From Sphingopyxis sp. (GTDB lineage: Bacteria; Pseudomonadota; Alphaproteobacteria; Sphingomonadales; Sphingomonadaceae): a stretch of DNA of 64,000 nucleotides. The position numbers and the translations under genes are program-made. The stretch spans positions 1 through 64,000 of the forward strand of contig NZ_JAOZVW010000152.1 of NCBI RefSeq assembly GCF_025869345.1. The letters are read 5' to 3'. Of this stretch, positions 1 to 64,000 are shown one piece after another (within the stretch, counting starts at the first letter, position 1; each line of letters begins with the position of its first letter). Under the pieces are notes generated by a model. It was not told where the DNA came from and searched no databases. It worked only from the letters and a program-made list of their open reading frames with translations.

Positions 1-153
1 CGGTTCGGGCATCGAAGACTTTCCGACGCCTGCCGGCGTCCGAAACTCTCAACGAAAGCAGACGGTAGATTCGTAGGCGATCGCGAGCCGCTACACAGCT
101 AATCTTAGCCCTTCACTCAACGTCGAAAGCTGCCGATGCCCGGGCTCAGTTCT

Positions 154-2796
154 TCACGCGAGCAGAATCCGATTGGCATCGAGACCGCGATAGGCGCTAG
201 TGCGGCAACTCAGAACGATAACCTGCATCCGCTGGGCGGCTTCGGCCAGAATCTCGAGCATAACCTCGAAGCGGTCGTCGTCCGCAAAGACCAGCGCGTC
301 GTCGAGCATGAGCGATGCGGGCTTACCCTTCTCGATCAGCAGGTCGGCGAAAGCTATGCGCGTCAGGACAGCGAGTTGTTCCTGGGTTCCCTTGCTGAGA
401 TCGTCGGTGGCTTCTTCCCGGCCGCGCCGCGTGAGCAGGGTGGGCCGCAAGTCCTCTCCGAAGACGATGCCGGCATTGGGCAGCAAGCGCTCGATGAAGG
501 GGGCCACGCGCTGGGTGATCGGAGCGAGGAATCGTCGGGCAGTCTCGCGCTGGGCATCCCGGATTGTCTCGGCAAGGAGCGTGAGCATCTCTGCCTCTTC
601 CTTGAGCCGGTCATGGGCTGCGGCCGCAGCCTCCGCGAGCTCGGCGAACGCAGCGGCCCGGGTGGCGGGGCCGGCGCCGCCGAGCGTCTTGGCGCGTTCC
701 TCAAGCTGGGCGATCTCACCGACGAGCCCGAGCCGGTCGTTGACCAGCCGCTCCCGTCGTTTGCGAAGGGTGTCCCGGCGCTGGAGCAAGGCGGTCTCGT
801 CCAGCCCTTCAACGGCGCGCTGCGACTCGTCGCGGGCCAGGATCGCGCGGGATTCCTCCGTTTTCGCTGCGTCGAGCGCGGCGGTGAGCGCGGCGTCGTC
901 CATCGCATCGAGATCGGCGGTCAGTTGCTCGCCGAGCCGCGACACGTCGCCCGCCGTGCGTTCGACCTGGCCGGTTAGCTTGACGCTGGCGATCTGGGCT
1001 TCCTGCAAGGTATCGAGCGCGGCCTGGCGACGACCTTCGGCCTCGCGTTCGGCCGTGCGCGCTGTCTGCCACGCGCCATCGACATCCTCGGCCCCAGCAG
1101 CGCCTATGCCGGGCGACGCGCTCGCGCCCGGCCGCGTTTCCGACGCGAGGGCTCCGCGCAGGATTTCCAAGCCGGCGCCTATGTCGAGCGTCGCATCTTC
1201 GGGACAGGCGGCTTCAAGCTGGGCCGCGAGCATCACGACGGCCTGCGTGTCGTCGCGATGCGCCTGGGCCGCTTCCTTGGCCGCGAGCGGCGTGGCGCAG
1301 CCGACGTTGGCGAGAAAGGCGGCGAGATCCTGTTCGGCTGCGCGCAGCCTGGCCTGCGCCGGTTCGCCCGAAGCCGGCGGCATGACCGACACGGAGCCAA
1401 TTCCGTCCAACTCGAGACTCTGCGGTTCACTGATAGGAACGCGCAGACTGCCTTCGATCAGCGCGCCGTTGAGCTTCACAGCCGGCGCGGAGGGTAGCAG
1501 CTCGACCAAGAGGACCGCTGCGCCGGCGAAAGCGGCGGCGTGGGCCTCGGCGACCGTTTGTTCGAGGTTTAGCAATTCGCTCTGCGCGTCCGGCGTCATC
1601 CAGTTGGCATCCAGTGCCTCGCGGCGTGTCTGCAATTGGACCGCGATGTCCTCGGCCGCATCGAGCCGGAGAAAGGCGGTCGCCAGCGCGCGCTGCCGTG
1701 CCTGAGCGGCTTGGCTACGCTGCACCTCCAACAGTCGTTCTTCGGCCGTCCGGAGGGCGGTGCGTGCCGTTTCGAGCGCGGCATTTGCATCTTTTTCACT
1801 CTGGCGTGCGGTTTCCAGGATTGGCTCGTGATCATTGGCGGCGGCGCGTGCCGTCGTCGCAGCCTGCTCGGCCTGCTCAACCTGCGCGCGCAGATCGCGG
1901 CGGGCGGTTTCGCGCGCTTCTAGACGCGCGCGTTCGCCAGCTGCTTCGCGGAGCAAGGCTTCAGCGGTGCGCAGCGCCTGGCCTGCGGTTCTGGCGCGAT
2001 CGAGGTCGGCCTCAAGCTGGGCTAGTTTCTGGTGCTGCTCCGGATCGTCGAGTTCGGCAACGAGCCGCCGTAGTTCATTGCGTTTCGCCTCTAGGCGCTC
2101 AAGCACGCTGTCGAATTGCTCCAACTCGGCTTGTGCGGCGCGGGCGTCCTCGGCGGCCGATGCGGCGGCCTCCTGCGCATCGAGAAGGCGGCGGGCAGGC
2201 CGGCCAGTCGGAGTTTGATATTCGGCGAGGCTGCGTTCGATGGCCTGCAGAACGGTAGTGGTGCGCTGGCCGCCGGTCACGGCGCCGACTTCGCCAGCGA
2301 GGACTTCTTCGAGCGTCCGGCGGGCGCCTTGGCCTGGCGTTCCGAGCACGAAGGATTGACCCTGCTCGACCCAGAGCAGGCCCAAGGCGCCACGGCTGTC
2401 GTCGTCGGCGCCGCGATTTCCAGCCCGTGCAAAGCCAAGCAAAGTCTGCAAGCGTTCCTCCGCCTCATCGCCGGTGGCTCGCCCGGTCGGACCTTCGAGT
2501 TCGACCAAGGGGTTCTGGAGGAAGCGCTTGCGCAGTTTCCATCTCGCGTCGCCGAGATCGAAACCGAGCTCGATGGTCGGCGCGACCTCATCGCCATGCG
2601 GCCGAAACGAGCGGATGCGATCGCTCCGGGAGCCGTGCCGCTCGAACAGCACGGCGCGCAGGGCCTCGAGGACGGTCGATTTTCCGGCCTCATTCTGCTC
2701 GCATACGAGGTTCAGCCCGTCCTCGAACCCGGTCAGAAGCAGCGGCTGGCGGAATTTGCGGAAATTCTCGATGCGAAGCTCGCGGATCCTCATCAA
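154..2796 (-). CDS. YhaN/SbcC-like AAA ATPase with long coiled coils
   Basis: An 880-residue ATPase of the SbcC/Rad50-like YhaN group, expected to work with the phosphoesterase encoded just upstream. The N-terminus carries the Rad50-type start (RELRIENFRKF) and a Walker A NEAGKST near residues 35-41. The middle (about 200-650) is Ala/Glu/Arg-rich and reads as coiled coil. The C-terminus has the ABC signature SKGTQEQL, Walker B LMLDDALVF and a D-loop region. I see no CxxC zinc hook in the coiled coil, which fits YhaN rather than true SbcC. The start overlaps the stop of the phosphoesterase gene by 4 bp (ATGA), so the two are translationally coupled. The role in DNA end processing is inferred from the family. 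Confidence 0.88.
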   Translation of the reverse strand: MMRIRELRIENFRKFRQPLLLTGFEDGLNLVCEQNEAGKSTVLEALRAVLFERHGSRSDRIRSFRPHGDEVAPTIELGFDLGDARWKLRKRFLQNPLVELEGPTGRATGDEAEERLQTLLGFARAGNRGADDDSRGALGLLWVEQGQSFVLGTPGQGARRTLEEVLAGEVGAVTGGQRTTTVLQAIERSLAEYQTPTGRPARRLLDAQEAAASAAEDARAAQAELEQFDSVLERLEAKRNELRRLVAELDDPEQHQKLAQLEADLDRARTAGQALRTAEALLREAAGERARLEARETARRDLRAQVEQAEQAATTARAAANDHEPILETARQSEKDANAALETARTALRTAEERLLEVQRSQAAQARQRALATAFLRLDAAEDIAVQLQTRREALDANWMTPDAQSELLNLEQTVAEAHAAAFAGAAVLLVELLPSAPAVKLNGALIEGSLRVPISEPQSLELDGIGSVSVMPPASGEPAQARLRAAEQDLAAFLANVGCATPLAAKEAAQAHRDDTQAVVMLAAQLEAACPEDATLDIGAGLEILRGALASETRPGASASPGIGAAGAEDVDGAWQTARTAEREAEGRRQAALDTLQEAQIASVKLTGQVERTAGDVSRLGEQLTADLDAMDDAALTAALDAAKTEESRAILARDESQRAVEGLDETALLQRRDTLRKRRERLVNDRLGLVGEIAQLEERAKTLGGAGPATRAAAFAELAEAAAAAHDRLKEEAEMLTLLAETIRDAQRETARRFLAPITQRVAPFIERLLPNAGIVFGEDLRPTLLTRRGREEATDDLSKGTQEQLAVLTRIAFADLLIEKGKPASLMLDDALVFADDDRFEVMLEILAEAAQRMQVIVLSCRTSAYRGLDANRILLA

Positions 2797-3911
2797 CGCG
2801 CCTCCAGCCGGTCGGCGCGGCGCTGCTCGACATAGAGGCGTTCGAGCGCCGCCGCCGCGCGCTTACCGGCGGCATCGTCGGTTGCCGACAGCGCTTGCAG
2901 CCGCTCGGCGGCGACGCGCAGCACGCCGTTGGCGTCGATGTCGGCAAGATCGGCGTCGGTCGGACGAGCGTAGAGATCGTCGAGATTGAGATCGAGCCAG
3001 CGGACCTCGTGGGCCAACTCGCTTTCGAGACGATCACGAAGCGCGACGCGCTCGGCGAGCGTGAGCAGGCCGGACAGCCGGAGCCGGAGCACGAGATGCT
3101 GTCGCTCAATGCCGGGCGCGAGATTGACGAGGAGTCTGTCGAGCTCAGCCGCGCTGCCAAGCGACCAGTTTTCTGACATCCAATGATAGCGGCCGATTTC
3201 CACCTGCGCGACGTCCGGCGCTTCGCCGGCCAGATCGACGCGGAGCGCCACGCCGCTCACCTCGCGATCGAAATCGTCGGGTTCGGGTGTTCCGGAATAG
3301 TGGGTCAGGGGATCAATCTCGCGGCGGCCATGCCAGTCGCCGAGCGCTAAATAGGCAAGGCCGGCGCGGCGGGCGCGGTCGGGTGCTATCAGGTTCGCCG
3401 CGGGCGTGCTCGACCCGAAATCGCGGATCGGGCCGTGGGCGAGGCCGATCCGTTTGGCGCCATCCGGCGTTTCGGCATGGTCAAACCAGGCCGTCGGATC
3501 ATCCTGCGTCCGCTTATACTGGAGCGGCGCGGGCAGCAGCCAATATCCTTCGGCGAGTTCGATCGGCTGCGGTTCGAAACAGACGACCACCGTTTCCGGC
3601 GCCTCGCCGGCCAGACGGCTCCACAGACCGTCCGCGCGCGCCGGATCATGGTTCCCGGGCAATAAAACCCAGCGGATGTCGGCGGCAGCCTTCATGCGCG
3701 TCAGCGCTTGGCGATAGATCCGGTCGCCGGGCTCAGGGCTGTCGAATACGTCACCGGCCACCAGCACGAGGCCGGCACCTTCGCGTCGCGCCGCGGCCGC
3801 CAGCGCATCGATCGCGTCCAGCCGCGCTTCGAGCAGAGCAGCGCGCGCTTGTTCCGATGCGCGTCCGAACGGCTTGCCGAGCTGCCAGTCAGACGTGTGA
3901 ATGAAACGCAT
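2793..3911 (-). CDS. YhaO/SbcD-like metallophosphoesterase
   Basis: A 372-residue calcineurin-like phosphoesterase, the nuclease partner of the SbcC-like protein encoded downstream. Metal-binding motifs appear in order: SDWQLG near the start (D-x-H position carrying W-Q), AGDVFD near residue 53, GNHDP near 86, and LAHGPI and LGDWHGR further on. The family is the Mre11/SbcD group, which cleaves DNA ends in a complex with the Rad50-like ATPase. The gene starts 24 bp after the large helicase-nuclease gene, so all three may be one transcript. The first motif differs from canonical D-x-H because the residue after Asp is Trp followed by Gln, so metal binding at that site should not be assumed. Confidence 0.85.
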   Translation of the reverse strand: MRFIHTSDWQLGKPFGRASEQARAALLEARLDAIDALAAAARREGAGLVLVAGDVFDSPEPGDRIYRQALTRMKAAADIRWVLLPGNHDPARADGLWSRLAGEAPETVVVCFEPQPIELAEGYWLLPAPLQYKRTQDDPTAWFDHAETPDGAKRIGLAHGPIRDFGSSTPAANLIAPDRARRAGLAYLALGDWHGRREIDPLTHYSGTPEPDDFDREVSGVALRVDLAGEAPDVAQVEIGRYHWMSENWSLGSAAELDRLLVNLAPGIERQHLVLRLRLSGLLTLAERVALRDRLESELAHEVRWLDLNLDDLYARPTDADLADIDANGVLRVAAERLQALSATDDAAGKRAAAALERLYVEQRRADRLEAR

Positions 3912-3935
3912 TGGTTTCTCCGATTCGGACGGGCT

Positions 3936-6900
3936 TCATTTGACGAGCACCAGCAAGTCCCCGCGATCTTCCAGATCGCCTGACTCGAGCGTGCGGTCGA
4001 TCACAGCTTCGATGACCGCCCGAAGCTGCGCGCTCGTAGAGAGGAAGCCGAAGCTTCGCGATACCGCGAGCACGAGATCGTGGCGACCAGCGCCATAGTT
4101 GGCGTTGACGATATCGAGGACCGCCTGCCGGATTTCGGCGGGCGGCAGCATTTCGGGTTTGCGCAGCGTCGGTGAGGTCACGCCCGAGCGATCGCGCACG
4201 ACGAGCGGCTTGCCCGGCCAGACGTAAAAGGGCCCGCCCTCGATCATCCCCTTGCGAACCGCGACGCCGAGCGCCCGGTCGACATGGCCGCGGATACGGC
4301 TTCCGGCGCGCGCGAGGCCCCAGAGCATCCGGATGCGCGCGGCGACTTCGTCGCCATGGATCGGCGACTCGATCTCGACGATCTTCGCGACATAATCGGC
4401 CATCAGCGCGAGCGAGGTCTCATGCGGCTCGGAGGCGCGCATGACGGGGAAGTCGGCCTCGACATAGGCCGAAGGTCGCACCTCGTGCCGCGGCCTGTCA
4501 CCGACGATCGCGGTCACGATATCGGTGTCGCCGACCGTCTCGGTCTCGAAGCTGACGGGCACGGCTGGCGGTGCGCGATAGCCTTCCTCGTCGCGCGCCG
4601 CCCATTCCGCCTTCGCGCCGGCGACCGCCGCCTCGATCTTCGCGAGTTCGGCTTGCGGCCGCAGATACCAATCGGCACTCCAGACGCGGTGGATGATCCA
4701 GTTATGCGCCTCGAGCACCTGCTGGCGCAGCCGGTCGCGGTCGCGCGCCGAACGTGAGGAATGATATTGGGCGCCGTCGCATTCGATCCCGAGAAGGAAG
4801 CGTCCGGGTTTTTCGGGATCCGATATCGCGAGATCGACCCGGAAGCCCGACGCCCCGATCTGGCGCTTCACGTCATAGCCGAGGGCCTGCAACCGCTCGC
4901 AGACCTGGATTTCGAACTCGCTGTCGAAATCCTCGCCCGACACTTCGCCCATCCCGAAATGACCGGTCTCGGCGAAGGTCAGGAAGAGCTTGAGCGCCGC
5001 GACGCCGCGCGCTTTCGTCCGCTCGAGATCGATATCGGCGCCTGTGAAGTTGCAGAAAATCTCGCAGCGCAGCTTGGCGCGCGAGATGAGCACATTGAGA
5101 CGGCGCTCGCCGCCCTCGCCGCTCAGCGGACCGAAGGCGTGAGCGAGATAGCCCTGCTCGGATTTGCCGTAACCGACCGAAATGAAGATGATGTCACGCT
5201 CGTCGCCCTGGATATTCTCCAGATTCTTGACGAAGAAGGGCTCGGCGCCGCCGCCCAGGAAAAACTCCTCGACGTCCGGATTCTCGCGGCGCAGCAGTTC
5301 GAGCTCTTTCAGGATCGCCTGACGCTGCGCGACCGAGAAGGTCGCGACCCCGAGCGACTGCCCGGGATGTTCGCGCGCGTGGCGGATCACCGCCTCGGCG
5401 ACGTGTCGCGCCTCGCGGATGTTGGTCCGCGTGCCACCGCGGTCGTAGTGCGCATCTTTGAGGAGATTGAACTTCAGCCCCATGCCGGCGACCGCGTCGT
5501 AGGGGCTCGGCACGATGAAGAGCTTGTTCTCGTAGAATTCGCGGTTCGACACCGCGATCAGCGACTGGTGCTTCGAGCGATAATGCCAGCTCAGCATGCG
5601 CGAGGGCACGCCCTTGGCGAGGCAGAGCTCGAGGATGCTCTCGGCGTCCTTGGCCTCGATCGGGATCCCCTCGTCGATCTCCTCGCCATCGTCCTCGCCG
5701 GTGAGCTTCTTGAAGAAGGCGGTCGGCGGCAGCTGCTTTTCATCGCCGACGACGACGAGCTGGCCGGCGCGCGCGATGGCACCGAGCGCATCGACGGGCT
5801 CGATTTGGCTCGCTTCGTCCATGACCAGAATATCGAACTCTATCGCGCCGGGCTTGAGGAACTGCGCGACCGAGAGCGGGCTCATCATGAAGACGGGCTT
5901 GAGCTGCTGGATCGCCGGACCCGCCTTGTCGAGCAGGATGCGGATGGGCGCGTGGCGGCGCTTCTTCGCGATCTCGGCGTTGAGGATACCGAGCGGGCCG
6001 ATGCCCGCGGCGCCCGACGGGCGGCCGGCGGCATGCGCCGCGACGATTTGTTCCTGCGCGAGCGCGATCCGCGCCCGGTCGAGCTGGCGGAAGTCGCCGA
6101 CCATGGCATTATGATGATCGCCGTCGAACCCGCGAAGCTCGGGCCAGGCCTCGAACAGGGCCACCCGCAGCACTTCGGCATAGGCGTGCGCATAGGCGCC
6201 GGGCAGCTCGCCAGGCGCAACCGCTCCATCGAGGAGCGCCGCGACGAGGCTCGCGCCGCCCGCATCGGCAAGCGCGCGGGCCCGCGCATGGAAGGCGGTC
6301 CAGCGGCTCAGCCCCTCAAGATTGACGGACCAGCCTTCGAGCCGCGCGGCGAGGCGATCAAGCCCGGTTCCCGACAATGCCTCCGCCCCGAGCGAGCGCT
6401 TCAGATCCAGATGGAGATGCCCGAACAGATCGCGCAGCGATGCATCGAGATTGGGAAGCTGGACCGCGAGGTCGGTACGCGCATGTTCGATCGCGTCGAT
6501 GTCGGCGCCCGCGGCGAGGCGTGACCAGACACTGCCCGGCTGTCCCTCGTGGCGAACGCGCCAGGCGTGGACCGCCTCGAGCCGGTCCCAGTCGGACCGC
6601 TCGCCTTTCCACGCGCTGCCGAACATCGCGCCCGTAGCGCTCGCCTTCTCGAACGCGGTTCGCGCCGCCTGCGCCTCGACCGCTTCGTCGATGAGCGCGA
6701 TCCGCTCGTCCTGCGAGCCGGGCAGTTCGGTCTTCAGATAGGAGCGGAGCAGCGCGAGCTGCGCCCGGTAATTGCTGTCCAGGATGCGGAAGAGACTGGC
6801 GCCCTTGGTCACGACCGCGAGGCGGATCGCCGACCAGTCCGCGCCAAGACCCGCGGCATTGACCTTGGCTTCGGCGTCGCCCCAGAGCGCGGCGAGCCGC

Positions 6901-8690
6901 CGGCCCGCCGCGATCAACTCGGCGGCGCGCTCCGCATCGGACGACCAGAGCGGATCGCTCATCGCCGCAAGATCGGTGCCCGCGGGGATCGGGGTCACGG
7001 ACAGCTCGCCGAGTGCGACGGTGAGATCCGAGAAGAGCAAAGCCTCGTCGGTGCCAAGTTCGCGCGCCGCGACGCCCGCGACCGATCGCACGCGCGCGAG
7101 CGCCTCCGCGGCGATCCGGATCCGCGCGCCGAGCGCTTCGCGTTCGACGGGATCGAGCGGCCCGCAGTGAACGCCGATCCAGGGATCCGCGGCCGGCTCG
7201 CCCAGCGCCTTCGCGCGCTCGGCGACTTCCGCCGCAAGCGCCTGAACCTCGGCGGCGCGCTGCCGCGACCAGCTTTCGGCCTTATCCAGCGGATAGGCTG
7301 CCATGCCCACACGGTCCCCCACGGACGCGAGACGTCCTAGGATCGCGTGAGGCGAGAGCTCGGAGGGTGCGAGCGGCGTGTGGAGACGGGCGGCGAAGCG
7401 ATTGAGATCGTCGCCCGTCGCCCCGAGCTTGTCGACAACGGTGAGGTCGCCGCGCGCGCCGCGATGCTGGGCATCGCGGGTGCGCTTGAGCTCTTCGAGG
7501 AGCGAGCGCTTGTTCGCCTTGTTGGAGTGAAGCTCGAGCGTCGGCGGCCCGAGCCCGACCTGCTGGAGCCGGCGGTGGACGACTTCGAGCGCCGCCATCT
7601 TCTCGGCGACGAACAGCACTTTCTTGCCGCGCGCGACGGCGGCGGCGATGATGTTGGTGATCGTCTGCGACTTGCCGGTTCCGGGCGGCCCCTTGACGAC
7701 GAGCGACCGCCCGCCGGCGGCCTCGGCGATGACCACGGTCTGCGAGCTGTCGGCATCGACGACATGATGAAGTTCGATCGGACGAATGGCGTCGTCGATC
7801 CGGACGTCGTCGGCGACGATCGGCTCGGTCGCGGGAAAGCCGTCGCGCAGCAGTGCGGCGATGGTCGCCTTCGCGTCGATTGCGCCGTCCGCCGGCCAAT
7901 TGTCGGGATCGAGATCGCGGTACATCAGGAATTTGGAGAAGGAAAAGAAGCCGAGGACCATGGCGTCGGGCAGCACTTCCCAGCGCGCCTGGCTCGACAC
8001 TGTAGCAGCGACCCGCGCGCAATAGGCGGCGAGATCGACTTCGTCCTCGTCCTTGAAATCCTCGATGACGAGCCCGAACTCGACCCTCATCTTCGCCTGC
8101 AGCGTGAGGTTCGGCGACGGGGGTTCGTCGCGCCCCTTGAGCTTGAACCGGTCGGCCGCGCTGCTGCGATCGAGGCGGACGGGCAGCAGCACGAGCGGGG
8201 CGTGGCGCGCGATGTCCGAGGTGTCGCTGTCGTACCAGCGCAGCAACCCGATCGCGAGGTAGAGTATATTGACTCCCTGCTCCTGTTCGAGAGTCTGGGC
8301 GTCGTACCAGATGTCGAAGAGCCGCTTCTGCAGCCCTTCGGAGGTGAGGCGCGTCTGGAGGCGGAGATCCCTGTGCCGCCCCGCGACGCCGCGCGCATCG
8401 ACGACATCCTCGTCGGGCTGCGGGATGCCGCCGGTGACATCGTCGTCGGGATCGAGTTCGGCGCGCTCTTCCTCACTGAGCTTGACGCCGGGGAGAAAGC
8501 TCAAGGCCTTGCCGTCATCGAGGAGCCTGAACACCTCGGTCGATTTCTCGTCGACGATTTCAATCGCGCGATTGTTTCGCGTTCGAAGCGGAGTGTTAAG
8601 CAGACGATTGCGCGTCGACAGATCGAGAAGCGCGTGACGCTCCTTGAGCAGGCGGTCGCGGATCGACGCGAGCGGTTCCATATCGGCCAT
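3936..8690 (-). CDS. DUF4011-SF1 helicase-REase-DUF3320 giant protein
   Basis: A 1584-residue multidomain protein. The N-terminal part (about 10-250) resembles DUF4011. An SF1/UPF1-like helicase follows, with Walker A GPPGTGKS near residues 336-343 and motif II VMDEASQIEP near 958; its C-terminal motifs include SWHYRSKH and QGDERDIIFIS. A Vsr/MTES_1575-type endonuclease-like domain lies near 1260-1370, with FRVDLAI and GIECDGAQYHSS, consistent with a D...ExD metal site. A DUF3320-like segment follows around 1440-1500. This domain order occurs repeatedly in bacterial defence islands, where it is thought to unwind and cut foreign DNA. It lies upstream of yhaO/yhaN on the same strand. Its own promoter is probably in the 365 bp before it. 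Confidence 0.88.
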   Translation of the reverse strand: MADMEPLASIRDRLLKERHALLDLSTRNRLLNTPLRTRNNRAIEIVDEKSTEVFRLLDDGKALSFLPGVKLSEEERAELDPDDDVTGGIPQPDEDVVDARGVAGRHRDLRLQTRLTSEGLQKRLFDIWYDAQTLEQEQGVNILYLAIGLLRWYDSDTSDIARHAPLVLLPVRLDRSSAADRFKLKGRDEPPSPNLTLQAKMRVEFGLVIEDFKDEDEVDLAAYCARVAATVSSQARWEVLPDAMVLGFFSFSKFLMYRDLDPDNWPADGAIDAKATIAALLRDGFPATEPIVADDVRIDDAIRPIELHHVVDADSSQTVVIAEAAGGRSLVVKGPPGTGKSQTITNIIAAAVARGKKVLFVAEKMAALEVVHRRLQQVGLGPPTLELHSNKANKRSLLEELKRTRDAQHRGARGDLTVVDKLGATGDDLNRFAARLHTPLAPSELSPHAILGRLASVGDRVGMAAYPLDKAESWSRQRAAEVQALAAEVAERAKALGEPAADPWIGVHCGPLDPVEREALGARIRIAAEALARVRSVAGVAARELGTDEALLFSDLTVALGELSVTPIPAGTDLAAMSDPLWSSDAERAAELIAAGRRLAALWGDAEAKVNAAGLGADWSAIRLAVVTKGASLFRILDSNYRAQLALLRSYLKTELPGSQDERIALIDEAVEAQAARTAFEKASATGAMFGSAWKGERSDWDRLEAVHAWRVRHEGQPGSVWSRLAAGADIDAIEHARTDLAVQLPNLDASLRDLFGHLHLDLKRSLGAEALSGTGLDRLAARLEGWSVNLEGLSRWTAFHARARALADAGGASLVAALLDGAVAPGELPGAYAHAYAEVLRVALFEAWPELRGFDGDHHNAMVGDFRQLDRARIALAQEQIVAAHAAGRPSGAAGIGPLGILNAEIAKKRRHAPIRILLDKAGPAIQQLKPVFMMSPLSVAQFLKPGAIEFDILVMDEASQIEPVDALGAIARAGQLVVVGDEKQLPPTAFFKKLTGEDDGEEIDEGIPIEAKDAESILELCLAKGVPSRMLSWHYRSKHQSLIAVSNREFYENKLFIVPSPYDAVAGMGLKFNLLKDAHYDRGGTRTNIREARHVAEAVIRHAREHPGQSLGVATFSVAQRQAILKELELLRRENPDVEEFFLGGGAEPFFVKNLENIQGDERDIIFISVGYGKSEQGYLAHAFGPLSGEGGERRLNVLISRAKLRCEIFCNFTGADIDLERTKARGVAALKLFLTFAETGHFGMGEVSGEDFDSEFEIQVCERLQALGYDVKRQIGASGFRVDLAISDPEKPGRFLLGIECDGAQYHSSRSARDRDRLRQQVLEAHNWIIHRVWSADWYLRPQAELAKIEAAVAGAKAEWAARDEEGYRAPPAVPVSFETETVGDTDIVTAIVGDRPRHEVRPSAYVEADFPVMRASEPHETSLALMADYVAKIVEIESPIHGDEVAARIRMLWGLARAGSRIRGHVDRALGVAVRKGMIEGGPFYVWPGKPLVVRDRSGVTSPTLRKPEMLPPAEIRQAVLDIVNANYGAGRHDLVLAVSRSFGFLSTSAQLRAVIEAVIDRTLESGDLEDRGDLLVLVK

Positions 8691-9055
8691 TGATTCTCTT
8701 CCCCCTATACAAGGGCTACACCGTCAGCGACGGTCACGCCAAGCGCCGAAAGTCAAACTTTGTCTCGGTTAGACAAGTAAATCAGACATTTTCTTAGATT
8801 CTGCCTGAGCTATCAGCCACATCGGATCATTTTTTCGTTCTAGAGTTTGCGCAACGGCCTCGCCAGCGTGGTGACAGCGGTAACGATACCGAGATGAGCG
8901 ACGAAGGGCTGGGGCAGAAAGGAGAGTTATGACTACGCCTCCGAACTGTACCCGGCTCGACTACTGTCGCAGCCCGCCGTCGCCGCTTCTGCATAGCATC
9001 GAGCTCAGCGAGATTCCCCGCAACAAGGAAATCACGGTCCAAGCGGGAATGACTT
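8691..9055 (-). other. Intergenic region upstream of the giant helicase
   Basis: This is a relatively AT-rich 365-bp gap between the helicase start and the stop of the JAB-E1 gene. It contains a short inverted repeat at 8760-8776. A plus-strand reading frame from 8929 has a good Shine-Dalgarno (aaaggag) before its ATG, but it runs into the antisense of the JAB-E1 tail and has no recognisable domain, so I do not call it a gene. Confidence 0.5.
8760..8776. promoter_or_regulatory. Inverted repeat, possible operator
   Basis: TTGTCT and AGACAA arms (6 bp each) are separated by a 5-bp loop (CGGTT), 70-87 bp upstream of the large helicase start. The spot is AT-rich compared with the rest of the window. 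It could be an operator for the helicase gene. No regulator is known for it. Confidence 0.3.
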
Positions 9056-10489
9056 TCATTCGATCAACGGCAGTCGCGCATTGTCGCCACGAGCAAGTCG
9101 TCCGCCGGAGCCACAGTCAGGACATCCCTTGCCACGCCGAGGATCAACGAAACGTAGGGTCCGCTTAAGCGGTCGGCCCTGGATCGTTCCACCGAATGCA
9201 TCGTCGTTCACCAGCCCGGTAATGTAGAACAGGAAGTCATCAGCGGCTTGCGAGGCGCTCAGAGCATTTAGGGTAATGACGCTCGGAGCGGGCGAGTCAT
9301 CCTCATCGACGTAGCGCTGGCCCGCGCGCATTTCCTGCGAAATGCTCTCATCGCGAAGGCGCGCCTGGCTGACGGCCTGGTTGCACAGCATGCAACCCTT
9401 GGCGGGGGTGACCGGCCTCGTCGTCGTGTGGACATCGATCACGGCACCGGTCTCGGGATCGACCTGGATGCGCGTCCCCATCTGAACGCCCGGGATCAGA
9501 TACTGATGAACCAGCGCATTAAACAACCGGCGCGCCCTGTGCCCATCGGCAGCGAGGAAGATGTAGTCACAGTCCTTGATCGCCTCGGCGACTTCAGGCT
9601 TCTCCATGACCGAGAAGTGACGCTCGACACACGCCTTGCGGTTGGCGCGGCGGATCACGCGCCGCGAAAGATCGACCTTCTTGGTGGCGAGGCGCCTGCC
9701 GAGCTTGCGAAGCCATTCCGGACGACGTTTGTCGACCAGCCAGGCCATCGCATCCCATGATGTCGCATCGACGAGGCGCGGCACGTTTGTGGGATCGACG
9801 CGGTCGGGGTCGACGAGGACGAACTGTCCGACACCGAGCCGTGCGAGCAGTTCGACAAGTAGCGAGCCAACGCCGCCCAGTCCGATGATCGCCACACGGC
9901 TGCCTGCCAGTATCGCCTGCCCTTCGACGCCGAACAACCGGACCTGCCGGTCGAAACGGCCGGCATCCCCCACAGCCATGCGCTCCGGTCGGGGTCGCAG
10001 GATCTTTCGCTTTGCGCCGACCACAACAAGGCGATCGAGGGTCAACCGCTCTCCGCCGGGAAACCAGATATCGCCTGCGACTGCATTGGGCGCGAAGACA
10101 AGCGAACCGACGGGCATGCCTTCGACGAGATCCAGCAGCGCCGGAAAGCCGCGTTCGTGGGATTCGATGTCCACGCTCGAAAAGGCGACGCTGTCGTTGC
10201 CGCCGTGGTTGTGCACGGCGAGATAGACGAGCTTCTCGTCGCGGCAGAGGCGCGCCTGCTTCGCGATGAAGGGCGCAAGCAACATTCGGTACCCGCGGTT
10301 TCCAGGCACCCAGTCCTTGCCTTCTTCGGCGAGAACGAGCGACCGCGCGGTGAGCACCGGCCCGGACCGGGTCTGCAGCAGCCCGGCCTGGATGACCGCA
10401 CCATGCTCGTCCCCGTCACCGGGAAAAAGGTGGGCGGCGAGTTCTTCATACATCGATCGCGGCATCCGCAGTTCGCAGCGTGTTTTCAT
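9056..10489 (-). CDS. JAB deubiquitinase-like and E1 (ThiF) fusion
   Basis: A 477-residue fusion of a JAB/JAMM isopeptidase and an E1-type adenylating domain. The JAB half (about 8-160) has E28, H93-x-H95 and then S104-x-x-D107; the gap between the histidines and the serine is eight residues instead of the usual seven. The E1 half has GLGGVGS at 203-209, D227 and D229 in VLVDPDRVD, and DNA-coded CxxC pairs at C366/C369 and C456/C459 that would form the usual structural zinc site. The start is the ATG at 10489. It overlaps the stop of the E2-like gene by 4 bp, and the longer frame upstream of it is only antisense or out-of-frame code. The family activates a ubiquitin-like protein (E1) and trims or removes it (JAB). 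Its partners are the two genes just upstream. Confidence 0.9.
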   Translation of the reverse strand: MKTRCELRMPRSMYEELAAHLFPGDGDEHGAVIQAGLLQTRSGPVLTARSLVLAEEGKDWVPGNRGYRMLLAPFIAKQARLCRDEKLVYLAVHNHGGNDSVAFSSVDIESHERGFPALLDLVEGMPVGSLVFAPNAVAGDIWFPGGERLTLDRLVVVGAKRKILRPRPERMAVGDAGRFDRQVRLFGVEGQAILAGSRVAIIGLGGVGSLLVELLARLGVGQFVLVDPDRVDPTNVPRLVDATSWDAMAWLVDKRRPEWLRKLGRRLATKKVDLSRRVIRRANRKACVERHFSVMEKPEVAEAIKDCDYIFLAADGHRARRLFNALVHQYLIPGVQMGTRIQVDPETGAVIDVHTTTRPVTPAKGCMLCNQAVSQARLRDESISQEMRAGQRYVDEDDSPAPSVITLNALSASQAADDFLFYITGLVNDDAFGGTIQGRPLKRTLRFVDPRRGKGCPDCGSGGRLARGDNARLPLIE

Positions 10490-10905
10490 CGTTCGGTCAT
10501 CCACTTCATGACGGAGAGGAGTTTCAGCAGCGGAGATTCCTGGATCCAGACCGACTGGTTCCGCTGTCGGCGGGAGATCATCACGGCTGGCCGCTGGGGA
10601 AGGCCGGGCGTGTCGGCTGCCGGAAAGTGATTGCCACCGTGGATCGGCGGCGAGAGAGCCCGGCCATCGGCAAAGCTCAGGTCGGGGCGGACCCAGAAGG
10701 GATAGGTGTCGTCTTCCGGACATGCGTTGGACAGGAAGAAGCCGACCCAGGTGGTTTCCTGTGCGAACGGCGCGTCGAGGGGAATATCCTCGATCAGCAC
10801 ATGCGCACCGCCGCAGGGAGACGGATAAATGTGGAGCGGGAGCTGCGCGAATTGCTCGCGCAGCTCCGCGATGGCAGCCGTGACGCCGGCGCGCATCTCG
10901 CTCAT
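10486..10905 (-). CDS. E2/UBC-like protein of the multi-ubiquitin operon
   Basis: A 139-residue protein between the multi-Ubl and JAB-E1 genes, matching the position of prokaryotic E2 family genes. An E2-like flap is visible (TYPFW near residues 67-71, then SPPIHGGNHF near 85-94), followed by a helix with SVWIQESPLLKLL. The only cysteines are C31 and C62, both before the flap. The position after the HPN-like segment, where a classical E2 has its catalytic Cys, holds none. It is therefore either a member of a divergent E2 group that uses another residue or a non-catalytic scaffold. It starts 2 bp after the Ubl stop and overlaps the JAB-E1 start by 4 bp. The E2 call rests on weak motifs plus strong context. 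Confidence 0.7.
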   Translation of the reverse strand: MSEMRAGVTAAIAELREQFAQLPLHIYPSPCGGAHVLIEDIPLDAPFAQETTWVGFFLSNACPEDDTYPFWVRPDLSFADGRALSPPIHGGNHFPAADTPGLPQRPAVMISRRQRNQSVWIQESPLLKLLSVMKWMTER

Positions 10906-10907
10906 CC

Positions 10908-11591
10908 TTAGCTGTCTTCGTGATTGTCGACGGCGCCGAACTTTTCGCCGCCGCGGATGAACACACGATCGGTATCGCCGATGACGCGCGCCGGGACGCC
11001 TTCGCCCTCGAGATCGAGGATGAAGTCGAGCTGGATCGCAACGCCCTGGGCGATCGCGGCCGTCTTGATAGCGAGACCATCGTGCCAGCCGCGAGAGATC
11101 TTCACCGGCTTGGTGTTGACCTTGATCCGCACCTCGGGGCGCTTCACAACGTCGAGGCGCTCGGCCCCCGCCGCTTCAAGATCGACCTCGCCCTCGTCGT
11201 CGATGATGAGATCCTCGCCCGGCAGCGACATGCTGAACACTTCGTCGGCCGCGATACGGTGGATGCGGCGGAGTTCGCTTTCGGCAAAGCTGCGCTGCCC
11301 CCATTCGTAGCCGCGGCCCTCGACGGTGAGGCGAAAGATGCGATCGCCGCGGAACGCACGAAACGCCTTGTCGCCATCGCCGAAATCGATCTTCTCGTCG
11401 AGGCCCACCGAGGTGGTGCCGCGATCCTTCAGTTCGATCAGGATGTGCTGGTCGGCCGGATCGTGATCCGAAATCTGCAGCACATCTTCGCCATCGATGC
11501 GACGATCGTCGGTGCGATAGGTTTCGCTGTTGACGAGGAAGCTGAAACGGCCCGCACGGCTCGCTTCGTTGTTTTTCTCTTCAGTATTCAT
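10908..11591 (-). CDS. Multi-ubiquitin (tandem beta-grasp) protein
   Basis: A 227-residue protein of three tandem ubiquitin-like beta-grasp units, roughly residues 15-90, 86-152 and 154-220. Each opens with a strand such as FSFLVN or VRIKVNTKPV and contains a helix. It matches the bacterial multiubiquitin domain family, whose genes sit beside E2-like, JAB and E1 genes, exactly as here. The last unit ends FIRGGEKF: an Arg-Gly-Gly (213-215) is followed by 12 further residues, so cleavage by the neighbouring JAB could expose a ubiquitin-like GG end. Shine-Dalgarno-like GAGG lies before the ATG. It sits 102 bp after the helicase fusion gene and may share its transcript or have its own promoter. 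Confidence 0.85.
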   Translation of the reverse strand: MNTEEKNNEASRAGRFSFLVNSETYRTDDRRIDGEDVLQISDHDPADQHILIELKDRGTTSVGLDEKIDFGDGDKAFRAFRGDRIFRLTVEGRGYEWGQRSFAESELRRIHRIAADEVFSMSLPGEDLIIDDEGEVDLEAAGAERLDVVKRPEVRIKVNTKPVKISRGWHDGLAIKTAAIAQGVAIQLDFILDLEGEGVPARVIGDTDRVFIRGGEKFGAVDNHEDS

Positions 11592-11693
11592 GTTAAATTA
11601 CCTCATGCCGTTCGGGCCGCGACGGAATGCCGTGGCCGACAGGAGGTTGATCGCCGGGGTCGGCGAACCCGGAAGTCGGTCTTTGAAAAAAAT

Positions 11694-14600
11694 TCAGGCG
11701 GCAGGCACCGGCGCCGGGCAAAGGAAGAAGTAGCGGCATCGCGGGCAGGACCAGTCGCTCGGCTTGGGGGGAAACTCCCCTTTGTCGATTGCTGCGACGA
11801 TGGTCCGGCTGGTTTCGAGCCTGGCGCCTTTCTTCCGGTCGGTCTGTTCTATGGGCGTTGTCGCGGCGTCCGCCAGATGAAAGGTTTCGACGCGGCCAGA
11901 CATTCCGGCGCCCCGATTGACGGCTTCCAGCAGCAGGCTGTTTCCGATCTTGTCCGCTTCGCCCTTACTCTGCTTGCCAGCCCGAATTGTACGATAAATT
12001 GTCCCCGGCCCGTCGCCGATTATCTGATCGACATGCAGCTCGACCGTTCGTCCGCCGATCTCGACGGATAATTTCGCATCGCCTTCCATGCTCCCCGCAG
12101 CGAGGACAGGCAGAAGCCCGGCCAGCATGGCTTCCGTCAGGTTGCGGTAAGAGGCTTCGAAGACGTGTCCCACCAATGGGCTCGTGGACCACGCCTCCTC
12201 GAAGATGGCCGAGACCTGCGCCGCGTCAAGCGCAACGTCGCTTTCACGAGCCGCATCGAGGACCGCCAGCAGGCAGCGATGAGCCTCGAGATAGGCACTT
12301 TCGGGTGCATCACCGCGGAGGGCGACAACGCGCTCATAATAGAAGCGACGCGGGCAATCGTCGTAGCGCTCGATGTCGCGGTGCCTCAGCTTTGCGGGCG
12401 GCGGCGGCACCGGCAGCGGGGACGGAGCGACAACCGGGTAGATTCTGGCAATCCTCTGACAATCGGCCGAGGCCGGCAGTGCAAGTCCCGGCCGCTCGAG
12501 GAATGCCGACGGGTTCGAATTCTTGCCCGCGCGCCTAGCCGCGCGATAAAGTCGCAGATGCGTCCGCGCGCGCGACATGGCTACGAAAAAGAGGCATTCC
12601 TCTTCGGCAATGTGACTGTCGGTTTCGGCGCTGTCGTCGATCAGGCCTGCGGGCGGAGGGCAACGGGGTCGCCGGTCGGCAGCCGGGATCGTGCCAGCGT
12701 AGAGGCAGGGCAAATGGACCGCCTCGAACTCAAGCCCCTTGCTTCCATGTATCGTAAGCAGCTGAACGCCGTCGAGGCTGGAAAGCTCGTCGGGGAGACG
12801 TCTCAACTCCCTGTCATCGGCAAGCAAAACCATATGCCGGACGCGGTCCAAGCCGCGCTTGATGGGGGACCTGCTGCCGCGAAGCGGCATTGACCGCATC
12901 GCTTCGACAAGCTGGCGGACTGCCACGCGCCGCATCTCGTCACGCGGTGTCTGACCGGCCATCAGGCGGACGACATAGTCGCTTCGCTCGAACAGATACT
13001 CCATGAGGACGAACCACGGAGTGTGCCCCGCATGAAATCCCTGCAGGTGATTTCCGAGGCGCTCGAGGCCCATACGTGCGGGCACCGATAACACCGCCAA
13101 GGTCTCCGCATCGACAATGAGTTCGGTGACCGGTCGCTTCGTCTCACGCGCGATCCCCAGAAGCTTGACGACGTCGTCGAGCGGAACGCCATATTCGGGA
13201 AAGCCGGCAACGCGCAGGAGCGGGGCGTCGGCCCCGCCCACGATCGCGAGCAGCGAAAGAAGATCGCGTATTTCAGGTCGGTCGAAGAGCGGGCCAAGAT
13301 AGAGGACTGGAATCCCGCGCGCTTCCAGTTCCTCGCCGACGCGCCCGAGAATGCCGTTGCTTCTGGCCAATATGGCTTGGTCTCTCAGCGCAGTTCCGCA
13401 CTTCTCCAGCGCGCGGATTGCGCCGGCGAGCTCGTCCATTTCCGCATCGGTGTCTGCCGCCGCGGAAATGCTTGGAGGCGTGCCCGACTCGTCTCGGTTC
13501 GTTTCAAGCTCGAGCGGAAGCGCATAATCCGACACTTGCATGTCGTTGCCGAATTCTATGAAGCGGCTGACGATCGGCTTGGTCGAGCGATAGTTTCGGC
13601 CCAGTCTGCGCCGGAGCGAAACCGGATAGTGCTTTTTGAACTGCGCCATGTTCGCGGTCGATGCGCCGCGAAAGCGATAGATGGATTGCCTCGCATCCCC
13701 CACGACCCACAGGTTGTTTCCTTCGCCGGCGAGACCCTTGATCAGGACGGCGCTGGCGCGATTGATATCCTGATATTCGTCGACGTGGATCCATTTGAAA
13801 CGCGCTCGAAGGATCTTGGCAAACTCAGCATCATCGCGAAGTTTCAGAGCCGGCAGCATGACAAGGTCGCCGTAATCGACAGCGTGAAGCTGATCGAGCT
13901 TGGCCTGATAATGTTTATAGACCAGCGCGACTTCCACGGCCTTCGCCGCGTCGAGCGCGGCGTCGGCGTCGCCTTCCTCCGCCGCCTTCTTCGCCATTGC
14001 CTCGGCCTTCTCAGCATAGTCTGCCGGGCTGGCGAGTTCGTCCTTGGCGCGGGAGATGGCGCGAAAGATGTCGCGCAGCGCAAGCGCCGGCTCGAACAGG
14101 TTCTGCAGATGGACGATGGGAAGCGTCGGCAGGCTGTCTTCCAGCAAATGGATGGCTTCGCTGCCGTCGATCAGCCTCGGGTCCTGCCCCTTGCCGAAAG
14201 TCTCGTGATATTTGCGAAGCAGCTCGAGACCGAAGGCATGAAAGGTCCCTGTCCAGATATTCGCCGCTGCGGCACCCGCCGCCTTTTCGACACGATCGGC
14301 GATCTCTCCCGCAGCCTTGTTGGAAAAGGTCAGAGCCAGTATCTCGTCGGCCTGCGCCTCCTTGTTCTTGAGAAGTCGAGATATCCGCTCCACCAGCGTT
14401 TTCGTCTTGCCGGTGCCGGGACCCGCCTCAAGCAGGAACGCCTCGCCGCGGTGAACGATCGCCTCCTCCTGAAATTGATCCGGAGGAGATGAAGGGCGGG
14501 AGGCGTTGCCCAGAGCCGCATTCATGTCCGGAAGCAGCAACGCATCGGTGAGCTGCTGGAAGACAGTTTCGCGGCGAATGCCAAGCCGGTCCGCTATGGC

Positions 14601-15056
14601 CGCCGCGCGCTCGCCGGCCATGAACAATTGTCGGGCAAGCGCCCTGGGCAACAGGAGCTCCCGTGCGAAGACATTGGCCTGCGCTTCGCGGCGTTCCTTG
14701 ATGCCATAGGCTTCAACTCTCTGGGCCGGGTCACCCGCGCCCGGTGCGTTGTAGCCGTCGGTCACAGTCGGGCGCGGCGCCTCATGGACTGTGAAGTGGC
14801 CGACTTCATGCGCGATCACTTCTTCCCGCGCCGCGGGTTCGAGTGCATTGCTCACCAGAACGAGGCCGAATGTTCGATCGAGAACGCCGATCGATCCGGC
14901 CAGTCCCGGATCGTCCGGATCGAGCTCTTCGACCGTCAATTCACATTGTTCGATTGCGCGCTTGACCACCTCAGCAGCGTGCAGTTCGGTGAAGCCCGGG
15001 TCGACTTTGAGGCGAAGTTCGGCCGCCGCTCGCCTGATGGCGTCGAAATTTTCCAC
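11694..15056 (-). CDS. IrrE peptidase-UvrD helicase-AddB-type nuclease fusion
   Basis: A 1120-residue fusion. Residues 1-180 form an ImmA/IrrE (M78) metallopeptidase with H83-E-V-G-H87, a third ligand likely at E124 (REAQANVFA), and the typical trailing helix-turn-helix. A UvrD/Rep helicase follows, with Walker A GPGTGKT (K217), DEYQD at 426-430 and GDARQSIYRFRG near 453-464. The C-terminus (about 930-1120) looks like an AddB/Cas4-like PD-(D/E)XK domain with one early Cys in YDDCPRRF and then C1104-x2-C1107-x5-C1113, the pattern of an Fe-S cluster. The catalytic core reads IYRTIRAGK where DYKTG-like sequence is expected, so it may be cleavage-dead. The start is GTG, abutting the preceding stop. 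IrrE-type enzymes cleave XRE repressors, and an XRE-like protein is encoded immediately upstream. Confidence 0.87.
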   Translation of the reverse strand: MENFDAIRRAAAELRLKVDPGFTELHAAEVVKRAIEQCELTVEELDPDDPGLAGSIGVLDRTFGLVLVSNALEPAAREEVIAHEVGHFTVHEAPRPTVTDGYNAPGAGDPAQRVEAYGIKERREAQANVFARELLLPRALARQLFMAGERAAAIADRLGIRRETVFQQLTDALLLPDMNAALGNASRPSSPPDQFQEEAIVHRGEAFLLEAGPGTGKTKTLVERISRLLKNKEAQADEILALTFSNKAAGEIADRVEKAAGAAAANIWTGTFHAFGLELLRKYHETFGKGQDPRLIDGSEAIHLLEDSLPTLPIVHLQNLFEPALALRDIFRAISRAKDELASPADYAEKAEAMAKKAAEEGDADAALDAAKAVEVALVYKHYQAKLDQLHAVDYGDLVMLPALKLRDDAEFAKILRARFKWIHVDEYQDINRASAVLIKGLAGEGNNLWVVGDARQSIYRFRGASTANMAQFKKHYPVSLRRRLGRNYRSTKPIVSRFIEFGNDMQVSDYALPLELETNRDESGTPPSISAAADTDAEMDELAGAIRALEKCGTALRDQAILARSNGILGRVGEELEARGIPVLYLGPLFDRPEIRDLLSLLAIVGGADAPLLRVAGFPEYGVPLDDVVKLLGIARETKRPVTELIVDAETLAVLSVPARMGLERLGNHLQGFHAGHTPWFVLMEYLFERSDYVVRLMAGQTPRDEMRRVAVRQLVEAMRSMPLRGSRSPIKRGLDRVRHMVLLADDRELRRLPDELSSLDGVQLLTIHGSKGLEFEAVHLPCLYAGTIPAADRRPRCPPPAGLIDDSAETDSHIAEEECLFFVAMSRARTHLRLYRAARRAGKNSNPSAFLERPGLALPASADCQRIARIYPVVAPSPLPVPPPPAKLRHRDIERYDDCPRRFYYERVVALRGDAPESAYLEAHRCLLAVLDAARESDVALDAAQVSAIFEEAWSTSPLVGHVFEASYRNLTEAMLAGLLPVLAAGSMEGDAKLSVEIGGRTVELHVDQIIGDGPGTIYRTIRAGKQSKGEADKIGNSLLLEAVNRGAGMSGRVETFHLADAATTPIEQTDRKKGARLETSRTIVAAIDKGEFPPKPSDWSCPRCRYFFLCPAPVPAA

Positions 15057-15611
15057 CTATTCTGCCAACGTCAGCCACTTCTCGCGCAACTCTGCGCTCA
15101 TCGGCGTCATTCGTACTGCGTTTGCGAAGGATATCTTGGCAAGAGCCTGAGGGGTCTGGCTCGATCGATACTCCGTATTCGCCAAGGATGGCTCGAGATC
15201 CAAGAATCCGAACAGGGTCCCGGTCTCGACCCGCAGATAGTGCGCAAGATCGCCGATGAGGATGAGCGGGATCGTGGCTGCATCGATCATCCGGCGGCAG
15301 ATTTGTCGCAGAATCGCGATCGGAAGATCGAGTTGCTGGGCAAGACTCTTCAATTCCTGCGGGGACTTGCCTTGGAAGGGATCGCAAATAGCAGCCCCCT
15401 GCCAAAGGCGCGACAGATCAGCAGCAGGTAGCGGGACATCGACCTGCGCCTCGGACTCCTCATCGATATGCCATTCCAGAGCGAAGGCCGCGATTTCCAT
15501 GGCATACTCCGGATGCGCGGCCATCGCGAGACGCACCGCTTCCGGCGATACGTCGCCGTCGACACCCAGCTCCAGCAGGATGTTCGTCAATTCCTCAGAA
15601 CGGTCGGTCAT
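15057..15611 (-). CDS. XRE-like regulator preceding the IrrE-helicase fusion
   Basis: A 184-residue protein with no clear named family. Residues about 85-137 (SLAQQLDLPIAILRQI, then TIPLILIGDLAHYLRV) fit the spacing of an XRE-type helix-turn-helix seen in small regulators paired with sigma-like proteins. The N-terminus is acidic. The start overlaps the stop of the sigma-like gene (ATGA), and the stop abuts the GTG of the IrrE fusion, so the three genes are coupled. By analogy with ImmR/ImmA and DdrO/IrrE, this could be the repressor or the peptidase substrate. It could equally be an anti-sigma-like partner of the upstream protein. Confidence 0.6.
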   Translation of the reverse strand: MTDRSEELTNILLELGVDGDVSPEAVRLAMAAHPEYAMEIAAFALEWHIDEESEAQVDVPLPAADLSRLWQGAAICDPFQGKSPQELKSLAQQLDLPIAILRQICRRMIDAATIPLILIGDLAHYLRVETGTLFGFLDLEPSLANTEYRSSQTPQALAKISFANAVRMTPMSAELREKWLTLAE

Positions 15612-16402
15612 TGTCCCGACTCCATATGTTTGGTGATCGCTTCGGTCGCGGCCTTCAGATGAATGCGTACCATTCGCCCGGTAATCTTCATGAGCTTTTC
15701 CGCCGTCACTTCATCCGGATCGATCGATTCCTCCTTGAGTCCCAGATAATGCACCGCGACCATGGCGGTGAACTGCTTTTCAGTCAGCAGAGGCCGCAAC
15801 CGGGTCAACTCCACCTTTATCTCGGCCTCGGACATACGGCTGCCGTCTCGCCGGAAAAGGATCGCGCCCATCACATCCTCGGCGCTGTCATCGCTCTCGG
15901 CCGGCACAAGCGCTTCGGCCGAGACTTCCGAACCATCGATGCGTTTGAAATGACGAATGGCGTCGATAGTCAGCGTGCGAATTGCCATGGCAAAACGGCA
16001 TTCGAAGATATCGAGAACGTCGGTCCCGCCAACAAGACGGACCAGCAATTCGTCGCGGACGCGCTCGCGAACGTCGCGCCTGCGGTGTTCGGGGATACCG
16101 CCTATCCGTCCTCGCACCTGCCGATCGACCCGTTCCAGCAGGGCAGTCACGATGGCCTCATAGCTTGAGCTCGGCCCGTTCGGCCGAAAATGACGGGCGA
16201 AGTGCAAAAGGCATTCGCTCGCGATGGCATTATCTTGAGCGAGATTTGCGAGCGGCCGCATATAGGCTGCGGCAATTCCAGTCTCGATTTCTGCGGGTCG
16301 GACATACAGCGCTCCATTCTTTTTGCGCCGCCTGGTAAGCGGGCGAACGAGCGATGCGGCTCCGCCAGCTTCAGACGGGCCGTGCATCGGTAGGATCGCC
16401 AT
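15608..16402 (-). CDS. Sigma-70-like regulator
   Basis: A 264-residue protein resembling a degenerate sigma-70 family member. A region-2-like stretch (about 125-175) contains RDVRERVRDELLVRLV and AIRTLTIDAIRHFKR. A region-4-like stretch lies near the end (LLTEKQFTAMVAVHYLG, then TGRMVRIHLKAATEAI). The N-terminal 50 residues are Arg/Lys-rich and look disordered. It is the first gene of the coupled trio with the XRE-like and IrrE-helicase genes. No convincing Shine-Dalgarno precedes the first ATG, so a later ATG (16387) is possible. It may direct transcription of the island or be a DNA-binding relic of a sigma factor. Confidence 0.6.
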   Translation of the reverse strand: MAILPMHGPSEAGGAASLVRPLTRRRKKNGALYVRPAEIETGIAAAYMRPLANLAQDNAIASECLLHFARHFRPNGPSSSYEAIVTALLERVDRQVRGRIGGIPEHRRRDVRERVRDELLVRLVGGTDVLDIFECRFAMAIRTLTIDAIRHFKRIDGSEVSAEALVPAESDDSAEDVMGAILFRRDGSRMSEAEIKVELTRLRPLLTEKQFTAMVAVHYLGLKEESIDPDEVTAEKLMKITGRMVRIHLKAATEAITKHMESGQ

Positions 16403-17135
16403 CGGAGGAATTTCCCCAACCCGGAAATGAATGTTTCATTTTTGTTCCACTCGCCCCATTCGAATGCATATTTTGCATCCACCGCGGCGACTGACCAGCA
16501 GAAAAAGGTCCGTTACAAATTCAAAGGACATGAGAGGTAGCGATAGGTCGCCTCTCGACTTGAATCAGTCGCGAATTTTTCTGGCGGCTCCTAACAGGAG
16601 ATTATGCAGCGCCAAGGGCAGCTATAGCGTTCCGCCGCTCCAAAACCTGCCGGTCTGCAATCGGCCAGTCGTACGCGTTTCCAGCGACGGGTCACGGTCT
16701 GGAGTGGTTCCACGCGAAGAGGCATCGCGGTATGCGCAACATTAGTGGCCGCGCTTCCGGCAATATTGCGTTCTTGACGAGCCCGATCCGTGTCAACGGT
16801 CCAGCGTCCCGCTAGGCGCTACGACCCTCGCGCAGATCGGCCAGATCAAGTGTCGGACGATTCTCGATCACCTGCGCCCCCCGCTCATACGTCCGCTACG
16901 GACGTGGCTACTGAGGGCCTGCGCCCCCGCCTCCCTGCGCGCCTAACGCGCTCAAAAGGAAACATCGTTCGATACTCCGGTCGTAGGGCGATCGTCGGAC
17001 CGACGATCCTAACCGACATATTCCACCGCTTCCATCAACCCATGTTGGTATCGGATATCGGGCGAACCGGACTTGAGGGATGCGGTTTCTAAAGCGGTAT
17101 GGGCAACCTGGCGCTGCTGCTGGCGTTGAATTCTT
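16403..17135. other. Divergent intergenic region, 733 bp
   Basis: This gap separates the start of the defence-type island (minus strand) from the UDG-like gene (plus strand). I see no supportable protein gene. It should hold the promoters of both flanking units. The AT-rich part next to the sigma-like start contains a near-match to the alphaproteobacterial LexA site at 16433-16447. Confidence 0.5.
16433..16447. promoter_or_regulatory. Near-consensus LexA-like box
   Basis: GTTT-N7-GTTC, one mismatch from the alphaproteobacterial LexA consensus GTTC-N7-GTTC, about 30-45 bp upstream of the sigma-like start. It is AT-rich between the half-sites, as real boxes often are. With one mismatch in an eight-base consensus, chance is a real alternative. 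Confidence 0.3.
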
Positions 17136-17741
17136 ATGGACATGCAACATGCCTCGGCGAAACCGATCGATCGTCTGCTCGATGAAATCGCAAGATGCGA
17201 CGCATGTTCGGCGCAGCTTTCTCACGGCGTCCGGCCGGTTCTCCAAGCGTCGGCGACCGCACGCCTGCTGATTGCGAGCCAGGCACCGGGTTCAAAAGTC
17301 CATAAGTCAGGCATTCCCTTTTCCGACCGGTCGGGTGACCGGCTGCGCGAATGGACCGGACTCTCATCGGACAAATTTTACGATCCGGCTCTGGTAGCGA
17401 TTGTGCCGATGGGGTTTTGTTACCCAGGACGGGGCCAGGCTGGCGACGCGCCGCCGCGGCCGGAATGCGCGCCGCTATGGCGTGACCGCCTTCTGAGCGC
17501 GCTTTCGGCCGTTCGCCTGACGCTCCTGGTGGGCAGCTATGCACAGAACGCCGTGCTCGGCCTCGGAACGGTCGGCGACCGCGTCCGCCGTTATCGCGAC
17601 TTCCTGCCTCACTATTTTCCGCTTCCGCACCCCTCGTGGCGGTCGCAGGTCTGGATGCGGCAAAATCCATGGTTCGAGATCGAGCTTCTCCCGGAACTGC
17701 GGCGGTGCGTCACCGCGGCCCTGCCGACGGACGGCGAGTGA
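17136..17741 (+). CDS. Uracil-DNA glycosylase family protein
   Basis: A 201-residue member of the UDG superfamily of the small single-domain type. It has the CDACS cysteine motif near residues 21-25, the nucleotide-pocket loop SQAPGSKVHKSGIPFSD near 50-66, and HPSW near 170-173. Family members remove uracil or related damaged bases, but this subgroup is poorly characterised and its activity is not shown by sequence alone. It is followed at once by a DUF488 gene on the same strand. An alternative ATG lies 6 bp downstream. Confidence 0.8.
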   Translation: MDMQHASAKPIDRLLDEIARCDACSAQLSHGVRPVLQASATARLLIASQAPGSKVHKSGIPFSDRSGDRLREWTGLSSDKFYDPALVAIVPMGFCYPGRGQAGDAPPRPECAPLWRDRLLSALSAVRLTLLVGSYAQNAVLGLGTVGDRVRRYRDFLPHYFPLPHPSWRSQVWMRQNPWFEIELLPELRRCVTAALPTDGE

Positions 17742-17749
17742 GCCGCGCG

Positions 17750-18280
17750 ATGTTACCAATCTTCACGATCGGCCATTCGACACGGCCGATCGAAACCTTC
17801 ATTGCTATGCTGCGCGATGCCGGAGTGACGATGCTGGCGGACGTGCGCTCGATTCCGAAGTCGCGGACGAATCCTGACTATAATCTCGCCACGCTGCCCG
17901 AGACCTTGGCGCCCTATCAAATCGGGCACATTCATATCGCCGAACTCGGCGGCCGCCGCCCGCGGCAGCCCGGGGTCGATCCGGCGCTTAATGCCTTCTG
18001 GCAGAACCAGAGCTTCCGCAATTATGCCGACTATGCCTTCTCGAAGTCCTTCGGGACCGGCTATCGGCGTCTCCTCGATCTCAGCGCAAAGCAGCGCTGC
18101 GCGATCATGTGCGCTGAAGCTGTCTGGTGGCGATGCCATCGGCGGATCATCGGGGATTATCTTCTAAGCGACGGACGCGAGGTGCTGCATTTGATGGCGC
18201 CGGGGCGAACCGAGCGCGCGAAGCTTACCGCCGCTGCACGCCCGGAAGGTGGCCATCTTGTTTATCCGCCGGAACGATGA
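17750..18280 (+). CDS. DUF488 family protein
   Basis: A 176-residue DUF488 protein. Diagnostic motifs are FTIGHSTR at the N-terminus, LADVRSIPKSRTNP near 33-46, and CAEAVWWRCHRRII near 122-135. The last resembles the Cys/His cluster common to the family, whose biochemical role is unknown. The start is taken as the ATG at 17750. A GTG at 17738 overlapping the stop of the UDG gene would extend it by four residues. The close spacing suggests co-transcription with the UDG-like gene. Confidence 0.82.
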   Translation: MLPIFTIGHSTRPIETFIAMLRDAGVTMLADVRSIPKSRTNPDYNLATLPETLAPYQIGHIHIAELGGRRPRQPGVDPALNAFWQNQSFRNYADYAFSKSFGTGYRRLLDLSAKQRCAIMCAEAVWWRCHRRIIGDYLLSDGREVLHLMAPGRTERAKLTAAARPEGGHLVYPPER

Positions 18281-18593
18281 TCATCCGCGGTACTACGAAG
18301 AGCGGGCTTGCTGGCCTGGGGCCGGAGGCGCGATGGTGACTTGGCGATGGGGGTTGAATTGCGCGACTGCAATCTTGGGAGTGCCTGTTGGGACGACCAA
18401 CTGCGGCAACGCCTGCTTCCTTTTTATCGGTGCTCCAAACCGGTCCGACCGCAAGCGGCCAACTGCCGCGGTGGGTTGTGCTCGCCGCATTGCGCTCGTT
18501 CGACGGCGGCAGCGGGGAGCGCGCACCCGACCCGTGATCGGCAACAACGTCGTGGTGCCGTGCGGAGGCTTGCTGTCGACGGCGGAAAGATGA
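18281..18593. other. Convergent intergenic gap
   Basis: This 313-bp gap lies between the DUF488 gene (plus) and the GNAT gene (minus). Short open frames are present but none has a domain, a ribosome site or composition that supports a gene. I see no strong hairpin with a T-tract. Confidence 0.4.
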
Positions 18594-19502
18594 TCATCGT
18601 GTTGGTGCGCTATCGCTGCTCCTGCCTTCGATGATGCGAACGAACCGGTAGCTCTTCTGCTCGAATTTCAGCGACCGGAAGAAATTATGGGCATTGTTGA
18701 CCATGATGTCGCTCATCGCCTCGATCTCACGGCATCCTGCCTTGGCGATCGCGCCTTCGGCAGCGGACAGCAACGCGGTCCCGACCCCGCTGCGCCGCTC
18801 GGGCTTGTCGACGAGCAGGAGCGTGATGCGGCCGATTGGCCCGCGCTGGATCGTCGGCACGACCGCCCAGGCACAGCAACCGATCACCGCGCCTTGCTCG
18901 GCGACCAGCAATTGTCCCCGGGATTTGCGCAGCAACTCCATATTCGCGGTAACGCGAGCCTTGTCGGCTTTGGGTCCGGCCAGTTGATTCATCAGCTTCG
19001 CAACCGGAGCGGCATCGGCGGTCTTCGCCGGACGCACGACGAGGTTTTTCTCGGGCGGGGGAGGCTCTTTCGGGACGATGCGCAGTGCGGGTTTCGCACG
19101 TGCTGGACGGTCGGCCGGTAGCGGTTCTCTGCGGGCCGGCGCTTTGGGCACCTCGACCTGGCTGCGGCGTGGGGATGACGATGTTCTCCGACGCATCGGG
19201 CCTTCGTCATCAGGGCGATCAGCAACAGCTATTTTCTTCTTGAGCGTCTTGGCATCGGGTGTCGTCTCGGCCGAAAGCTTCCAGCTGCTGAGCGTGCCAC
19301 CGCGCAAATATTCCTCGACCTCCTCAGCCGACGCGGTGAGGCCAGCCTCGCCAATCCCGAGCAATGGCTTTCCGGACGCGTTGGTCAGACCGTATTTGCC
19401 GTAATCGCCGACCCCGGGCGTGCGCTTGCGCGAGCGGACGAGCTTCATCCCGCGATGCTCGGCCATTGCGCGGAGTTCGTCAGGTCCGATCTCTTCCTTC
19501 AT
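18594..19502 (-). CDS. GNAT acetyltransferase with N-terminal extension
   Basis: A 302-residue protein. The first 75 residues form a small conserved-looking module (IGPDELRAMAEHRG, then KYGLTNASGKPLLGIG). A basic Pro/Arg-rich linker (about 100-155) follows. The C-terminal half (about 155-295) is a GNAT domain with the acetyl-CoA loop RRSGVGTALL and the late NNAHNFFRSLKFEQKSYRF. Substrate unknown. The ATG at 19502 is preferred because the upstream part of the frame is not domain-like. It sits beside KTSC, Ku and LigD genes, so it may modify a DNA-bound or repair protein. That is inferred from location alone. Confidence 0.8.
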   Translation of the reverse strand: MKEEIGPDELRAMAEHRGMKLVRSRKRTPGVGDYGKYGLTNASGKPLLGIGEAGLTASAEEVEEYLRGGTLSSWKLSAETTPDAKTLKKKIAVADRPDDEGPMRRRTSSSPRRSQVEVPKAPARREPLPADRPARAKPALRIVPKEPPPPEKNLVVRPAKTADAAPVAKLMNQLAGPKADKARVTANMELLRKSRGQLLVAEQGAVIGCCAWAVVPTIQRGPIGRITLLLVDKPERRSGVGTALLSAAEGAIAKAGCREIEAMSDIMVNNAHNFFRSLKFEQKSYRFVRIIEGRSSDSAPTR

Positions 19503-19564
19503 TGCCGTGCGCTCGCCATGCGGGTTGCTGGGGAACATCGCGCCGGTGAATGCGCTGTGTTGCC

Positions 19565-19807
19565 ATGCGCGCACATCAATTTCCCAAAAGCTCGATCATC
19601 GACCGGATCATCTACGACGACGAGGCCCGCACATTGTGCATATCCTTCCGCGGGACGGGTAAGTATATCTATGAGGGCGTGCCCGCGGCGCTGTTCGAGG
19701 CATTCTGCCGCGCGGCTTCGGCGGGAAGCTTCTTCAACGAGCGTATCAAGGATCGCTATCGCTTCCGGCGCGATCCCGAGCGGCGGAGGTTCGGCCCGAA
19801 CGCCTGA
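19565..19807 (+). CDS. KTSC domain protein
   Basis: An 80-residue protein that is essentially one KTSC domain: FPKSSIIDRIIYDDEA, then GKYIYEGVP, and a C-terminal GSFFNERIKDRY. The domain is a short fold named for a Lys-Thr-Ser-Cys-like start. The proposed role is nucleic-acid binding, but evidence is thin. The gene lies convergent to the Ku gene, 31 bp away, and divergent from the GNAT gene. An ATG 15 bp upstream is in frame. Neither has a strong ribosome site. Confidence 0.78.
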   Translation: MRAHQFPKSSIIDRIIYDDEARTLCISFRGTGKYIYEGVPAALFEAFCRAASAGSFFNERIKDRYRFRRDPERRRFGPNA

Positions 19808-19838
19808 CTGGGTCGGCATGTCGGGCTCGCCCGTACGC

Positions 19839-20714
19839 TCAGGCGCGCTTGCGCGTCGGCGCCTTCGCGGGCGCCTTCTTCGCGGCAGCCTTGGCCGGCG
19901 ATTTTTTCGCGGCAGGCTTTGCCTTGCTGCCGTCGCCGATCGATTTCTTGAGCGCCGCCATCAGGTCTACGACGTTGGAGCCGCGTGTCTCCTTGTCGCC
20001 GTCTGCGCTCTCGATATTGAGTGTCTTGCCCTTCTTCTTGCGGTCGATCAGGTCCCGCAGCGCCTCGACATAACGGTCGTGGAAATCGCTCGCGTCGAAC
20101 TTGCCGGTCTTCTTGTCGATCAGTGTCGTCGCCAGATCGAGCAGTTCCTCGTCCGGGTCGCCGTCGCCGATATCGCGGAAATAGCTCGCCGCCTTGTTGA
20201 CCTCGTCCGCGTAACGTAGCGTCTCCATCACGAGGCCGCGCCCGCACGCCTTGATGCTGACGACATATTCTCGCCCGCGCATCGCAAGCTGGCCGAGCCC
20301 GACCTTGTTGCTGCGGCGAAGCGCCTCGCGCAGCACGATGAAGGCTTCCTCGGCGAGATCGTCGGCAGGGACGACATAATAGGGTTTTTCGAAGTAGATT
20401 TCGTCGATGTCCTGCGCCTCGACGAACTGGGTGAGTTCGAGCGTTTTCTTGCTCTCTAGCTTAACGCCCTCGATCTCCTCCTCGTCGAGTAGGACATATT
20501 CGCCCTTCGCATATTCGAAGCCTTTGACGATCTCGTCGACGTCGACCGGGCCGATGCCCGGCACGACCTTTTCATATTTGATGCGCTGGCCCGACGGTTC
20601 GTGAATTTGGTTGAACGCGATCGTCGCGCCGCTCTTGGTTGCCGAATAGATTTCGACCGGGATCGAAACCAGCGCCAAGCGGATCTGGCCTTTCCAATAG
20701 GGTCGTGCAGCCAT
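19839..20714 (-). CDS. ku: Ku protein (bacterial NHEJ)
   Basis: A 291-residue bacterial Ku homodimer subunit. It begins MAARPYWKGQIRLALVSIPV, the standard Ku start, and spans the Ku core (IKYEKVVPG, YVLLDEEEIEGVKLES, ALRRSNKVGLGQLAMRGRE) to about residue 250. A Lys/Ala/Pro-rich C-terminal tail (PAAKKSPAKAAAKKAP) likely binds DNA. Ku holds broken ends and recruits LigD, whose gene lies 2.4 kb away on the same strand. The ATG at 20714 follows an AAAGGA ribosome site; the longer open frame upstream is non-coding. Confidence 0.95.
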   Translation of the reverse strand: MAARPYWKGQIRLALVSIPVEIYSATKSGATIAFNQIHEPSGQRIKYEKVVPGIGPVDVDEIVKGFEYAKGEYVLLDEEEIEGVKLESKKTLELTQFVEAQDIDEIYFEKPYYVVPADDLAEEAFIVLREALRRSNKVGLGQLAMRGREYVVSIKACGRGLVMETLRYADEVNKAASYFRDIGDGDPDEELLDLATTLIDKKTGKFDASDFHDRYVEALRDLIDRKKKGKTLNIESADGDKETRGSNVVDLMAALKKSIGDGSKAKPAAKKSPAKAAAKKAPAKAPTRKRA

Positions 20715-21184
20715 GATTTTTTCCTTTGAACCAGATTCCTTCAATCCGCGATGCAGGCGGACGTTCCGCGCTATGGCCTGCTGAATCCGGAGTTCGCCCA
20801 CTGAGGCGGTAAAATCTCGATCAACTCCGGCAGCAAAGTCTCTGTGTGGGCCGATCCGATATGAGCGTAGAAACATCAGGCGGCGCCGTGCGCGCCGCGA
20901 CCCGCCAGGCACCATTGGCATGGCTTCCCGCAGCAGAACTGCCGCGTGCCCTGACTAGGTGTTTTTGCCGCGACCGTTGGAATCTTCTCTATTCGGCCGC
21001 GCGCGGCGACGGCCATCCCGCGCTCGACTTGCCAGGCCTCCTTGCGGACGATCGATCGACAGCAGCAATCCAATGATATGATTCCCCTAGTCCGAGTCAA
21101 CGGAGTCAGGCCCGTGCGCGTTTCTGGAACTTCTGGACCCTAGGCCGGGTCCAGCGTCGTCGAGGGACAGAGAGGAGACAGGCG
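20715..21184. other. Divergent intergenic region, 470 bp
   Basis: The gap lies between Ku (minus) and the small Lys-rich gene (plus). It must hold both promoters. An 8-bp inverted repeat at 21133-21154 precedes the plus-strand gene. The open frames here lack domains and I do not call any. Confidence 0.4.
21133..21154. repeat. 8-bp inverted repeat
   Basis: CTGGACCC and GGGTCCAG arms flank a 6-bp loop (TAGGCC), ending 30 bp before the start of the small Lys-rich gene. There is no T-tract, so it is more likely an operator or leader hairpin than a terminator. Confidence 0.4.
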
Positions 21185-21493
21185 ATGCCGCGCGGTGACA
21201 AATCGAGCTATACTGACAAGCAGAAGCGCGAGGCCGCGCAAATCGAGGAAAGCTATGAAGAGCGCGGCGTCGGCAAGAAGGAAGCGGAGAGTCAGGCCTG
21301 GGCGACCGTGAACAAGGAATCGGATGGCGGCAACAAATCGGGCTCGGGCCGCGGGAAGAAGGATACGCACGTGTCGGCGCGCAAAGGAGGCCGCAAGAGC
21401 GGCACAAGCCAGAGCGCCGCATCACGTTCGGTCGCGGCGAAGAAGGGGTGGGAAACGCCGCCGCTGCTCAAAAGGCTGAAACGGATGCGGTAA
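21185..21493 (+). CDS. Small Lys/Arg/Ser-rich protein
   Basis: A 102-residue, strongly basic, low-complexity protein. The N-terminus (KSSYTDKQKREAAQIEESYE, then GKKEAESQAWATVNK) matches a small family often annotated as plasmid stabilisation protein, with no proven function. The remainder (about 50-95) is Gly/Lys/Ser-rich and probably disordered. The leader AGAGGAGACAGGCG provides a good ribosome site. Its location among stress-response genes suggests a stress or nucleoid role, but this is not shown by sequence. Confidence 0.75.
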   Translation: MPRGDKSSYTDKQKREAAQIEESYEERGVGKKEAESQAWATVNKESDGGNKSGSGRGKKDTHVSARKGGRKSGTSQSAASRSVAAKKGWETPPLLKRLKRMR

Positions 21494-21518
21494 ACGCGAT
21501 ACAGTCTTAGTGTGCAGA

Positions 21519-21710
21519 TCAGTCGATGCCGACGGGACTCTGCATCTTGACGTCGTCGCCGCTTATCTCCCCATCCTCCGGGCCGCTACCGTCGTCCGGT
21601 CGCTCGCTCACGACCCCGCCGCGGTTTTCGATCTCTTGCCCCTCGATCTTTTCGCTGCATCCTGCCAGCACTAGCGCCAGCGGCACGCACGACAATGTGA
21701 TTACCCGCAT
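21519..21710 (-). CDS. Small lipoprotein
   Basis: A 63-residue predicted lipoprotein. MRVITLSCVPLALVLAGCSE contains a signal peptide with a lipobox (LAGC) at residues 15-18, so the mature protein begins at Cys18 and would be lipid-anchored. The 45-residue mature part is acidic and Gly-rich, with no domain. GGAGG lies upstream of the ATG. Function unknown. Confidence 0.6.
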   Translation of the reverse strand: MRVITLSCVPLALVLAGCSEKIEGQEIENRGGVVSERPDDGSGPEDGEISGDDVKMQSPVGID

Positions 21711-21818
21711 CGCCTACCTGCCTCCGCGACCAGCGGGAAGGCGGAATGCCAGCATCTGTCGCATCTCTTCGAATCCCCGATATGACCTTTGGTTCCGGCT
21801 CCATGATAACTGCGTCCG

Positions 21819-22252
21819 TCACGCCTCGGTTTGGCCGGCGCGAAGGCCGCGCGTCGTCGGTCGCAGCGCGTCGTAGCGCGGAAGCCCGTCGATCGGCTGC
21901 GCCCAGGCGGGCGCCGATGCGGCGTAAAGATGGAAGGCGGGCTGTACCGCTTCCGGGTCGTCGAGCGAGCCGGCCGCGATATCGATTTCGAGTGGTTGAT
22001 GGGCGACATGGATCGTCAGCGGGTGCTGCAGTCGATACGGTAAGTTCGCATGCCAAAGTCGGTCGACGCAAACCGGCCGACACGATCATCGCCTTGAGTG
22101 AGCCTATAGTGGGCAAGCGCGACGGTCGTGAAGACCATGCCTCCCGACCCCGACAGGCGCTGGCACAGCTGGCAATGGCACCACCCGGCGTCATAGGGCT
22201 CCGCGTCAAGGCGGTAGCGGATCTGTCCGCATGCGCAGCCGCCGGTCAGCAT
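21819..22252 (-). pseudogene. Frameshifted GFA (CENP-V-like) family gene
   Basis: A glutathione-dependent formaldehyde-activating (GFA)-like gene split by a frameshift. The first frame (22252 to 22016) encodes the zinc motifs CACGQIRY and CHCQLCQR and stops after DCSTR. The remainder is read in the adjacent frame from about 22024 to the TGA at 21819-21821: LTIHVAHQPLEIDI, then PAFHLYAASAPAW and GLPRYDAL, the normal GFA C-terminus. One missing base near 22019-22024 accounts for the shift. The second zinc motif, normally CxxCGT, reads RIDCST, which supports real decay and not only a sequencing error. Confidence 0.75.
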
Positions 22253-22261
22253 CTTGCGGTC

Positions 22262-23092
22262 CTAATCTGTCGACGCATCGCCGCTTCCTTTCGCTGTCTT
22301 GCCGATACGCGTGCGGCGCGCTTCGCCGAGTTCGATCCACGCCGGGGCGTGATCGCTCGTCTTCTCCCAGCCGCGAGGGCGCGTATCGACGCCGGCAGCC
22401 CTGAGGCGCTTCGTCGCGGCCTTGTTGAGGAGGAGATGGTCGATGCGGATGCCGGCGTTGCGCTCGAACGACTGCCGCCAGTAGGCCCAGAAGCTGTAGA
22501 TGCGCTCGTCAGGATGGAGGTGGCGGATCGCGTCGGTCCAGCCTTGCCCGAGCAGCTCTTGATAGGCGGCGCGTGCTTCGGGGGAAAAGAGTGCGTCCTT
22601 CTTCCAATTGTCGGGCTTGTAGACATCCTCGTCGGTCGGGATCAGATTATAGTCGCCGCATGCGACGACGGGTGCTTCGAGATCGTACAGCGTCCCGAGA
22701 TGCGCGTGCAGCCGCGCCATCCACCGGAGCTTGTAGTCGAACTTGGGTCCCGGCCAGGGATTGCCGTTCGGAAGGTAGAAGCCGGCGATCAGGACGCCGC
22801 CGACCGCCGCCTCGATATAGCGGCTCTGCTCGTCGTCCGGGTCGCCCGGAAGCCCGCGCCGCGTCTCGTGGATTTCGCCGACACGGCTCAGCATCGCGAC
22901 CCCGTTCCAGCGGCTTTGCCCGTGCCAGATCACGTCATAGCCCGCATCGCGGATCGCTTTCTGGGGGAATTTCTCCTGCGGAACCTTCAGTTCCTGCAGG
23001 CAGACGATGTCGGGCTCGGCGAGCTTCAGCCATTTAAGGAGTATGGGAAGGCGGCCGTTGATCCCGTTCACATTATAGGTCGCGATCCTCAC
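22262..23092 (-). CDS. xth: Exodeoxyribonuclease III
   Basis: A 276-residue exonuclease III/AP endonuclease of the EEP family. The motifs are ATYNVNGINGR at the start, CLQELKVPQ with the metal-binding Glu near residue 34, GDYNLIPTDEDV near 148-159, and the C-terminal TSDHAPAWI with the catalytic Asp-His. It cuts at abasic sites and removes 3' blocks. The start is a GTG (23092) that overlaps the LigD stop by 4 bp (GTGA), so the two are coupled. LigD lacks an end-trimming phosphoesterase domain, so this enzyme might help clean ends, which is inference. Confidence 0.92.
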   Translation of the reverse strand: MRIATYNVNGINGRLPILLKWLKLAEPDIVCLQELKVPQEKFPQKAIRDAGYDVIWHGQSRWNGVAMLSRVGEIHETRRGLPGDPDDEQSRYIEAAVGGVLIAGFYLPNGNPWPGPKFDYKLRWMARLHAHLGTLYDLEAPVVACGDYNLIPTDEDVYKPDNWKKDALFSPEARAAYQELLGQGWTDAIRHLHPDERIYSFWAYWRQSFERNAGIRIDHLLLNKAATKRLRAAGVDTRPRGWEKTSDHAPAWIELGEARRTRIGKTAKGSGDASTD

Positions 23093-24984
23093 AGGTCGGG
23101 AAGCTCCTGCGCGGCGCGGCCCCAGCCTTGCAGTGCCTTCAGCGATGCCTGCTTGATCAGCTCTTTCGCGTCGGTGATGCGGAAATGCGACGGCTTGTCG
23201 ATCGTCTCCATCTCCTTCCAGCAGATCGGCGCCGCGACGGGGGCGCCTTCGCGCGCGCGCGCCGAATAAGGCATCACAGCGGTCGCCCCGCGCTGGTTGC
23301 GCAGATAATCGACGAAGATGCGGCCCTTGCGCTGCGCCTTCGGGAGCGCTGCGGTGAAATTGTCGGGATCGCTCTGCGCCACCGCCTGCGCGAGCCGGTG
23401 CGCGAAGTCTTTCACCTCGCCCCATTCGGCGCGCGGTACCAACGGCGCGATGACATGGACGCCCTTTCCGCCGGTGAGCATCGGGAAGGTCTCGAGCCCG
23501 ATCGATTTCAATATGTCGCGAAAGTGAAAGGCGGCCTTTCGCACCGCCTCGAAATCGAGACCCTCGTCGGGATCGAGGTCGAAAACGAGACGGTCGGCCT
23601 TTTCGACATCCTCGATCCGCGCGCCCCAGCCATGGAACTCGATCGTTCCCATCTGGACGCAGGTGAGCAACCCCTCGGGCGTATCCATATAGAGATAAGG
23701 CTCTTCCTCGCCGTCCTTCTCGACGATCGCGACCTGCTTGACGGCGTCGCCGAAGGCGCCGGCGTCATGCTTCTGGAAGAAGCATTTCTTCGCACGCCCC
23801 TGCGGGCAGCGGACGAGGCTGATGGGGCGCGAGCCCGCCCAAGGCAGCATGATCGGCGCGACGGCGGCATAGTAATCGGCAAGCGCGCCCTTGGTTAGAT
23901 TGGCCTCGGGGTAGATCACGCGGTCGCGGTTGCTGATCGGAACCGGGGACGCGGCACTGGCCTCGGACGTCTCGGCTTCGGTCTCGAGTACCACCGCTTC
24001 GGCCTTCTTGTCCTCGCGAAGCCCGAGATAGCTCGGATGCCGGAGCGTGCCCTCGCGGGTCATCTCGGTATAGGCGATCTCGGCGACGAGTTTCGGCTCG
24101 ATCCAGTGCGCGCCGCGCGTCTCTGGACGCGGGGCGGCGACCGTCGGCTCCTTGCGGGCAAGCGGCTTCATCAGCTCCTGGAGGCGAAAGAGTTCGGCGG
24201 TATCGAAACCCGTCCCGACTTTGCCGGCGTAGCGTAACTCGCCTTTCTCGTGGATGCCGAGCATCAGCGACCGAAAGCTGCGCGACTTGTCCGATGGCGT
24301 CCATCCGACGACGACAAATTCCTGACGCTTGATGCATTTGGTCTTCAGCCAGCTTCCGGCGCGCGAGCCGACATATCTCGCATCGGCCTTTTTCGAAATC
24401 ACACCTTCGAGCCCCGCGCTGCAGAAACTCGCGATCAGCTTTTCGCCGCTGCCCGTGATATGCTCGGAAAAGCGGATGCGCTTGCCCGCCTTGGGCAGGA
24501 TCCTCGCGAGCTTCGCCTTGCGCTCGACGAGCGGCAGCTGCACGAGGTCCACGCCGTCGAGTTCGAGCAGGTCGAACGCAAAATAATCGATCGCATCGGG
24601 CGAAGATTTGAGCGCATTCTGGAGCGACTGGAAATTGGACCGGCCGTCGGCATCGAGCACCACGGCCTCGCCGTCGATGAGCGCGGACCTGACCTTGAGC
24701 CCGGCAGCCGCTTCGAGCAACGGCGCAAATTTTTCGGACCAATCGAGGCCCGATCGCGTATAGGCGCGTGCCTCGCGGCCGCCGATGGCGATCAGCAGCC
24801 GGTAGCCATCATATTTCATCTCGTGCAACCACCCGTTCCCGGCGGGAACCCTGTCAACGAGCGTGGCGAGCTGGACGGCGCGGAAGGGAGGCGGCTTTAA
24901 GCCTTGTGGTGCGGCTTTGGTAGCTCTCCGCCGTGGCTTCGGGGAAGCGCCTCCGCGAGGCGACGGGCGGGTTGCTGCAGCCAT
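23089..24984 (-). CDS. ligD: DNA ligase D (ligase plus polymerase domains)
   Basis: A 631-residue LigD with two of the usual three domains. The ATP-dependent ligase domain (about 30-330) has the nucleophile K57 in EMKYDGYR and motif GVISKKADARYVG. The primase-polymerase domain (about 350-620) contains RPISLVRCPQGR, FFQKHDAG, FDLDPDEGLD with the metal-binding aspartates, and TGGKGVHVIAPL. The N-terminal phosphoesterase domain of many LigD proteins is absent; the first 30 residues are just a basic tail. It acts with Ku in non-homologous end joining. It is the first gene of an operon with xth. Confidence 0.94.
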   Translation of the reverse strand: MAAATRPSPRGGASPKPRRRATKAAPQGLKPPPFRAVQLATLVDRVPAGNGWLHEMKYDGYRLLIAIGGREARAYTRSGLDWSEKFAPLLEAAAGLKVRSALIDGEAVVLDADGRSNFQSLQNALKSSPDAIDYFAFDLLELDGVDLVQLPLVERKAKLARILPKAGKRIRFSEHITGSGEKLIASFCSAGLEGVISKKADARYVGSRAGSWLKTKCIKRQEFVVVGWTPSDKSRSFRSLMLGIHEKGELRYAGKVGTGFDTAELFRLQELMKPLARKEPTVAAPRPETRGAHWIEPKLVAEIAYTEMTREGTLRHPSYLGLREDKKAEAVVLETEAETSEASAASPVPISNRDRVIYPEANLTKGALADYYAAVAPIMLPWAGSRPISLVRCPQGRAKKCFFQKHDAGAFGDAVKQVAIVEKDGEEEPYLYMDTPEGLLTCVQMGTIEFHGWGARIEDVEKADRLVFDLDPDEGLDFEAVRKAAFHFRDILKSIGLETFPMLTGGKGVHVIAPLVPRAEWGEVKDFAHRLAQAVAQSDPDNFTAALPKAQRKGRIFVDYLRNQRGATAVMPYSARAREGAPVAAPICWKEMETIDKPSHFRITDAKELIKQASLKALQGWGRAAQELPDL

Positions 24985-25077
24985 GGTGTCTAGACCGACA
25001 GGCGCGGCTTTCGTTCCGCGCCGGGCCGCTCGGGTCGCGGCAGGCTGCAGTCGATGACGAAAAGCGCGAGGGTTAGC

Positions 25078-25102
25078 GCAACTTCATCACTGACGGATCG
25101 TT
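25078..25102 (+). promoter_or_regulatory. EcfG-like stress promoter
   Basis: GCAAC-N16-CGTT, one base from the alphaproteobacterial general-stress sigma EcfG consensus (GGAAC-N16/17-CGTT), about 40 bp upstream of the hemerythrin-type gene start. The same variant occurs at 30560-30584. Confidence 0.45.
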
Positions 25103-25142
25103 TCCCTTTTCGACTGCGGGCGGGTCAAAAATGGAGACTGCA

Positions 25143-25643
25143 ATGAAACCCGTTGATTTGGACGCCACGCATATCCTTGCCGCCGACCATCGCACCGTCG
25201 AAGGACTGTTCGAACAATTCGAGAAGGCTTCGGGTTCGGACAAGAAGGGAAAGCTCGCCAAGCAGATTTGCACCGAGCTCAAGATCCACGCCCAGATCGA
25301 GGAGGAAGTTTTCTATCCGGCGCTCAAGGGCAAGATCGACGACGATCTTCTGAAGGAAGCGTGGGTCGAGCATGACGGCGCAAAGGTTCTGATCAACGAC
25401 ATCGAGGCGTCGAGCCCCGATGACGAATTTTTCGATGCCAAGGTCACGGTGCTGTCTGAAGAAATCAAGCATCATGTTCGCGAAGAAGAGAAGCAGCAGG
25501 ACAATATGTTTCAGCAGGCGCGCGCTGCCGACGTCGACCTCGAGGCGCTCGGACAGGCGATGCTCGCGCGCAAGGAGGAGCTGAAAGCGCAGGCTGACAG
25601 TAGCGGGTTGCCGCCTGCCGAGCTGGCCACCCTCACGGCCTGA
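25143..25643 (+). CDS. Hemerythrin HHE domain protein
   Basis: A 166-residue four-helix hemerythrin-type protein. Iron ligands are visible as LAADHRTVEGLFEQFE, KIHAQIEEEVFYPAL, WVEHDGAKVL and IKHHVREEE, which fits a di-iron site. These cytosolic proteins are linked to oxygen, NO or oxidative-stress sensing or storage. The C-terminal third is Ala/Glu-rich. The ATG at 25143 is chosen because GGAG precedes it at the right distance; the ATG at 25131 lacks a ribosome site. An EcfG-like promoter lies upstream. Confidence 0.87.
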   Translation: MKPVDLDATHILAADHRTVEGLFEQFEKASGSDKKGKLAKQICTELKIHAQIEEEVFYPALKGKIDDDLLKEAWVEHDGAKVLINDIEASSPDDEFFDAKVTVLSEEIKHHVREEEKQQDNMFQQARAADVDLEALGQAMLARKEELKAQADSSGLPPAELATLTA

Positions 25644-25654
25644 GGAGAGGTGCG

Positions 25655-26026
25655 GTGCCGGTCACGGGATGGAAACTCGCTCCCGCAAGCCGCGAGTTCC
25701 TCGTCGACATCTTCCCGCCGCGCTGGCGGGACCTCGTGGGTGATCATGTGACGCTAAACGCGCAAGCTTCGCGCCGTGACCCACCGCCGCCCGCGGCGGA
25801 TGCCGCCGTCATCGGACATGCCGATGACGGCGAAGGGCTCGAAGCACTGGTCGTCGCCATCAACGGCCGGGCCGACCGGCCCGACGGCAGTATTTTTCAC
25901 ATCACCTGGTCGCTCGACCGCGAGAATGGTCGCAAGGCGTCCGAGAGCAATGCCCTCATCGCTGAGGGCGGTTGGCGCCCGCTCGCAGCGCCGATCGCGA
26001 TCGAGCTGATGCCCGCGCGCTTTTGA
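25655..26026 (+). CDS. Conserved hypothetical protein
   Basis: A 123-residue protein of unknown function. Its GTG start is supported by GAGGAGAGG just upstream. Around residues 88-107, FHITWSLDRENGRKASESN stands out as a likely conserved core. No signal peptide or membrane segment is visible. It begins 11 bp after the hemerythrin stop and its own stop overlaps the next start (TGATG), so it belongs to an operon with both neighbours. Confidence 0.6.
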   Translation: MPVTGWKLAPASREFLVDIFPPRWRDLVGDHVTLNAQASRRDPPPPAADAAVIGHADDGEGLEALVVAINGRADRPDGSIFHITWSLDRENGRKASESNALIAEGGWRPLAAPIAIELMPARF

Positions 26027-26859
26027 TGCGGCTGTTTCTTGACTGTGACGGCGTGCTCGCCGACTTCGAGAGCCGCGCGGGCGAAATCCTCGGCATGCAT
26101 CCGCGCGCTTTCGAGAAAAGACGCGGCCTGCCGACTTTCTGGCGCGAGCTCGCGCGCGCGCCCGACTTCTACGCGACCCTGCCGCTGCTCCCCGGGGCGC
26201 GGCGCCTGCTCGAGGCGGTTCGCCATCTTGACCCGGTCATCCTCACCGGCTGTCCGCGCGGCGGCTGGGCGGAGGCACAGAAAGTGCGCTGGGCAGCCGA
26301 ACATTTCCCCGGCACGCGGATCATTACGTGCATGGCCGCCGACAAGCGTCGACACGGAGCGCGCGGCGATGTTCTCGTCGACGACACCCTCAAGCACCGG
26401 CATCTTTGGGAGGCAATGGGCGGGACGTTCGTGCACCATCGCGGCGTTTGCAGAACCCTAGATGCACTTCGCAACCTTGGCTTGGACGTTCGCGATCCCC
26501 TTGGTCGGCTGGAGGCGGCAACGGCCTCTCCAGGTGGCGCAAATTTACGCCAAGCCGTTGAAGGAGGCGGAACATTCAGTCAGGGAAAGCGTCCTTTTCA
26601 TGCCTATCCCCCAGGCAGTTTGGAAGAGGAGAGCATCATGTCTCAGAATAACCAGCAGGGCGGCAATCAGCCCAATCAGAATCCCGGCCAGCAGGAACAG
26701 CAGGACGGTCAGCGCCAGAACCAGCAGGGCCAGAACCCTGGCCAGGGCGGCCAGCAGGAACAGCAAGACCAGCAGCGGCGCCAGCCGGGTCAGGACAATG
26801 GCCAGGGCAACCGGGACAATCAGGCCGGGCGCGACGACGAGAGGCGTCAGAACCGCTAA
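26026..26859 (+). CDS. HAD-family phosphatase fused in frame to a Gln-rich tail
   Basis: A 277-residue open frame. Residues 1-150 form a HAD-superfamily domain like the 5'(3')-deoxyribonucleotidases: DCDGVLADF (motif I with both aspartates), TGCPRGGW (motif II), and VDDTLKHRHLW (motif IV). After about residue 160 the frame continues without a stop through linker-like sequence into a Gln/Asn/Gly-rich segment from residue 205. That segment has its own ATG and ribosome site at 26638. I suspect two genes in one frame after loss of the HAD stop, but a true fusion cannot be excluded. The start overlaps the preceding stop (TGATG). Confidence 0.65.
   Translation: MRLFLDCDGVLADFESRAGEILGMHPRAFEKRRGLPTFWRELARAPDFYATLPLLPGARRLLEAVRHLDPVILTGCPRGGWAEAQKVRWAAEHFPGTRIITCMAADKRRHGARGDVLVDDTLKHRHLWEAMGGTFVHHRGVCRTLDALRNLGLDVRDPLGRLEAATASPGGANLRQAVEGGGTFSQGKRPFHAYPPGSLEEESIMSQNNQQGGNQPNQNPGQQEQQDGQRQNQQGQNPGQGGQQEQQDQQRRQPGQDNGQGNRDNQAGRDDERRQNR
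26569..26593 (+). promoter_or_regulatory. EcfG-like promoter inside the HAD frame
   Basis: GGAAC-N16-CGTC, with a perfect -35 element and one mismatch in the -10 element of the EcfG consensus, 45 bp before the ATG at 26638. It supports separate transcription of the Gln-rich gene. Confidence 0.4.
26638..26859 (+). CDS. Gln/Asn/Gly-rich small protein (internal start)
   Basis: A 73-residue low-complexity protein read from an internal ATG in the HAD frame. GAGGAG lies 7 bp before the ATG. It is built of repeats around NQQGGNQ, NPGQQEQQDG and NQQGQNPGQGG, with Asp and Arg at the end, so it is almost certainly disordered. An EcfG-like promoter lies upstream and a strong terminator follows, which favours an independent stress gene. 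Function unknown; a role as a hydrophilic stress protectant is a guess from composition. Confidence 0.6.
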   Translation: MSQNNQQGGNQPNQNPGQQEQQDGQRQNQQGQNPGQGGQQEQQDQQRRQPGQDNGQGNRDNQAGRDDERRQNR

Positions 26860-26895
26860 AACCGACGCCGACAAAGGACTTGCGGGTCCTCACCG

Positions 26896-26928
26896 AGCCG
26901 GGCCGCATTGATGCGGTCCGGTTCTTTT
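26896..26928 (+). terminator. Rho-independent terminator
   Basis: 11-bp arms (CCGGGCCGCAT and ATGCGGTCCGG, pairing fully if one G-U is allowed) around a 2-bp loop, followed by TTCTTTT. It is about 40 bp downstream of the Gln-rich gene stop and ends the hemerythrin-to-Gln-rich unit. Confidence 0.8.
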
Positions 26929-27069
26929 ATGCGGTCGGATTTTTCAGGGCACACAAGCGCCTATCCACGGTCATACACGCTGCGGTTTCAGAATCGGCTC
27001 TTGGCAATCCGGTAATGGCGATTATAGCGCCCAGCGGCCGGAAAAGACCGGCTTCTCAGGAGATGATTT

Positions 27070-27345
27070 ATGAACCACGCCGACCTTTCGGACAGCGTCG
27101 CAACGTCGCTCGGTCTCTCGAAGGCCGAGGGCAAGAAGGCCGTCGAGGCGGTGTTCGCCGCAATCGCCGACGCGGCCGCCAAGGGAGAAGAGGTTTCGGT
27201 CAGCGGCTTCGGCAAGTTCAAGGTTTCGACGTCGGCCGCGCGCGAGGGTCGCAACCCTGCAACGGGTGCGACCATGCAGATCGCAGCAAAGACGAAGCTC
27301 GGTTTCTCGGCCGCCAAGGCGGTCAAGGATCGCCTCAACGGCTGA
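27070..27345 (+). CDS. HU family DNA-binding protein
   Basis: A 91-residue HU/IHF-type nucleoid protein. It has the standard N-terminal helices (MNHADLSDSVATSLGLSKAE), the dimer core GEEVSVSGFGKFKV, and the DNA-binding arm REGRNPATGATMQI near residues 58-71. The arm carries the Arg-Asn-Pro that intercalates in the minor groove. CAGGAGATG provides the ribosome site. In alphaproteobacteria, extra HU paralogues often lie among stress genes, as this one does. I cannot say if this is the housekeeping copy. Confidence 0.93.
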   Translation: MNHADLSDSVATSLGLSKAEGKKAVEAVFAAIADAAAKGEEVSVSGFGKFKVSTSAAREGRNPATGATMQIAAKTKLGFSAAKAVKDRLNG

Positions 27346-27667
27346 GCCGGTGGTCCCGCTGGCTACCCGGCGGGACGGCCGCGCGGCGGCGCTGCGGAGC
27401 GCGGCTGCTGATGAGCGTGCTCTGGCCTCGCGGGCTCGGGCAGGGGTCGCGCTTCACTCGGGCCGCGCGAGCGAACTTGGGCTCGCTATCCTTGCGGGGC
27501 GGCCGCCCTTGGCCCGCATCGCACGCCGCCCCGCGGCGGGCTCGCCAAGAGCACGTCATCTGGCCCTTCGGGCCGCGCCCGCTTCGCGGACCTAAGGGAC
27601 GGAAAGGGAGGGCGGGGCAACATCGGGGCCGCTCGGGCATTGTCTGGATAGCAAAGGAGCTTCCAGC
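27346..27667. other. GC-rich intergenic region with hairpins
   Basis: This 322-bp gap contains several inverted repeats. GTCCCGC/GCGGGAC (27353-27376) lies right after the HU stop and may act as a weak terminator, though it has no T-tract. A 12-bp perfect palindrome is at 27497-27508, and GGCCC/GGGCC is at 27562-27574. No protein gene is supported. It could be a dispersed intergenic repeat, but that cannot be judged from one copy. Confidence 0.45.
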
Positions 27668-28225
27668 ATGGCCGACACCAGATTATCCGACCGCCGCATC
27701 CTTATCATGGCAACCGACGGGTTCGAACAGTCCGAACTCGAAGTGCCGCTCGAGCGTCTCGAGGCGGCCGGCGCCGACGTCGACATCGCCTCGATCGGCA
27801 CGGACGACATCACCGGCTGGGACAAGGACGATTGGGGCGGTGAGGTCGAGGTCGATCTCAAGATCGCCGATGTCCATGTCGACAATTATGATGCTCTCGT
27901 CCTCCCGGGCGGCCAGATCAACCCCGATCTTCTCCGCGTCGAGCCCGACGCGATCGCGCTCATCAAGGCGTTCGCCGCGGCGGGCAAGCCAGTGGCGGCA
28001 ATTTGCCATGCACCTTGGTTGCTCGTCGAAGCGGGGCTTGCGAAGGGCCGCCGGCTCGCCACCTACAAGTCGATCCGCACCGACGTCGCCAACGCCGGCG
28101 CCGAGGTGGTCGACGAGGCGGTGGTCGTCGCCGGCAATATCATCACCAGCCGCTGCCCCGACGACCTCCCGGCCTTTTGCGACGCGATCGTGGCGGCGCT
28201 GAGCGAGGCCGGTGCGCCGGCTTGA
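27668..28225 (+). CDS. DJ-1/PfpI family protein
   Basis: A 185-residue type 1 glutamine-amidotransferase-like protein of the DJ-1/PfpI family. The nucleophile elbow AICHAPW carries the Cys near residue 116. Earlier motifs are ILIMATDGFEQSELEVP near 12-28, with the conserved Glu, and VLPGGQINPD near 78-87. Relatives act as stress proteins, deglycases or peptidases, and the exact activity cannot be read from sequence. The start has AAAGGAG 8 bp upstream. It heads the run of small stress-type genes. Confidence 0.9.
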   Translation: MADTRLSDRRILIMATDGFEQSELEVPLERLEAAGADVDIASIGTDDITGWDKDDWGGEVEVDLKIADVHVDNYDALVLPGGQINPDLLRVEPDAIALIKAFAAAGKPVAAICHAPWLLVEAGLAKGRRLATYKSIRTDVANAGAEVVDEAVVVAGNIITSRCPDDLPAFCDAIVAALSEAGAPA

Positions 28226-28313
28226 CCGGGCCAGTCGCTCGCCGCTTTCGGCAAGCGCAACCCCGCGCCATAGCGGAGCGTCTCGCTTTCATGGCAAAAA
28301 TTGGAGATGCACG

Positions 28314-28505
28314 ATGAGCGATCACAGCAGTCGCGATGACGGGACGCAAACAGGCCCGGGAGAACAGATACGACCGAAAAGGGACACAAAGGACCGCGAC
28401 CCGGGCTCGCCCGGCAGCGGCCGCGCTGGCGGACGGCCCACCGAGGACGATATCGCTAAGCGGGCCGATAAGGACGGCGCACGCCACAGCGGAGGTGCAA
28501 AATGA
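28314..28505 (+). CDS. Small hydrophilic protein
   Basis: A 63-residue, very hydrophilic protein rich in Gly, Asp, Lys and Arg (DRDPGSPGSGRAGGRPTEDD is typical). It has no domain and is probably disordered. GGAG precedes the ATG by 8 bp, and its stop overlaps the next start (ATGA), so it is translated with the following gene. Function unknown. Confidence 0.6.
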   Translation: MSDHSSRDDGTQTGPGEQIRPKRDTKDRDPGSPGSGRAGGRPTEDDIAKRADKDGARHSGGAK

Positions 28506-29008
28506 GCGAGTTTCGAAAGGTTCGCGAGGTTCCGACCGAAGTCACGAAGAACCCCAATGTCTCGACCGAAAATCAGCCCGAAGGCTCGGCCCGTCGGCCG
28601 AGCGATACGCTCGACCGCTTACCCGCTCGGGATTCCCAAAGCGGCGGCGGCATTCCGGAGAATTACAATCCCGCGAGCGGCACGCGCATCAGCGGGGAAA
28701 AAGACACGCGCGGGGGCCGCGAGGGCGAAGGAGCGTCGCGGCATGATGCTGACATGGCGGGCAATGGAGAGATATGGGATCAGCGCGGAACGCTGACTCT
28801 CGCACATGACGAGAGCGACGGTTCCGAAGTTCCTCCGCTTCGGGAAGAACTCCCGGCGCCGCGCCCGCTGCGCGAGATTCTCGCGCGGTTCGCGGCGGCA
28901 CCCGTGGCCGAGCGCGAGCGTTACAGCCTGATCCTCGAGAGCGGGCAGGCATTTTCATCCGATGATATCAGCGCGATGCTCGGCCGGGATGATTCCCCAT
29001 TCCGCTGA
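28502..29008 (+). CDS. Hypothetical protein, disordered N-terminus
   Basis: A 168-residue protein of unknown function. Residues 1-120 are low-complexity and polar (NPNVSTENQPEGSARRPSD, SGGGIPENYNPASGTRISG). The C-terminal 50 residues (LREILARFAAAPVAERERY, then LESGQAFSSDDISAML) look like a short helical domain. It overlaps the preceding gene by 4 bp and ends 22 bp before the NTF2-like start, so the three form a likely operon. Confidence 0.6.
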   Translation: MSEFRKVREVPTEVTKNPNVSTENQPEGSARRPSDTLDRLPARDSQSGGGIPENYNPASGTRISGEKDTRGGREGEGASRHDADMAGNGEIWDQRGTLTLAHDESDGSEVPPLREELPAPRPLREILARFAAAPVAERERYSLILESGQAFSSDDISAMLGRDDSPFR

Positions 29009-29030
29009 AAGGCTTTTGTCTGGAGTTACT

Positions 29031-29408
29031 ATGCAGGATGAACCCATTGTAGAGGCGGAGTCCGCATTGCGAGCAGCTATGCTGGCGGGCGATATCACGG
29101 CGCTCGACGCGTTGCTCGACGACGGCCTCTGTTTCACCGATCAGGCGGGCAATCGCCTGTCGAAGGCCGACGATCTCGCCGCGCATCGCTCGCGACGGCT
29201 TGAGCTCAAGACGATCGATCTTGTCGGTCCGACCGACATTCGCCGCTGGGGTGATTGCGCGACCGTTTGCGTGGCAGTCGATCTCGCCGGTTTTTTCGAT
29301 CGCGAAAGCTTCTTCGGCCGCTTCGCCTATTCGCGGGTCTGGCACGAGCGCGATGGCCGCTGGCGCGTCGTTCTCGCGCATTGCTCGCCGCTTCCGGCCA
29401 CGGGTTGA
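29031..29408 (+). CDS. NTF2-like (SnoaL/DUF4440-type) protein
   Basis: A 125-residue single-domain protein of the NTF2-like cone fold. It shows EAESALRAAMLAGDITALDA, a catalytic-pocket-type stretch LCFTDQAGNRLSKADDL, and the late YSRVWHERDGRWRVVLAHCS that is diagnostic for the DUF4440-like group. Such proteins bind small molecules or act as minor hydrolases, and the ligand cannot be predicted. The ATG at 29031 follows TGGAG. Confidence 0.75.
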   Translation: MQDEPIVEAESALRAAMLAGDITALDALLDDGLCFTDQAGNRLSKADDLAAHRSRRLELKTIDLVGPTDIRRWGDCATVCVAVDLAGFFDRESFFGRFAYSRVWHERDGRWRVVLAHCSPLPATG

Positions 29409-29462
29409 CCCGGCTGCAACCTCAAGTCCCCGGGGGCGTTTGTTCGGCAAAGGAGTGATGTC

Positions 29463-29642
29463 ATGGCAGACGACAAAAATGAAGTGGGCGCGGCGGACCG
29501 CAGCCGGATCAGTCTCGGCGAAGACTATGAAGTCCGCGACTGGATCGCCTCGCTCGGTGTGAGCGAGCAGGAGCTGCGCGAGGCGGTGGGCGCCGTCGGC
29601 AATTCCGCCGACGCAGTGCGCGCCTATCTGAAAAAGACGTGA
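29463..29642 (+). CDS. DUF3606-like small protein
   Basis: A 59-residue protein too short for most gene finders. It reads DRSRISLGEDYEVRDWIASL, then GVSEQELREAVGAVGNSADAV, the pattern of the DUF3606 family of small helical stress proteins. The ATG follows GGAGTGATGTC. Its TGA overlaps the start region of the next gene. Function unknown. Confidence 0.7.
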   Translation: MADDKNEVGAADRSRISLGEDYEVRDWIASLGVSEQELREAVGAVGNSADAVRAYLKKT

Positions 29643-29644
29643 CG

Positions 29645-29914
29645 ATGGCGAGCGAGTTCGACCGCGCGATGACCTCGCCACTCGAGCGCGTGGCGCGCGT
29701 GCTCGCGGGTCATGCACTGAGTCGTAATGCCGAGGGCGATATGCCGTCGGCCGCCGATGCGGTCGATGCGCTCTGGGGCGAGTATAGCGACGCGGCGCTC
29801 GCCGTGCTTCATACCCTCCGCGAGCCGAGCGCGGCGATGCTCGCCGTCGGCGATGCCGGTATTTGGGACCGTATGATCCATGCCGCGATCGAGGAAGAGA
29901 CGATTTCGGATTGA
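29645..29914 (+). CDS. Hypothetical small protein
   Basis: An 89-residue protein with no recognised domain. It is helical and Ala-rich with conserved-looking ERVARVLAGHALSRNAEG near the N-terminus and an acidic end (AAIEEETISD). The start is the ATG at 29645; a GTG at 29639 overlapping the previous stop would add two residues. It belongs to the run of short co-oriented genes from 28314 to 30509. Confidence 0.6.
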   Translation: MASEFDRAMTSPLERVARVLAGHALSRNAEGDMPSAADAVDALWGEYSDAALAVLHTLREPSAAMLAVGDAGIWDRMIHAAIEEETISD

Positions 29915-29944
29915 CGTGCGAGCGGCCTGAACGGAGGAGTTTGG

Positions 29945-30208
29945 ATGGCGAATGGTTGGGCGCGTGACGGCGCCGTACAGGAGCAGATCGACGACACGGT
30001 TGCCGACGCGGTAAAGCTTGCGCGGCTTCGGCTCGCCGTGGGCATCGGCACCGAATTTTGCGAAGACTGCGGCGAGCGCATTCCGGAAGCGCGGCGCAAG
30101 GCCCTCCCGGCAAGCCGGACGTGCGTGCGCTGCCAGTCGGTCCGCGACGCTCAACGGCGGCAAGCCGGGATCAACCGCCGCGGCAGCAAGGACAGCCAGC
30201 TTCGCTGA
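29945..30208 (+). CDS. DksA/TraR C4 zinc-finger protein
   Basis: An 87-residue protein ending in a DksA/TraR-type zinc finger: C38-x2-C41 in EFCEDCGERIP and the second pair in TCVRCQSVRD (C60, C63), followed by a basic tail. The N-terminal half is a single helix, so it is a short TraR-like form. Full-length relatives bind the RNA polymerase secondary channel and modulate the stringent response; a similar role here is inferred. GGAGG is the ribosome site. Confidence 0.82.
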   Translation: MANGWARDGAVQEQIDDTVADAVKLARLRLAVGIGTEFCEDCGERIPEARRKALPASRTCVRCQSVRDAQRRQAGINRRGSKDSQLR

Positions 30209-30251
30209 CGGTGCGGAGACGCCGCCTGATTTTCTAGCGATGGGGGTGAGG

Positions 30252-30509
30252 ATGGCGACCGACTATAAGCGCGGGCGACGCGACGGGCTTCGGCTCGCGC
30301 TTGCCATCCTCTCCGCCGAGGAAGAAAAATGGGAGGCGCTGCTTGGCGGGAGCCGGGCCTGGCGAACGAACAGGGATCGCGAGGTTCGGCACAAGGCGCT
30401 CCAGGTCGCGCAGAAGCGACTCCAAACCGCGCTGAACAAGCTCGCTCTCTTCGATCGCGAGGCATCCGATGCCGAGCTCGCGGTCGCACTCGCCAAGATC
30501 GGGCTGTAA
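30252..30509 (+). CDS. Hypothetical small helical protein
   Basis: An 85-residue basic, helical protein (RRDGLRLALAILSAEEEKWE, then LQVAQKRLQTALNKLALF) with no known family. The ATG at 30252 follows GGGGTGAGG; an ATG at 30240 is also in frame. It is the last of the run of small genes and is followed by a candidate EcfG-like promoter for the next gene. Confidence 0.55.
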   Translation: MATDYKRGRRDGLRLALAILSAEEEKWEALLGGSRAWRTNRDREVRHKALQVAQKRLQTALNKLALFDREASDAELAVALAKIGL

Positions 30510-30559
30510 CGGACTTCGGCACGCTTTGTCGCAAAGCCGCGTTTGCCGCGATGGACGGG

Positions 30560-30584
30560 GCAACTACTGGGTGGCTGGCTCGTT
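30560..30584 (+). promoter_or_regulatory. EcfG-like stress promoter
   Basis: GCAAC-N16-CGTT, the same variant as at 25078-25102, one base from the EcfG consensus, about 52 bp upstream of the DUF2383 gene start. Confidence 0.45.
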
Positions 30585-30636
30585 GCTTTGTGAGACGCCG
30601 GTTATGGGGCCGGCCCGCTCCCCGAAAGGAATGCTC

Positions 30637-31092
30637 ATGTTCGATAACAAGAATATCGCAACGCTGAACTCCCTCATCGCGACCACGCTCGACAGCGTCG
30701 ATGGCTATCGCAAGGCGGCCGACGAGGCCAATGCCGCGAAGTTCAGGGAGATTTTCCTGAGTCGTGCCACCGAGCGGCAGACCGTCGTCACCGACTTCCA
30801 GGCGAAGGTGCGCGAGCTCGGCGGCAATCCCGAAGATGACGGAACGGTGCTTGCCTCGGCGCATCGCGCCTTTCTCGGCCTTCGCGACAAGCTCACCGGC
30901 GCGCGCGACGATGACGCGGTGATCGCGGAGGCCGAACGCGGCGAAGATCATATCAAGTCGAAATTCGAGAGCGCACTCGGCGACACCGATCTCGACCCCG
31001 CCGTTCGTCAGTTCATAGAAACAGGCTACGCCTCGGTTCGCGCGGGCCACGACCAGATGTCGGCGCTAAAGCATGGGCTGGACGCTAGCTGA
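30637..31092 (+). CDS. DUF2383 (ferritin-like, PA2169-type) protein
   Basis: A 151-residue ferritin-like helical protein. It shows NIATLNSLIATTLDSVDGYR and ANAAKFREIFLSRATERQTV at the N-terminus, then RELGGNPEDDGT and SAHRAFLGLRDKLTG, the standard order of DUF2383. The family is common in the alphaproteobacterial general-stress regulon, and no activity has been established. Its start is the ATG at 30637 after GAAAGGA (an ATG 6 bp upstream is possible). An EcfG-like promoter precedes it and a strong hairpin follows. Confidence 0.87.
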   Translation: MFDNKNIATLNSLIATTLDSVDGYRKAADEANAAKFREIFLSRATERQTVVTDFQAKVRELGGNPEDDGTVLASAHRAFLGLRDKLTGARDDDAVIAEAERGEDHIKSKFESALGDTDLDPAVRQFIETGYASVRAGHDQMSALKHGLDAS

Positions 31093-31119
31093 TCGTTTAC
31101 GACAGCTAGTTCACTTGTC

Positions 31120-31145
31120 GACGGCCCCGGATCACAGGGGCCGTC
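31120..31145 (+). terminator. Perfect hairpin, likely terminator
   Basis: GACGGCCCC and GGGGCCGTC form 9-bp perfect arms around an 8-bp loop, 28 bp after the DUF2383 stop. No T-run follows, so it may stall or protect the transcript and not be a textbook terminator. Confidence 0.55.
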
Positions 31146-31434
31146 TACCATACACGCGACATTGGAGGGCCGAGCGTGTGGGTGAAGAAAAAACTCAGCG
31201 CGACGACGATGCTGTTCACTTTCGGCGCCGTATGCCGGCTTCGTGCTGCTCGAACTGGAACCGGGTGTTCTCGGCGGTCGTGGCATGGGGCGATCGCTGA
31301 AGCCAGGTCGCAAACCGTGCGACATCGCGAAGATTGTTACGCTGCGTCTCCCGCCCGAATCTGCGGATCGACATGTCGTCGATCAGGCGCTGGCGTAGCG
31401 GACTGATCGGGCCAATCTGAATAAACTCGTTCAT
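31145..31434 (-). pseudogene. Truncated, frameshifted tyrosine recombinase (integrase)
   Basis: The N-terminal piece of a XerC-type integrase. The first frame encodes the SAM-like DNA-binding domain (PISPLRQRLIDDMSIRRFG, then ATWLQRSPHATTAE) and runs into an altered end near 31216. The adjacent frame continues the match for about 20 residues (KVNSIVVALSFFFTHTLG) to a stop at 31145. The whole catalytic domain is missing. It marks a past mobile-element insertion. Confidence 0.7.
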
Positions 31435-31437
31435 CGT

Positions 31438-31462
31438 TCGACTCCTCAGGAAAAGGAGTCGA
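31438..31462 (-). repeat. Inverted repeat over the integrase ribosome site
   Basis: TCGACTCCT and AGGAGTCGA (9-bp arms, 7-bp loop) lie just upstream of the integrase remnant ATG. The AGGAG ribosome site of the minus strand is inside one arm, so folding would hide it. Confidence 0.45.
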
Positions 31463-31585
31463 GAGGCGCTGCCTGCGGCAGCCAACGTGCACTCAGGCGC
31501 CGCGCTCGCCGGGGCGCTCTCCATCGCCCCTAGCGCCCTCGGTCGATCCCGTAATGATTACCGTCGTGCCCGCCAATCCCGGCGG

Positions 31586-32299
31586 TCATGCTCCAAAACC
31601 TCCATCAATTGTGAGGAGCGCGCCCGTGATAAAACCTGCCTCCTCTCCCGTCAGATAGGCGACCAGCGAAGCAATTTCTTCAGGTTTTCCATGGCGCTTG
31701 ATCGCCATGAAACTGTGCATCAATTCGGCCATCGGACCGTCGGCAGGGTTCATATCGGTGTCGATCGGCCCCGGCTGGATGACGTTGACGGTGATGTCGC
31801 GCTCGCCGAAATCGCGTGCAAGTCCGCGCACCATGCCCTGCAAGGCCGACTTGGTCAGCGCATAGGCCGCGCCACCGGCAAAGGGCATGCGGTCGCCGTT
31901 CACCGAACCGATGACAATGATTCGGCCTCCGTCGGGCATTTTTCGTGCCGAGTCGACGGCCGCGTGATAGGGGGCTCGAACGTTGAGATCGATCATGTGG
32001 TCGACAGCGACCGGATCGAGATCGTGGGGATGGCCCATGACAAGCGCCCCCGCATTGACGACGAGTATGTCGAGCGGCGGCGTTGCGTCAATCAGGCGCC
32101 GCAGACTCTCTCTTTGCGAGGCATCGGAGAGCACAGCCAAGGCCCCGGTTTGCGATGCCACCGCCGTCGCGGCTTCGGCCGACCCAGCATAGGTGAAAGT
32201 GACGTGAAGCCCATCGGAGACCAGCCTGCGGACGATCGCAGCGCCGATCCCCCGGCTGCCTCCCACGACCAGGGCAGATTTTGCGGCTTGTGCAGACAT
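31586..32299 (-). CDS. SDR family oxidoreductase
   Basis: A 237-residue classical short-chain dehydrogenase/reductase. It has the cofactor loop VVGGSRGIGAAI near 12-23, NAGAL near 82-86, the catalytic Ser in VIGSVNG, and the Tyr-Lys pair in AAYALTKSAL near 149-158. It uses NAD(P)H; substrate unknown. The ATG at 32299 is divergent from the AraC-type gene at 32496, with 196 bp between them, so that regulator likely controls it. Confidence 0.9.
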   Translation of the reverse strand: MSAQAAKSALVVGGSRGIGAAIVRRLVSDGLHVTFTYAGSAEAATAVASQTGALAVLSDASQRESLRRLIDATPPLDILVVNAGALVMGHPHDLDPVAVDHMIDLNVRAPYHAAVDSARKMPDGGRIIVIGSVNGDRMPFAGGAAYALTKSALQGMVRGLARDFGERDITVNVIQPGPIDTDMNPADGPMAELMHSFMAIKRHGKPEEIASLVAYLTGEEAGFITGALLTIDGGFGA

Positions 32300-32495
32300 G
32301 ACGCTTGTCCTTTTCTGACGAGATTGCGCGAGGCTGCCATCGGCGAAGCCCGAAGCCTTGCAAAAAACTCTGAGTTTTTGTGCGAGAGTGTCGGCCCGGC
32401 GGCTCGATGACGAAAATTGCGTGCGGGCAGGGGCGCACAGCGAAACGCAACAATTTTTAACGGCTCTTTTCTTGCAGCCCTCGATTTCCCCGCGA

Positions 32496-33092
32496 ATGAT
32501 CGCAACACGCATTCAACTGGTCGAGGGGGAAGCCCCAGTGAAAGATGTGACGGTACTTCTTCAAGGACACGACGGCCGACGCTTCGATGCTACGGTTCTC
32601 GGCCAATTGCGGCTTGCGGCGGCCTCCGCATTTCGAGATCCGGGGGCGACGCACCGACGTCTCGAAGACCTAATCGCCAGACTGGCTACGCCGATGTCGA
32701 CCGTCGACCGTCATGGGGCGGGTCCGATCGCAAGTGGGCTTGCGCCTTGGCAAGCCAAGCGCGTGCGTGATCTTGTCGAACGCGACCTGGACCGCGCGTT
32801 GAGTGTCAAGCATCTGGCGGACACTGCACGCTTGAGCGAAAGCTACTTCTTTCGAGCCTTTCGTGGTTCGTTTGGAATGGCGCCGCACTCGTTCATCATG
32901 CTGCGCCGCGTCGAGCGCGCAAAGGAGTATCTGCGATCGGGCCAGGAGCCGATTGCGCAGATCGCGCTTTCGTGCGGCTTCTGCGACCAGGCGCACCTGT
33001 CCCGCGCATTTTCGAGGCATTTCGGAATATCGCCCAGCGCTTGGCGCAGACAGCACGGGCATGCCGTAACGTTCAGTCCCGCTTCCGCTTAA
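32496..33092 (+). CDS. AraC family transcriptional regulator
   Basis: A 198-residue regulator. The C-terminal 100 residues form the AraC double helix-turn-helix (DLDRALSVKHLADTARLSES, then EPIAQIALSCGFCDQAHLSR and FGISPSAWRR). The N-terminal half (about 1-90) has no clear ligand domain and is short, so effector binding is uncertain. It is divergent from the SDR gene and probably regulates it. Translation could start at another codon because the frame is open to 32358. Confidence 0.85.
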   Translation: MIATRIQLVEGEAPVKDVTVLLQGHDGRRFDATVLGQLRLAAASAFRDPGATHRRLEDLIARLATPMSTVDRHGAGPIASGLAPWQAKRVRDLVERDLDRALSVKHLADTARLSESYFFRAFRGSFGMAPHSFIMLRRVERAKEYLRSGQEPIAQIALSCGFCDQAHLSRAFSRHFGISPSAWRRQHGHAVTFSPASA

Positions 33093-33095
33093 GCC

Positions 33096-35852
33096 TTACC
33101 TCAAGGTCCAGGCGAGTCGGACGTCTGCATTGATGCTGTTGTCAGGGAAGCGCGAAAGGGTGGGGGCCAATATAGCCGCCGCTCGTGCATCCTGGCCGTT
33201 TGCAAGGTGTAATCGCGCCAGACTGTTACGCGCCCGCACTTGCCAGGCGACAGCGCCCTGCGACTCCGCCACTCGTAGAGCTGTAACCATGAGTGCTTCT
33301 GCTTGTTCACGCTCATCCTGCTTTCCCTGCGCCAGACGTTCGCCTGCGGCGCGGTGATGCTCGGCTGCCATCCAGTGATCGCATCTCCCTGCCATTCTCT
33401 TCAGATCATCGCTTCGGTGAAACGCGCAGTGCAGGCTCGTCGCGTTGTCCGCCCGCCAGTCGGGACCATATGAGGTATCGACGCTTCGATTTCCGTAAGA
33501 GCCGCCGCTTTGCGCGAGCAATTCTAGGGCGACATCCCATTGCCGCATCTGCACATGCCATCCGGGCGCGCTATGCTCGCGAGCAAGATTCCTTACTGCG
33601 TCGATTTCCTTCTGCGCCTCGGCAATATTTCCCGACCAAAGCGCAAGGGGCAGGATCGAAGTGTAATACACGTAGTACAGCGTCGGCGCATCAGGAGCGA
33701 GCCTTTGTGCCTTTCTGGCGAGCGTCATGCCCTCTTCAAATTCGCTGACTGCCCATTTTGCCCGAGCAAGGATTGTGAGTGTGGCTGCCGCATGGCCGCC
33801 CCCGCGCAAGGATAAACTGTCAAGGAATTCGTTGAAATCAGTCATCGCCTTTTCGGCGACAGCGATGGAAGCGTCGAACTGCCCGGACCAGCAACTGGCC
33901 GCACACTGCAGACGGTAGAAATTCTGAATCAGATCCCGGTCCCCCAGCTTTTTGGCCAGTAATCCCATTTCTTCGACATAGCCGCGCATCGCCGCCGTGT
34001 CCGAATATCCTGAGGCAGCATGCGCCAAGGACCAAAGAGCCTCGATTTGCGCCGAGACCGCGCCCGATTTGCGCCCGAGTTCAAGCGCTCGTTTCGCACT
34101 CGCCGTCATCTTGTTCAGACCGACCAGATAGCGTTCGGCTCCATAAACCGCGAGCACTTGGTTATAAAAGTGGCGAACTGCCAGTTCCTTGCGGATCGAT
34201 GCCGGGCTTTCATTCTCGGCGATCGAGGCGAATGTCTCTTCGGCTCGGTCGCCAAACTCATGCGTGACATTCAGCCTCGAGCACATTTCCAAGGATTGGT
34301 GTAGGAGCTCGAGCGCCAGAATTCCGTCCCCGTTCTCCAGCGCATAGTCGTGCGCCGCGCGCCAGTCATCGACTATAGTTCGATATCGCGACAGGGTTTC
34401 GTGCGGGTCCTGCATTGCCTTGATGGCCGCAAGGCGATTTCCGACATTCAGCGCGTGCTTCCGGGAAATTCCGTCTAGGTCGTTCGTCGCTTTGAGTTTC
34501 TGTAGGGCGAAGAGTCGCGTGCTTTCCAGATATCGAAAAGTCGCGGGATCGCCGCTTGTGTCGGCCACGAGAAACGACTTGCTGACCAGCTTGTCGACAA
34601 CCCCCTCGAGCGCAACGCCCATCATGTCGTCGTCGCCTGCGACATCGCGCAAATCGCGCATCGACGCGGAATTCCGAAAGACGCCGATGCGAGCAAAAAC
34701 TGCCGCTTCGAGAGGCGACAGCAGGTCATATCCCCATTCGAGCGCCGCCTCGAGCGTGCGGTGTCGGGGTATCGCGGTGCGTTTGCCTCGGCTCAGCAGG
34801 CTGAAGCGATCGTCCAAACGCCGCGCCAGCTCTCCCACTGTCATCGTTCCACAGTTCGCGGCCGCGAGTTGAATTGCCAGTGGAATGCCATCGAGCCGCT
34901 GACATATTTCCGCGATCAGCGACGCGTTGCCGTCGTCGATCTGCAGCGCCTGGCCCTGGGCGCGCGCGCGTTGTGCGAAAAGTTCGATCCCCGGAAATAC
35001 CAGCGCTTCGCGCGCGGCTATTCGTTGTCCGATCGGACCGCAATCGAGAGGGTTGAGCACAAATACCTGCTCACCATGGAGGTCAAGAGCTTCGCGGCTG
35101 GTCGCCAGAACGGTGACCTTGGCGGTTTCGTGTCCGATTGCCTCTACGATCGCGGCGGAGCCGTCGACGACCTGCTCGCAATTGTCGAGGACGATCAGGA
35201 TTGTCCTGTCGCGCAGGACGCGGATCAAGTCGGTGGCGAGGTCTTGCGGCGCACCGGCGAGCTCAAGCGCGGCATGGACCTTCTGCACGACCTGCGATGA
35301 TACAAAGGTCGAGGCCAGGTCAACGAAGACCCAGTCTCGGCCGACCTTCGCCCATTCGGCCGCCGCGGCCAGCGCGAGCGAGGTTTTGCCGATACCGGCC
35401 GCACCCGTTATCGTGACAATTCGGTGGGTCGTCAAAAGATGCGCAAGCTCGATCACCTCATGCTTTCGGCCGATCAACGGCTCAAGCAGCCGCGGCCGAT
35501 AGAGCGTGGATTCTTCGACGGTTTCGTCGGGCGCGGGGCTGACAGTGTCGCGAATGACGAGCAAATAGCCCTCGCGAGGAACGGTCTTGATCGCGACGCC
35601 CCCATCCTGCGCTTCCAGAACCTTTCGGATCGCCGCAATCTGGACCCGAAGATTGACCTCTTCAACCAGCTGCCCGGGCCAGCCCGCGGCAATCAGGTCG
35701 GCTGTGGGGACCACTTCGCCGCAGCGCTCCGCCAAAGCGGCCAAGATTTTGCAAGCCTTGGCACCCAGGACGATTCGCCGCTGGTCGCGAAACAGCTCGA
35801 GCGCCCGACGATCCAGGAAAAACGAGCCGATCTGCATGGCGGCTTCGGGCAT
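33096..35852 (-). CDS. Winged-helix/NTPase/TPR regulator
   Basis: A 918-residue regulator. It has an OmpR-type winged helix at about 10-100 (ALAERCGEVVPTADLIAAGW, then TVPREGYLLVI). An AAA/NB-ARC-like NTPase follows, with Walker A TGAAGIGKT (K156) and LIVLDNCEQ near 220. The C-terminal half (about 450-918) is made of helical TPR-like repeats. This architecture is that of ATP-dependent activators that sense a ligand through the repeats. It is divergent from the hydrolase cluster at 36255-39252 and is the obvious candidate regulator for it. The ATG at 35852 is chosen because the domain starts there. Confidence 0.87.
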   Translation of the reverse strand: MPEAAMQIGSFFLDRRALELFRDQRRIVLGAKACKILAALAERCGEVVPTADLIAAGWPGQLVEEVNLRVQIAAIRKVLEAQDGGVAIKTVPREGYLLVIRDTVSPAPDETVEESTLYRPRLLEPLIGRKHEVIELAHLLTTHRIVTITGAAGIGKTSLALAAAAEWAKVGRDWVFVDLASTFVSSQVVQKVHAALELAGAPQDLATDLIRVLRDRTILIVLDNCEQVVDGSAAIVEAIGHETAKVTVLATSREALDLHGEQVFVLNPLDCGPIGQRIAAREALVFPGIELFAQRARAQGQALQIDDGNASLIAEICQRLDGIPLAIQLAAANCGTMTVGELARRLDDRFSLLSRGKRTAIPRHRTLEAALEWGYDLLSPLEAAVFARIGVFRNSASMRDLRDVAGDDDMMGVALEGVVDKLVSKSFLVADTSGDPATFRYLESTRLFALQKLKATNDLDGISRKHALNVGNRLAAIKAMQDPHETLSRYRTIVDDWRAAHDYALENGDGILALELLHQSLEMCSRLNVTHEFGDRAEETFASIAENESPASIRKELAVRHFYNQVLAVYGAERYLVGLNKMTASAKRALELGRKSGAVSAQIEALWSLAHAASGYSDTAAMRGYVEEMGLLAKKLGDRDLIQNFYRLQCAASCWSGQFDASIAVAEKAMTDFNEFLDSLSLRGGGHAAATLTILARAKWAVSEFEEGMTLARKAQRLAPDAPTLYYVYYTSILPLALWSGNIAEAQKEIDAVRNLAREHSAPGWHVQMRQWDVALELLAQSGGSYGNRSVDTSYGPDWRADNATSLHCAFHRSDDLKRMAGRCDHWMAAEHHRAAGERLAQGKQDEREQAEALMVTALRVAESQGAVAWQVRARNSLARLHLANGQDARAAAILAPTLSRFPDNSINADVRLAWTLR

Positions 35853-36254
35853 CGCGCGCGCAACTCCTTCGAGGAACCGACCGCTTATATTCCCGGCAAC
35901 TCCCGAGTCTCCACATTTATCCGTGAGGCGGGGGCTGGAGCATCGTCGGCTGCCGACGAGGCGATACGCCACCTCCGTGTGGCTTGCCTGGCGTGTGGCG
36001 CGACCTGCTTGTCCGGGCGCCGCCGACGCTCTGCAATGAACGGGCGTGGCTACAAATCGATATGCAGATGCAAATCGAAGAGAGGCGTCCAATACGCGCG
36101 GGACGGCAAAATGCATTCCATCGAACATTGACGAGGAGAGAGGAATGAACCGGCGCGAGATCGCCGTTGCATCCATCGCTGGATCCTTTGCGGCGCTCAG
36201 TCGCCTTGGCTGAAGCGCCTCTGGCAAAATCCCCCACAACCAGGGAGTCATATC
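35853..36254. other. Divergent intergenic region
   Basis: About 400 bp between the large regulator (minus) and the hydrolase cluster (plus). It must hold both promoters. A 22-codon reading frame with a strong ribosome site lies at 36145-36213 and is listed separately. I see no further gene. Confidence 0.45.
36145..36213 (+). CDS. 22-residue leader-like ORF
   Basis: A short frame with a very good ribosome site (GACGAGGAGAGAGGA). It encodes MNRREIAVASIAGSFAALS and ends shortly after, so it resembles the first part of a twin-arginine signal peptide without its cargo. It may be a leader peptide for the downstream operon or the remnant of an exported protein gene. Confidence 0.35.
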   Translation: MNRREIAVASIAGSFAALSRLG

Positions 36255-37178
36255 ATGCGAAAAGCCGCAGCAGCCCTTATCGGATTGGCACTTTTCCTGG
36301 CGTCTCCGGCGATCGCCCAGGTGCAGCCATTTCCGCGCAATTTCAAAGCCGAGGAGATCAGCACCAATGGGGCGGTCATCCATGTCCGCGTGGGCGGTCA
36401 CGGGCCAGCGGTTGTGCTGCTGCACGGCTTCGGAGAAACCGGCGACATGTGGGCGCCGCTAGCGCAGTCGCTCATGGATCGCTTCACGGTCATCGTTCCC
36501 GACCTTCGCGGAATGGGACTTTCGAACCATCCCGCTGGCGGGTACGACAAGAAAACCCAGGCTGCGGACATTGCGGGAGTCCTCGACCGCTTGCGTGTCG
36601 ACAAATTCGCGCTGGTCACACACGATATCGGTAACATGGTCGGTTTTGCCCTCGCGGCGCAACGGCAGGACAGGGTTACGCGGTTTGTCCTCATGGACGC
36701 GCCGATACCGGGTGTGGGCCCGTGGGATGAGATTCTGAAAAATCCGCTGCTCTGGCACTTTCGCTTCGGCGGACCGGATATGGAGCGGCTCGTCGCGGGT
36801 CGCGAACGAATTTACCTCGATCGGTTCTGGAACGATTTTTCCGCTGATCCCAGTCGATTCGACGACGCCTCGCGCGCGCACTATGCGGCACTCTATGCCC
36901 GTCCCGGGGCAATGCATTCGGGCTTCGCTCAATTTGCCGCATTCGATCAGGACGCTGCCGACAATCGATCCTGGCTGGCGGCAGGAAACAGACTTTCGAT
37001 GCCTCTGCTCGCGATCGGGGGCGAGCAATCGTTCGGTCCGCAAATGGCGGGCGTCATGAAATTCGCGGCATCACACGTCAGCGGCGCGGTCGTCCCTGCC
37101 TCGGGGCACTGGCTGATGGAAGAACAGCCTGAAAAGACGATTTCTCTGATTTCCGCTTTCCTGGATGAAGGAAAATGA
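36255..37178 (+). CDS. Exported alpha/beta hydrolase (epoxide hydrolase-like)
   Basis: A 307-residue alpha/beta hydrolase with an N-terminal signal peptide (MRKAAAALIGLALFLASPAI, cleavage near AIA-Q). The oxyanion loop is HGFGETGDMW. The nucleophile position is Asp (VTHDIGNMVGF), as in epoxide hydrolases and haloalkane dehalogenases, and the catalytic His is in ASGHWLMEE near the end. Substrate unknown. It is periplasmic or secreted and is translationally coupled to the cupin gene (ATGA). Confidence 0.87.
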   Translation: MRKAAAALIGLALFLASPAIAQVQPFPRNFKAEEISTNGAVIHVRVGGHGPAVVLLHGFGETGDMWAPLAQSLMDRFTVIVPDLRGMGLSNHPAGGYDKKTQAADIAGVLDRLRVDKFALVTHDIGNMVGFALAAQRQDRVTRFVLMDAPIPGVGPWDEILKNPLLWHFRFGGPDMERLVAGRERIYLDRFWNDFSADPSRFDDASRAHYAALYARPGAMHSGFAQFAAFDQDAADNRSWLAAGNRLSMPLLAIGGEQSFGPQMAGVMKFAASHVSGAVVPASGHWLMEEQPEKTISLISAFLDEGK

Positions 37179-37678
37179 GCCGCCCCGCTGGAGAGGTTGC
37201 ACGGAGCTTGACCGCCATTGCGCTCTTGCTGCTCCTGGGCGCGAACAGCGGTACGGCCGTACCTCAGGAGAAATTGCTTCGTCTCAATCCTGAAGAAATC
37301 AATGCCCTTGAAGATCAGGGGCCGGGCGCGGGAACCTCCGGAGTGCGGGGAATTCGCAGCGTGATCCTGTCCGGCGACCCGGCCAGGGATGGTCCCTACA
37401 CCATCGAAGTCGTGGTGCCTCCCCACACGCGTATTGCGGCACACAGCCATCGCGATGACCGGTCGGCTGTGGTCGTCTCCGGGACTTGGTACCTGGGCTA
37501 CGGCGTTCGCCCCGAGGAGGCGGAGTTCAAACAACTGACCGCCGGCAGCTTCTACACCGAACCTGCGGGCACCCCCCACTTCGCGATGACCAAGGACCAA
37601 GGCGCCGTCGTCTATATTTCCGGCTTTGGGCCGTCGAGCACCGATGACGTGCGTGTCGACGCCGTGGCCGAACCATAG
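37175..37678 (+). CDS. Exported cupin-domain protein
   Basis: A 167-residue protein with a signal-like N-terminus (SLTAIALLLLLGANSGTAV) and a cupin domain. Metal-ligand histidines are visible in HTRIAAHSHRDDRS near 87-100, then the second cupin motif in GTPHFAMT near 131-138. It may bind a metal ion and a small substrate in the periplasm; its activity is unknown. It overlaps the hydrolase stop by 4 bp. A 6-bp hairpin (37685-37700) follows the stop. Confidence 0.8.
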   Translation: MSRPAGEVARSLTAIALLLLLGANSGTAVPQEKLLRLNPEEINALEDQGPGAGTSGVRGIRSVILSGDPARDGPYTIEVVVPPHTRIAAHSHRDDRSAVVVSGTWYLGYGVRPEEAEFKQLTAGSFYTEPAGTPHFAMTKDQGAVVYISGFGPSSTDDVRVDAVAEP

Positions 37679-37744
37679 CCGCGTCAGTCGCATACGACTG
37701 GCTCTGAGGGACCCCGTCTAAATTCCCATCTGAAAGGAAAAATC

Positions 37745-38356
37745 ATGGCTTCGGCAAAGATCATCCGCGATCCGCAGAACGATCACATGCTTACGCCGCA
37801 AAATGCGGCACTGGTCATCATCGATTATCAGCCGGTGCAGGTCGGATCGATCGTAACGATGAACAAGCGGCTCTTGATCGACAATATAGTTGCCGTCGCG
37901 CGCTTGGCTAAGCTCTACGCTTTGCCTGTGGTGCTCTCGACCGTGAATGTCGAAACCGGCCTCAATTCTCCGACAATCCACCAGATCACGGACGTGCTTG
38001 ACGAGGTTTCCCCAATAGATCGCACCGCGATCAACGCATGGGAGGACACCGATTTCGTAGCCGCGGTAAAAGTCACCGGAAGGACAAAACTAATCATGGC
38101 CGCCCTCTGGACCGAGGTGTGCCTCGTCTTTCCGGCGATCGATGCGCTGCGGGAGGGCTTCGAGATATTCGCGGTCATCGACGCGGTCGGGGGCACATCC
38201 GAAGAGGCCCATCGCGCCGGCATCCAGCGCATCGTCCAGGCGGGCGGCGTCCCTATAAGCTGGGTCCAGCTTGCATGTGAACTACAGCGCGACTGGAACC
38301 GGACCGAAACGGCTCAGGAGTTCGCGGCGATCGCTCTGGCCGAGGTCGGTCACTAA
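37745..38356 (+). CDS. Isochorismatase-like (YcaC-type) hydrolase
   Basis: A 203-residue cysteine hydrolase of the isochorismatase superfamily. The general-base Asp is in LVIIDYQPVQV near residue 29, the Lys in GRTKLIMA, and the nucleophile Cys in WTEVCLVFPAIDAL near 124. The pattern is that of YcaC-like enzymes of unknown substrate. GGAAAAATC precedes the ATG. It is likely cytosolic, unlike the two exported proteins encoded before it. Confidence 0.87.
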   Translation: MASAKIIRDPQNDHMLTPQNAALVIIDYQPVQVGSIVTMNKRLLIDNIVAVARLAKLYALPVVLSTVNVETGLNSPTIHQITDVLDEVSPIDRTAINAWEDTDFVAAVKVTGRTKLIMAALWTEVCLVFPAIDALREGFEIFAVIDAVGGTSEEAHRAGIQRIVQAGGVPISWVQLACELQRDWNRTETAQEFAAIALAEVGH

Positions 38357-38391
38357 CCCGGCTACTCGGGCTTTGATCAAGGGACATTCCA

Positions 38392-39252
38392 ATGCAGGCG
38401 CGTGAAGAAGAGCATTGGTTGACGACGCCAGGCGGGATACGGATTCTGACACGCCATTGGCGCTCCATGGACCCGCCCAAAGCGGCCTTGGTGATCTGTC
38501 CCGGATTCAACTCGCATAGCGGCCAATATCGGCGCGCTGCGAGCGACCTCGTCCGTCACGATATGGCAGTGACGGCGGTAGATCTCCGGGGGCGCGGACT
38601 ATCGGACGGAGAGCGCTTCTATGTCGAAGCAATCGAGGATTATGTCGCCGATCTCTCGCTTGCAGTGGACCTTGCGAAATCAAGGGATCCCGACTTGCCG
38701 ATCTTTCTGTTGGGTCACAGCGCCGGCGGCGTGACGGCGGTCAGCTACGCTATCGATCATCAGGGGGGCGTCGATGGTCTGATCTGCGAGAGCTTCGCTT
38801 ACCGCGTCTATGCGCCGAACGTCGTGCTCACCGCTCTCAAAGGCTTAAGTTACCTCGCTCCGCACCTACGCATCCTCAAGCTGAAGATGGCCGATTTCTC
38901 TCGCGATCCCGAGCGGGTGGCACTGCTGGAGTCAGATCCACTGACAAAGTCTGAGGTTCAGCCATTGCGAACCGTCGCCGCGCTGGCGCGCGCGAGCGAG
39001 CGACTCACGCGAGAATTTGAACAAATTACTTTGCCGCTCCTGATTTTGCATGGGACCGCGGACAAGGCGACGAGGCCGGAAGGAAGCGAAATATTCTTTG
39101 CTCGCGCGGGAAGCCGTGACAAAAAAATTATCCTGTACGACAGCTATTATCACGATCCGCTGAATGACCTTGGGAGGGAACGCATCATTGTCGACATCGC
39201 GAACTGGGTGGAGCAGCGCGCGGCCAAACACGCTGCGTCGCTTCGAAACTGA
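38392..39252 (+). CDS. Alpha/beta hydrolase (monoacylglycerol lipase-like)
   Basis: A 286-residue serine hydrolase. The nucleophile elbow is GHSAGG near residues 107-112, the acid is likely Asp in HGTADKATRP, and the His is in SYYHDPLNDLGRE near 253. The pattern (CPGFNSHSGQYRRAAS, then AVDLRGRGLSDGERFY) is that of Hydrolase_4 lysophospholipase/monoacylglycerol lipase-like proteins. No signal peptide. It ends the cluster controlled, presumably, by the divergent large regulator. Confidence 0.88.
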   Translation: MQAREEEHWLTTPGGIRILTRHWRSMDPPKAALVICPGFNSHSGQYRRAASDLVRHDMAVTAVDLRGRGLSDGERFYVEAIEDYVADLSLAVDLAKSRDPDLPIFLLGHSAGGVTAVSYAIDHQGGVDGLICESFAYRVYAPNVVLTALKGLSYLAPHLRILKLKMADFSRDPERVALLESDPLTKSEVQPLRTVAALARASERLTREFEQITLPLLILHGTADKATRPEGSEIFFARAGSRDKKIILYDSYYHDPLNDLGRERIIVDIANWVEQRAAKHAASLRN

Positions 39253-39421
39253 GAACATCAGGATAGCCCCTCATGCGAGCTAAGACGGCTTCGCAATGTC
39301 CCACACCGCGCGGACCGATGTCTTCACCGTAAAGCCCGATTGCTCCAAGCCTAATTGGCGGTGTGCTGGAAACTCGGCCGGTCGCTGTGCGGCTTCAAAC
39401 CCGGCCCGATGGTTTTGAGGA

Positions 39422-39643
39422 TCAGATCTTGCGGCGCTTACCCTCGAAACCGTCCTTCACGTCCGCAATCCAAGCGACGATTTCGCGCTCGCTCCATCGA
39501 GAGGCGAAAGGGGACAGTTTATAGGGTTTGGGAAAACGGCCTTGTTGAATCAAGGCGTAGATCATGGTCTTTCCAAGTCCTACCCGCCGACAAACCTCGG
39601 GCAGCTTCAAGAAGCGTTCTGGCTGATTCCAATTTTCCGGCAT
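39422..39643 (-). CDS. AlpA-type small DNA-binding protein
   Basis: A 73-residue MerR-like winged-helix protein of the AlpA family: FLKLPEVCRRVGLGKTMIYA, then QQGRFPKPYKLSP and SRWSEREIVAWI. AlpA-type proteins activate excision or regulate genes of integrated elements. The ATG at 39643 lies 4 bp after the DUF2274 stop. It is the last gene of the conjugation block. Confidence 0.85.
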   Translation of the reverse strand: MPENWNQPERFLKLPEVCRRVGLGKTMIYALIQQGRFPKPYKLSPFASRWSEREIVAWIADVKDGFEGKRRKI

Positions 39644-39647
39644 GATA

Positions 39648-39875
39648 TTATTCTCGCCGGGATCGAGACGATCGCACTCTCGCGAATCCTCGATCGCTCG
39701 CGAGGAACTTGTCGAGCATGAAAGGGATGAGGTCCGGAACGGATTCCCGCTGACCATAAGTCGCTTCATAGGCATCGGCATAGGTGTTCAATGCCTCGAA
39801 CAAGTCCGGCATGGCGCTGAACGTGATCTTAGTTGGCGTTCGGTCGGGCAGTTTCGGCAATTTGAGGTCAGCCAA
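39648..39875 (-). CDS. DUF2274 protein
   Basis: A 75-residue member of DUF2274, a small protein found just after trbI in many conjugation operons. It begins with TTG (LADLKLPKLPDRTPTKITF), chosen because the family starts at that point and GGGGAGG lies just upstream. It overlaps the trbI stop by 8 bp. Function unknown. Confidence 0.8.
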   Translation of the reverse strand: MADLKLPKLPDRTPTKITFSAMPDLFEALNTYADAYEATYGQRESVPDLIPFMLDKFLASDRGFARVRSSRSRRE

Positions 39876-41103
39876 GCGAGCCTCCCCAGGCTCGATCCAT
39901 GACAATATCCTTGTTAACGACGACGCGGAGCGGCCAGCCGGAACGGACTCGCAATGTCGGTTGGACATTGAGATTGCGCGTTACAAGCTGATCGCCAGCC
40001 CTCGCACCGCTCTGTTGAGCGGATTCGCGAACGACGCGGACAAGATCGCTTTCGCTCTCTCCCCATCCGAGTTCGGTGCCAACGCCAAGCAAAGTCGAGA
40101 GCGCGACGCCCTTCAAGAGCTGCCATGTGTGCCGGTCGATCTGGTCGGATAGGCCCGCATAACCCTGCGTGTCGGTCGCCGGCACATTATCGATGCCGAT
40201 AGACGAGCCATCCGGCAGGATGATCCGCTGCCATACGACCAGCGCGCGGCTCTGCCCGAAGGCCACGACGCTATCGTAACTGCCGATCAACCGCGAGCCT
40301 TGCGGGATGAGCAAGGATCGACCGGTCACGCTGTCATAGACATTTTCCGTCACCTGCGCCGTTACCAGCCCGGGCAAGTCGGAATTCAGCCCGGTGATGA
40401 GACTGGCCGCGATGACGCTCCCGGCCTGCAAGGTCCAGGGCGAGACGGGCGCGGTCAGCCCGTGCGGGTTTACGTCGCTGCTGTCATTGGCTTTACCGAC
40501 CAGCGCATTCTTGCGCTGCTGTCCGTTCGGATCGTCCGAGGTCTGTGTGGGCGCTCGGAACTCGGATGACTGTTCCGCCGCGACCGCGGCAGGGCGGGCC
40601 GGCGTGGCATTGCCGGCGAGTTGCAGCATCACGCCCGATTCCCGCGCAGCGCGCTGTTCGGCGGCGATCCGCTGCCGCTCGTTTTCAGCCGCTTGCGCTG
40701 CGCGCCGCGCGGCTTTGTCGCCGCCATCCTCCGGCGCCATGTTCAATCCGCGTCGGTGATTGAGGATCGGGCGTCCCAAGTCGCCGGGCAATGGTGCCCC
40801 GAGCTGCGGCACGTCGCCATAGCTGGTCGGCGCGCCTGCAAGCGCATCGGGCGGCGCTTTCGCTGCGACCGGCTTGTCGTCTGCCGGGCGGACTATATCG
40901 ACGCTTGCGGGCCTCAGTGCCAGCCAGGCAACGCCAACAATCGCGGTCGAGCCCGCTGCGGCGATCGCAATGATCGCACCGCGGCGGAAGCGAGCGACGC
41001 GCCCCGGCGCGGCGCGCAGGACGAGCGTTTCGGGGTCGGCCTTGGGCGGCGTGGTCGGCGTGGTCGGCGCAGCCTTAGCGGGCGGTTGGACGGGTTCAAT
41101 CAC
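39868..41103 (-). CDS. trbI: TrbI (VirB10-like) T4SS protein
   Basis: A 411-residue VirB10-like protein linking inner and outer membranes of the mating channel. It has a Pro/Ala-rich cytosolic N-terminus, one membrane helix at about 42-63, a Pro/Gln-rich periplasmic linker, and a conserved beta-barrel end (GSVIAASLITGLNSDLPG, then VTGRSLLIPQGSRLIG and GWPLRVVVNKDIV). The start is a GTG that overlaps the trbG stop by 8 bp. Confidence 0.92.
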   Translation of the reverse strand: MIEPVQPPAKAAPTTPTTPPKADPETLVLRAAPGRVARFRRGAIIAIAAAGSTAIVGVAWLALRPASVDIVRPADDKPVAAKAPPDALAGAPTSYGDVPQLGAPLPGDLGRPILNHRRGLNMAPEDGGDKAARRAAQAAENERQRIAAEQRAARESGVMLQLAGNATPARPAAVAAEQSSEFRAPTQTSDDPNGQQRKNALVGKANDSSDVNPHGLTAPVSPWTLQAGSVIAASLITGLNSDLPGLVTAQVTENVYDSVTGRSLLIPQGSRLIGSYDSVVAFGQSRALVVWQRIILPDGSSIGIDNVPATDTQGYAGLSDQIDRHTWQLLKGVALSTLLGVGTELGWGESESDLVRVVRESAQQSGARAGDQLVTRNLNVQPTLRVRSGWPLRVVVNKDIVMDRAWGGSLG

Positions 41104-41917
41104 GGCCGCGCCTCCGCTTCGGCTGCACCGACTCGATCCGCACGATCTTCTGCTTCTTGCCGCCGAGACGCAGTTCGGCGGTGCCGAACAGGCGATCGAC
41201 GACATAATAGCGTCCGGCCATGCGATAGTTGACGAGCTGAGCTTTGCCGTCGTCACCGATGACGAACAGCGGCGGCGCTTCGCCGACCGCGATCGACGGC
41301 GAGAACTCGATGAAGGTCTGCCGCCCGTCGTCGAACGCGCGGACAGGTCGCCATGCCGGCTTGTCACCACTGATCTCATAGCGGAAGTTGAGCTGTTCGA
41401 CCGCGAGACCCGAAGCAACCGGCGCGGCGGCCGCTGCCGCGCTTTGCTCTCGGCGAAGCGCGATCAATTCATCCTGCGGGTAATGCCACGACAGCGCCGC
41501 CATCGCACCGGTCGATCGACTTTCGAGTGCGAGATGATAGACGTGCCGGGAGGTGGTGATGACTAGATTGGTGCGCAGTCCGGCGGAAAACGGCTTCACG
41601 AAGATATGGGTGCGCTGGCTCGCGCCGTTCCCACTCGTCGTATCGCCGACCGTCCAGCGCACGGTGTCGCCGGCGGCAACCGATATGAGCGTCTCGCCCG
41701 GTTGCAACGCGATGTCGGTCACGCGCTCGGGGGCGGCATAAAGTCGATAGAGCGCGCCTTCGGCGTAAGAATAGACCTGCACGGCGCGGATGAAGCCGGC
41801 ACTCGACGGCTCGCGCAGCGCGGTCTTGTTGGCAGCATCGACGCGTGCGGCGGGCTGGCCCACGGCGGGGACGGCGAGCACGGTCAGGCTCGCCGACAGG
41901 ATGACAGCACGGATCAT
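41096..41917 (-). CDS. trbG: TrbG (VirB9-like) T4SS protein
   Basis: A 273-residue periplasmic VirB9-like protein. A signal peptide (MIRAVILSASLTVLAVPAVG) is followed by the conserved N-terminal domain and a CagX/VirB9-type C-terminus (DDGRQTFIEFSPSIAVGEAP, then YVVDRLFGTAELRLG). It belongs to the outer-membrane core complex together with TrbI. It overlaps the trbF stop by 4 bp. Confidence 0.91.
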   Translation of the reverse strand: MIRAVILSASLTVLAVPAVGQPAARVDAANKTALREPSSAGFIRAVQVYSYAEGALYRLYAAPERVTDIALQPGETLISVAAGDTVRWTVGDTTSGNGASQRTHIFVKPFSAGLRTNLVITTSRHVYHLALESRSTGAMAALSWHYPQDELIALRREQSAAAAAAPVASGLAVEQLNFRYEISGDKPAWRPVRAFDDGRQTFIEFSPSIAVGEAPPLFVIGDDGKAQLVNYRMAGRYYVVDRLFGTAELRLGGKKQKIVRIESVQPKRRRGRD

Positions 41918-42756
41918 GGTTCGGTCCTTTCGGGGATCTGCGAAGGTTCGGGCGGGGAAAGGTTCGGGTCGAGCGGCGATCCAAGTGGCAGGTCGGCGGG
42001 CTGCGTATCACCCGATGTCGGCGCGACCAGTTCGTCGGGCGTCGGAAAGCGGTCGAAGGATTTCGGAACATCGGTCTCGTGTTCCCGACTCCAGTCGATC
42101 GCATCGACATAGAGCCCGAGCGGGTTCTTGCGCAGCACGTCGGCCGAGCGCGGCGGCTGCACTTTCACGGTCAGGATGGCGGTCCAGCGCGAGGTATCGG
42201 CGAGACTGCCGCGCTCATATGCCTGTTCGGTCCATTTGACCTGGAAGCTGCTATCCGACGCGCGAACGACGCTCGTGACCTGCACCGACACGGTGCGGCG
42301 ACCGACCTCCGCGAACGGATTGTCGGCACGGGCATATTCGCCGAGAAATATGGACGCTCGCTCGGTGGCGAAGTCATAGGCCGACAGCCAGTTCTCGCGC
42401 ATCAACACCGGATCGAGCGAGCGCGAACGGACATTGGCAATGAACTTGCCAAGGTGCCATGCGATCTGCGGGTCGGTCGCTTGATATTCGGTGACGGCGG
42501 GCGTCACCGCGCGGGCCTCGCCGAGTTGATCGACCTCGACGACATAGGGAACGACACGGCTCTGCATCGACTGCCATATCAGCGCCGCCGACAGGCCGGT
42601 GGTCAGGAACAGGCCGCCGAACGCCATCAATCGCCAGTTCTTCGCCTGGACGCGGCCGGCGCCGATGCGCTCGTCCCATAATTGTCCGGCACGCTGATAT
42701 GGCGTCTCCGGCTCGGGCGTTTGTCCGTAACGCTGCACAGCACGTGTGAATCGCAT
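41914..42756 (-). CDS. trbF: TrbF (VirB8-like) T4SS protein
   Basis: A 280-residue VirB8-like bitopic protein. It has a short cytosolic tail, a membrane helix at about 45-66 (LFLTTGLSAALIWQSM), and a periplasmic NTF2-like domain (GEARAVTPAVTEYQATDP, then SSFQVKWTEQAYERG). The acidic Pro-rich C-terminal 50 residues are likely disordered. It helps assemble the channel. It starts 3 bp after the trbL stop. Confidence 0.9.
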   Translation of the reverse strand: MRFTRAVQRYGQTPEPETPYQRAGQLWDERIGAGRVQAKNWRLMAFGGLFLTTGLSAALIWQSMQSRVVPYVVEVDQLGEARAVTPAVTEYQATDPQIAWHLGKFIANVRSRSLDPVLMRENWLSAYDFATERASIFLGEYARADNPFAEVGRRTVSVQVTSVVRASDSSFQVKWTEQAYERGSLADTSRWTAILTVKVQPPRSADVLRKNPLGLYVDAIDWSREHETDVPKSFDRFPTPDELVAPTSGDTQPADLPLGSPLDPNLSPPEPSQIPERTEP

Positions 42757-42759
42757 GGT

Positions 42760-44097
42760 TTAATCCCTTTCCTGAATGTCTGGGGTGATGCTCGCGCCGC
42801 CCTTGTCCCCGTCACGAATGGCGTGGATCGCCATCTGGCGCCGGTGACGACTGGCCTGGGTGGAATGGAGCTTCTGCGCCCATGCGGGCGGTGTCGCGCC
42901 TCCTGCGCCAGCGGCGATGGCAGCATTGGCGGCACCCGCCATTGCTTCGCCGCCTCCTGCTGATGCCGTTCCGCTGGCTCCCGCTGCCCACGCCGCTTGC
43001 TGTCCGCGCGCCGCAGCGGCGCGAAGTCCGAAAACGCCCTGCATCTTGTTGGCGGCAGCGCCCTTCGCTGCGCTCGCCATGCCGCCAATCCCCGCGCCAA
43101 CCGTCGCGGAGCCCGACGTTTCCTGCCCGAGCTTATAGGCGGTCGATGCGGCGCTCCCCATTGATGTGCCCGCGCGGACTGCGCCGAGGCCGGCACCGCC
43201 GGCGCCACGCGCCGCGGCGACCGCACCCGCGCCGCCCATCGCGAGACCGCCCGCTGTGAGCGCGGTCGTCGCGACCGCCGAGCCCGCGCCGAGTTGCGGC
43301 GCGCCCGCGACCAGGCCGGACGCGATGCCGGGGCCGAAGATGGCGAGTCCAAACAGCGCGAGACTGGCGAGCATCAACGACACCGCCTGTTCGATCGACA
43401 CCTCGTCGCCGGTGATGGCGCTGGAGAAGTCGGCGAAATAATTGGAGCCGATGCCAACGATGACGGCCAACACCATGACTTTAATGCCGGAACTGACGAC
43501 GTTCCCCAGCACCCGCTCGGCGAGGAACGATGTACGGTTCCAGAGTGCGAACGGAACCAGCACGAAGCCCGCTAGGCTCGTCAGCTTGAACTCGAGGATG
43601 GTGATGAAGAGCTGGATCGCGAGAATGAAAAAGGCGGCGATGACGATGATCCAGGCGATCATCAGCACGGCGATCTGGACAAAATTTTCGAAGAAATCGA
43701 TCGGGCCGACCAGTTCGGCAGCCTGAACGAGGAGCGGCCAGGCCGCATCGAATCCGGTTCCTGCGAGCCGCCCGGGCATCAGCAAATCCTGTGCGCCAAT
43801 CGTACTGCCGCCCGCGGTCAGTCCGAGCCCGGCGAAGCTGCGGAATATGATGTCGGTGAGGAGCGGAAAGCTGTTCAATATCAGCGCGAAGGCGCCGACA
43901 TAGAGAATCTTCTTCAAGAACTTGCCGATAACATCATCCTCGCCGCCGAGCGCCCAGAACAGGCCGGCGAGCGTGATGTCGATGCCGATCAGGATGGTCG
44001 TCAGAAAGCCAACGTCACCGCCGAGCAGCCCAAAGCCGCTGTCGATGTAAGCGATAAACGCCTGCATGAACTGATCTATGACGTTCAAATCGTTCAT
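42760..44097 (-). CDS. trbL: TrbL (VirB6-like) T4SS membrane protein
   Basis: A 445-residue polytopic inner-membrane protein. Several membrane helices are visible from about 20 to 260 (TTILIGIDITLAGLFWALGG; AVLMIAWIIVIAAFFILAI; VSLMLASLALFGLAIFGPG). After that comes a long Gly/Ala-rich tail (about 265-420). This is a standard TrbL shape, forming part of the channel. No trbK is encoded between this gene and trbJ (130-bp gap). Confidence 0.91.
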   Translation of the reverse strand: MNDLNVIDQFMQAFIAYIDSGFGLLGGDVGFLTTILIGIDITLAGLFWALGGEDDVIGKFLKKILYVGAFALILNSFPLLTDIIFRSFAGLGLTAGGSTIGAQDLLMPGRLAGTGFDAAWPLLVQAAELVGPIDFFENFVQIAVLMIAWIIVIAAFFILAIQLFITILEFKLTSLAGFVLVPFALWNRTSFLAERVLGNVVSSGIKVMVLAVIVGIGSNYFADFSSAITGDEVSIEQAVSLMLASLALFGLAIFGPGIASGLVAGAPQLGAGSAVATTALTAGGLAMGGAGAVAAARGAGGAGLGAVRAGTSMGSAASTAYKLGQETSGSATVGAGIGGMASAAKGAAANKMQGVFGLRAAAARGQQAAWAAGASGTASAGGGEAMAGAANAAIAAGAGGATPPAWAQKLHSTQASRHRRQMAIHAIRDGDKGGASITPDIQERD

Positions 44098-44227
44098 GTT
44101 CGCGGAACTCCTGATGGGAGGTCAAAGGGTGTCGCGGGAACCGCTGGCCGGGAGAGGAAGAAAGCCAAACGGCCCCCGCGACGGGACGGCGCTCGCCGGG
44201 GAGCTGGGGCGTTGCGCCGCCCCAAGC

Positions 44228-44965
44228 TCACTGCCGCGGCGTGTAGGCCTTGCCGTCGCCGAGGAATCGGGTCGTCCGTGCGCGGGCCTCGCGCGCGCTC
44301 TGACCGCGGGCTGCGGCTTCGAGCGATTGGCTGCGGAACTGCGCCGCCATCAGATTCTGAAGCTGGAGCTGCTGCTTGGTCGCCAGTGCGAGAAGCTGGT
44401 TGGTCGCCTGTTGCGCCTGAAGCGACCCTTCTGCGCCCTGACTCTTGGCGACGATCTGGCTGAGCGCCTGCGCGTCGTCGCGGACATTTTCGACGATGCC
44501 GCTCTGGACCGTCATCGTCTGCCGGAAGGCAGCCATCTCATTATCGAGTCGCTGCTTGGCGGTCGCAATTCGCTGGTCGCGCCCGAGCAGTTTGTCGAAG
44601 CTGTCGGGAAACTGCCGCCGAAATTGCTCGTCCAGCTCATCGACCCGAAAGTCGATGCCCTGGGCTTGCCCCATCAACTTGTCGATCTCGCCGAGGGTCT
44701 GGCGAAGCTCGTCGAGCTGCGGGAAGTCGATACGCGCAAGGTTCTTGCCCTGATTGACGAGCATCTGCGCTTCGTTTTGAAGCGACTGGATCTGCTGATT
44801 GACCTGCTGGAGTGTCCGGGCAGCGGTGAGCAGGTTCTGCCGATAATTGGTTGGGTCGAACACGCTGATCTGTGCAGCGGCGGGCACGGTGGTCAGCATT
44901 CCAGCACCAATCGCACCGACGATGCCGGTTCCGAGCAAGGCGGCGGTGATGACATATTTCTTCAC
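44228..44965 (-). CDS. trbJ: TrbJ (VirB5-like) T4SS protein
   Basis: A 245-residue exported protein. A signal peptide (KKYVITAALLGTGIVGAIGA, ending near AAAQ) is followed by a mostly helical coiled-coil region rich in Gln (QQVNQQIQSLQNEAQMLVNQ). TrbJ/VirB5-type proteins sit at the pilus tip or base. The start is the GTG at 44965, overlapping the trbE stop (GTGA). Confidence 0.88.
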   Translation of the reverse strand: MKKYVITAALLGTGIVGAIGAGMLTTVPAAAQISVFDPTNYRQNLLTAARTLQQVNQQIQSLQNEAQMLVNQGKNLARIDFPQLDELRQTLGEIDKLMGQAQGIDFRVDELDEQFRRQFPDSFDKLLGRDQRIATAKQRLDNEMAAFRQTMTVQSGIVENVRDDAQALSQIVAKSQGAEGSLQAQQATNQLLALATKQQLQLQNLMAAQFRSQSLEAAARGQSAREARARTTRFLGDGKAYTPRQ

Positions 44966-47433
44966 GAAATTTCTCCTTCGGGGGGACGAGCGGCGGGGAA
45001 GCGGCCAAGCAGCTCGGCCGCCCATGCGAGGCCGGCTTGGGTCAGGAAATCCGCGGCGAAATCGTCTCCGCCATGTTCGGCAAGAATCGCGTCGATGCGC
45101 TTCTGCGTCTCGGGATCGGATGCACCGCAAAGGGCGAGCGCGATCGGACCTAGCCCCAGCTCAAAGAGCCGGTTGCCGCGCGCCGATTGCAGATAATATT
45201 GCCGCTTCGGCACGGCGCGGCTGACCAGCTCGATTTGGCGTTCATTGAGGCCGAACCGAACATAGGCGGCTTGGGCTTGCGGCTCGATCGCGCGGTCGTT
45301 CGGCAGCAATATCCGCTGCGGGCAACTTTCGATGATCGCGGGTGCGATGCTGGAATCGGCGATGTCCGCGAGACTCTGCGTCGCGAACACCACGGCGACA
45401 TTGCGCTTCCTGAGCACCTTGAGCCACTCGCGGATGCGGGCCGCGAATAGCGGGTGATCGAGAAACACCCAGGCCTCGTCGAGAATGAGCAATGTCGGCC
45501 GCCCGGTGAATCGCTCTTCGAGCCGATGGAACAGGTAGTTCAGGACGGGGGCGACGATTCCCGCCCGTCCCATTAGCGCCTCGGTCTCGAAGCATTGCAC
45601 ATCGGCGATGGCGAGATCATCTTCGGCGGCGTCGAGCAGGCGGCCGAATGGTCCTTCGAGCGTATAGGGCGCCAGCGCGGAGCGCAGCGGGGCGGATTGC
45701 AGCAGCAGCGACAGCCCGGTCAGCGTCCGTTCTTCAACCGGCGCGGTCGCAAGGCTGGTCAGCGCCGACCAGACGGCTTCCTTGATCTCCGGCGTCACCA
45801 CGATTAATTCATGGGTGAGCAGCGCGCCGATCCATTCGGTGGCCCATGCGCGTTCGTCGGCGCGGTCGATGTGGCGCAAGGGTTGGAACGCAATGGGGCG
45901 CGCGCCTTCGTCGTCAGCATGGCCGCTGTTGCTGCCAAGGCCGAGCGCGTGATGCGCGCCGCCCATTGCGAGCACCGCGGCGCGCGCCGAAAAGCCCTTG
46001 TCGAAAATATAGACCTGGGAATCCCTGTAGCGCCGGAACTGCAAGGCCAGCAAAGCGAGCAGCACCGATTTGCCGGCGCCGGTCGGGCCGACGATCAGCA
46101 TGTGGCCGACATCACCGACATGGGTCGAGAGCCGGAACGGCGTCGATCCGCTCGTCTCCGCAGTGAGCAGCGGCGGGCCGTCGAGGTGCGCGTTGCGCGC
46201 CGGTCCCGCCCAAACGCAAGATAGCGGCATCAGGTGAGCGAGATTCAGCGTGTGAACGATCGGTTGCCGGACATTTGCGTAAACGTGACCGGGCAGGCTC
46301 GAAAGCCATGCCTCGATCGCGTTTATGCTCTCGCGGATGCAGGTGAAGCCGAGGCCGTTGACGATGCGCTCGACGGCCCGGACCTTTTCTTCGACGCGCC
46401 CGCGATCGGCGTCCGCCACGGTGATCGTCGTGGTCAGATAGCCGAAGGCGACATGATCGCCGCCGAGTGCCTGCAAGGCCATGTCGGCATCGAGCATCTT
46501 GTTATCGGCATCGGAATCGAGAAGCTGCGCCGGCTGATTATAGATGACCTCGCGCAGCATCGCAGTCACCGACTTGCGCTTGTTGAACCATTGGCGGCGC
46601 AGCTTGGTGAGCGCCTTGGTCGCATCGGTTTTGTCGAGCGCGATGAAGCGCGTCACCCAGCGATAGCCGAAATCCTCATGGTTGAGCGCGTCGAGGATGG
46701 CGGGTCGGCTGACATTCGGAAAGCCGAGGATGGTCAGTGTGCGGAGGTGCTGGTCACCCAGCATCGGTTCGAGACCGCCGGTCAGCGGCGTGTCCACGAG
46801 CAGCCCGTCGAGGTACATCGGGGTGACGGGGACCGCGACGTCATGGCGGCGGGTCGATATCGTGCCGTGGAGATATGTCAGCGTCTCGCTGTCGCCCAGC
46901 GCCCGCACCTCGGGCATGAAGCCCGAGAACAGGTCCAGCGCGCGATCGGTTTCAGCGATGAAGCTGGCGAGTGCCTGCCGCCAGTCGCGGCCTTTCACAT
47001 TATCGCTGCGTTCGACCAGCGCGCGGCCCGCGGTGTCGGTCTGATCGGGCGACGGCAGGAAGGTAAGCGTGACATGATAGCGGCTCTCGAAATGGGCGCC
47101 CGCGTTCTCGAATGATGCGCGCCGCTCCTCGTCGACCAGCCACGACGCCGGATCGGCAAAGCTGCTGTCGGGATAACCCAGGGCTTCGCGGCGTTCGGCC
47201 TCGAAGTGGAGCACCCAGCCCGATCCGAAACGCTTCAACACATTGTTCGCCCGCGCGCAGGCGGCAACCAGTTCGGCCTCTGTGGCGGATTCCAGATCTG
47301 GGCCGCGAAAGCGCAAGGTACGCTGGAAACTGCCGTCCTTGTTCAGCACAACCCCGGGCGCGACCAGCGCCGCCCACGGCAGATGGTCGGAAAGCCGGTC
47401 AGCGCGGCTGCGATATTCGCGGAGGTTCAACAT
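44962..47433 (-). CDS. trbE: TrbE (VirB4-like) T4SS ATPase
   Basis: An 823-residue VirB4-family ATPase that powers pilus and channel assembly. Walker A is VGPTGAGKSVLLAL near 446-459, and Walker B LLILDEAWVFLD is near 645-656, followed by RKRNVAVVFATQSLADI. The N-terminal half has the CagE/TrbE domain. It overlaps the trbD stop by 7 bp and the trbJ start by 4 bp. Confidence 0.94.
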   Translation of the reverse strand: MLNLREYRSRADRLSDHLPWAALVAPGVVLNKDGSFQRTLRFRGPDLESATEAELVAACARANNVLKRFGSGWVLHFEAERREALGYPDSSFADPASWLVDEERRASFENAGAHFESRYHVTLTFLPSPDQTDTAGRALVERSDNVKGRDWRQALASFIAETDRALDLFSGFMPEVRALGDSETLTYLHGTISTRRHDVAVPVTPMYLDGLLVDTPLTGGLEPMLGDQHLRTLTILGFPNVSRPAILDALNHEDFGYRWVTRFIALDKTDATKALTKLRRQWFNKRKSVTAMLREVIYNQPAQLLDSDADNKMLDADMALQALGGDHVAFGYLTTTITVADADRGRVEEKVRAVERIVNGLGFTCIRESINAIEAWLSSLPGHVYANVRQPIVHTLNLAHLMPLSCVWAGPARNAHLDGPPLLTAETSGSTPFRLSTHVGDVGHMLIVGPTGAGKSVLLALLALQFRRYRDSQVYIFDKGFSARAAVLAMGGAHHALGLGSNSGHADDEGARPIAFQPLRHIDRADERAWATEWIGALLTHELIVVTPEIKEAVWSALTSLATAPVEERTLTGLSLLLQSAPLRSALAPYTLEGPFGRLLDAAEDDLAIADVQCFETEALMGRAGIVAPVLNYLFHRLEERFTGRPTLLILDEAWVFLDHPLFAARIREWLKVLRKRNVAVVFATQSLADIADSSIAPAIIESCPQRILLPNDRAIEPQAQAAYVRFGLNERQIELVSRAVPKRQYYLQSARGNRLFELGLGPIALALCGASDPETQKRIDAILAEHGGDDFAADFLTQAGLAWAAELLGRFPAARPPEGEIS

Positions 47434-47699
47434 GTCAGATACCCCCGCTGGCGAAGGTGTCGCGCGAGAACGGGCGCGAAATCGGGGTCACGCTTTGCCG
47501 CGAATACCGCGACCGTGTGGCCGAGCGCCCATAGGACGATGCCAGCAATCCATTGCTGCAAACCCAGTCCCAGCGCCGCCGCGATGGTGCCATTGACGAT
47601 CGCGATGGCGCGCGGCGCGCCGCCGAGCAGGATGGGTTCGGCCAGCGCGCGGTGCATCGGCGCCTCGAACCCGTCGATATGTTGCCCCACACCAATCAT
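47427..47699 (-). CDS. trbD: TrbD (VirB3-like) T4SS protein
   Basis: A 90-residue inner-membrane protein. One or two helices are visible (IAIVNGTIAAALGLGLQQWI and GIVLWALGHTVAVF). The polar start GFEAPMHRALAEPILLGGAP is typical of TrbD. It overlaps trbC by 4 bp and trbE by 7 bp. Confidence 0.88.
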   Translation of the reverse strand: MIGVGQHIDGFEAPMHRALAEPILLGGAPRAIAIVNGTIAAALGLGLQQWIAGIVLWALGHTVAVFAAKRDPDFAPVLARHLRQRGYLTC

Positions 47700-48031
47700 G
47701 CGATCAGCGCCCCGCCGCCGAAGGAAAAGAAGGACAGGAAGAAGCTCGATGCGGCGAAAGCGATCGACAACCCGAAAATGATCTGGATGAGCCGGCGGAA
47801 GCCGCCCGCCGTCTCGCCGAAGGCGAGAGTCAGGCCGGTGACGATAATGATGATCACGGCAACGATCTTGGCGACCGGGCCTTGGACCGATTCCAGAACC
47901 TGTTGGAGTGGTTCTTCCCACGGCATCCCCGATCCGGCGGCCTGCGCGGTGGCGGCGACAGCCAGGCCGAGCATGGCCGCGGCGGCGGCCGTTATGATCT
48001 TGTGAGGTTCGCAAACACGGGACAGGCGCAT
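47696..48031 (-). CDS. trbC: TrbC pilin-like T4SS protein
   Basis: A 111-residue VirB2-like pilin precursor. A long N-terminal leader (to about residue 32, AQAAGSG) precedes two membrane helices (PVAKIVAVIIIIVTGLTLAF, then IIFGLSIAFAASSFFLSFF). This is the expected shape for a processed, membrane-embedded pilin. The ATG at 48031 is 1 bp after the trbB stop. Confidence 0.88.
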   Translation of the reverse strand: MRLSRVCEPHKIITAAAAAMLGLAVAATAQAAGSGMPWEEPLQQVLESVQGPVAKIVAVIIIIVTGLTLAFGETAGGFRRLIQIIFGLSIAFAASSFFLSFFSFGGGALIA

Positions 48032-48032
48032 G

Positions 48033-49031
48033 TCATTCTCCTTCGGACGTGGCGGGGGTGAGGTCGCGGACGGCGTAATGGCCTTGCGCGTCGAGGCCGG
48101 TGACGCGCGCAACGGTCTCGACGCGGCGCGCAAGTCCGCGCCCGGATATGAAGACGATCATGTCGATGGCTTCGGCAATCAGGCGTCGCGGAACTGTGAC
48201 GACGCTCTCCTGGACAAGCTGTTCGAGCCGGTAGAGCGCGGACGTCGCGCTGTTCGCGTGGACGGTGGCGATGCCGCCGGGGTGTCCGGTATTCCATGCC
48301 TTGAGCATGTCGAGCGCCTCGCGCCCGCGAACCTCGCCGACGATGATCCGGTCAGGACGCAGGCGGAGCGTCGAGCGCACGAGGTCAGCCATCGTGACCG
48401 CGCCGGCTCCGGTCGGGCCGATCGCACGGGTGCGAAGCGCTACGACATCGGGCGCGGCGCATTGCAGTTCGCGCGTGTCCTCGATGATGATGACGCGCTC
48501 GTCGAGGCCGGCCATTTCGGCGAGCAGCGCATTGGCGAGCGTCGTCTTGCCCGACGATGTGCCGCCCGCAACCAGGATATTCCGGCGTTCGACAACCGCC
48601 ATTGACAGCAGCCGCGCCGTATCGGCGGGCATGATGCCATCCTTCACATAGTCGAGCAGCGTATAGATGCGCGCGGCGGGCTTTCGGATCGAGAAGCAGG
48701 GCGCGAGGCTGACGGGCGGCAAGACGCCCTCGAACCTCTCGCCTGCGCCTTCGCCATGCGGCGGCAGTTCGGCCGAAATGATCGGCGCCGCCGCATGGGC
48801 CTCGGTGCGGGCGTGGCTGGCGACCAGGCGAATGATGCGTTCGATCTGCGCGGGGTCGTAGCGGGTGCCGGTGTCGATACGCCCCTCGCCGAGCCGGTCG
48901 AGCCGCAATACGCCGTCGGGATTGACCATGATCTCGATGACGGCGGGATCGGACAGCGCGGCGGCGATGCCCGGTCCCATTGCGGTGCGGAGCATCGCGC
49001 GGCGGCGATCCGAAGAAAGCGCTTCGCTCAT
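48033..49031 (-). CDS. trbB: TrbB (VirB11-like) T4SS ATPase
   Basis: A 332-residue hexameric secretion ATPase of the VirB11 family. Walker A is GGTSSGKTTLAN near 154-165, the Asp box is VIIIEDTRELQC, and the His-containing motif is TGHPGGIATVHANSA near 262. It regulates pilus assembly and DNA transfer at the inner membrane. It overlaps the CopG-type gene stop by 4 bp. Confidence 0.94.
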   Translation of the reverse strand: MSEALSSDRRRAMLRTAMGPGIAAALSDPAVIEIMVNPDGVLRLDRLGEGRIDTGTRYDPAQIERIIRLVASHARTEAHAAAPIISAELPPHGEGAGERFEGVLPPVSLAPCFSIRKPAARIYTLLDYVKDGIMPADTARLLSMAVVERRNILVAGGTSSGKTTLANALLAEMAGLDERVIIIEDTRELQCAAPDVVALRTRAIGPTGAGAVTMADLVRSTLRLRPDRIIVGEVRGREALDMLKAWNTGHPGGIATVHANSATSALYRLEQLVQESVVTVPRRLIAEAIDMIVFISGRGLARRVETVARVTGLDAQGHYAVRDLTPATSEGE

Positions 49032-49453
49032 CGGGAGCCTCCATTGTCTGGCGAGGGTGCGGCAAGGGTGCGCTGTCCGCTCGCCAGCGCCTCACCGACG
49101 CGGGAGACGAACGCCTCGAAGCGGTCGCGGCCGATTGCGCGCGCCGCCTCGTCGGCCTCCGGCAAGGGCGCCTGAATCATCAGTTCGTAGCGGACGAACA
49201 GCGCGAGGCTTTCGAGCAGGATATGACCGTCGCGCTCGATGCGCCCGAGCGCCATCGACATGCGGTCGAGCCGGTGCTTGAAGCGGTTTTCGAGTTCGCT
49301 TGCCGCCTGCCGGTTCAGCCATGCGGTCAGCGCGTCGGTCAGGATCGCCGACTTGGATGCGCCGGGGGCGGCGGCAAGCGTCTCGAAGCGGTGGCTCAAA
49401 TCCTCCGGCAAGAATAGCTGGTAGCGAACGCGCTTTTGTTTGATCGCAGTCAT
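49028..49453 (-). CDS. CopG-type ribbon-helix-helix protein
   Basis: A 141-residue protein with an N-terminal ribbon-helix-helix (VRYQLFLPEDLSHRFETLAA, then SKSAILTDALTAWLN) and a helical C-terminal part. A CopG-type gene between traG and trbB is usual in this type of cluster and may regulate it. It starts 2 bp after the traG stop. Confidence 0.82.
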   Translation of the reverse strand: MTAIKQKRVRYQLFLPEDLSHRFETLAAAPGASKSAILTDALTAWLNRQAASELENRFKHRLDRMSMALGRIERDGHILLESLALFVRYELMIQAPLPEADEAARAIGRDRFEAFVSRVGEALASGQRTLAAPSPDNGGSR

Positions 49454-49455
49454 CG

Positions 49456-51466
49456 TCAGAAGCTCGGCAGCGCGTCGCTATCGCGACCCTGATTGATGCT
49501 GTGCGCCCGGATCAGCGCGCCGGTAGTCCCGGCGCGGTCCATCGCATGTTTGTCCGCAACTGGATCGGCGTCGTCGCGATCGAGCCCGAGAAGATCGAGT
49601 TGCTTCGGCGGTTCGGGCTTCTTGGCCGCTTCGTCGCCAAGGCCGGGGTGTCGCTGATGCTGCAATCCGCCGTCCTCGTCGGCGCTGCCACCCTCGTCGA
49701 CCTTGCCGAGCCTGCTATCGGATGCGCTGACCAGCCCAGTCCAGTCATCGGGACGGCCCTTCGGGCGATCGGCATAGTCGCCAAGAGCGAGCGCGGGCGG
49801 CGGCAGCAGCCGCGCGCGAAAATTGCCATCCTTGTAATATTGCAGCTTCTTCGCCCGGATCGGGGCCATCCCCGATACCAGCACCAGCTCGTCGGCGGGC
49901 GGAAGCTGCATCACCTCGCCCTGCGTCAACAGCGGGCGGGCGGTTTCCTGTCGGCTGACCATGACGTGCGCGAGCCAGGGGGCGAGGCGATGCCCGGCAT
50001 AATTGCGCATCGCGCGCTGTTCGGTCGCGACGCCGAGAGCATCGGAAACCCTCTTTGCCGTCCGCTCGTCGTTCGTCGAAAACACAACGCGCACATGGCA
50101 ATTATCGAGGATCGAATTATGCTCGCCGTAGGCTTTATCGACCTGATTGAGACTTTGGGCGATCAGATAAACCCGGATTCCGTAGCCCGCCATGAAGGCA
50201 AGGCTCGTCTCGAAAAAGTCGAGCCGCCCCAAAGCCACGAACTCATCGAGCATCATTAGAAGCTTATGCCGGGGCATCGAGCTTCTCCGTGAGGCGGCGG
50301 CCGATCTGATTGAGCAGCAAGCGAATGAGCGGCTTGGTGCGCGAAATATCCGACGGTGGAATGACGAGATACAGCGATACGGGATGGTCGGCTTCGACCA
50401 GATCGGCAATGCGCCAGTCGCAGCGCGACGTAACGGCCGCGACGGTGGGGTCGCGATAGAGGCCGAGAAACGACATGGCCGTGGACAAGACGCCACTGCG
50501 TTCGTTCTCGCTCTTGTTCAGCACCTCGCGTGCCGCGCTGGCGACAACGGGATGAACCTGCGGCGCGTCCTTCGTGCCGAGATGATTGGTCGTCATCATC
50601 CGGCGCAGCGCCGTGACGAACGGGCGCTGTGGGTCCGAAAGGAAAGTCGCGACGCGGGCGAGCGTCTTTTCTTCCTCGGCATAAAGGATGTGGAGGATCG
50701 CGCCGACCAGCAGGCTGTGGCTGGTCTTCTCCCAATGGTTGCGCCGTTCCAGCGCGCCCTCGGGATCGACAAGAATATCCGCGATATTCTGAACGTCGCG
50801 GACCTCGTTGGCGCCCTTCCTGACCTCCAGCAGCGGATTATATTTTGCCGATCGCGGATCGGTCGGATTGAACAGCAGGACATGGCTGAACCGCGCGCGC
50901 CAGCCCGCCGTCAGCTGCCAATTCTCGCCCTTGATGTCGTGGATGATGGCCGAGCCGGTCCAGCTTAGCAGGGTCGGAGTGACGAGGCCGACGCCTTTGC
51001 CGCTTCGCGTCGGCGCAAAGGCCATGACATGCTCCGGCCCATCGTGGCGAAGGTAGCGCCCGCGCTTACGGCCGAGAAAAACGCCGCTGTCGCTGAACAG
51101 TCCGACGTGGTCGATCTCGCGTGGCGTCGCCCAGCGGGCGGACCCGTAGGTGGTGACCTGGCGCGACTGGCGCGCGCGCCAGAGCGACCCGGCGATGGCG
51201 GACGCGCAGCCGAGAAAGCCGCTCGCCCCCGCGATCATCCCGGCCTTGTCGAACACCTCGGGCGCGTAGGCTTCGTAATGATACCACCAGGGAAATACCG
51301 CCCACGGCTGATAGACGGGCGTGTCGAACAGGATGAACCAGGCCGGACCAAGCTGCGGCTGATGGCCAAGCTGCGCAGCACACCATTGCGTCGCGGCCCA
51401 GATGCCCACAATGACGATCGTGAAAACGACAAGAATTTGGCCGATTAGAAGCTTGGTAGGGGTCAC
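49456..51466 (-). pseudogene. traG: Frameshifted traG (VirD4 coupling protein)
   Basis: The coupling-protein gene is split. The first frame (51466 to 50264) encodes the membrane segments (QILVVFTIVIVGIWAATQW), Walker A FAPTRSGKGVGLV near 147 and ends EKLDAPA-stop. The rest is in another frame: RHKLLMMLDEFVALGRLDFF with Walker B, then AQSLNQVDKAYG, to the stop at 49456. The break lies at about 50264-50275 where a few bases seem deleted. If real, the coupling protein is truncated before Walker B and transfer is lost. A sequencing error is possible. Confidence 0.85.
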
Positions 51467-51869
51467 GAATTCGCTCCGAATAGGACAAGGTGTCCCGACC
51501 CGAAGAAAGTCGCACCAATCTGCTTGGATATGACAGTGTCGCTAAGCCGTTCCGCGGCCGCTTCGCGCCTGTTCGGTCCATCCGATGGACAATTTTCCCA
51601 ACTTGTTCGTGATTGTGTCGCGATTCCCGCGAGGTCAGCGCGCCTGAGATGATGGGGCCAGCGGTATTCCGAATTATGTGCTCAACATCAGGCGCCGGGA
51701 GTTTCGCCATGCGCGGGCGGCGCGGCAGACCAATGATGCTTCGCTCGGCTCGTCACGAGACGCTGACGCCTCAACGAATATCGCCGGGGCGTCCAGGCCG
51801 TGCATGGATAGATCGCCGCTGCGGTGCGTAGCTGGAGGAGAGAGGGGAGAAGCAGAAAGGAGCCATATC
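51467..51869. other. Edge of the conjugation block
   Basis: About 400 bp between the broken traG and the PRC-barrel gene. It should contain the traG promoter and the PRC-barrel promoter. I see no gene, no tRNA and no convincing direct repeat matching the 39253-39421 edge. Confidence 0.4.
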
Positions 51870-52241
51870 ATGGCCGACACTGATATCGCCACCGACGAAA
51901 CCAACCGCCTGATCGCCTCGAACAAGGTCGAGGGCACCGCCGTCTACAATCGCGACCGCGAGAAGCTGGGCTCGATCTACAACTTCATGGTCGCCAAGCG
52001 CGAGGGCCGCGTCGAATATGCCGTCCTCCAATTCGGTGGTCTCTTCGGTCTCGGCACCGATTATTACCCGCTCCCGTGGGACGTGCTCACTTACGACACC
52101 GACGAGGGCGGCTATGTCGTCGATCTCGACAAGCAGATGCTCGAAAAGGCGCCGCGCTATGCCGCCGATAGCGAGCCAGCGTTCGACCGCGACTATGGCC
52201 GCAACGTCTACGGCTATTACGGGGTTGATTACACCTTCTAG
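51870..52241 (+). CDS. PRC-barrel domain protein
   Basis: A 123-residue protein with a PRC-barrel: SNKVEGTAVYNRDREKLGSI, then EYAVLQFGGLFGLGTDYYPL and LPWDVLTYDT. Such proteins are common in general-stress regulons of alphaproteobacteria and may act in envelope or RNA-related roles. The Tyr/Asp-rich end (GRNVYGYYGVDYTF) is typical. AAAGGAG precedes the ATG. Confidence 0.87.
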   Translation: MADTDIATDETNRLIASNKVEGTAVYNRDREKLGSIYNFMVAKREGRVEYAVLQFGGLFGLGTDYYPLPWDVLTYDTDEGGYVVDLDKQMLEKAPRYAADSEPAFDRDYGRNVYGYYGVDYTF

Positions 52242-52467
52242 CTCATCGCGCGTAACCCCGCGATGGACGGCGGCCCGCCGCGGTCGCCGCCCCACCGCGG
52301 GTTCGTCGTCTTGCGGGCTAGCCTTTTGCCCGCCTATGCCGTTGGCATCGGGGCGACGGGATGGCTTGGCTGCTGGCGACGCGCCGCGGAAATGCGACTT
52401 TCCGCCGTCGGCGTGCGGTTCGCCGGCTGCGCCTGCACAGCACCGTCATGTGTCCAGCCGTTTGGCA

Positions 52468-53094
52468 TCATCGGTTTTCTCGGAGATATAACGCCCGGCT
52501 CTGCCGAGCAATGCCGCCCGCGCCCGCGGCCAGGCTCCTGAACGTCACCGACCAGCGCGTTTCGTTCATCGCCGCGATGCAGTGTTCCCACTCGTGTCGG
52601 GCCTCGCCGGACAGGTGATAGATGGAGCGCGGCATCAGCAGCGCGCTCGTCCGCTCGAATTTGCCATTGGCGCGTCGGCGCAGTCGCAGCGTCGCGGGCG
52701 CGCCAAGCGAGATTCCGACCACATGCTCGAATACGGGTCTGTCCTTGTGCCAACCGATGCCGGCACCCGGATCGTAGCGGATGATAAGAGCCTGCACGAG
52801 ATCGGCTGATTCGAGGCCAGCAAAACGCGCGGCGCGATCTTTCACCGGCTCAAGCCAGCCCGGAATCGGATCGGTCACCGCGAAGCATCCGGTCTCGAAA
52901 TCATAGCTCCAGCCGAACGAGCGCGTCAGCCGCTTGCCGGTCCATTGTTGAAATTTGAACGGACTCAGATTCGCCTTATCGATGCGCGCGATCAGCTCCG
53001 CTTCCTCGTCGGGCGTCACGATCGCTTCCGCCGATGACAGGCCAGGGAGCGCCACCGCCCCGAAGAGATCGAGCATCGCGTTCACCGCTTCCAT
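52468..53094 (-). CDS. AlkB-type alpha-ketoglutarate dioxygenase
   Basis: A 208-residue AlkB-family dioxygenase that repairs alkylated bases. The Fe(II) ligands are His and Asp in GIGWHKDRPVF and His in ARHEWEHCI. The ketoglutarate-binding Arg is in MNETRWSVTFRSL. NLSPFKFQQWTGKR near 40-53 fits the nucleotide-recognition lid. It overlaps the thermonuclease stop by 13 bp. Confidence 0.9.
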   Translation of the reverse strand: MEAVNAMLDLFGAVALPGLSSAEAIVTPDEEAELIARIDKANLSPFKFQQWTGKRLTRSFGWSYDFETGCFAVTDPIPGWLEPVKDRAARFAGLESADLVQALIIRYDPGAGIGWHKDRPVFEHVVGISLGAPATLRLRRRANGKFERTSALLMPRSIYHLSGEARHEWEHCIAAMNETRWSVTFRSLAAGAGGIARQSRALYLRENR

Positions 53095-53501
53095 CCCCTT
53101 CCGCCTTCGGAAGCGCCCTGCCAGCGCAGCAATTGCCCGAGCGGTCGGCCGCGCAAGGTGCAGTAACCGATCACGCGGTCGTAGCTGCGCTTGCCCGCGC
53201 GGCAGTGGAGTGTCTGCCCAGATACGAAGCGCTCGAGACGGCGTTTCGCTTCCTTTCCGCCTTTCTCGTGAAGCTCCTTGGCATAGAAGTCACCGAGGCG
53301 GACCTCGACCCAGCGTTCGGGCCGCCCGGCGGGGCCGACGCAAAGACTGTCGCCGTCACCGACATAGCGCACGACACCGCTGAAGTCGGTGCCTTTCGCC
53401 GGCAGTGCTCCTTCGCACGGATCGGCGAGCGCCGGCGTCGCCCAAAGGCAGGCGACCACGGTTATGGACATTGTGCGGATAGAGGTTTTGATCGGAGACA
53501 T
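53082..53501 (-). CDS. Exported thermonuclease-family protein
   Basis: A 139-residue SNase-like (thermonuclease) protein with a signal peptide (MSITVVACLWATPALADP within its start). GDGDSLCV and EVRLGDFYAKELHEKGGKEA are the nuclease core, with catalytic Arg and Glu positions; KRSYDRVIGYCT follows. The starts at 53501 (ATG) and 53471 (ATG) are both possible; a TTG at 53531 is less likely. It may degrade nucleic acid outside the cytoplasm. Confidence 0.78.
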   Translation of the reverse strand: MSPIKTSIRTMSITVVACLWATPALADPCEGALPAKGTDFSGVVRYVGDGDSLCVGPAGRPERWVEVRLGDFYAKELHEKGGKEAKRRLERFVSGQTLHCRAGKRSYDRVIGYCTLRGRPLGQLLRWQGASEGGRGWKR

Positions 53502-53520
53502 GAGGAGATCGATTGAGCCG

Positions 53521-54048
53521 TCAGATGGCAAGCGCCTGCTGCACCGCGCCTCGCTTGCCGAACGGAATCTCTTCGACGACGAACGTGCGCGCCGGCGGCG
53601 TCACGAGCAGATTGCTTACCGGAACGGCCGCATCGAGCCATTGCATGACCTGCCGGCGATGGATGATCGCGCCGTGGCGCTCCTGATACTGCGCGACCTC
53701 GGGATTGGCCGACACCGTGATGACACGATAGCTCAGCGGCCATTCGCCCATCGCCGGCTCCCAGATCGCCGCGAGGTAGAAATGATTGCCGCCGTCCAGC
53801 GTGACGCGATAGCGCGTGTCGCCGACGCTGAGCTGGAATTCCGATGCCGGAATGAGGCAGCGATTGGCGGGAAAGTCCTGTCCTTCGGAACGCACGAAGC
53901 GATAGGAGATGCCGTCGCTGAACCGCGGGTTGGAACCCCATGCCGCCTCGACCATCTCGATTTCGCTGGCATCCTCCGGATTTCGCCGGATGATGGCGCG
54001 GCGGTCGCCGAGCGGCGCGTCGGAATCGAAGGGGATTGGCGTTTCCAT
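53521..54048 (-). CDS. SRAP-family protein lacking the catalytic Cys2
   Basis: A 175-residue SOS-response-associated peptidase (SRAP/YedK-like) family member. It keeps the active-site Glu region (CLIPASEFQL) and His (GAIIHRRQVMQWL), but its start is METPIPF. The Met-Cys start that gives normal SRAP enzymes their Cys2 is missing, so it cannot form the usual DNA-protein crosslink in the same way. It is divergent from a canonical SRAP gene, with a LexA box between them. Confidence 0.8.
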   Translation of the reverse strand: METPIPFDSDAPLGDRRAIIRRNPEDASEIEMVEAAWGSNPRFSDGISYRFVRSEGQDFPANRCLIPASEFQLSVGDTRYRVTLDGGNHFYLAAIWEPAMGEWPLSYRVITVSANPEVAQYQERHGAIIHRRQVMQWLDAAVPVSNLLVTPPARTFVVEEIPFGKRGAVQQALAI

Positions 54049-54053
54049 CGTCG

Positions 54054-54068
54054 GAACATAGTAGGAAC
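54054..54068. promoter_or_regulatory. LexA box
   Basis: GAAC-ATAGTAG-GAAC, a perfect reverse-complement match to the alphaproteobacterial LexA consensus GTTC-N7-GTTC, in the 54-bp divergent gap of the two SRAP genes. It lies 35 bp before the plus-strand GTG and next to the minus-strand start. Confidence 0.85.
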
Positions 54069-54102
54069 AATGGCGGTGAGTCGCAAGGAGGGGTGAGCGC
54101 GC

Positions 54103-54720
54103 GTGTGCAATGATTATCGCCTGGAGGTCGATATTGCTTCGATCGTCGAGGATTTCGACGATTTGAAGATCAAGATCAAAATGCCCGAGAGCACGCCGAA
54201 CGTGCCGGCGCGCGCTGACATCAACATCACCGACACGGCCCCGATCGTTCGCTCGATCGAGGGAGAAACCAGCGCCGGCGAATTGGTCAACCGGCGATGG
54301 AGCTGGCCGGGCGCGAATGGTCGACCGGTCTATAATTTCCGTTCTGAGGGCCGCGAGTTCACCTCGGGACGCTGCCTCATACTGGCGGACGGCTTGTACG
54401 AATTCACCGACCCGCTTCCGGGCCAGAAGCGCAAGACCAAATGGCTGTTTACGCTGAAGGATCACGACTGGTTCTGTATCGCCGGCATTTGGCGCGCGCA
54501 TCCCGAAGTCGGTGAAGCCTGGACGATGCTCACGACCGAGCCGGGCGAAGACATCGCGCCTTATCACAAGCGGCAGGTCATCCCATTGCCCCGCGATCAA
54601 TGGACGGCCTGGCTCGATCCGTCGGTGCCCGCGCATGACGTGTTGCGGGTGCTGCCTAAGGGCAGCCTGCCGGTGACGCGCGTGTTTCCTCCCGAGCCGG
54701 CGCAGGGGGCCTTGCTCTGA
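54103..54720 (+). CDS. SRAP family protein (YedK/HMCES-like)
   Basis: A 205-residue SRAP protein that shields abasic sites through a crosslink by its N-terminal Cys. The start is a GTG giving MCNDYR with Cys2 in place, after AAGGAGGGG. The catalytic Glu is in LADGLYEF near residue 99 and the His in APYHKRQVIPL near 158. The LexA box upstream places it in the SOS regulon. It is coupled to the DUF1810 gene (TGATG). Confidence 0.92.
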   Translation: MCNDYRLEVDIASIVEDFDDLKIKIKMPESTPNVPARADINITDTAPIVRSIEGETSAGELVNRRWSWPGANGRPVYNFRSEGREFTSGRCLILADGLYEFTDPLPGQKRKTKWLFTLKDHDWFCIAGIWRAHPEVGEAWTMLTTEPGEDIAPYHKRQVIPLPRDQWTAWLDPSVPAHDVLRVLPKGSLPVTRVFPPEPAQGALL

Positions 54721-55178
54721 TGGCGACCGACAATTTGCTCGATCGCTTCGTCGAGGCGCAGACGCTTGCCTATCAGACGGCGCTCGCTGAAATCCGCCGG
54801 GGCGCGAAGCGTTCGCACTGGATCTGGTTCGTCTTTCCGCAGATCGTCGGGCTCGGCCGCAGTTCGACCGCGCGGCATTTTGCGATCCGGTCGATCGACG
54901 AGGCGCGCGCCTATCTCGATCACCCGGTGCTCGGTCCGCGCTATCGGGAATGCGTCGCCGCTTTGCAGGATTTGACGATCAGCGATCCCGTCACGGTGTT
55001 TGGCGAGGTGGATGCGATGAAGCTCCGGTCCTCGCTCACCCTCTTCGAGTCGGCCCGCGCCGATTCGCTTATCGCGGCTGCTCTCGATCGCTGGTTCGGC
55101 GGGAAGCGCGACGAAATGACGCTACGGATTCTAGGAATCGATCAAACGGCACAGCCGGCGGATGGTCAATCGGCTTGA
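54720..55178 (+). CDS. DUF1810 family protein
   Basis: A 152-residue DUF1810 protein with DRFVEAQTLAYQTALAEIRR, the signature SHWIWFVFPQIVGLGRSS, LDHPVLGPRYREC and VDAMKLRSSLTLFE. Members resemble ADP-ribose-related enzymes in structure but the function is unknown. It is translated from an ATG that overlaps the SRAP stop, so it is probably SOS-induced too. Confidence 0.88.
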   Translation: MATDNLLDRFVEAQTLAYQTALAEIRRGAKRSHWIWFVFPQIVGLGRSSTARHFAIRSIDEARAYLDHPVLGPRYRECVAALQDLTISDPVTVFGEVDAMKLRSSLTLFESARADSLIAAALDRWFGGKRDEMTLRILGIDQTAQPADGQSA

Positions 55179-55196
55179 CGGCGCGAAGACTCAATG

Positions 55197-55211
55197 GAAC
55201 ATAATAGGAAC
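55197..55211 (+). promoter_or_regulatory. LexA box upstream of imuA
   Basis: GAAC-ATAATAG-GAAC, a perfect match to the LexA consensus, 24 bp before the imuA ATG. Its spacer differs by only one base from that of the SRAP box (ATAGTAG). Confidence 0.87.
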
Positions 55212-55234
55212 AAATGAGTCGATGTTGTTGACCG

Positions 55235-56011
55235 ATGCCCGCAGAATTCGCCCTTTCCGATCGGCCTCACGCCGAACAGCTTGCCGTGCTTCGCACGCAG
55301 ATCGCGGCCGCGCAGGCGGAACGCGGGCCGGCGCTTGCTTTCGGTATCGATGCCCTCGATAGCCGGCTTGCCGATCATGGGCTGGATGGCGCTGGCCTCC
55401 ACGAGTTAGCCGCCGCTTCATCGACCCTAAACGATGACGCGGCGGCTACACTCTTCGCCGCCGGGATCGCGGCGCGGTTCGCCAACAAGCCGGGGTTCAC
55501 GATATTGTGGGCGCTCACCCGGTTCGATCTCTACGCACCGGGCCTCGAACAGGTCGGGCTTGGTCCCGACCGGATATTCTACGCGCAGGGCCGCAAGGAC
55601 GCCGAGGTGCTGGCGATGGCCGAAGACGGCCTGCGGGACGGCTCGCTCGCCTGCGTCGTCGCCGAAGTCAAGGCCGCCGATCAGACCGCCACGCGCCGGC
55701 TTCAGCTCGCCGCATCGGACGGCAAGACGCCGATTCTGCTCTACCGTCGCCATCGCTCCCGCGATCGCTGCCCGCTCGAACAGCCGTCATCGGCGATGAC
55801 CCGCTGGCGGATCGGCTGCGCTCCATCGACGCGGCTCCCCTATGCCGGGGTCGGGCGCGAACGCTGGTCGATCGAACTCGTTCGCCAGCGCAGCGGCAAT
55901 CCTTTTTCCCTTGAAGTTGAAGCGTGTGATGACACGGGTCGCCTCGCTCTACCTGCCGCAGCTCTCCATAGAGCGGTTGCGCCGGTCCGAGCGCTCCACC
56001 AAGCCGCCTGA
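55235..56011 (+). CDS. imuA: ImuA (RecA-like mutasome protein)
   Basis: A 258-residue RecA-related protein of the mutasome. The N-terminus (AEFALSDRPHAEQLAVLRTQ) and core (FGIDALDSRLADHGLDGAGL, LWALTRFDLYAPGLEQVGLG) are characteristic. Together with ImuB and DnaE2 it supports error-prone synthesis across damage. Its 3' end overlaps imuB by 83 bp, which is long but in keeping with the conserved C-terminus ([14 protein letters not shown]). Confidence 0.92.
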   Translation: MPAEFALSDRPHAEQLAVLRTQIAAAQAERGPALAFGIDALDSRLADHGLDGAGLHELAAASSTLNDDAAATLFAAGIAARFANKPGFTILWALTRFDLYAPGLEQVGLGPDRIFYAQGRKDAEVLAMAEDGLRDGSLACVVAEVKAADQTATRRLQLAASDGKTPILLYRRHRSRDRCPLEQPSSAMTRWRIGCAPSTRLPYAGVGRERWSIELVRQRSGNPFSLEVEACDDTGRLALPAAALHRAVAPVRALHQAA

Positions 56012-57745
56012 AGGCGGCGCCTTTTCCGTTCCGTCGCTGCTTCCGGCTCCGATCGACGATAATCCCGGCGCCTGCTCTGTGCCTAAAGGCGGTGGCTGGC
56101 GTCCGGGCGCGCGCGGGGCGCGCGACGGCGCGCTGCCGGCCAAACCGACGCAGACGGAGATCGACGCCCTGCCGGCGCATCAGCGCCCGACATCGCGCGA
56201 ATTGAGCCGCCGCAGCGAATCCGCCGAGCATCCATTCCGCGCCATGCGACCCGACGAGGGCATGTCTGGCTCTGCCCCGGCGCGGCTTCACACCTTCCCG
56301 GTTTGGACACGTCCGACGATCCTGATCGAACGAACCGGCCAGAAGGAGATCGTGACCGCCGCCTGCCCGGTTGCGCTCGACCTTGGCCTGCGACCCGGCA
56401 TGGCCGCGGCCCATGCTCGCGCGCTCGTTCCCGATCTCGATGTGCGCGAGGCCGATCCCAAAGCCGACCGGGCGCTGCTCGACCGGCTCGCGCTTCACGC
56501 GGTCGGCTATTGGACCCCGATCGCGAGCGTCGCCGATTCCGATGGCCTCTGGCTCGACCTTTCCGGCACCACGCACCTGTTCGGCGGCGAGGAACGCTTC
56601 TGCCGTCGGCTGCTACGGTTTCTGCGCCGCGTCGGTTTCACCGCGACGATCGCGATCGCCGGTACGCCCGGCGCGGCCCACGCGCTCGCGCGCTATGGCG
56701 GTGCGGCCATCACCATCCTCCCGCCCGGGGCCGAGTCCGAAGCGATGGTCGACCTTCCCCTCGCTGCCTTGCGCCTCGCGCCCGAAGCGCTGACCGCCGC
56801 GTCGCGGTTCGGTCTGGAACGGGTTGGCGACCTCTACCCGATGCCGCGCGGCCCGCTGGCGAAGCGGCTCGGCCTTTCGACGGTAACGCGCCTCGACCAG
56901 GCTCGCGGCGCCGTGGCCGAGCCGATCGTGCCGGTTATTCCGTTCGAGGTGCCGCGCGTCGAGCGGCGACTGCTCGAACCGATCGGCACCGCCGAAGCCA
57001 TCACGCAGGTCATCGGCGATTTGATCGACGACATGGTGACGCTGCTTCAGGCGCGCGGGCTCGGCCTGCGCGCGGCCGTGCTGAGCTGCTTACGCGTCGA
57101 TGGTCAGGAACAGCGGATCGGGTTCGGCACGGCGCGAGCAACGCGCAACGCCACGCATCTGAAGCGGCTCGCGGCAATGCGCGTCGAGACGATCGAGCCG
57201 GACCTTGGCATCGAGGCGATGGCGCTCACGGCCCCGCGTGTTGAGGAGCTCCATGCCGCGATGATCGCTGCCGCCGATCTCGCCGGCGGGGATCGCGCGC
57301 CCGACATCGCGCCGCTCGTCGACCAGCTCGCGGGGCGCGTCGGCGAGGATGCTCTGTTCCGCATCGTACCGCGCGAAAGTGACGTGCCCGAACGCGCTGT
57401 GCGCCGCGCGCCAGCGCTCGCCACGCCGACCGGCTGGCCGCGCTGGAAGCGACCGGTCCGGTTGCTCAAGCGCCCCGAATTGCTCGCCAGCGTGGTCGCG
57501 CTGCTTCCCGATCACCCGCCGCGGCGCTTCGTGTGGCGCGGCAGACCCTATCGCGTCGTCGCAGGCGATGGTCCCGAACGCATCCACGGCGAATGGTGGC
57601 GCAGCCGCCGAGAAATGTGGGCCGTCCGCGATTATTTCCGCGTCGAAGCCGAGGGTGGCGAGCGCTTCTGGCTCTTCCGGCGCGGCGATGGCGTCGAAGC
57701 GCCGACGGGCGACCTCTCCTGGTATATGCACGGACTGTTCGGCTG

Positions 57746-57746
<1 letters not shown>
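55929..57746 (+). CDS. imuB: ImuB (Y-family-like, inactive polymerase)
   Basis: A 605-residue ImuB. Residues 1-20 ([17 protein letters not shown]) and 135-480 resemble a Y-family polymerase, with [20 protein letters not shown] and the little-finger region. The catalytic acidic residues of DinB/UmuC are not seen, as expected for ImuB, which is a beta-clamp and DnaE2 adaptor. A low-complexity insert at about 24-112 separates the first strand from the rest. The start is the ATG at 55929. Confidence 0.9.
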
Positions 57747-61015
<3,269 letters not shown>

Positions 61016-61179
61016 GCGGCATCCAGCGCAGAATGCTCGGCGAGCACTGACATCTACCCGTCGTGATACGCGGTCAGCATTGGCCGAACCTGGGCCATTG
61101 TTCCCTCCGGTCCAGTTTCAGTTCGCATTTGGCAGAGGCGAGATGGATCATGCCGAGGAGGCCATGATTTCCGTGAGAT

Positions 61180-61581
61180 TTATTGCGGAAACAGTTCGAC
61201 ATGCGTCTCGGCGGTGCGACCATAATAAACCACCCGGCGACCGATGAACGAGACGAGATAGCCGGCGCAGCCCGCGGCCTTCGCCTTCTCGCAGAAGATA
61301 GCATAGCTATAGTCGGGACCGTTGGCCTGTGCCCAGCGCACGAGCACTTCCACGCCGGCACTATCGAACGGCGCCGCCACCGGTACGATCGAATGCGGCA
61401 TGCCGAGTTCAATGTTGTCGCCATCCGGCAGATAATACAGTTGGACATTGCGGCGATAATCGACCGCATAGCCCTCGAAACCTGCACTGACGAGTTTGCC
61501 AATGATTTCGGGAAAACTCAGGCTCCCGTCATGCGCGGCATTGAGACACGCTTTGGCAACAGCAATCCGTTCCGCGTCCAT
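61180..61581 (-). CDS. DUF1398 family protein
   Basis: A 133-residue DUF1398 (YbcV-like) protein. The core is GSLSFPEIIGKLVSAGFEGY, then VDYRRNVQLYYLPDG, and near the C-terminus GYLVSFIGRRVVYYGR. Function unknown. It lies 42 bp from the MarR-type gene, read in the same direction, and both might form one transcript. Confidence 0.85.
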   Translation of the reverse strand: MDAERIAVAKACLNAAHDGSLSFPEIIGKLVSAGFEGYAVDYRRNVQLYYLPDGDNIELGMPHSIVPVAAPFDSAGVEVLVRWAQANGPDYSYAIFCEKAKAAGCAGYLVSFIGRRVVYYGRTAETHVELFPQ

Positions 61582-61623
61582 GCGCAGGTTCCTTTCTTCA
61601 ATGATGATGTCGAGAGAACAGGG

Positions 61624-62076
61624 TCAGTCGACAGGTATGCCTGACAGCCTATGTTTATCGATCAGCGCGTGCAGCAACCTGCGCAGCCCCTCATGCTCTT
61701 TACGACTCAGAACGGCAAAAAAGGCGGCGTCGTTCTCGTCGGCAAGCCGGGCAAGCACCGGCACCTTTTCGACGCCCGCGTCCGACAGGGAAAGTCTGTG
61801 TCCGCGTTTGTCATCAGGATTGCCGGTGCGTTCAATTAGCTCCTTCTCCAGTAATCGGTCGGCAAGCTTGCTGATCGCGCCTCTGGTCATGCCCATTTTG
61901 CTGGCCAGAGCAGAAGGCGCGACAGCCGAGTTGTCATAGAGTGAGCGCAGCATCACCCACTCAGCCACGGTCACGCCTTCATCCGCCACGGCACGGGCGA
62001 ATTCCTGCGAGACGGCATTTGACACCATCCGCAGCATATAGCCCGTATGGGCGGTGAGGTCAGAGACGATAGCCAC
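61624..62076 (-). CDS. MarR family regulator
   Basis: A 150-residue winged-helix regulator. The HTH is VAPSALASKMGMTRGAISK near 52-70, and the wing is ERTGNPDDKRGHRLSLSD. The N-terminal dimer helices and final helix are as expected. It probably represses a stress or efflux gene and possibly itself, and the target is not evident. The 5' neighbourhood is AT-rich, with a plausible promoter. Confidence 0.88.
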   Translation of the reverse strand: MAIVSDLTAHTGYMLRMVSNAVSQEFARAVADEGVTVAEWVMLRSLYDNSAVAPSALASKMGMTRGAISKLADRLLEKELIERTGNPDDKRGHRLSLSDAGVEKVPVLARLADENDAAFFAVLSRKEHEGLRRLLHALIDKHRLSGIPVD

Positions 62077-62116
62077 GGATACTCCGATTCGTTCACCAGC
62101 AACGTAATCAATATAG

Positions 62117-62386
<270 letters not shown>

Positions 62387-62438
62387 TGGGGCGAGGGTGA
62401 CCTCCAATTTGCGGCGCCAGTGACACAGCCTGGCAAAT

Positions 62439-63128
62439 TCAATCTGGATCGGCGGTCGCAACCCAGCCCCGGAAGGAAAATGCGGCGTAAAACAGCGCTA
62501 CGTCGACAAAGCCAGCCTCCAGCAACAAATCTACCTCCTCGGCTGGCGTGAGCAGCGGCAGGCGTTCAGCCATCATGCGGCCGGTAGCGGCAGCCTTCTC
62601 CCAGTCGATCCCGCTGTGGTCGCCAAACGCGACGGAGCGAGTCATCCAACGGGCGGGATCGGGACCGGGCGCCGAATGGCCAGCGATCACGAGGCGTCCC
62701 CCGGGCTTGAGGCGACGGCGGATCTCCCGAAGGGTATGCAAACGTGTATCCCGATCGATGTGGTGCAGGGTCAGGATACACGTCGCGCCGTCGAAAGGAC
62801 CGTCTGGCGCCTGATCGACTGTCCCTTCGATCAATGTCACGCGCTCGGCTGCCGAGGCCAACGTACCGGAAGCGAGGTCGAGCATCGCCGCGGAAGGATC
62901 GACACCGGTGAAGCGCCAACCGGGCTGCGCCTCCGCCAGCGCCAGCGTTTCCATACCGCCGCCAGCACCGACGACCAGAATCTGCGCTGGTCCCACGGCT
63001 TGCTCCGCCAGCAACAGCATTGTCATGCGATGGAGATCGGAAAGGCCGGGAACTTTGCGCGGCGTTTCCTGTGTGTAGGATGCGATGGCGGTGGCGTCCG
63101 CGAACGGCGAAGGTTTGTCAGGTGTCAT
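62439..63128 (-). CDS. Class I SAM-dependent methyltransferase
   Basis: A 229-residue methyltransferase. The SAM-binding motif I is ILVVGAGGGMETLAL near 55-69, the acidic loop is FTGVDPSAAMLDLAS, and TCILTLHHIDRD and LKPGGRLVIAGHS follow. Substrate unknown. It overlaps the flavoprotein stop by 4 bp, so the two genes are coupled. Confidence 0.9.
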   Translation of the reverse strand: MTPDKPSPFADATAIASYTQETPRKVPGLSDLHRMTMLLLAEQAVGPAQILVVGAGGGMETLALAEAQPGWRFTGVDPSAAMLDLASGTLASAAERVTLIEGTVDQAPDGPFDGATCILTLHHIDRDTRLHTLREIRRRLKPGGRLVIAGHSAPGPDPARWMTRSVAFGDHSGIDWEKAAATGRMMAERLPLLTPAEEVDLLLEAGFVDVALFYAAFSFRGWVATADPD

Positions 63129-64000
63129 GTAGGTGCTCCAAAAATCAGTAAACGGTGGATGGCGAGGGCGGCCATGACGCCGTCCGCGCAGGCGAAGGAG
63201 ACCGTATGGCCTGTGCGGGTGATGTCGCCTGCGGCATAAACGCCGCCGATGTCAGTCGCCTTCATCTCGTCCACGGTAAGGGTTGGGCCGAGCATTCCGT
63301 CCTCGATCGCGCAGCCCAGACGCTCGGCGAGGTCGCTGCTGAACCGATAAGGTGGTCCGATATAGAGCGCGTCGAGCGGCTGCTCGCGACCGCCGGCCAA
63401 CTGGATCGCAGACAGATGCACGCCTTCGCCGACCAGTCCCCGGACGAGTGCGGGTTCAATCGCCACGCCGCGGCGCTCGAGTTGGGCCGTGGTCTCGGGA
63501 TCGATCGTTCCCCCGTTCAGAAAGAAGGTCGTGGGTCCCCATTGGGGGATCAGCATCGCCTGGTGCACCGACATGGGCGACAAATTGAGCACCCCCAGGC
63601 GCCGGTCGCTGAATTCATAGCCATGGCAATAAGGACAGTGGATTACCGAACGTCCCCACCGCTCGGCGAGTCCCGGCAGATCGGGCAGTATATCGATGAT
63701 GCCGAAGGCCAGCAGAATCGCTGTCCCCCTCACTACATTGCTGTTTGCCAGGGCAACGGCAAACGCCTCGCGGTCGCGCGCGGCATCGACCGCCTGCGTC
63801 TCTACGAAGTGCACCGTCGGATAAGCGGCGACCTGCGCGCGCATGGTTGCGAGCATTGCCTGAGGATCGTTGCCGTCCTGCGCGAACTGGCCATGCGAGG
63901 CGTCGGCAAAGCGGTTACGTGGCATGCGCGTGTCGAGCACGCAAACCGACCGCCGCGCTCGGCCAAGGTACAGCGCGGCGGACAATCCGGCGAAGCTGCC
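63125..64000 (-). CDS. Thioredoxin-reductase-like flavoprotein (5' end beyond window)
   Basis: The C-terminal 291 residues of an FAD/NAD(P) oxidoreductase, cut by the window edge. The frame runs to the last base and starts GSFAGLSAALYLGRARRSV, inside the FAD-binding Rossmann fold. The redox motif CPYCHG is visible near 63637, and the FAD motif YAAGDITRTGHTV is near the end. It is probably a small thioredoxin-reductase-like enzyme, perhaps disulfide- or nitro-reducing. Confidence 0.87.
   Translation of the reverse strand, partial: GSFAGLSAALYLGRARRSVCVLDTRMPRNRFADASHGQFAQDGNDPQAMLATMRAQVAAYPTVHFVETQAVDAARDREAFAVALANSNVVRGTAILLAFGIIDILPDLPGLAERWGRSVIHCPYCHGYEFSDRRLGVLNLSPMSVHQAMLIPQWGPTTFFLNGGTIDPETTAQLERRGVAIEPALVRGLVGEGVHLSAIQLAGGREQPLDALYIGPPYRFSSDLAERLGCAIEDGMLGPTLTVDEMKATDIGGVYAAGDITRTGHTVSFACADGVMAALAIHRLLIFGAPT

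Follow-up and report, generated by a model that had tools for sequence, protein, structure and literature searches.

Organization of the six-gene locus

Six genes lie in the same direction on the minus strand at positions 9056-16402 of the window, the 64-kb stretch of Sphingopyxis DNA that we analyzed, and a single 102-bp gap (11592-11693) separates them into two sets of three. The coordinates of the genes agree with the six collinear minus-strand genes and one gap described in the first-pass annotation. The first set, referred to here as the trio or cassette, consists of a sigma-like gene (15608-16402, 264 aa), an XRE-like gene that it overlaps by 4 bp (15057-15611, 184 aa), and an IrrE-UvrD gene that abuts the latter and starts with GTG (11694-15056, 1120 aa). 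Behind the gap follow a Multi_ubiq gene encoding a polyubiquitin-like (polyUbl) protein (10908-11591, 227 aa), an E2-like gene 2 bp further on (10486-10905, 139 aa), and, with a 4-bp overlap, a gene for a JAB peptidase-E1 fusion (9056-10489, 477 aa). None of the sigma-like, XRE-like and E2-like proteins reached the cut-off of a Pfam model. A sigma-70 promoter scan of 8600-16700 returned no site, and a terminator-like stem at the end of the helicase gene scored at chance level in a terminator scan.

The last three genes resemble type 6e ubiquitin-like operons

Passages of an earlier comparative study describe type 6e polyUbl operons, in which a polyUbl gene, an E2/RWD-like gene without a conserved cysteine and a JAB-E1 gene occur together (Iyer, Burroughs and Aravind 2006, PMC1779556); the window operon has polyUbl and JAB-E1 genes in the same order, with a candidate E2/RWD-like gene between them. 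Its polyUbl protein matches Multi_ubiq (PF14452, 2.4e-13, Pfam) over three stretches, in line with the three beta-grasp units noticed at first and with the one to three tandem Ub-like domains of type 6e. A profile of seven polyUbl sequences has the multi-ubiquitin domain protein 9cd2 as its best solved relative (8e-35), and BubA matches it weakly (E 0.09). We rejected a conserved C-terminal Gly-Gly: among the seven aligned proteins, only those of type A, three in number, have such a pair near the C-terminus. The E2-like protein occupies the position expected for type 6e and has no match in a PDB profile search; the alignment of nine sequences contains no invariant Cys, and its invariant residues include W53, P63, D66, Y68, P69, S111 and R112.

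The JAB-E1 protein carries a ThiF domain (1.6e-27) and has no Pfam JAB match. The JAB residues H93-x-H95...S104-x-x-D107 and the E1 motif GLGG-x-GS are invariant in eight JAB-E1 proteins, which upholds both motifs as first read (GLGGVGS in the window) and places JAB N-terminal to E1, as in type 6e. Citrobacter BubCD is the best solved relative (4e-20, phmmer), a likeness confined to the E1 part at residues 199-420. In PADLOC, the polyUbl and E2-like proteins of the window match no model, and the best 25 of 32 matches of JAB-E1, which lie over the E1 part, are all to E1-E2 models and none to Bil. We therefore rejected Bil, a four-protein system, as an identity for the window operon; other loci with the cassette match all four Bil proteins. 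Within the explanation that we favor as a whole, and hold somewhat more readily than we doubt, the last three genes form a type 6e/Bub-related ubiquitin-like conjugation operon.

An IrrE-UvrD fusion with a degenerate nuclease domain

The product of the third gene combines an IrrE metalloprotease (about residues 1-176), a UvrD/PcrA helicase (195-843) and a degenerate PD-(D/E)XK domain (894-1114), with Pfam matches to Peptidase_M78 (6.8e-8), UvrD (1.9e-62) and PDDEXK_1 (1.8e-6), respectively. PcrA is the best solved relative of the helicase-family profile (1.2e-98). In an alignment of the 32 intact members, from which the frame-broken S. alkalisoli gene was left out, HExxH with its later Glu, the Walker-A Lys and the Walker-B Asp-Glu are present throughout, so the HEVGH and DEYQD motifs seen at the outset correspond to conserved zinc and Walker-B residues. 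Four cysteines in the PD-(D/E)XK domain are likewise conserved in all 32. When the core motif of this domain was aligned by eye, the Asp expected before the core Lys was missing from every protein, and the Lys itself was replaced in 28 of them, being kept in G580, Pseudomonas koreensis, G571 and L025. These losses disfavor an active nuclease. The proposed IrrE-UvrD-nuclease fusion thus holds for its protease and helicase domains and their motifs, whereas the nuclease domain looks inactive.

PADLOC models for GajB and DRT helicases match the UvrD core. Gabija was dismissed as an identity, with no GajA among the matches listed (for the helicase, the best 25 of 54); at a separate SMC-like protein (154-2796), GajA models match the first 76 residues at most. 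Many of the helicase loci lie on plasmids. A search of E. coli genomes with 1757 bases of the helicase gene gave no DNA match. IMG/VR holds four loci, which we excluded from our counts; one of them, a 5.1-kb contig, carries the start of a family helicase.

A predicted sigma factor and a helix-rich candidate partner

We modeled the sigma-like protein with AlphaFold2 (246 aa, pLDDT 75) and compared the model with the PDB using Foldseek. The best match is E. coli sigmaE (1or7, E 4.8e-3, prob 1.00), and the best matches, AlgU and SigH among them, are all sigma factors, none with E below 1e-3. Both regions of an ECF-type factor were found at this level of significance: region 2 against 5or5 (prob 0.96) and region 4 against 3vep (1.4 Å over 66 columns, prob 0.99). 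An Aminobacter relative matches Sigma70_r4_2 with 33.8 bits (cut-off 25.7). The predicted fold thus gives moderate support to an ECF-like sigma factor. The gene is fast-evolving: a single-sequence search found one relative among 288 other genomes, and the gene is not recognizable in loci L051 and L057. Its start is perhaps M6, at 16387.

With tblastn, the XRE-like gene, second in the cassette, can be recognized at 32 of the 34 helicase loci. The model of its product is rich in helices, of which those at about residues 84-137 form an HTH-like core, and a stretch at the C-terminus is conserved. A fold search with the model gave no significant match, so any role assigned to this protein is a guess; we consider it a candidate protease substrate or sigma partner. 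Of the sigma/XRE pair proposed in the first-pass annotation, the sigma factor gains from the predicted fold and its relative's Sigma70_r4_2 match, while the XRE assignment found no confirming fold match.

The trio rarely occurs without a ubiquitin-like operon

A ubiquitin-like (Ubl) conjugation operon adjoins the IrrE-UvrD helicase in 33 of the 34 loci with sequence beyond the helicase. In 32 of these, from alphaproteobacteria, gammaproteobacteria and one cyanobacterium, order and strand are the same; in the single betaproteobacterial locus, helicase and operon are divergent. Of the 31 loci in which every gene of the trio can be recognized, 30 have the operon immediately downstream on the same strand. 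Just one of the intact trios that we saw lacks a Ubl operon, that of Pseudomonas koreensis, where IS66-type genes take its place.

Three types of operon stand behind the cassette: polyUbl/E2-like/JAB-E1, as in the window; polyUbl/DUF6791-E1/DUF6527; and BilABCD (type C), a known antiphage system, in 9 of the 33 loci. At the Bil-type loci, PADLOC matched all four genes in three cases and single genes in two more (BilA 154-210, BilB 167-212, BilC 206-234 and BilD 545-578 bits). The trio is therefore an exchangeable module of Ubl operons, probably a controller. Because the same cassette precedes antiphage BilABCD, polyUbl operons too can be argued to serve an antiphage purpose, and the share of Bil-type loci puts the initial suggestion of a damage- or phage-responsive system on better ground.

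In a phylum sample of 398 genomes, all five trio genomes besides that of the window carry a Ubl operon, for which we estimate a rough chance of 5e-8; the two halves co-occur beyond chance. The dependence is one-sided. Only 4 of the 12 polyUbl genomes in the sample show the trio, and a genome of the window's own genus, G020, carries the Ubl genes without it, so independent occurrence, named at the outset as grounds for refutation, applies in part to the Ubl half but not to the trio (33 of 34 loci). Near polyUbl operons without the trio, HTH and IrrE genes were found in 4 of the 12 genomes and GHKL and wHTH genes in one. A copy in G001 was rejected as proof of independent halves, since its 99% identical DNA ends inside the E2-like gene and marks it as a remnant. 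We found no description of the trio beside a Ubl operon in the literature that we searched, outside the key Bub papers, Gong 2025 and Ye 2026. The words "sigma" and "UvrD" do not occur in the main text of PMC1779556 (word search), nor does the trio in the passages cited above.

A promoter-like motif common to both units

Two promoter-like elements were found on the minus strand of the locus. P2 (11650..11674), which reads TTCCGGGTT-N12-CGAT, lies within the 102-bp gap, ahead of the Ubl operon; P1 (16401..16426) lies where the sigma gene begins and overlaps its annotated start codon. Across the 4.0-Mb genome, the exact pattern TTCCGGGTT-N12-14-CGAT matches only these two places (reversed control, one match), and in the relative G580 it recurs at the same two homologous places and once elsewhere, although the type-A pattern was derived from the four sites that it recovers. 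It is absent from two same-genus genomes without the trio and has no exact match in the third type-A locus, that of M. huakuii. A looser genome-wide pattern with two mismatches proved too unspecific (36 matches against 11 in the reversed control) and was replaced by the exact one.

Most other loci have a related motif in the gap, with a second such site that either precedes the sigma gene or lies within it. We scanned every locus over its full length and on both strands, using matrices derived from other gaps; the motif start had been picked by eye from the gaps themselves. Among the 31 loci, near copies counted, the gap site takes first or second rank in 25, and in 23 it shares the two highest ranks with the sigma-gene site. 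When type-A loci were kept out of the matrix training, P2 ranks first in the window by a small lead (16.5 against 16.0 bits), P1 only seventh, and the G580 gap site seventeenth. The gap site ranks third in Aminobacter, L026 and M. huakuii, the last with its sigma-upstream site at rank 59. It falls to rank 11 in Sphingorhabdus and is missing in R. phaseoli, loci whose sigma gene is interrupted or not recognizable. In a shuffle test, 21 of 23 non-redundant gaps exceed all 100 shuffles, against only 4 of 23 representatives for the 200 bp that precede the sigma gene; in most other representatives the second site lies inside the sigma gene and overlaps a conserved peptide.

The trio and the Ubl unit thus have a promoter motif in common, which together with their adjacency bears out the idea that the two halves belong together. 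Because the gap holds a promoter-like site, the sequence is better explained by two transcription units whose promoters match than by one six-gene transcript. The ProA-like neighbor (3936-8690) was left out of the putative regulon, as no site among the 20 best in the window precedes it.

A proposed model for sigma-controlled ubiquitin-like conjugation

We think it probable, with considerable room for error, that the six genes form one system in which the trio is a sigma-factor controller and the Ubl operon its target. In this model, the ECF-like sigma factor would read the common motif and guide RNA polymerase to P1 at its own gene and to P2 in the gap, giving positive feedback on the trio and switching on the Ubl operon. 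Silencing, either of the sigma factor or of the promoters, is probably the task of the XRE-like protein. The IrrE-UvrD protein would contact damaged or foreign DNA, probably the trigger, through its helicase and its apparently inactive nuclease-like domain; PprI and CapP, described in parts of two reports as ssDNA-stimulated proteases, are precedents (PMC10904395; PMC13373217). The DNA-bound IrrE protease may then cleave the XRE-like protein and free the sigma factor, a step modeled on PprI cutting DdrO and CapP cutting CapH. The Ubl operon would tag proteins, most likely for antiphage defense.

For the question of when bacterial ubiquitin-like pathways, a recent subject, are switched on, these loci suggest an answer that can be tested: a sigma factor of their own, a pair of defined promoter-like sites, and a protease-helicase that might sense damaged DNA. 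If the model is true, a sigma-based controller joins the known types CapW, CapH+CapP and CapK+CapS, and the promoter motif could serve to find further members. We are evenly divided on a broader proposal, a new class of immune-operon controllers that would work by an IrrE protease, coupled to a helicase, sensing DNA and freeing a dedicated sigma factor, and whose cassette is exchanged among Bil, Bub-like and other Ubl operons, each with a matching promoter.

The IrrE-helicase could instead be an effector that unwinds or blocks invading DNA, with the Ubl operon as a second weapon and the sigma factor merely co-inducing both. This is the most serious rival, though we consider it unlikely: UvrD-like helicases do occur in defense systems, including those whose GajB and DRT models match the core, the helicase residues that we checked are intact, and the promoter motif is common to both units; yet the nuclease Asp is lost in all 32 intact helicases, and the GajB matches cover the UvrD core with no GajA among those listed for the six genes. 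Moreover, polyUbl operons without the trio often have small regulators nearby, which suggests that the place beside such an operon is a regulatory one.

An addiction module akin to a toxin-antitoxin pair, in which XRE and IrrE stabilize a mobile Ubl cassette, seems improbable to us. It was proposed for COG2856 genes beside multiubiquitin genes in Synechocystis, in passages that also read as toxin-antitoxin the COG2856 loci adjoining 70% of PF14452 proteins (PMC4963859), and the many plasmid-borne loci would suit it. However, it leaves the sigma factor, the helicase fusion and the common motif unexplained, and IrrE homologues are described, in part of another report, as proteases that cut HTH repressors on ssDNA (PMC10904395). 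That two unrelated defense-island neighbors met by chance we find barely credible: defense genes cluster, and polyUbl operons often lack the trio, even within the genus (G020), but a constant arrangement in 32 of the 33 adjoining loci, across several bacterial classes and with a common motif, led us to reject it.

Relation to known controllers

The proposed controller resembles CapH+CapP, an HTH repressor and an IrrE-like protease found beside CBASS and Bub operons. Both have an IrrE-type zinc protease (here Peptidase_M78, with HExxH..E in all 32 intact relatives) next to a Ubl or immune operon, and DNA-damage control is expected in both. The candidate counterpart of the CapH repressor is the XRE-like protein, whose model offers HTH-like helices with no significant fold match. 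Unlike the two-gene CapH+CapP, the trio has its protease fused to UvrD and a nuclease-like domain, and its additional gene, sigma-like and with matching sites, points to activation rather than simple derepression. The PprI/IrrE-DdrO pair of Deinococcus joins an IrrE protease to an HTH partner; to our knowledge, its protease is not fused to a helicase, and neither a sigma factor nor a Ubl operon belongs to it. Part of one report describes PprI/IrrE as an ssDNA-stimulated protease that cuts the HTH repressor DdrO (PMC10904395). CapK+CapS, in the passages available a two-gene, ssDNA-activated controller beside Bub operons (PMC13373217), also sits next to a Ubl operon but pairs a kinase with a STAS-wHTH protein and has neither sigma factor nor protease. 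In G579, the polyUbl operon is preceded by GHKL and wHTH-like genes.

Gene order and protein identities

The six genes at 9056-16402 lie on the minus strand with the overlaps that the first-pass annotation gave them and a 102-bp gap at 11592-11693. A trio of sigma-like (15608-16402), XRE-like (15057-15611) and IrrE-UvrD helicase (11694-15056) genes precedes the ubiquitin-like (Ubl) half, which consists of polyUbl (10908-11591), E2-like (10486-10905) and JAB-E1 (9056-10489) genes. Pfam places UvrD, IrrE-type Peptidase_M78 and PDDEXK_1 domains together in the 1120-aa helicase; it also agrees with the annotated beta-grasp units and E1, finding three Multi_ubiq stretches in the 227-aa polyUbl protein and a ThiF domain in the 477-aa JAB-E1. 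No Pfam match above cut-off was obtained for the sigma-like, XRE-like or E2-like protein. For the sigma-like protein, an AlphaFold2 model built from nine sequences (pLDDT 75) has its top-ranking PDB matches among sigma factors, with sigmaE 1or7 at E 4.8e-3 (probability 1.00) and no match under 1e-3; one relative carries Sigma70_r4_2 above cut-off. The XRE-like model (pLDDT 76) has a helical, HTH-like core; since its fold search gave no significant match, the name XRE-like is provisional.

With polyUbl, E2/RWD-like and JAB-E1 fusion proteins, the Ubl half agrees with the type 6e polyUbl operon as outlined by Iyer et al. 2006 (PMC1779556). Across nine sequences the E2/RWD-like protein shows no conserved cysteine. 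The JAB motif holds, its residues being invariant across eight proteins. Among solved structures, JAB-E1 is closest to Citrobacter BubCD (4e-20), and the polyUbl profile to 9cd2, a multi-ubiquitin domain protein (8e-35). Gly-Gly lies close to the polyUbl C-terminus in three of seven aligned proteins, only those from loci with the window's operon type (type A), and JAB-E1 occurs in 3 of 60 genomes searched, the window's own counted.

Linkage of the trio to Ubl operons

Loci (L-numbers) came from tblastn searches of plasmids with the sigma protein and the helicase, profile searches of genomes (G-numbers) and one genome-contig scan. We examined 21 plasmid records, 5 from the sigma search and 16 hand-picked for diversity from 88 helicase matches (45 of them Acinetobacter, two of which were examined), the five other helicase genomes of the phylum sample, both others of the class sample, and all eight listed loci of the contig scan, which holds at least eight of the helicase family. 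L027-L029 were left out of the linkage count because a contig edge falls within the helicase.

A Ubl operon adjoins the helicase in 33 of 34 assessable loci, window counted. Three operons are type A (window, Mesorhizobium huakuii L011, G580 L041), 13 are polyUbl/DUF6791-E1/DUF6527, seven are longer polyUbl + E1 + DUF6527 operons, one (L053) has an extra phosphotransferase gene and nine are BilABCD-type. Of these nine, PADLOC recognises all four genes at three loci and single genes at another two; the remaining four were identified by tblastn. The operon lies directly downstream on the helicase strand in 32 loci and is divergent in Robbsia (L051); at the sole exception, Pseudomonas koreensis (L015), IS66-type genes occupy its place. 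Similarity identifies the complete trio at 31 of these 34 loci, 30 of which have the operon downstream. L050 has IS256 upstream and only a sigma remnant, and genes of similar size stand where L051 lacks a recognisable sigma gene and L057 recognisable sigma and XRE-like genes.

In a 398-genome phylum sample, the helicase occurs in the window's genome and five others, each with a Ubl operon. Under independence, all five trio genomes would carry one with a chance of roughly 5e-8, adjacency not yet counted, an estimate that uses 16 operon-bearing genomes (an undercount) and includes G580, whose operon was found via its trio. Chance does not explain the trio's place beside Ubl operons, in line with the earlier proposal that the two halves belong together.

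PF14452 marks 12 genomes of this sample, at a threshold too strict for the divergent polyUbl proteins in G580 and in the window's own genome. The trio is present in four and was not seen in the other eight; the Ubl half therefore does not need the trio. HTH and IrrE genes lie close to trio-less polyUbl operons in G443, G460 and G655 and, as a weak case, in G039 (HTH below cut-off, IrrE from HExxH by eye). G579, also trio-less, has a GHKL ATPase and a wHTH-like protein, no regulator was recognised near the operons of G577 and G527, and the G561 locus is cut by a contig edge, with an IrrE-like match present. DUF7665 (BilB family) occurs in three genomes; in each of them tblastn shows an operon resembling Bil and, within about 9 kb, no trio. 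G020 has polyUbl beside a JAB-E1 44-46% identical to the window's, and no trio was found there. The single system suggested by the first-pass annotation thus stands in one direction: the trio is always with a Ubl operon in the phylum sample and appears to need it, whereas the Ubl half is often trio-less.

At L103 (7167-8876), a GHKL ATPase and wHTH-like pair resembling CapK+CapS lies upstream of a trio-less polyUbl/DUF6791-E1/DUF6527 operon.

Module exchange

In a helicase tree of 27 rows, the type A sequences group together with full support and have the Bil-type Aminobacter as their sister; the Bil-type Bradyrhizobium japonicum branches inside the polyUbl clade. Five operon labels, one of them 'unknown', need five changes against a minimum of four; cassette and operon type were swapped at least twice on this tree. 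G001, from the same genus, is 99% identical to window 53-10884. It was ruled out as an independent Ubl half, since this identity breaks off within the E2-like gene and marks a remnant: other DNA replaces the trio, polyUbl and E2 start, and an IS66-like transposase (identified by reading its sequence) follows about 4 kb on.

Promoter-like sites

Gaps between helicase and Ubl operon hold CTT(T/A)CCGGTT-N14-CGATTA-like sites. Scored with matrices built by leave-one-out, non-redundant gaps outscore all 100 shuffles in 21 of 23 cases, whereas the 200 bp preceding the sigma gene do so in only 4 of 23. Whole loci were scanned on both strands with matrices trained on dissimilar gaps; among 31 loci, several of them near copies, the gap site ranked first or second in 25, and gap and sigma-gene sites were the top two in 23. 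The fit is poor in Sphingorhabdus (rank 11) and R. phaseoli (no gap site), which are also loci with an interrupted or unrecognisable sigma gene, as well as in M. huakuii, Aminobacter and L026 (gap site third in each) and in G580, where the gap site ranks 17 under a matrix trained without type A.

Most Bil-type loci have the second site a short way upstream of sigma; in most polyUbl loci it falls within the sigma gene, some 180 bp ahead of the XRE-like start. Sigma coding sequences with such an embedded site are those of L015, L021, L023-L029, L040, L042-L044, L047-L049, L052-L056 and L058-L060. Because this in-gene site coincides with a conserved sigma peptide, codons were inspected in 29 sigma genes. 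Eighteen have both site and peptide, and in all of these the codon preceding [YF]R ends in T although its residue varies (2e-12 as the product of each gene's own T3 frequency; 1e-8 for 13 genes with near copies removed). This statistic depends in part on the motif itself, and B. quebecense has the T too, though without the site. Constraints on DNA and on protein may overlie one another here.

A variant, TTCCGGGTT-N12-14-CGAT, is common to the window and G580 and was picked after their four sites had been seen. It occurs exactly twice in the window's 4.0-Mb genome, in the gap (P2, 11650-11674) and at the sigma start (P1, 16401-16426), with one match for the reversed control, and in G580 at both homologous places and once elsewhere; G001 and G020 have none, and the remaining type-A locus, that of M. 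huakuii, lacks an exact match. Such confinement to homologous places in both genomes has no easy alternative explanation. P1 overlaps the sigma start codon as annotated, so translation may instead begin at M6.

A putative DNA-triggered switch

All 32 intact helicase family members keep HExxH with its later Glu, Lys of Walker A, Asp-Glu of Walker B and four cysteines in the C-terminal part. In an alignment by eye to the nuclease core motif, its Asp is found in 0/32 and its Lys in 4/32. A motor that may engage DNA, joined to a probably inactive nuclease domain and to an IrrE protease, points to a sensor. PprI cleaves DdrO when stimulated by ssDNA (PMC10904395), and a role of the trio as a DNA-triggered protease switch is moderately supported.

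CapW or CapH+CapP stand beside 219 and CapK+CapS beside 59 of 544 Bub operons, according to PMC13373217, which lists Bil among known antiphage pathways; PMC4963859 gives COG2856 loci beside 70% of PF14452 proteins, interpreted as toxin-antitoxin. PprI, the Cap controllers and the COG2856 association thus prefigure IrrE control beside polyUbl operons, and the presumed novelty of the link narrows to the sigma factor, helicase fusion, matching promoters and Bil link, undescribed among the titles and abstract beginnings listed (Gong 2025, Ye 2026 on Bub and Chambers 2024 fall outside this scope and could contain them). We found no published text combining at least four of IrrE, UvrD, ubiquitin-like, sigma factor, E1-like and COG2856. 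The trio is read as a sigma-factor controller that recurs beside bacterial Ubl operons and is exchanged among them: it is well supported as a linked module with matching promoter-like sites, and its antiphage role is indirectly supported.

Neighbouring genes

Just downstream, a minus-strand DUF4011/MTES_1575 helicase-nuclease (3936-8690; PADLOC PDC-S37, 1809 bits) is a candidate antiphage gene, and none of the window's 20 best motif sites precedes it. Its protein scores 1497.5 bits for NCBIfam ProA (cut-off 1500). The SMC-like ATPase (154-2796) and calcineurin-like phosphoesterase (2793-3911), both minus strand, resemble SbcCD; annotated exonuclease/ATPase pairs also lie close to the cassette in L011, L045, L046, L050 and L054. 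DUF6088 and AbiEii-type nucleotidyltransferase genes stand directly upstream of sigma in L047, L048, L049 and L055, where they perhaps share an operon with the trio. On the opposite side of the six-gene locus, 17136-24984 is an NHEJ repair neighbourhood (uracil-DNA glycosylase, DUF488, GNAT, Ku, an Exo_endo_phos protein, LigD), and a 1109-aa STAND-type regulator with Trans_reg_C and NB-ARC domains lies at 33096-36425 (minus strand).
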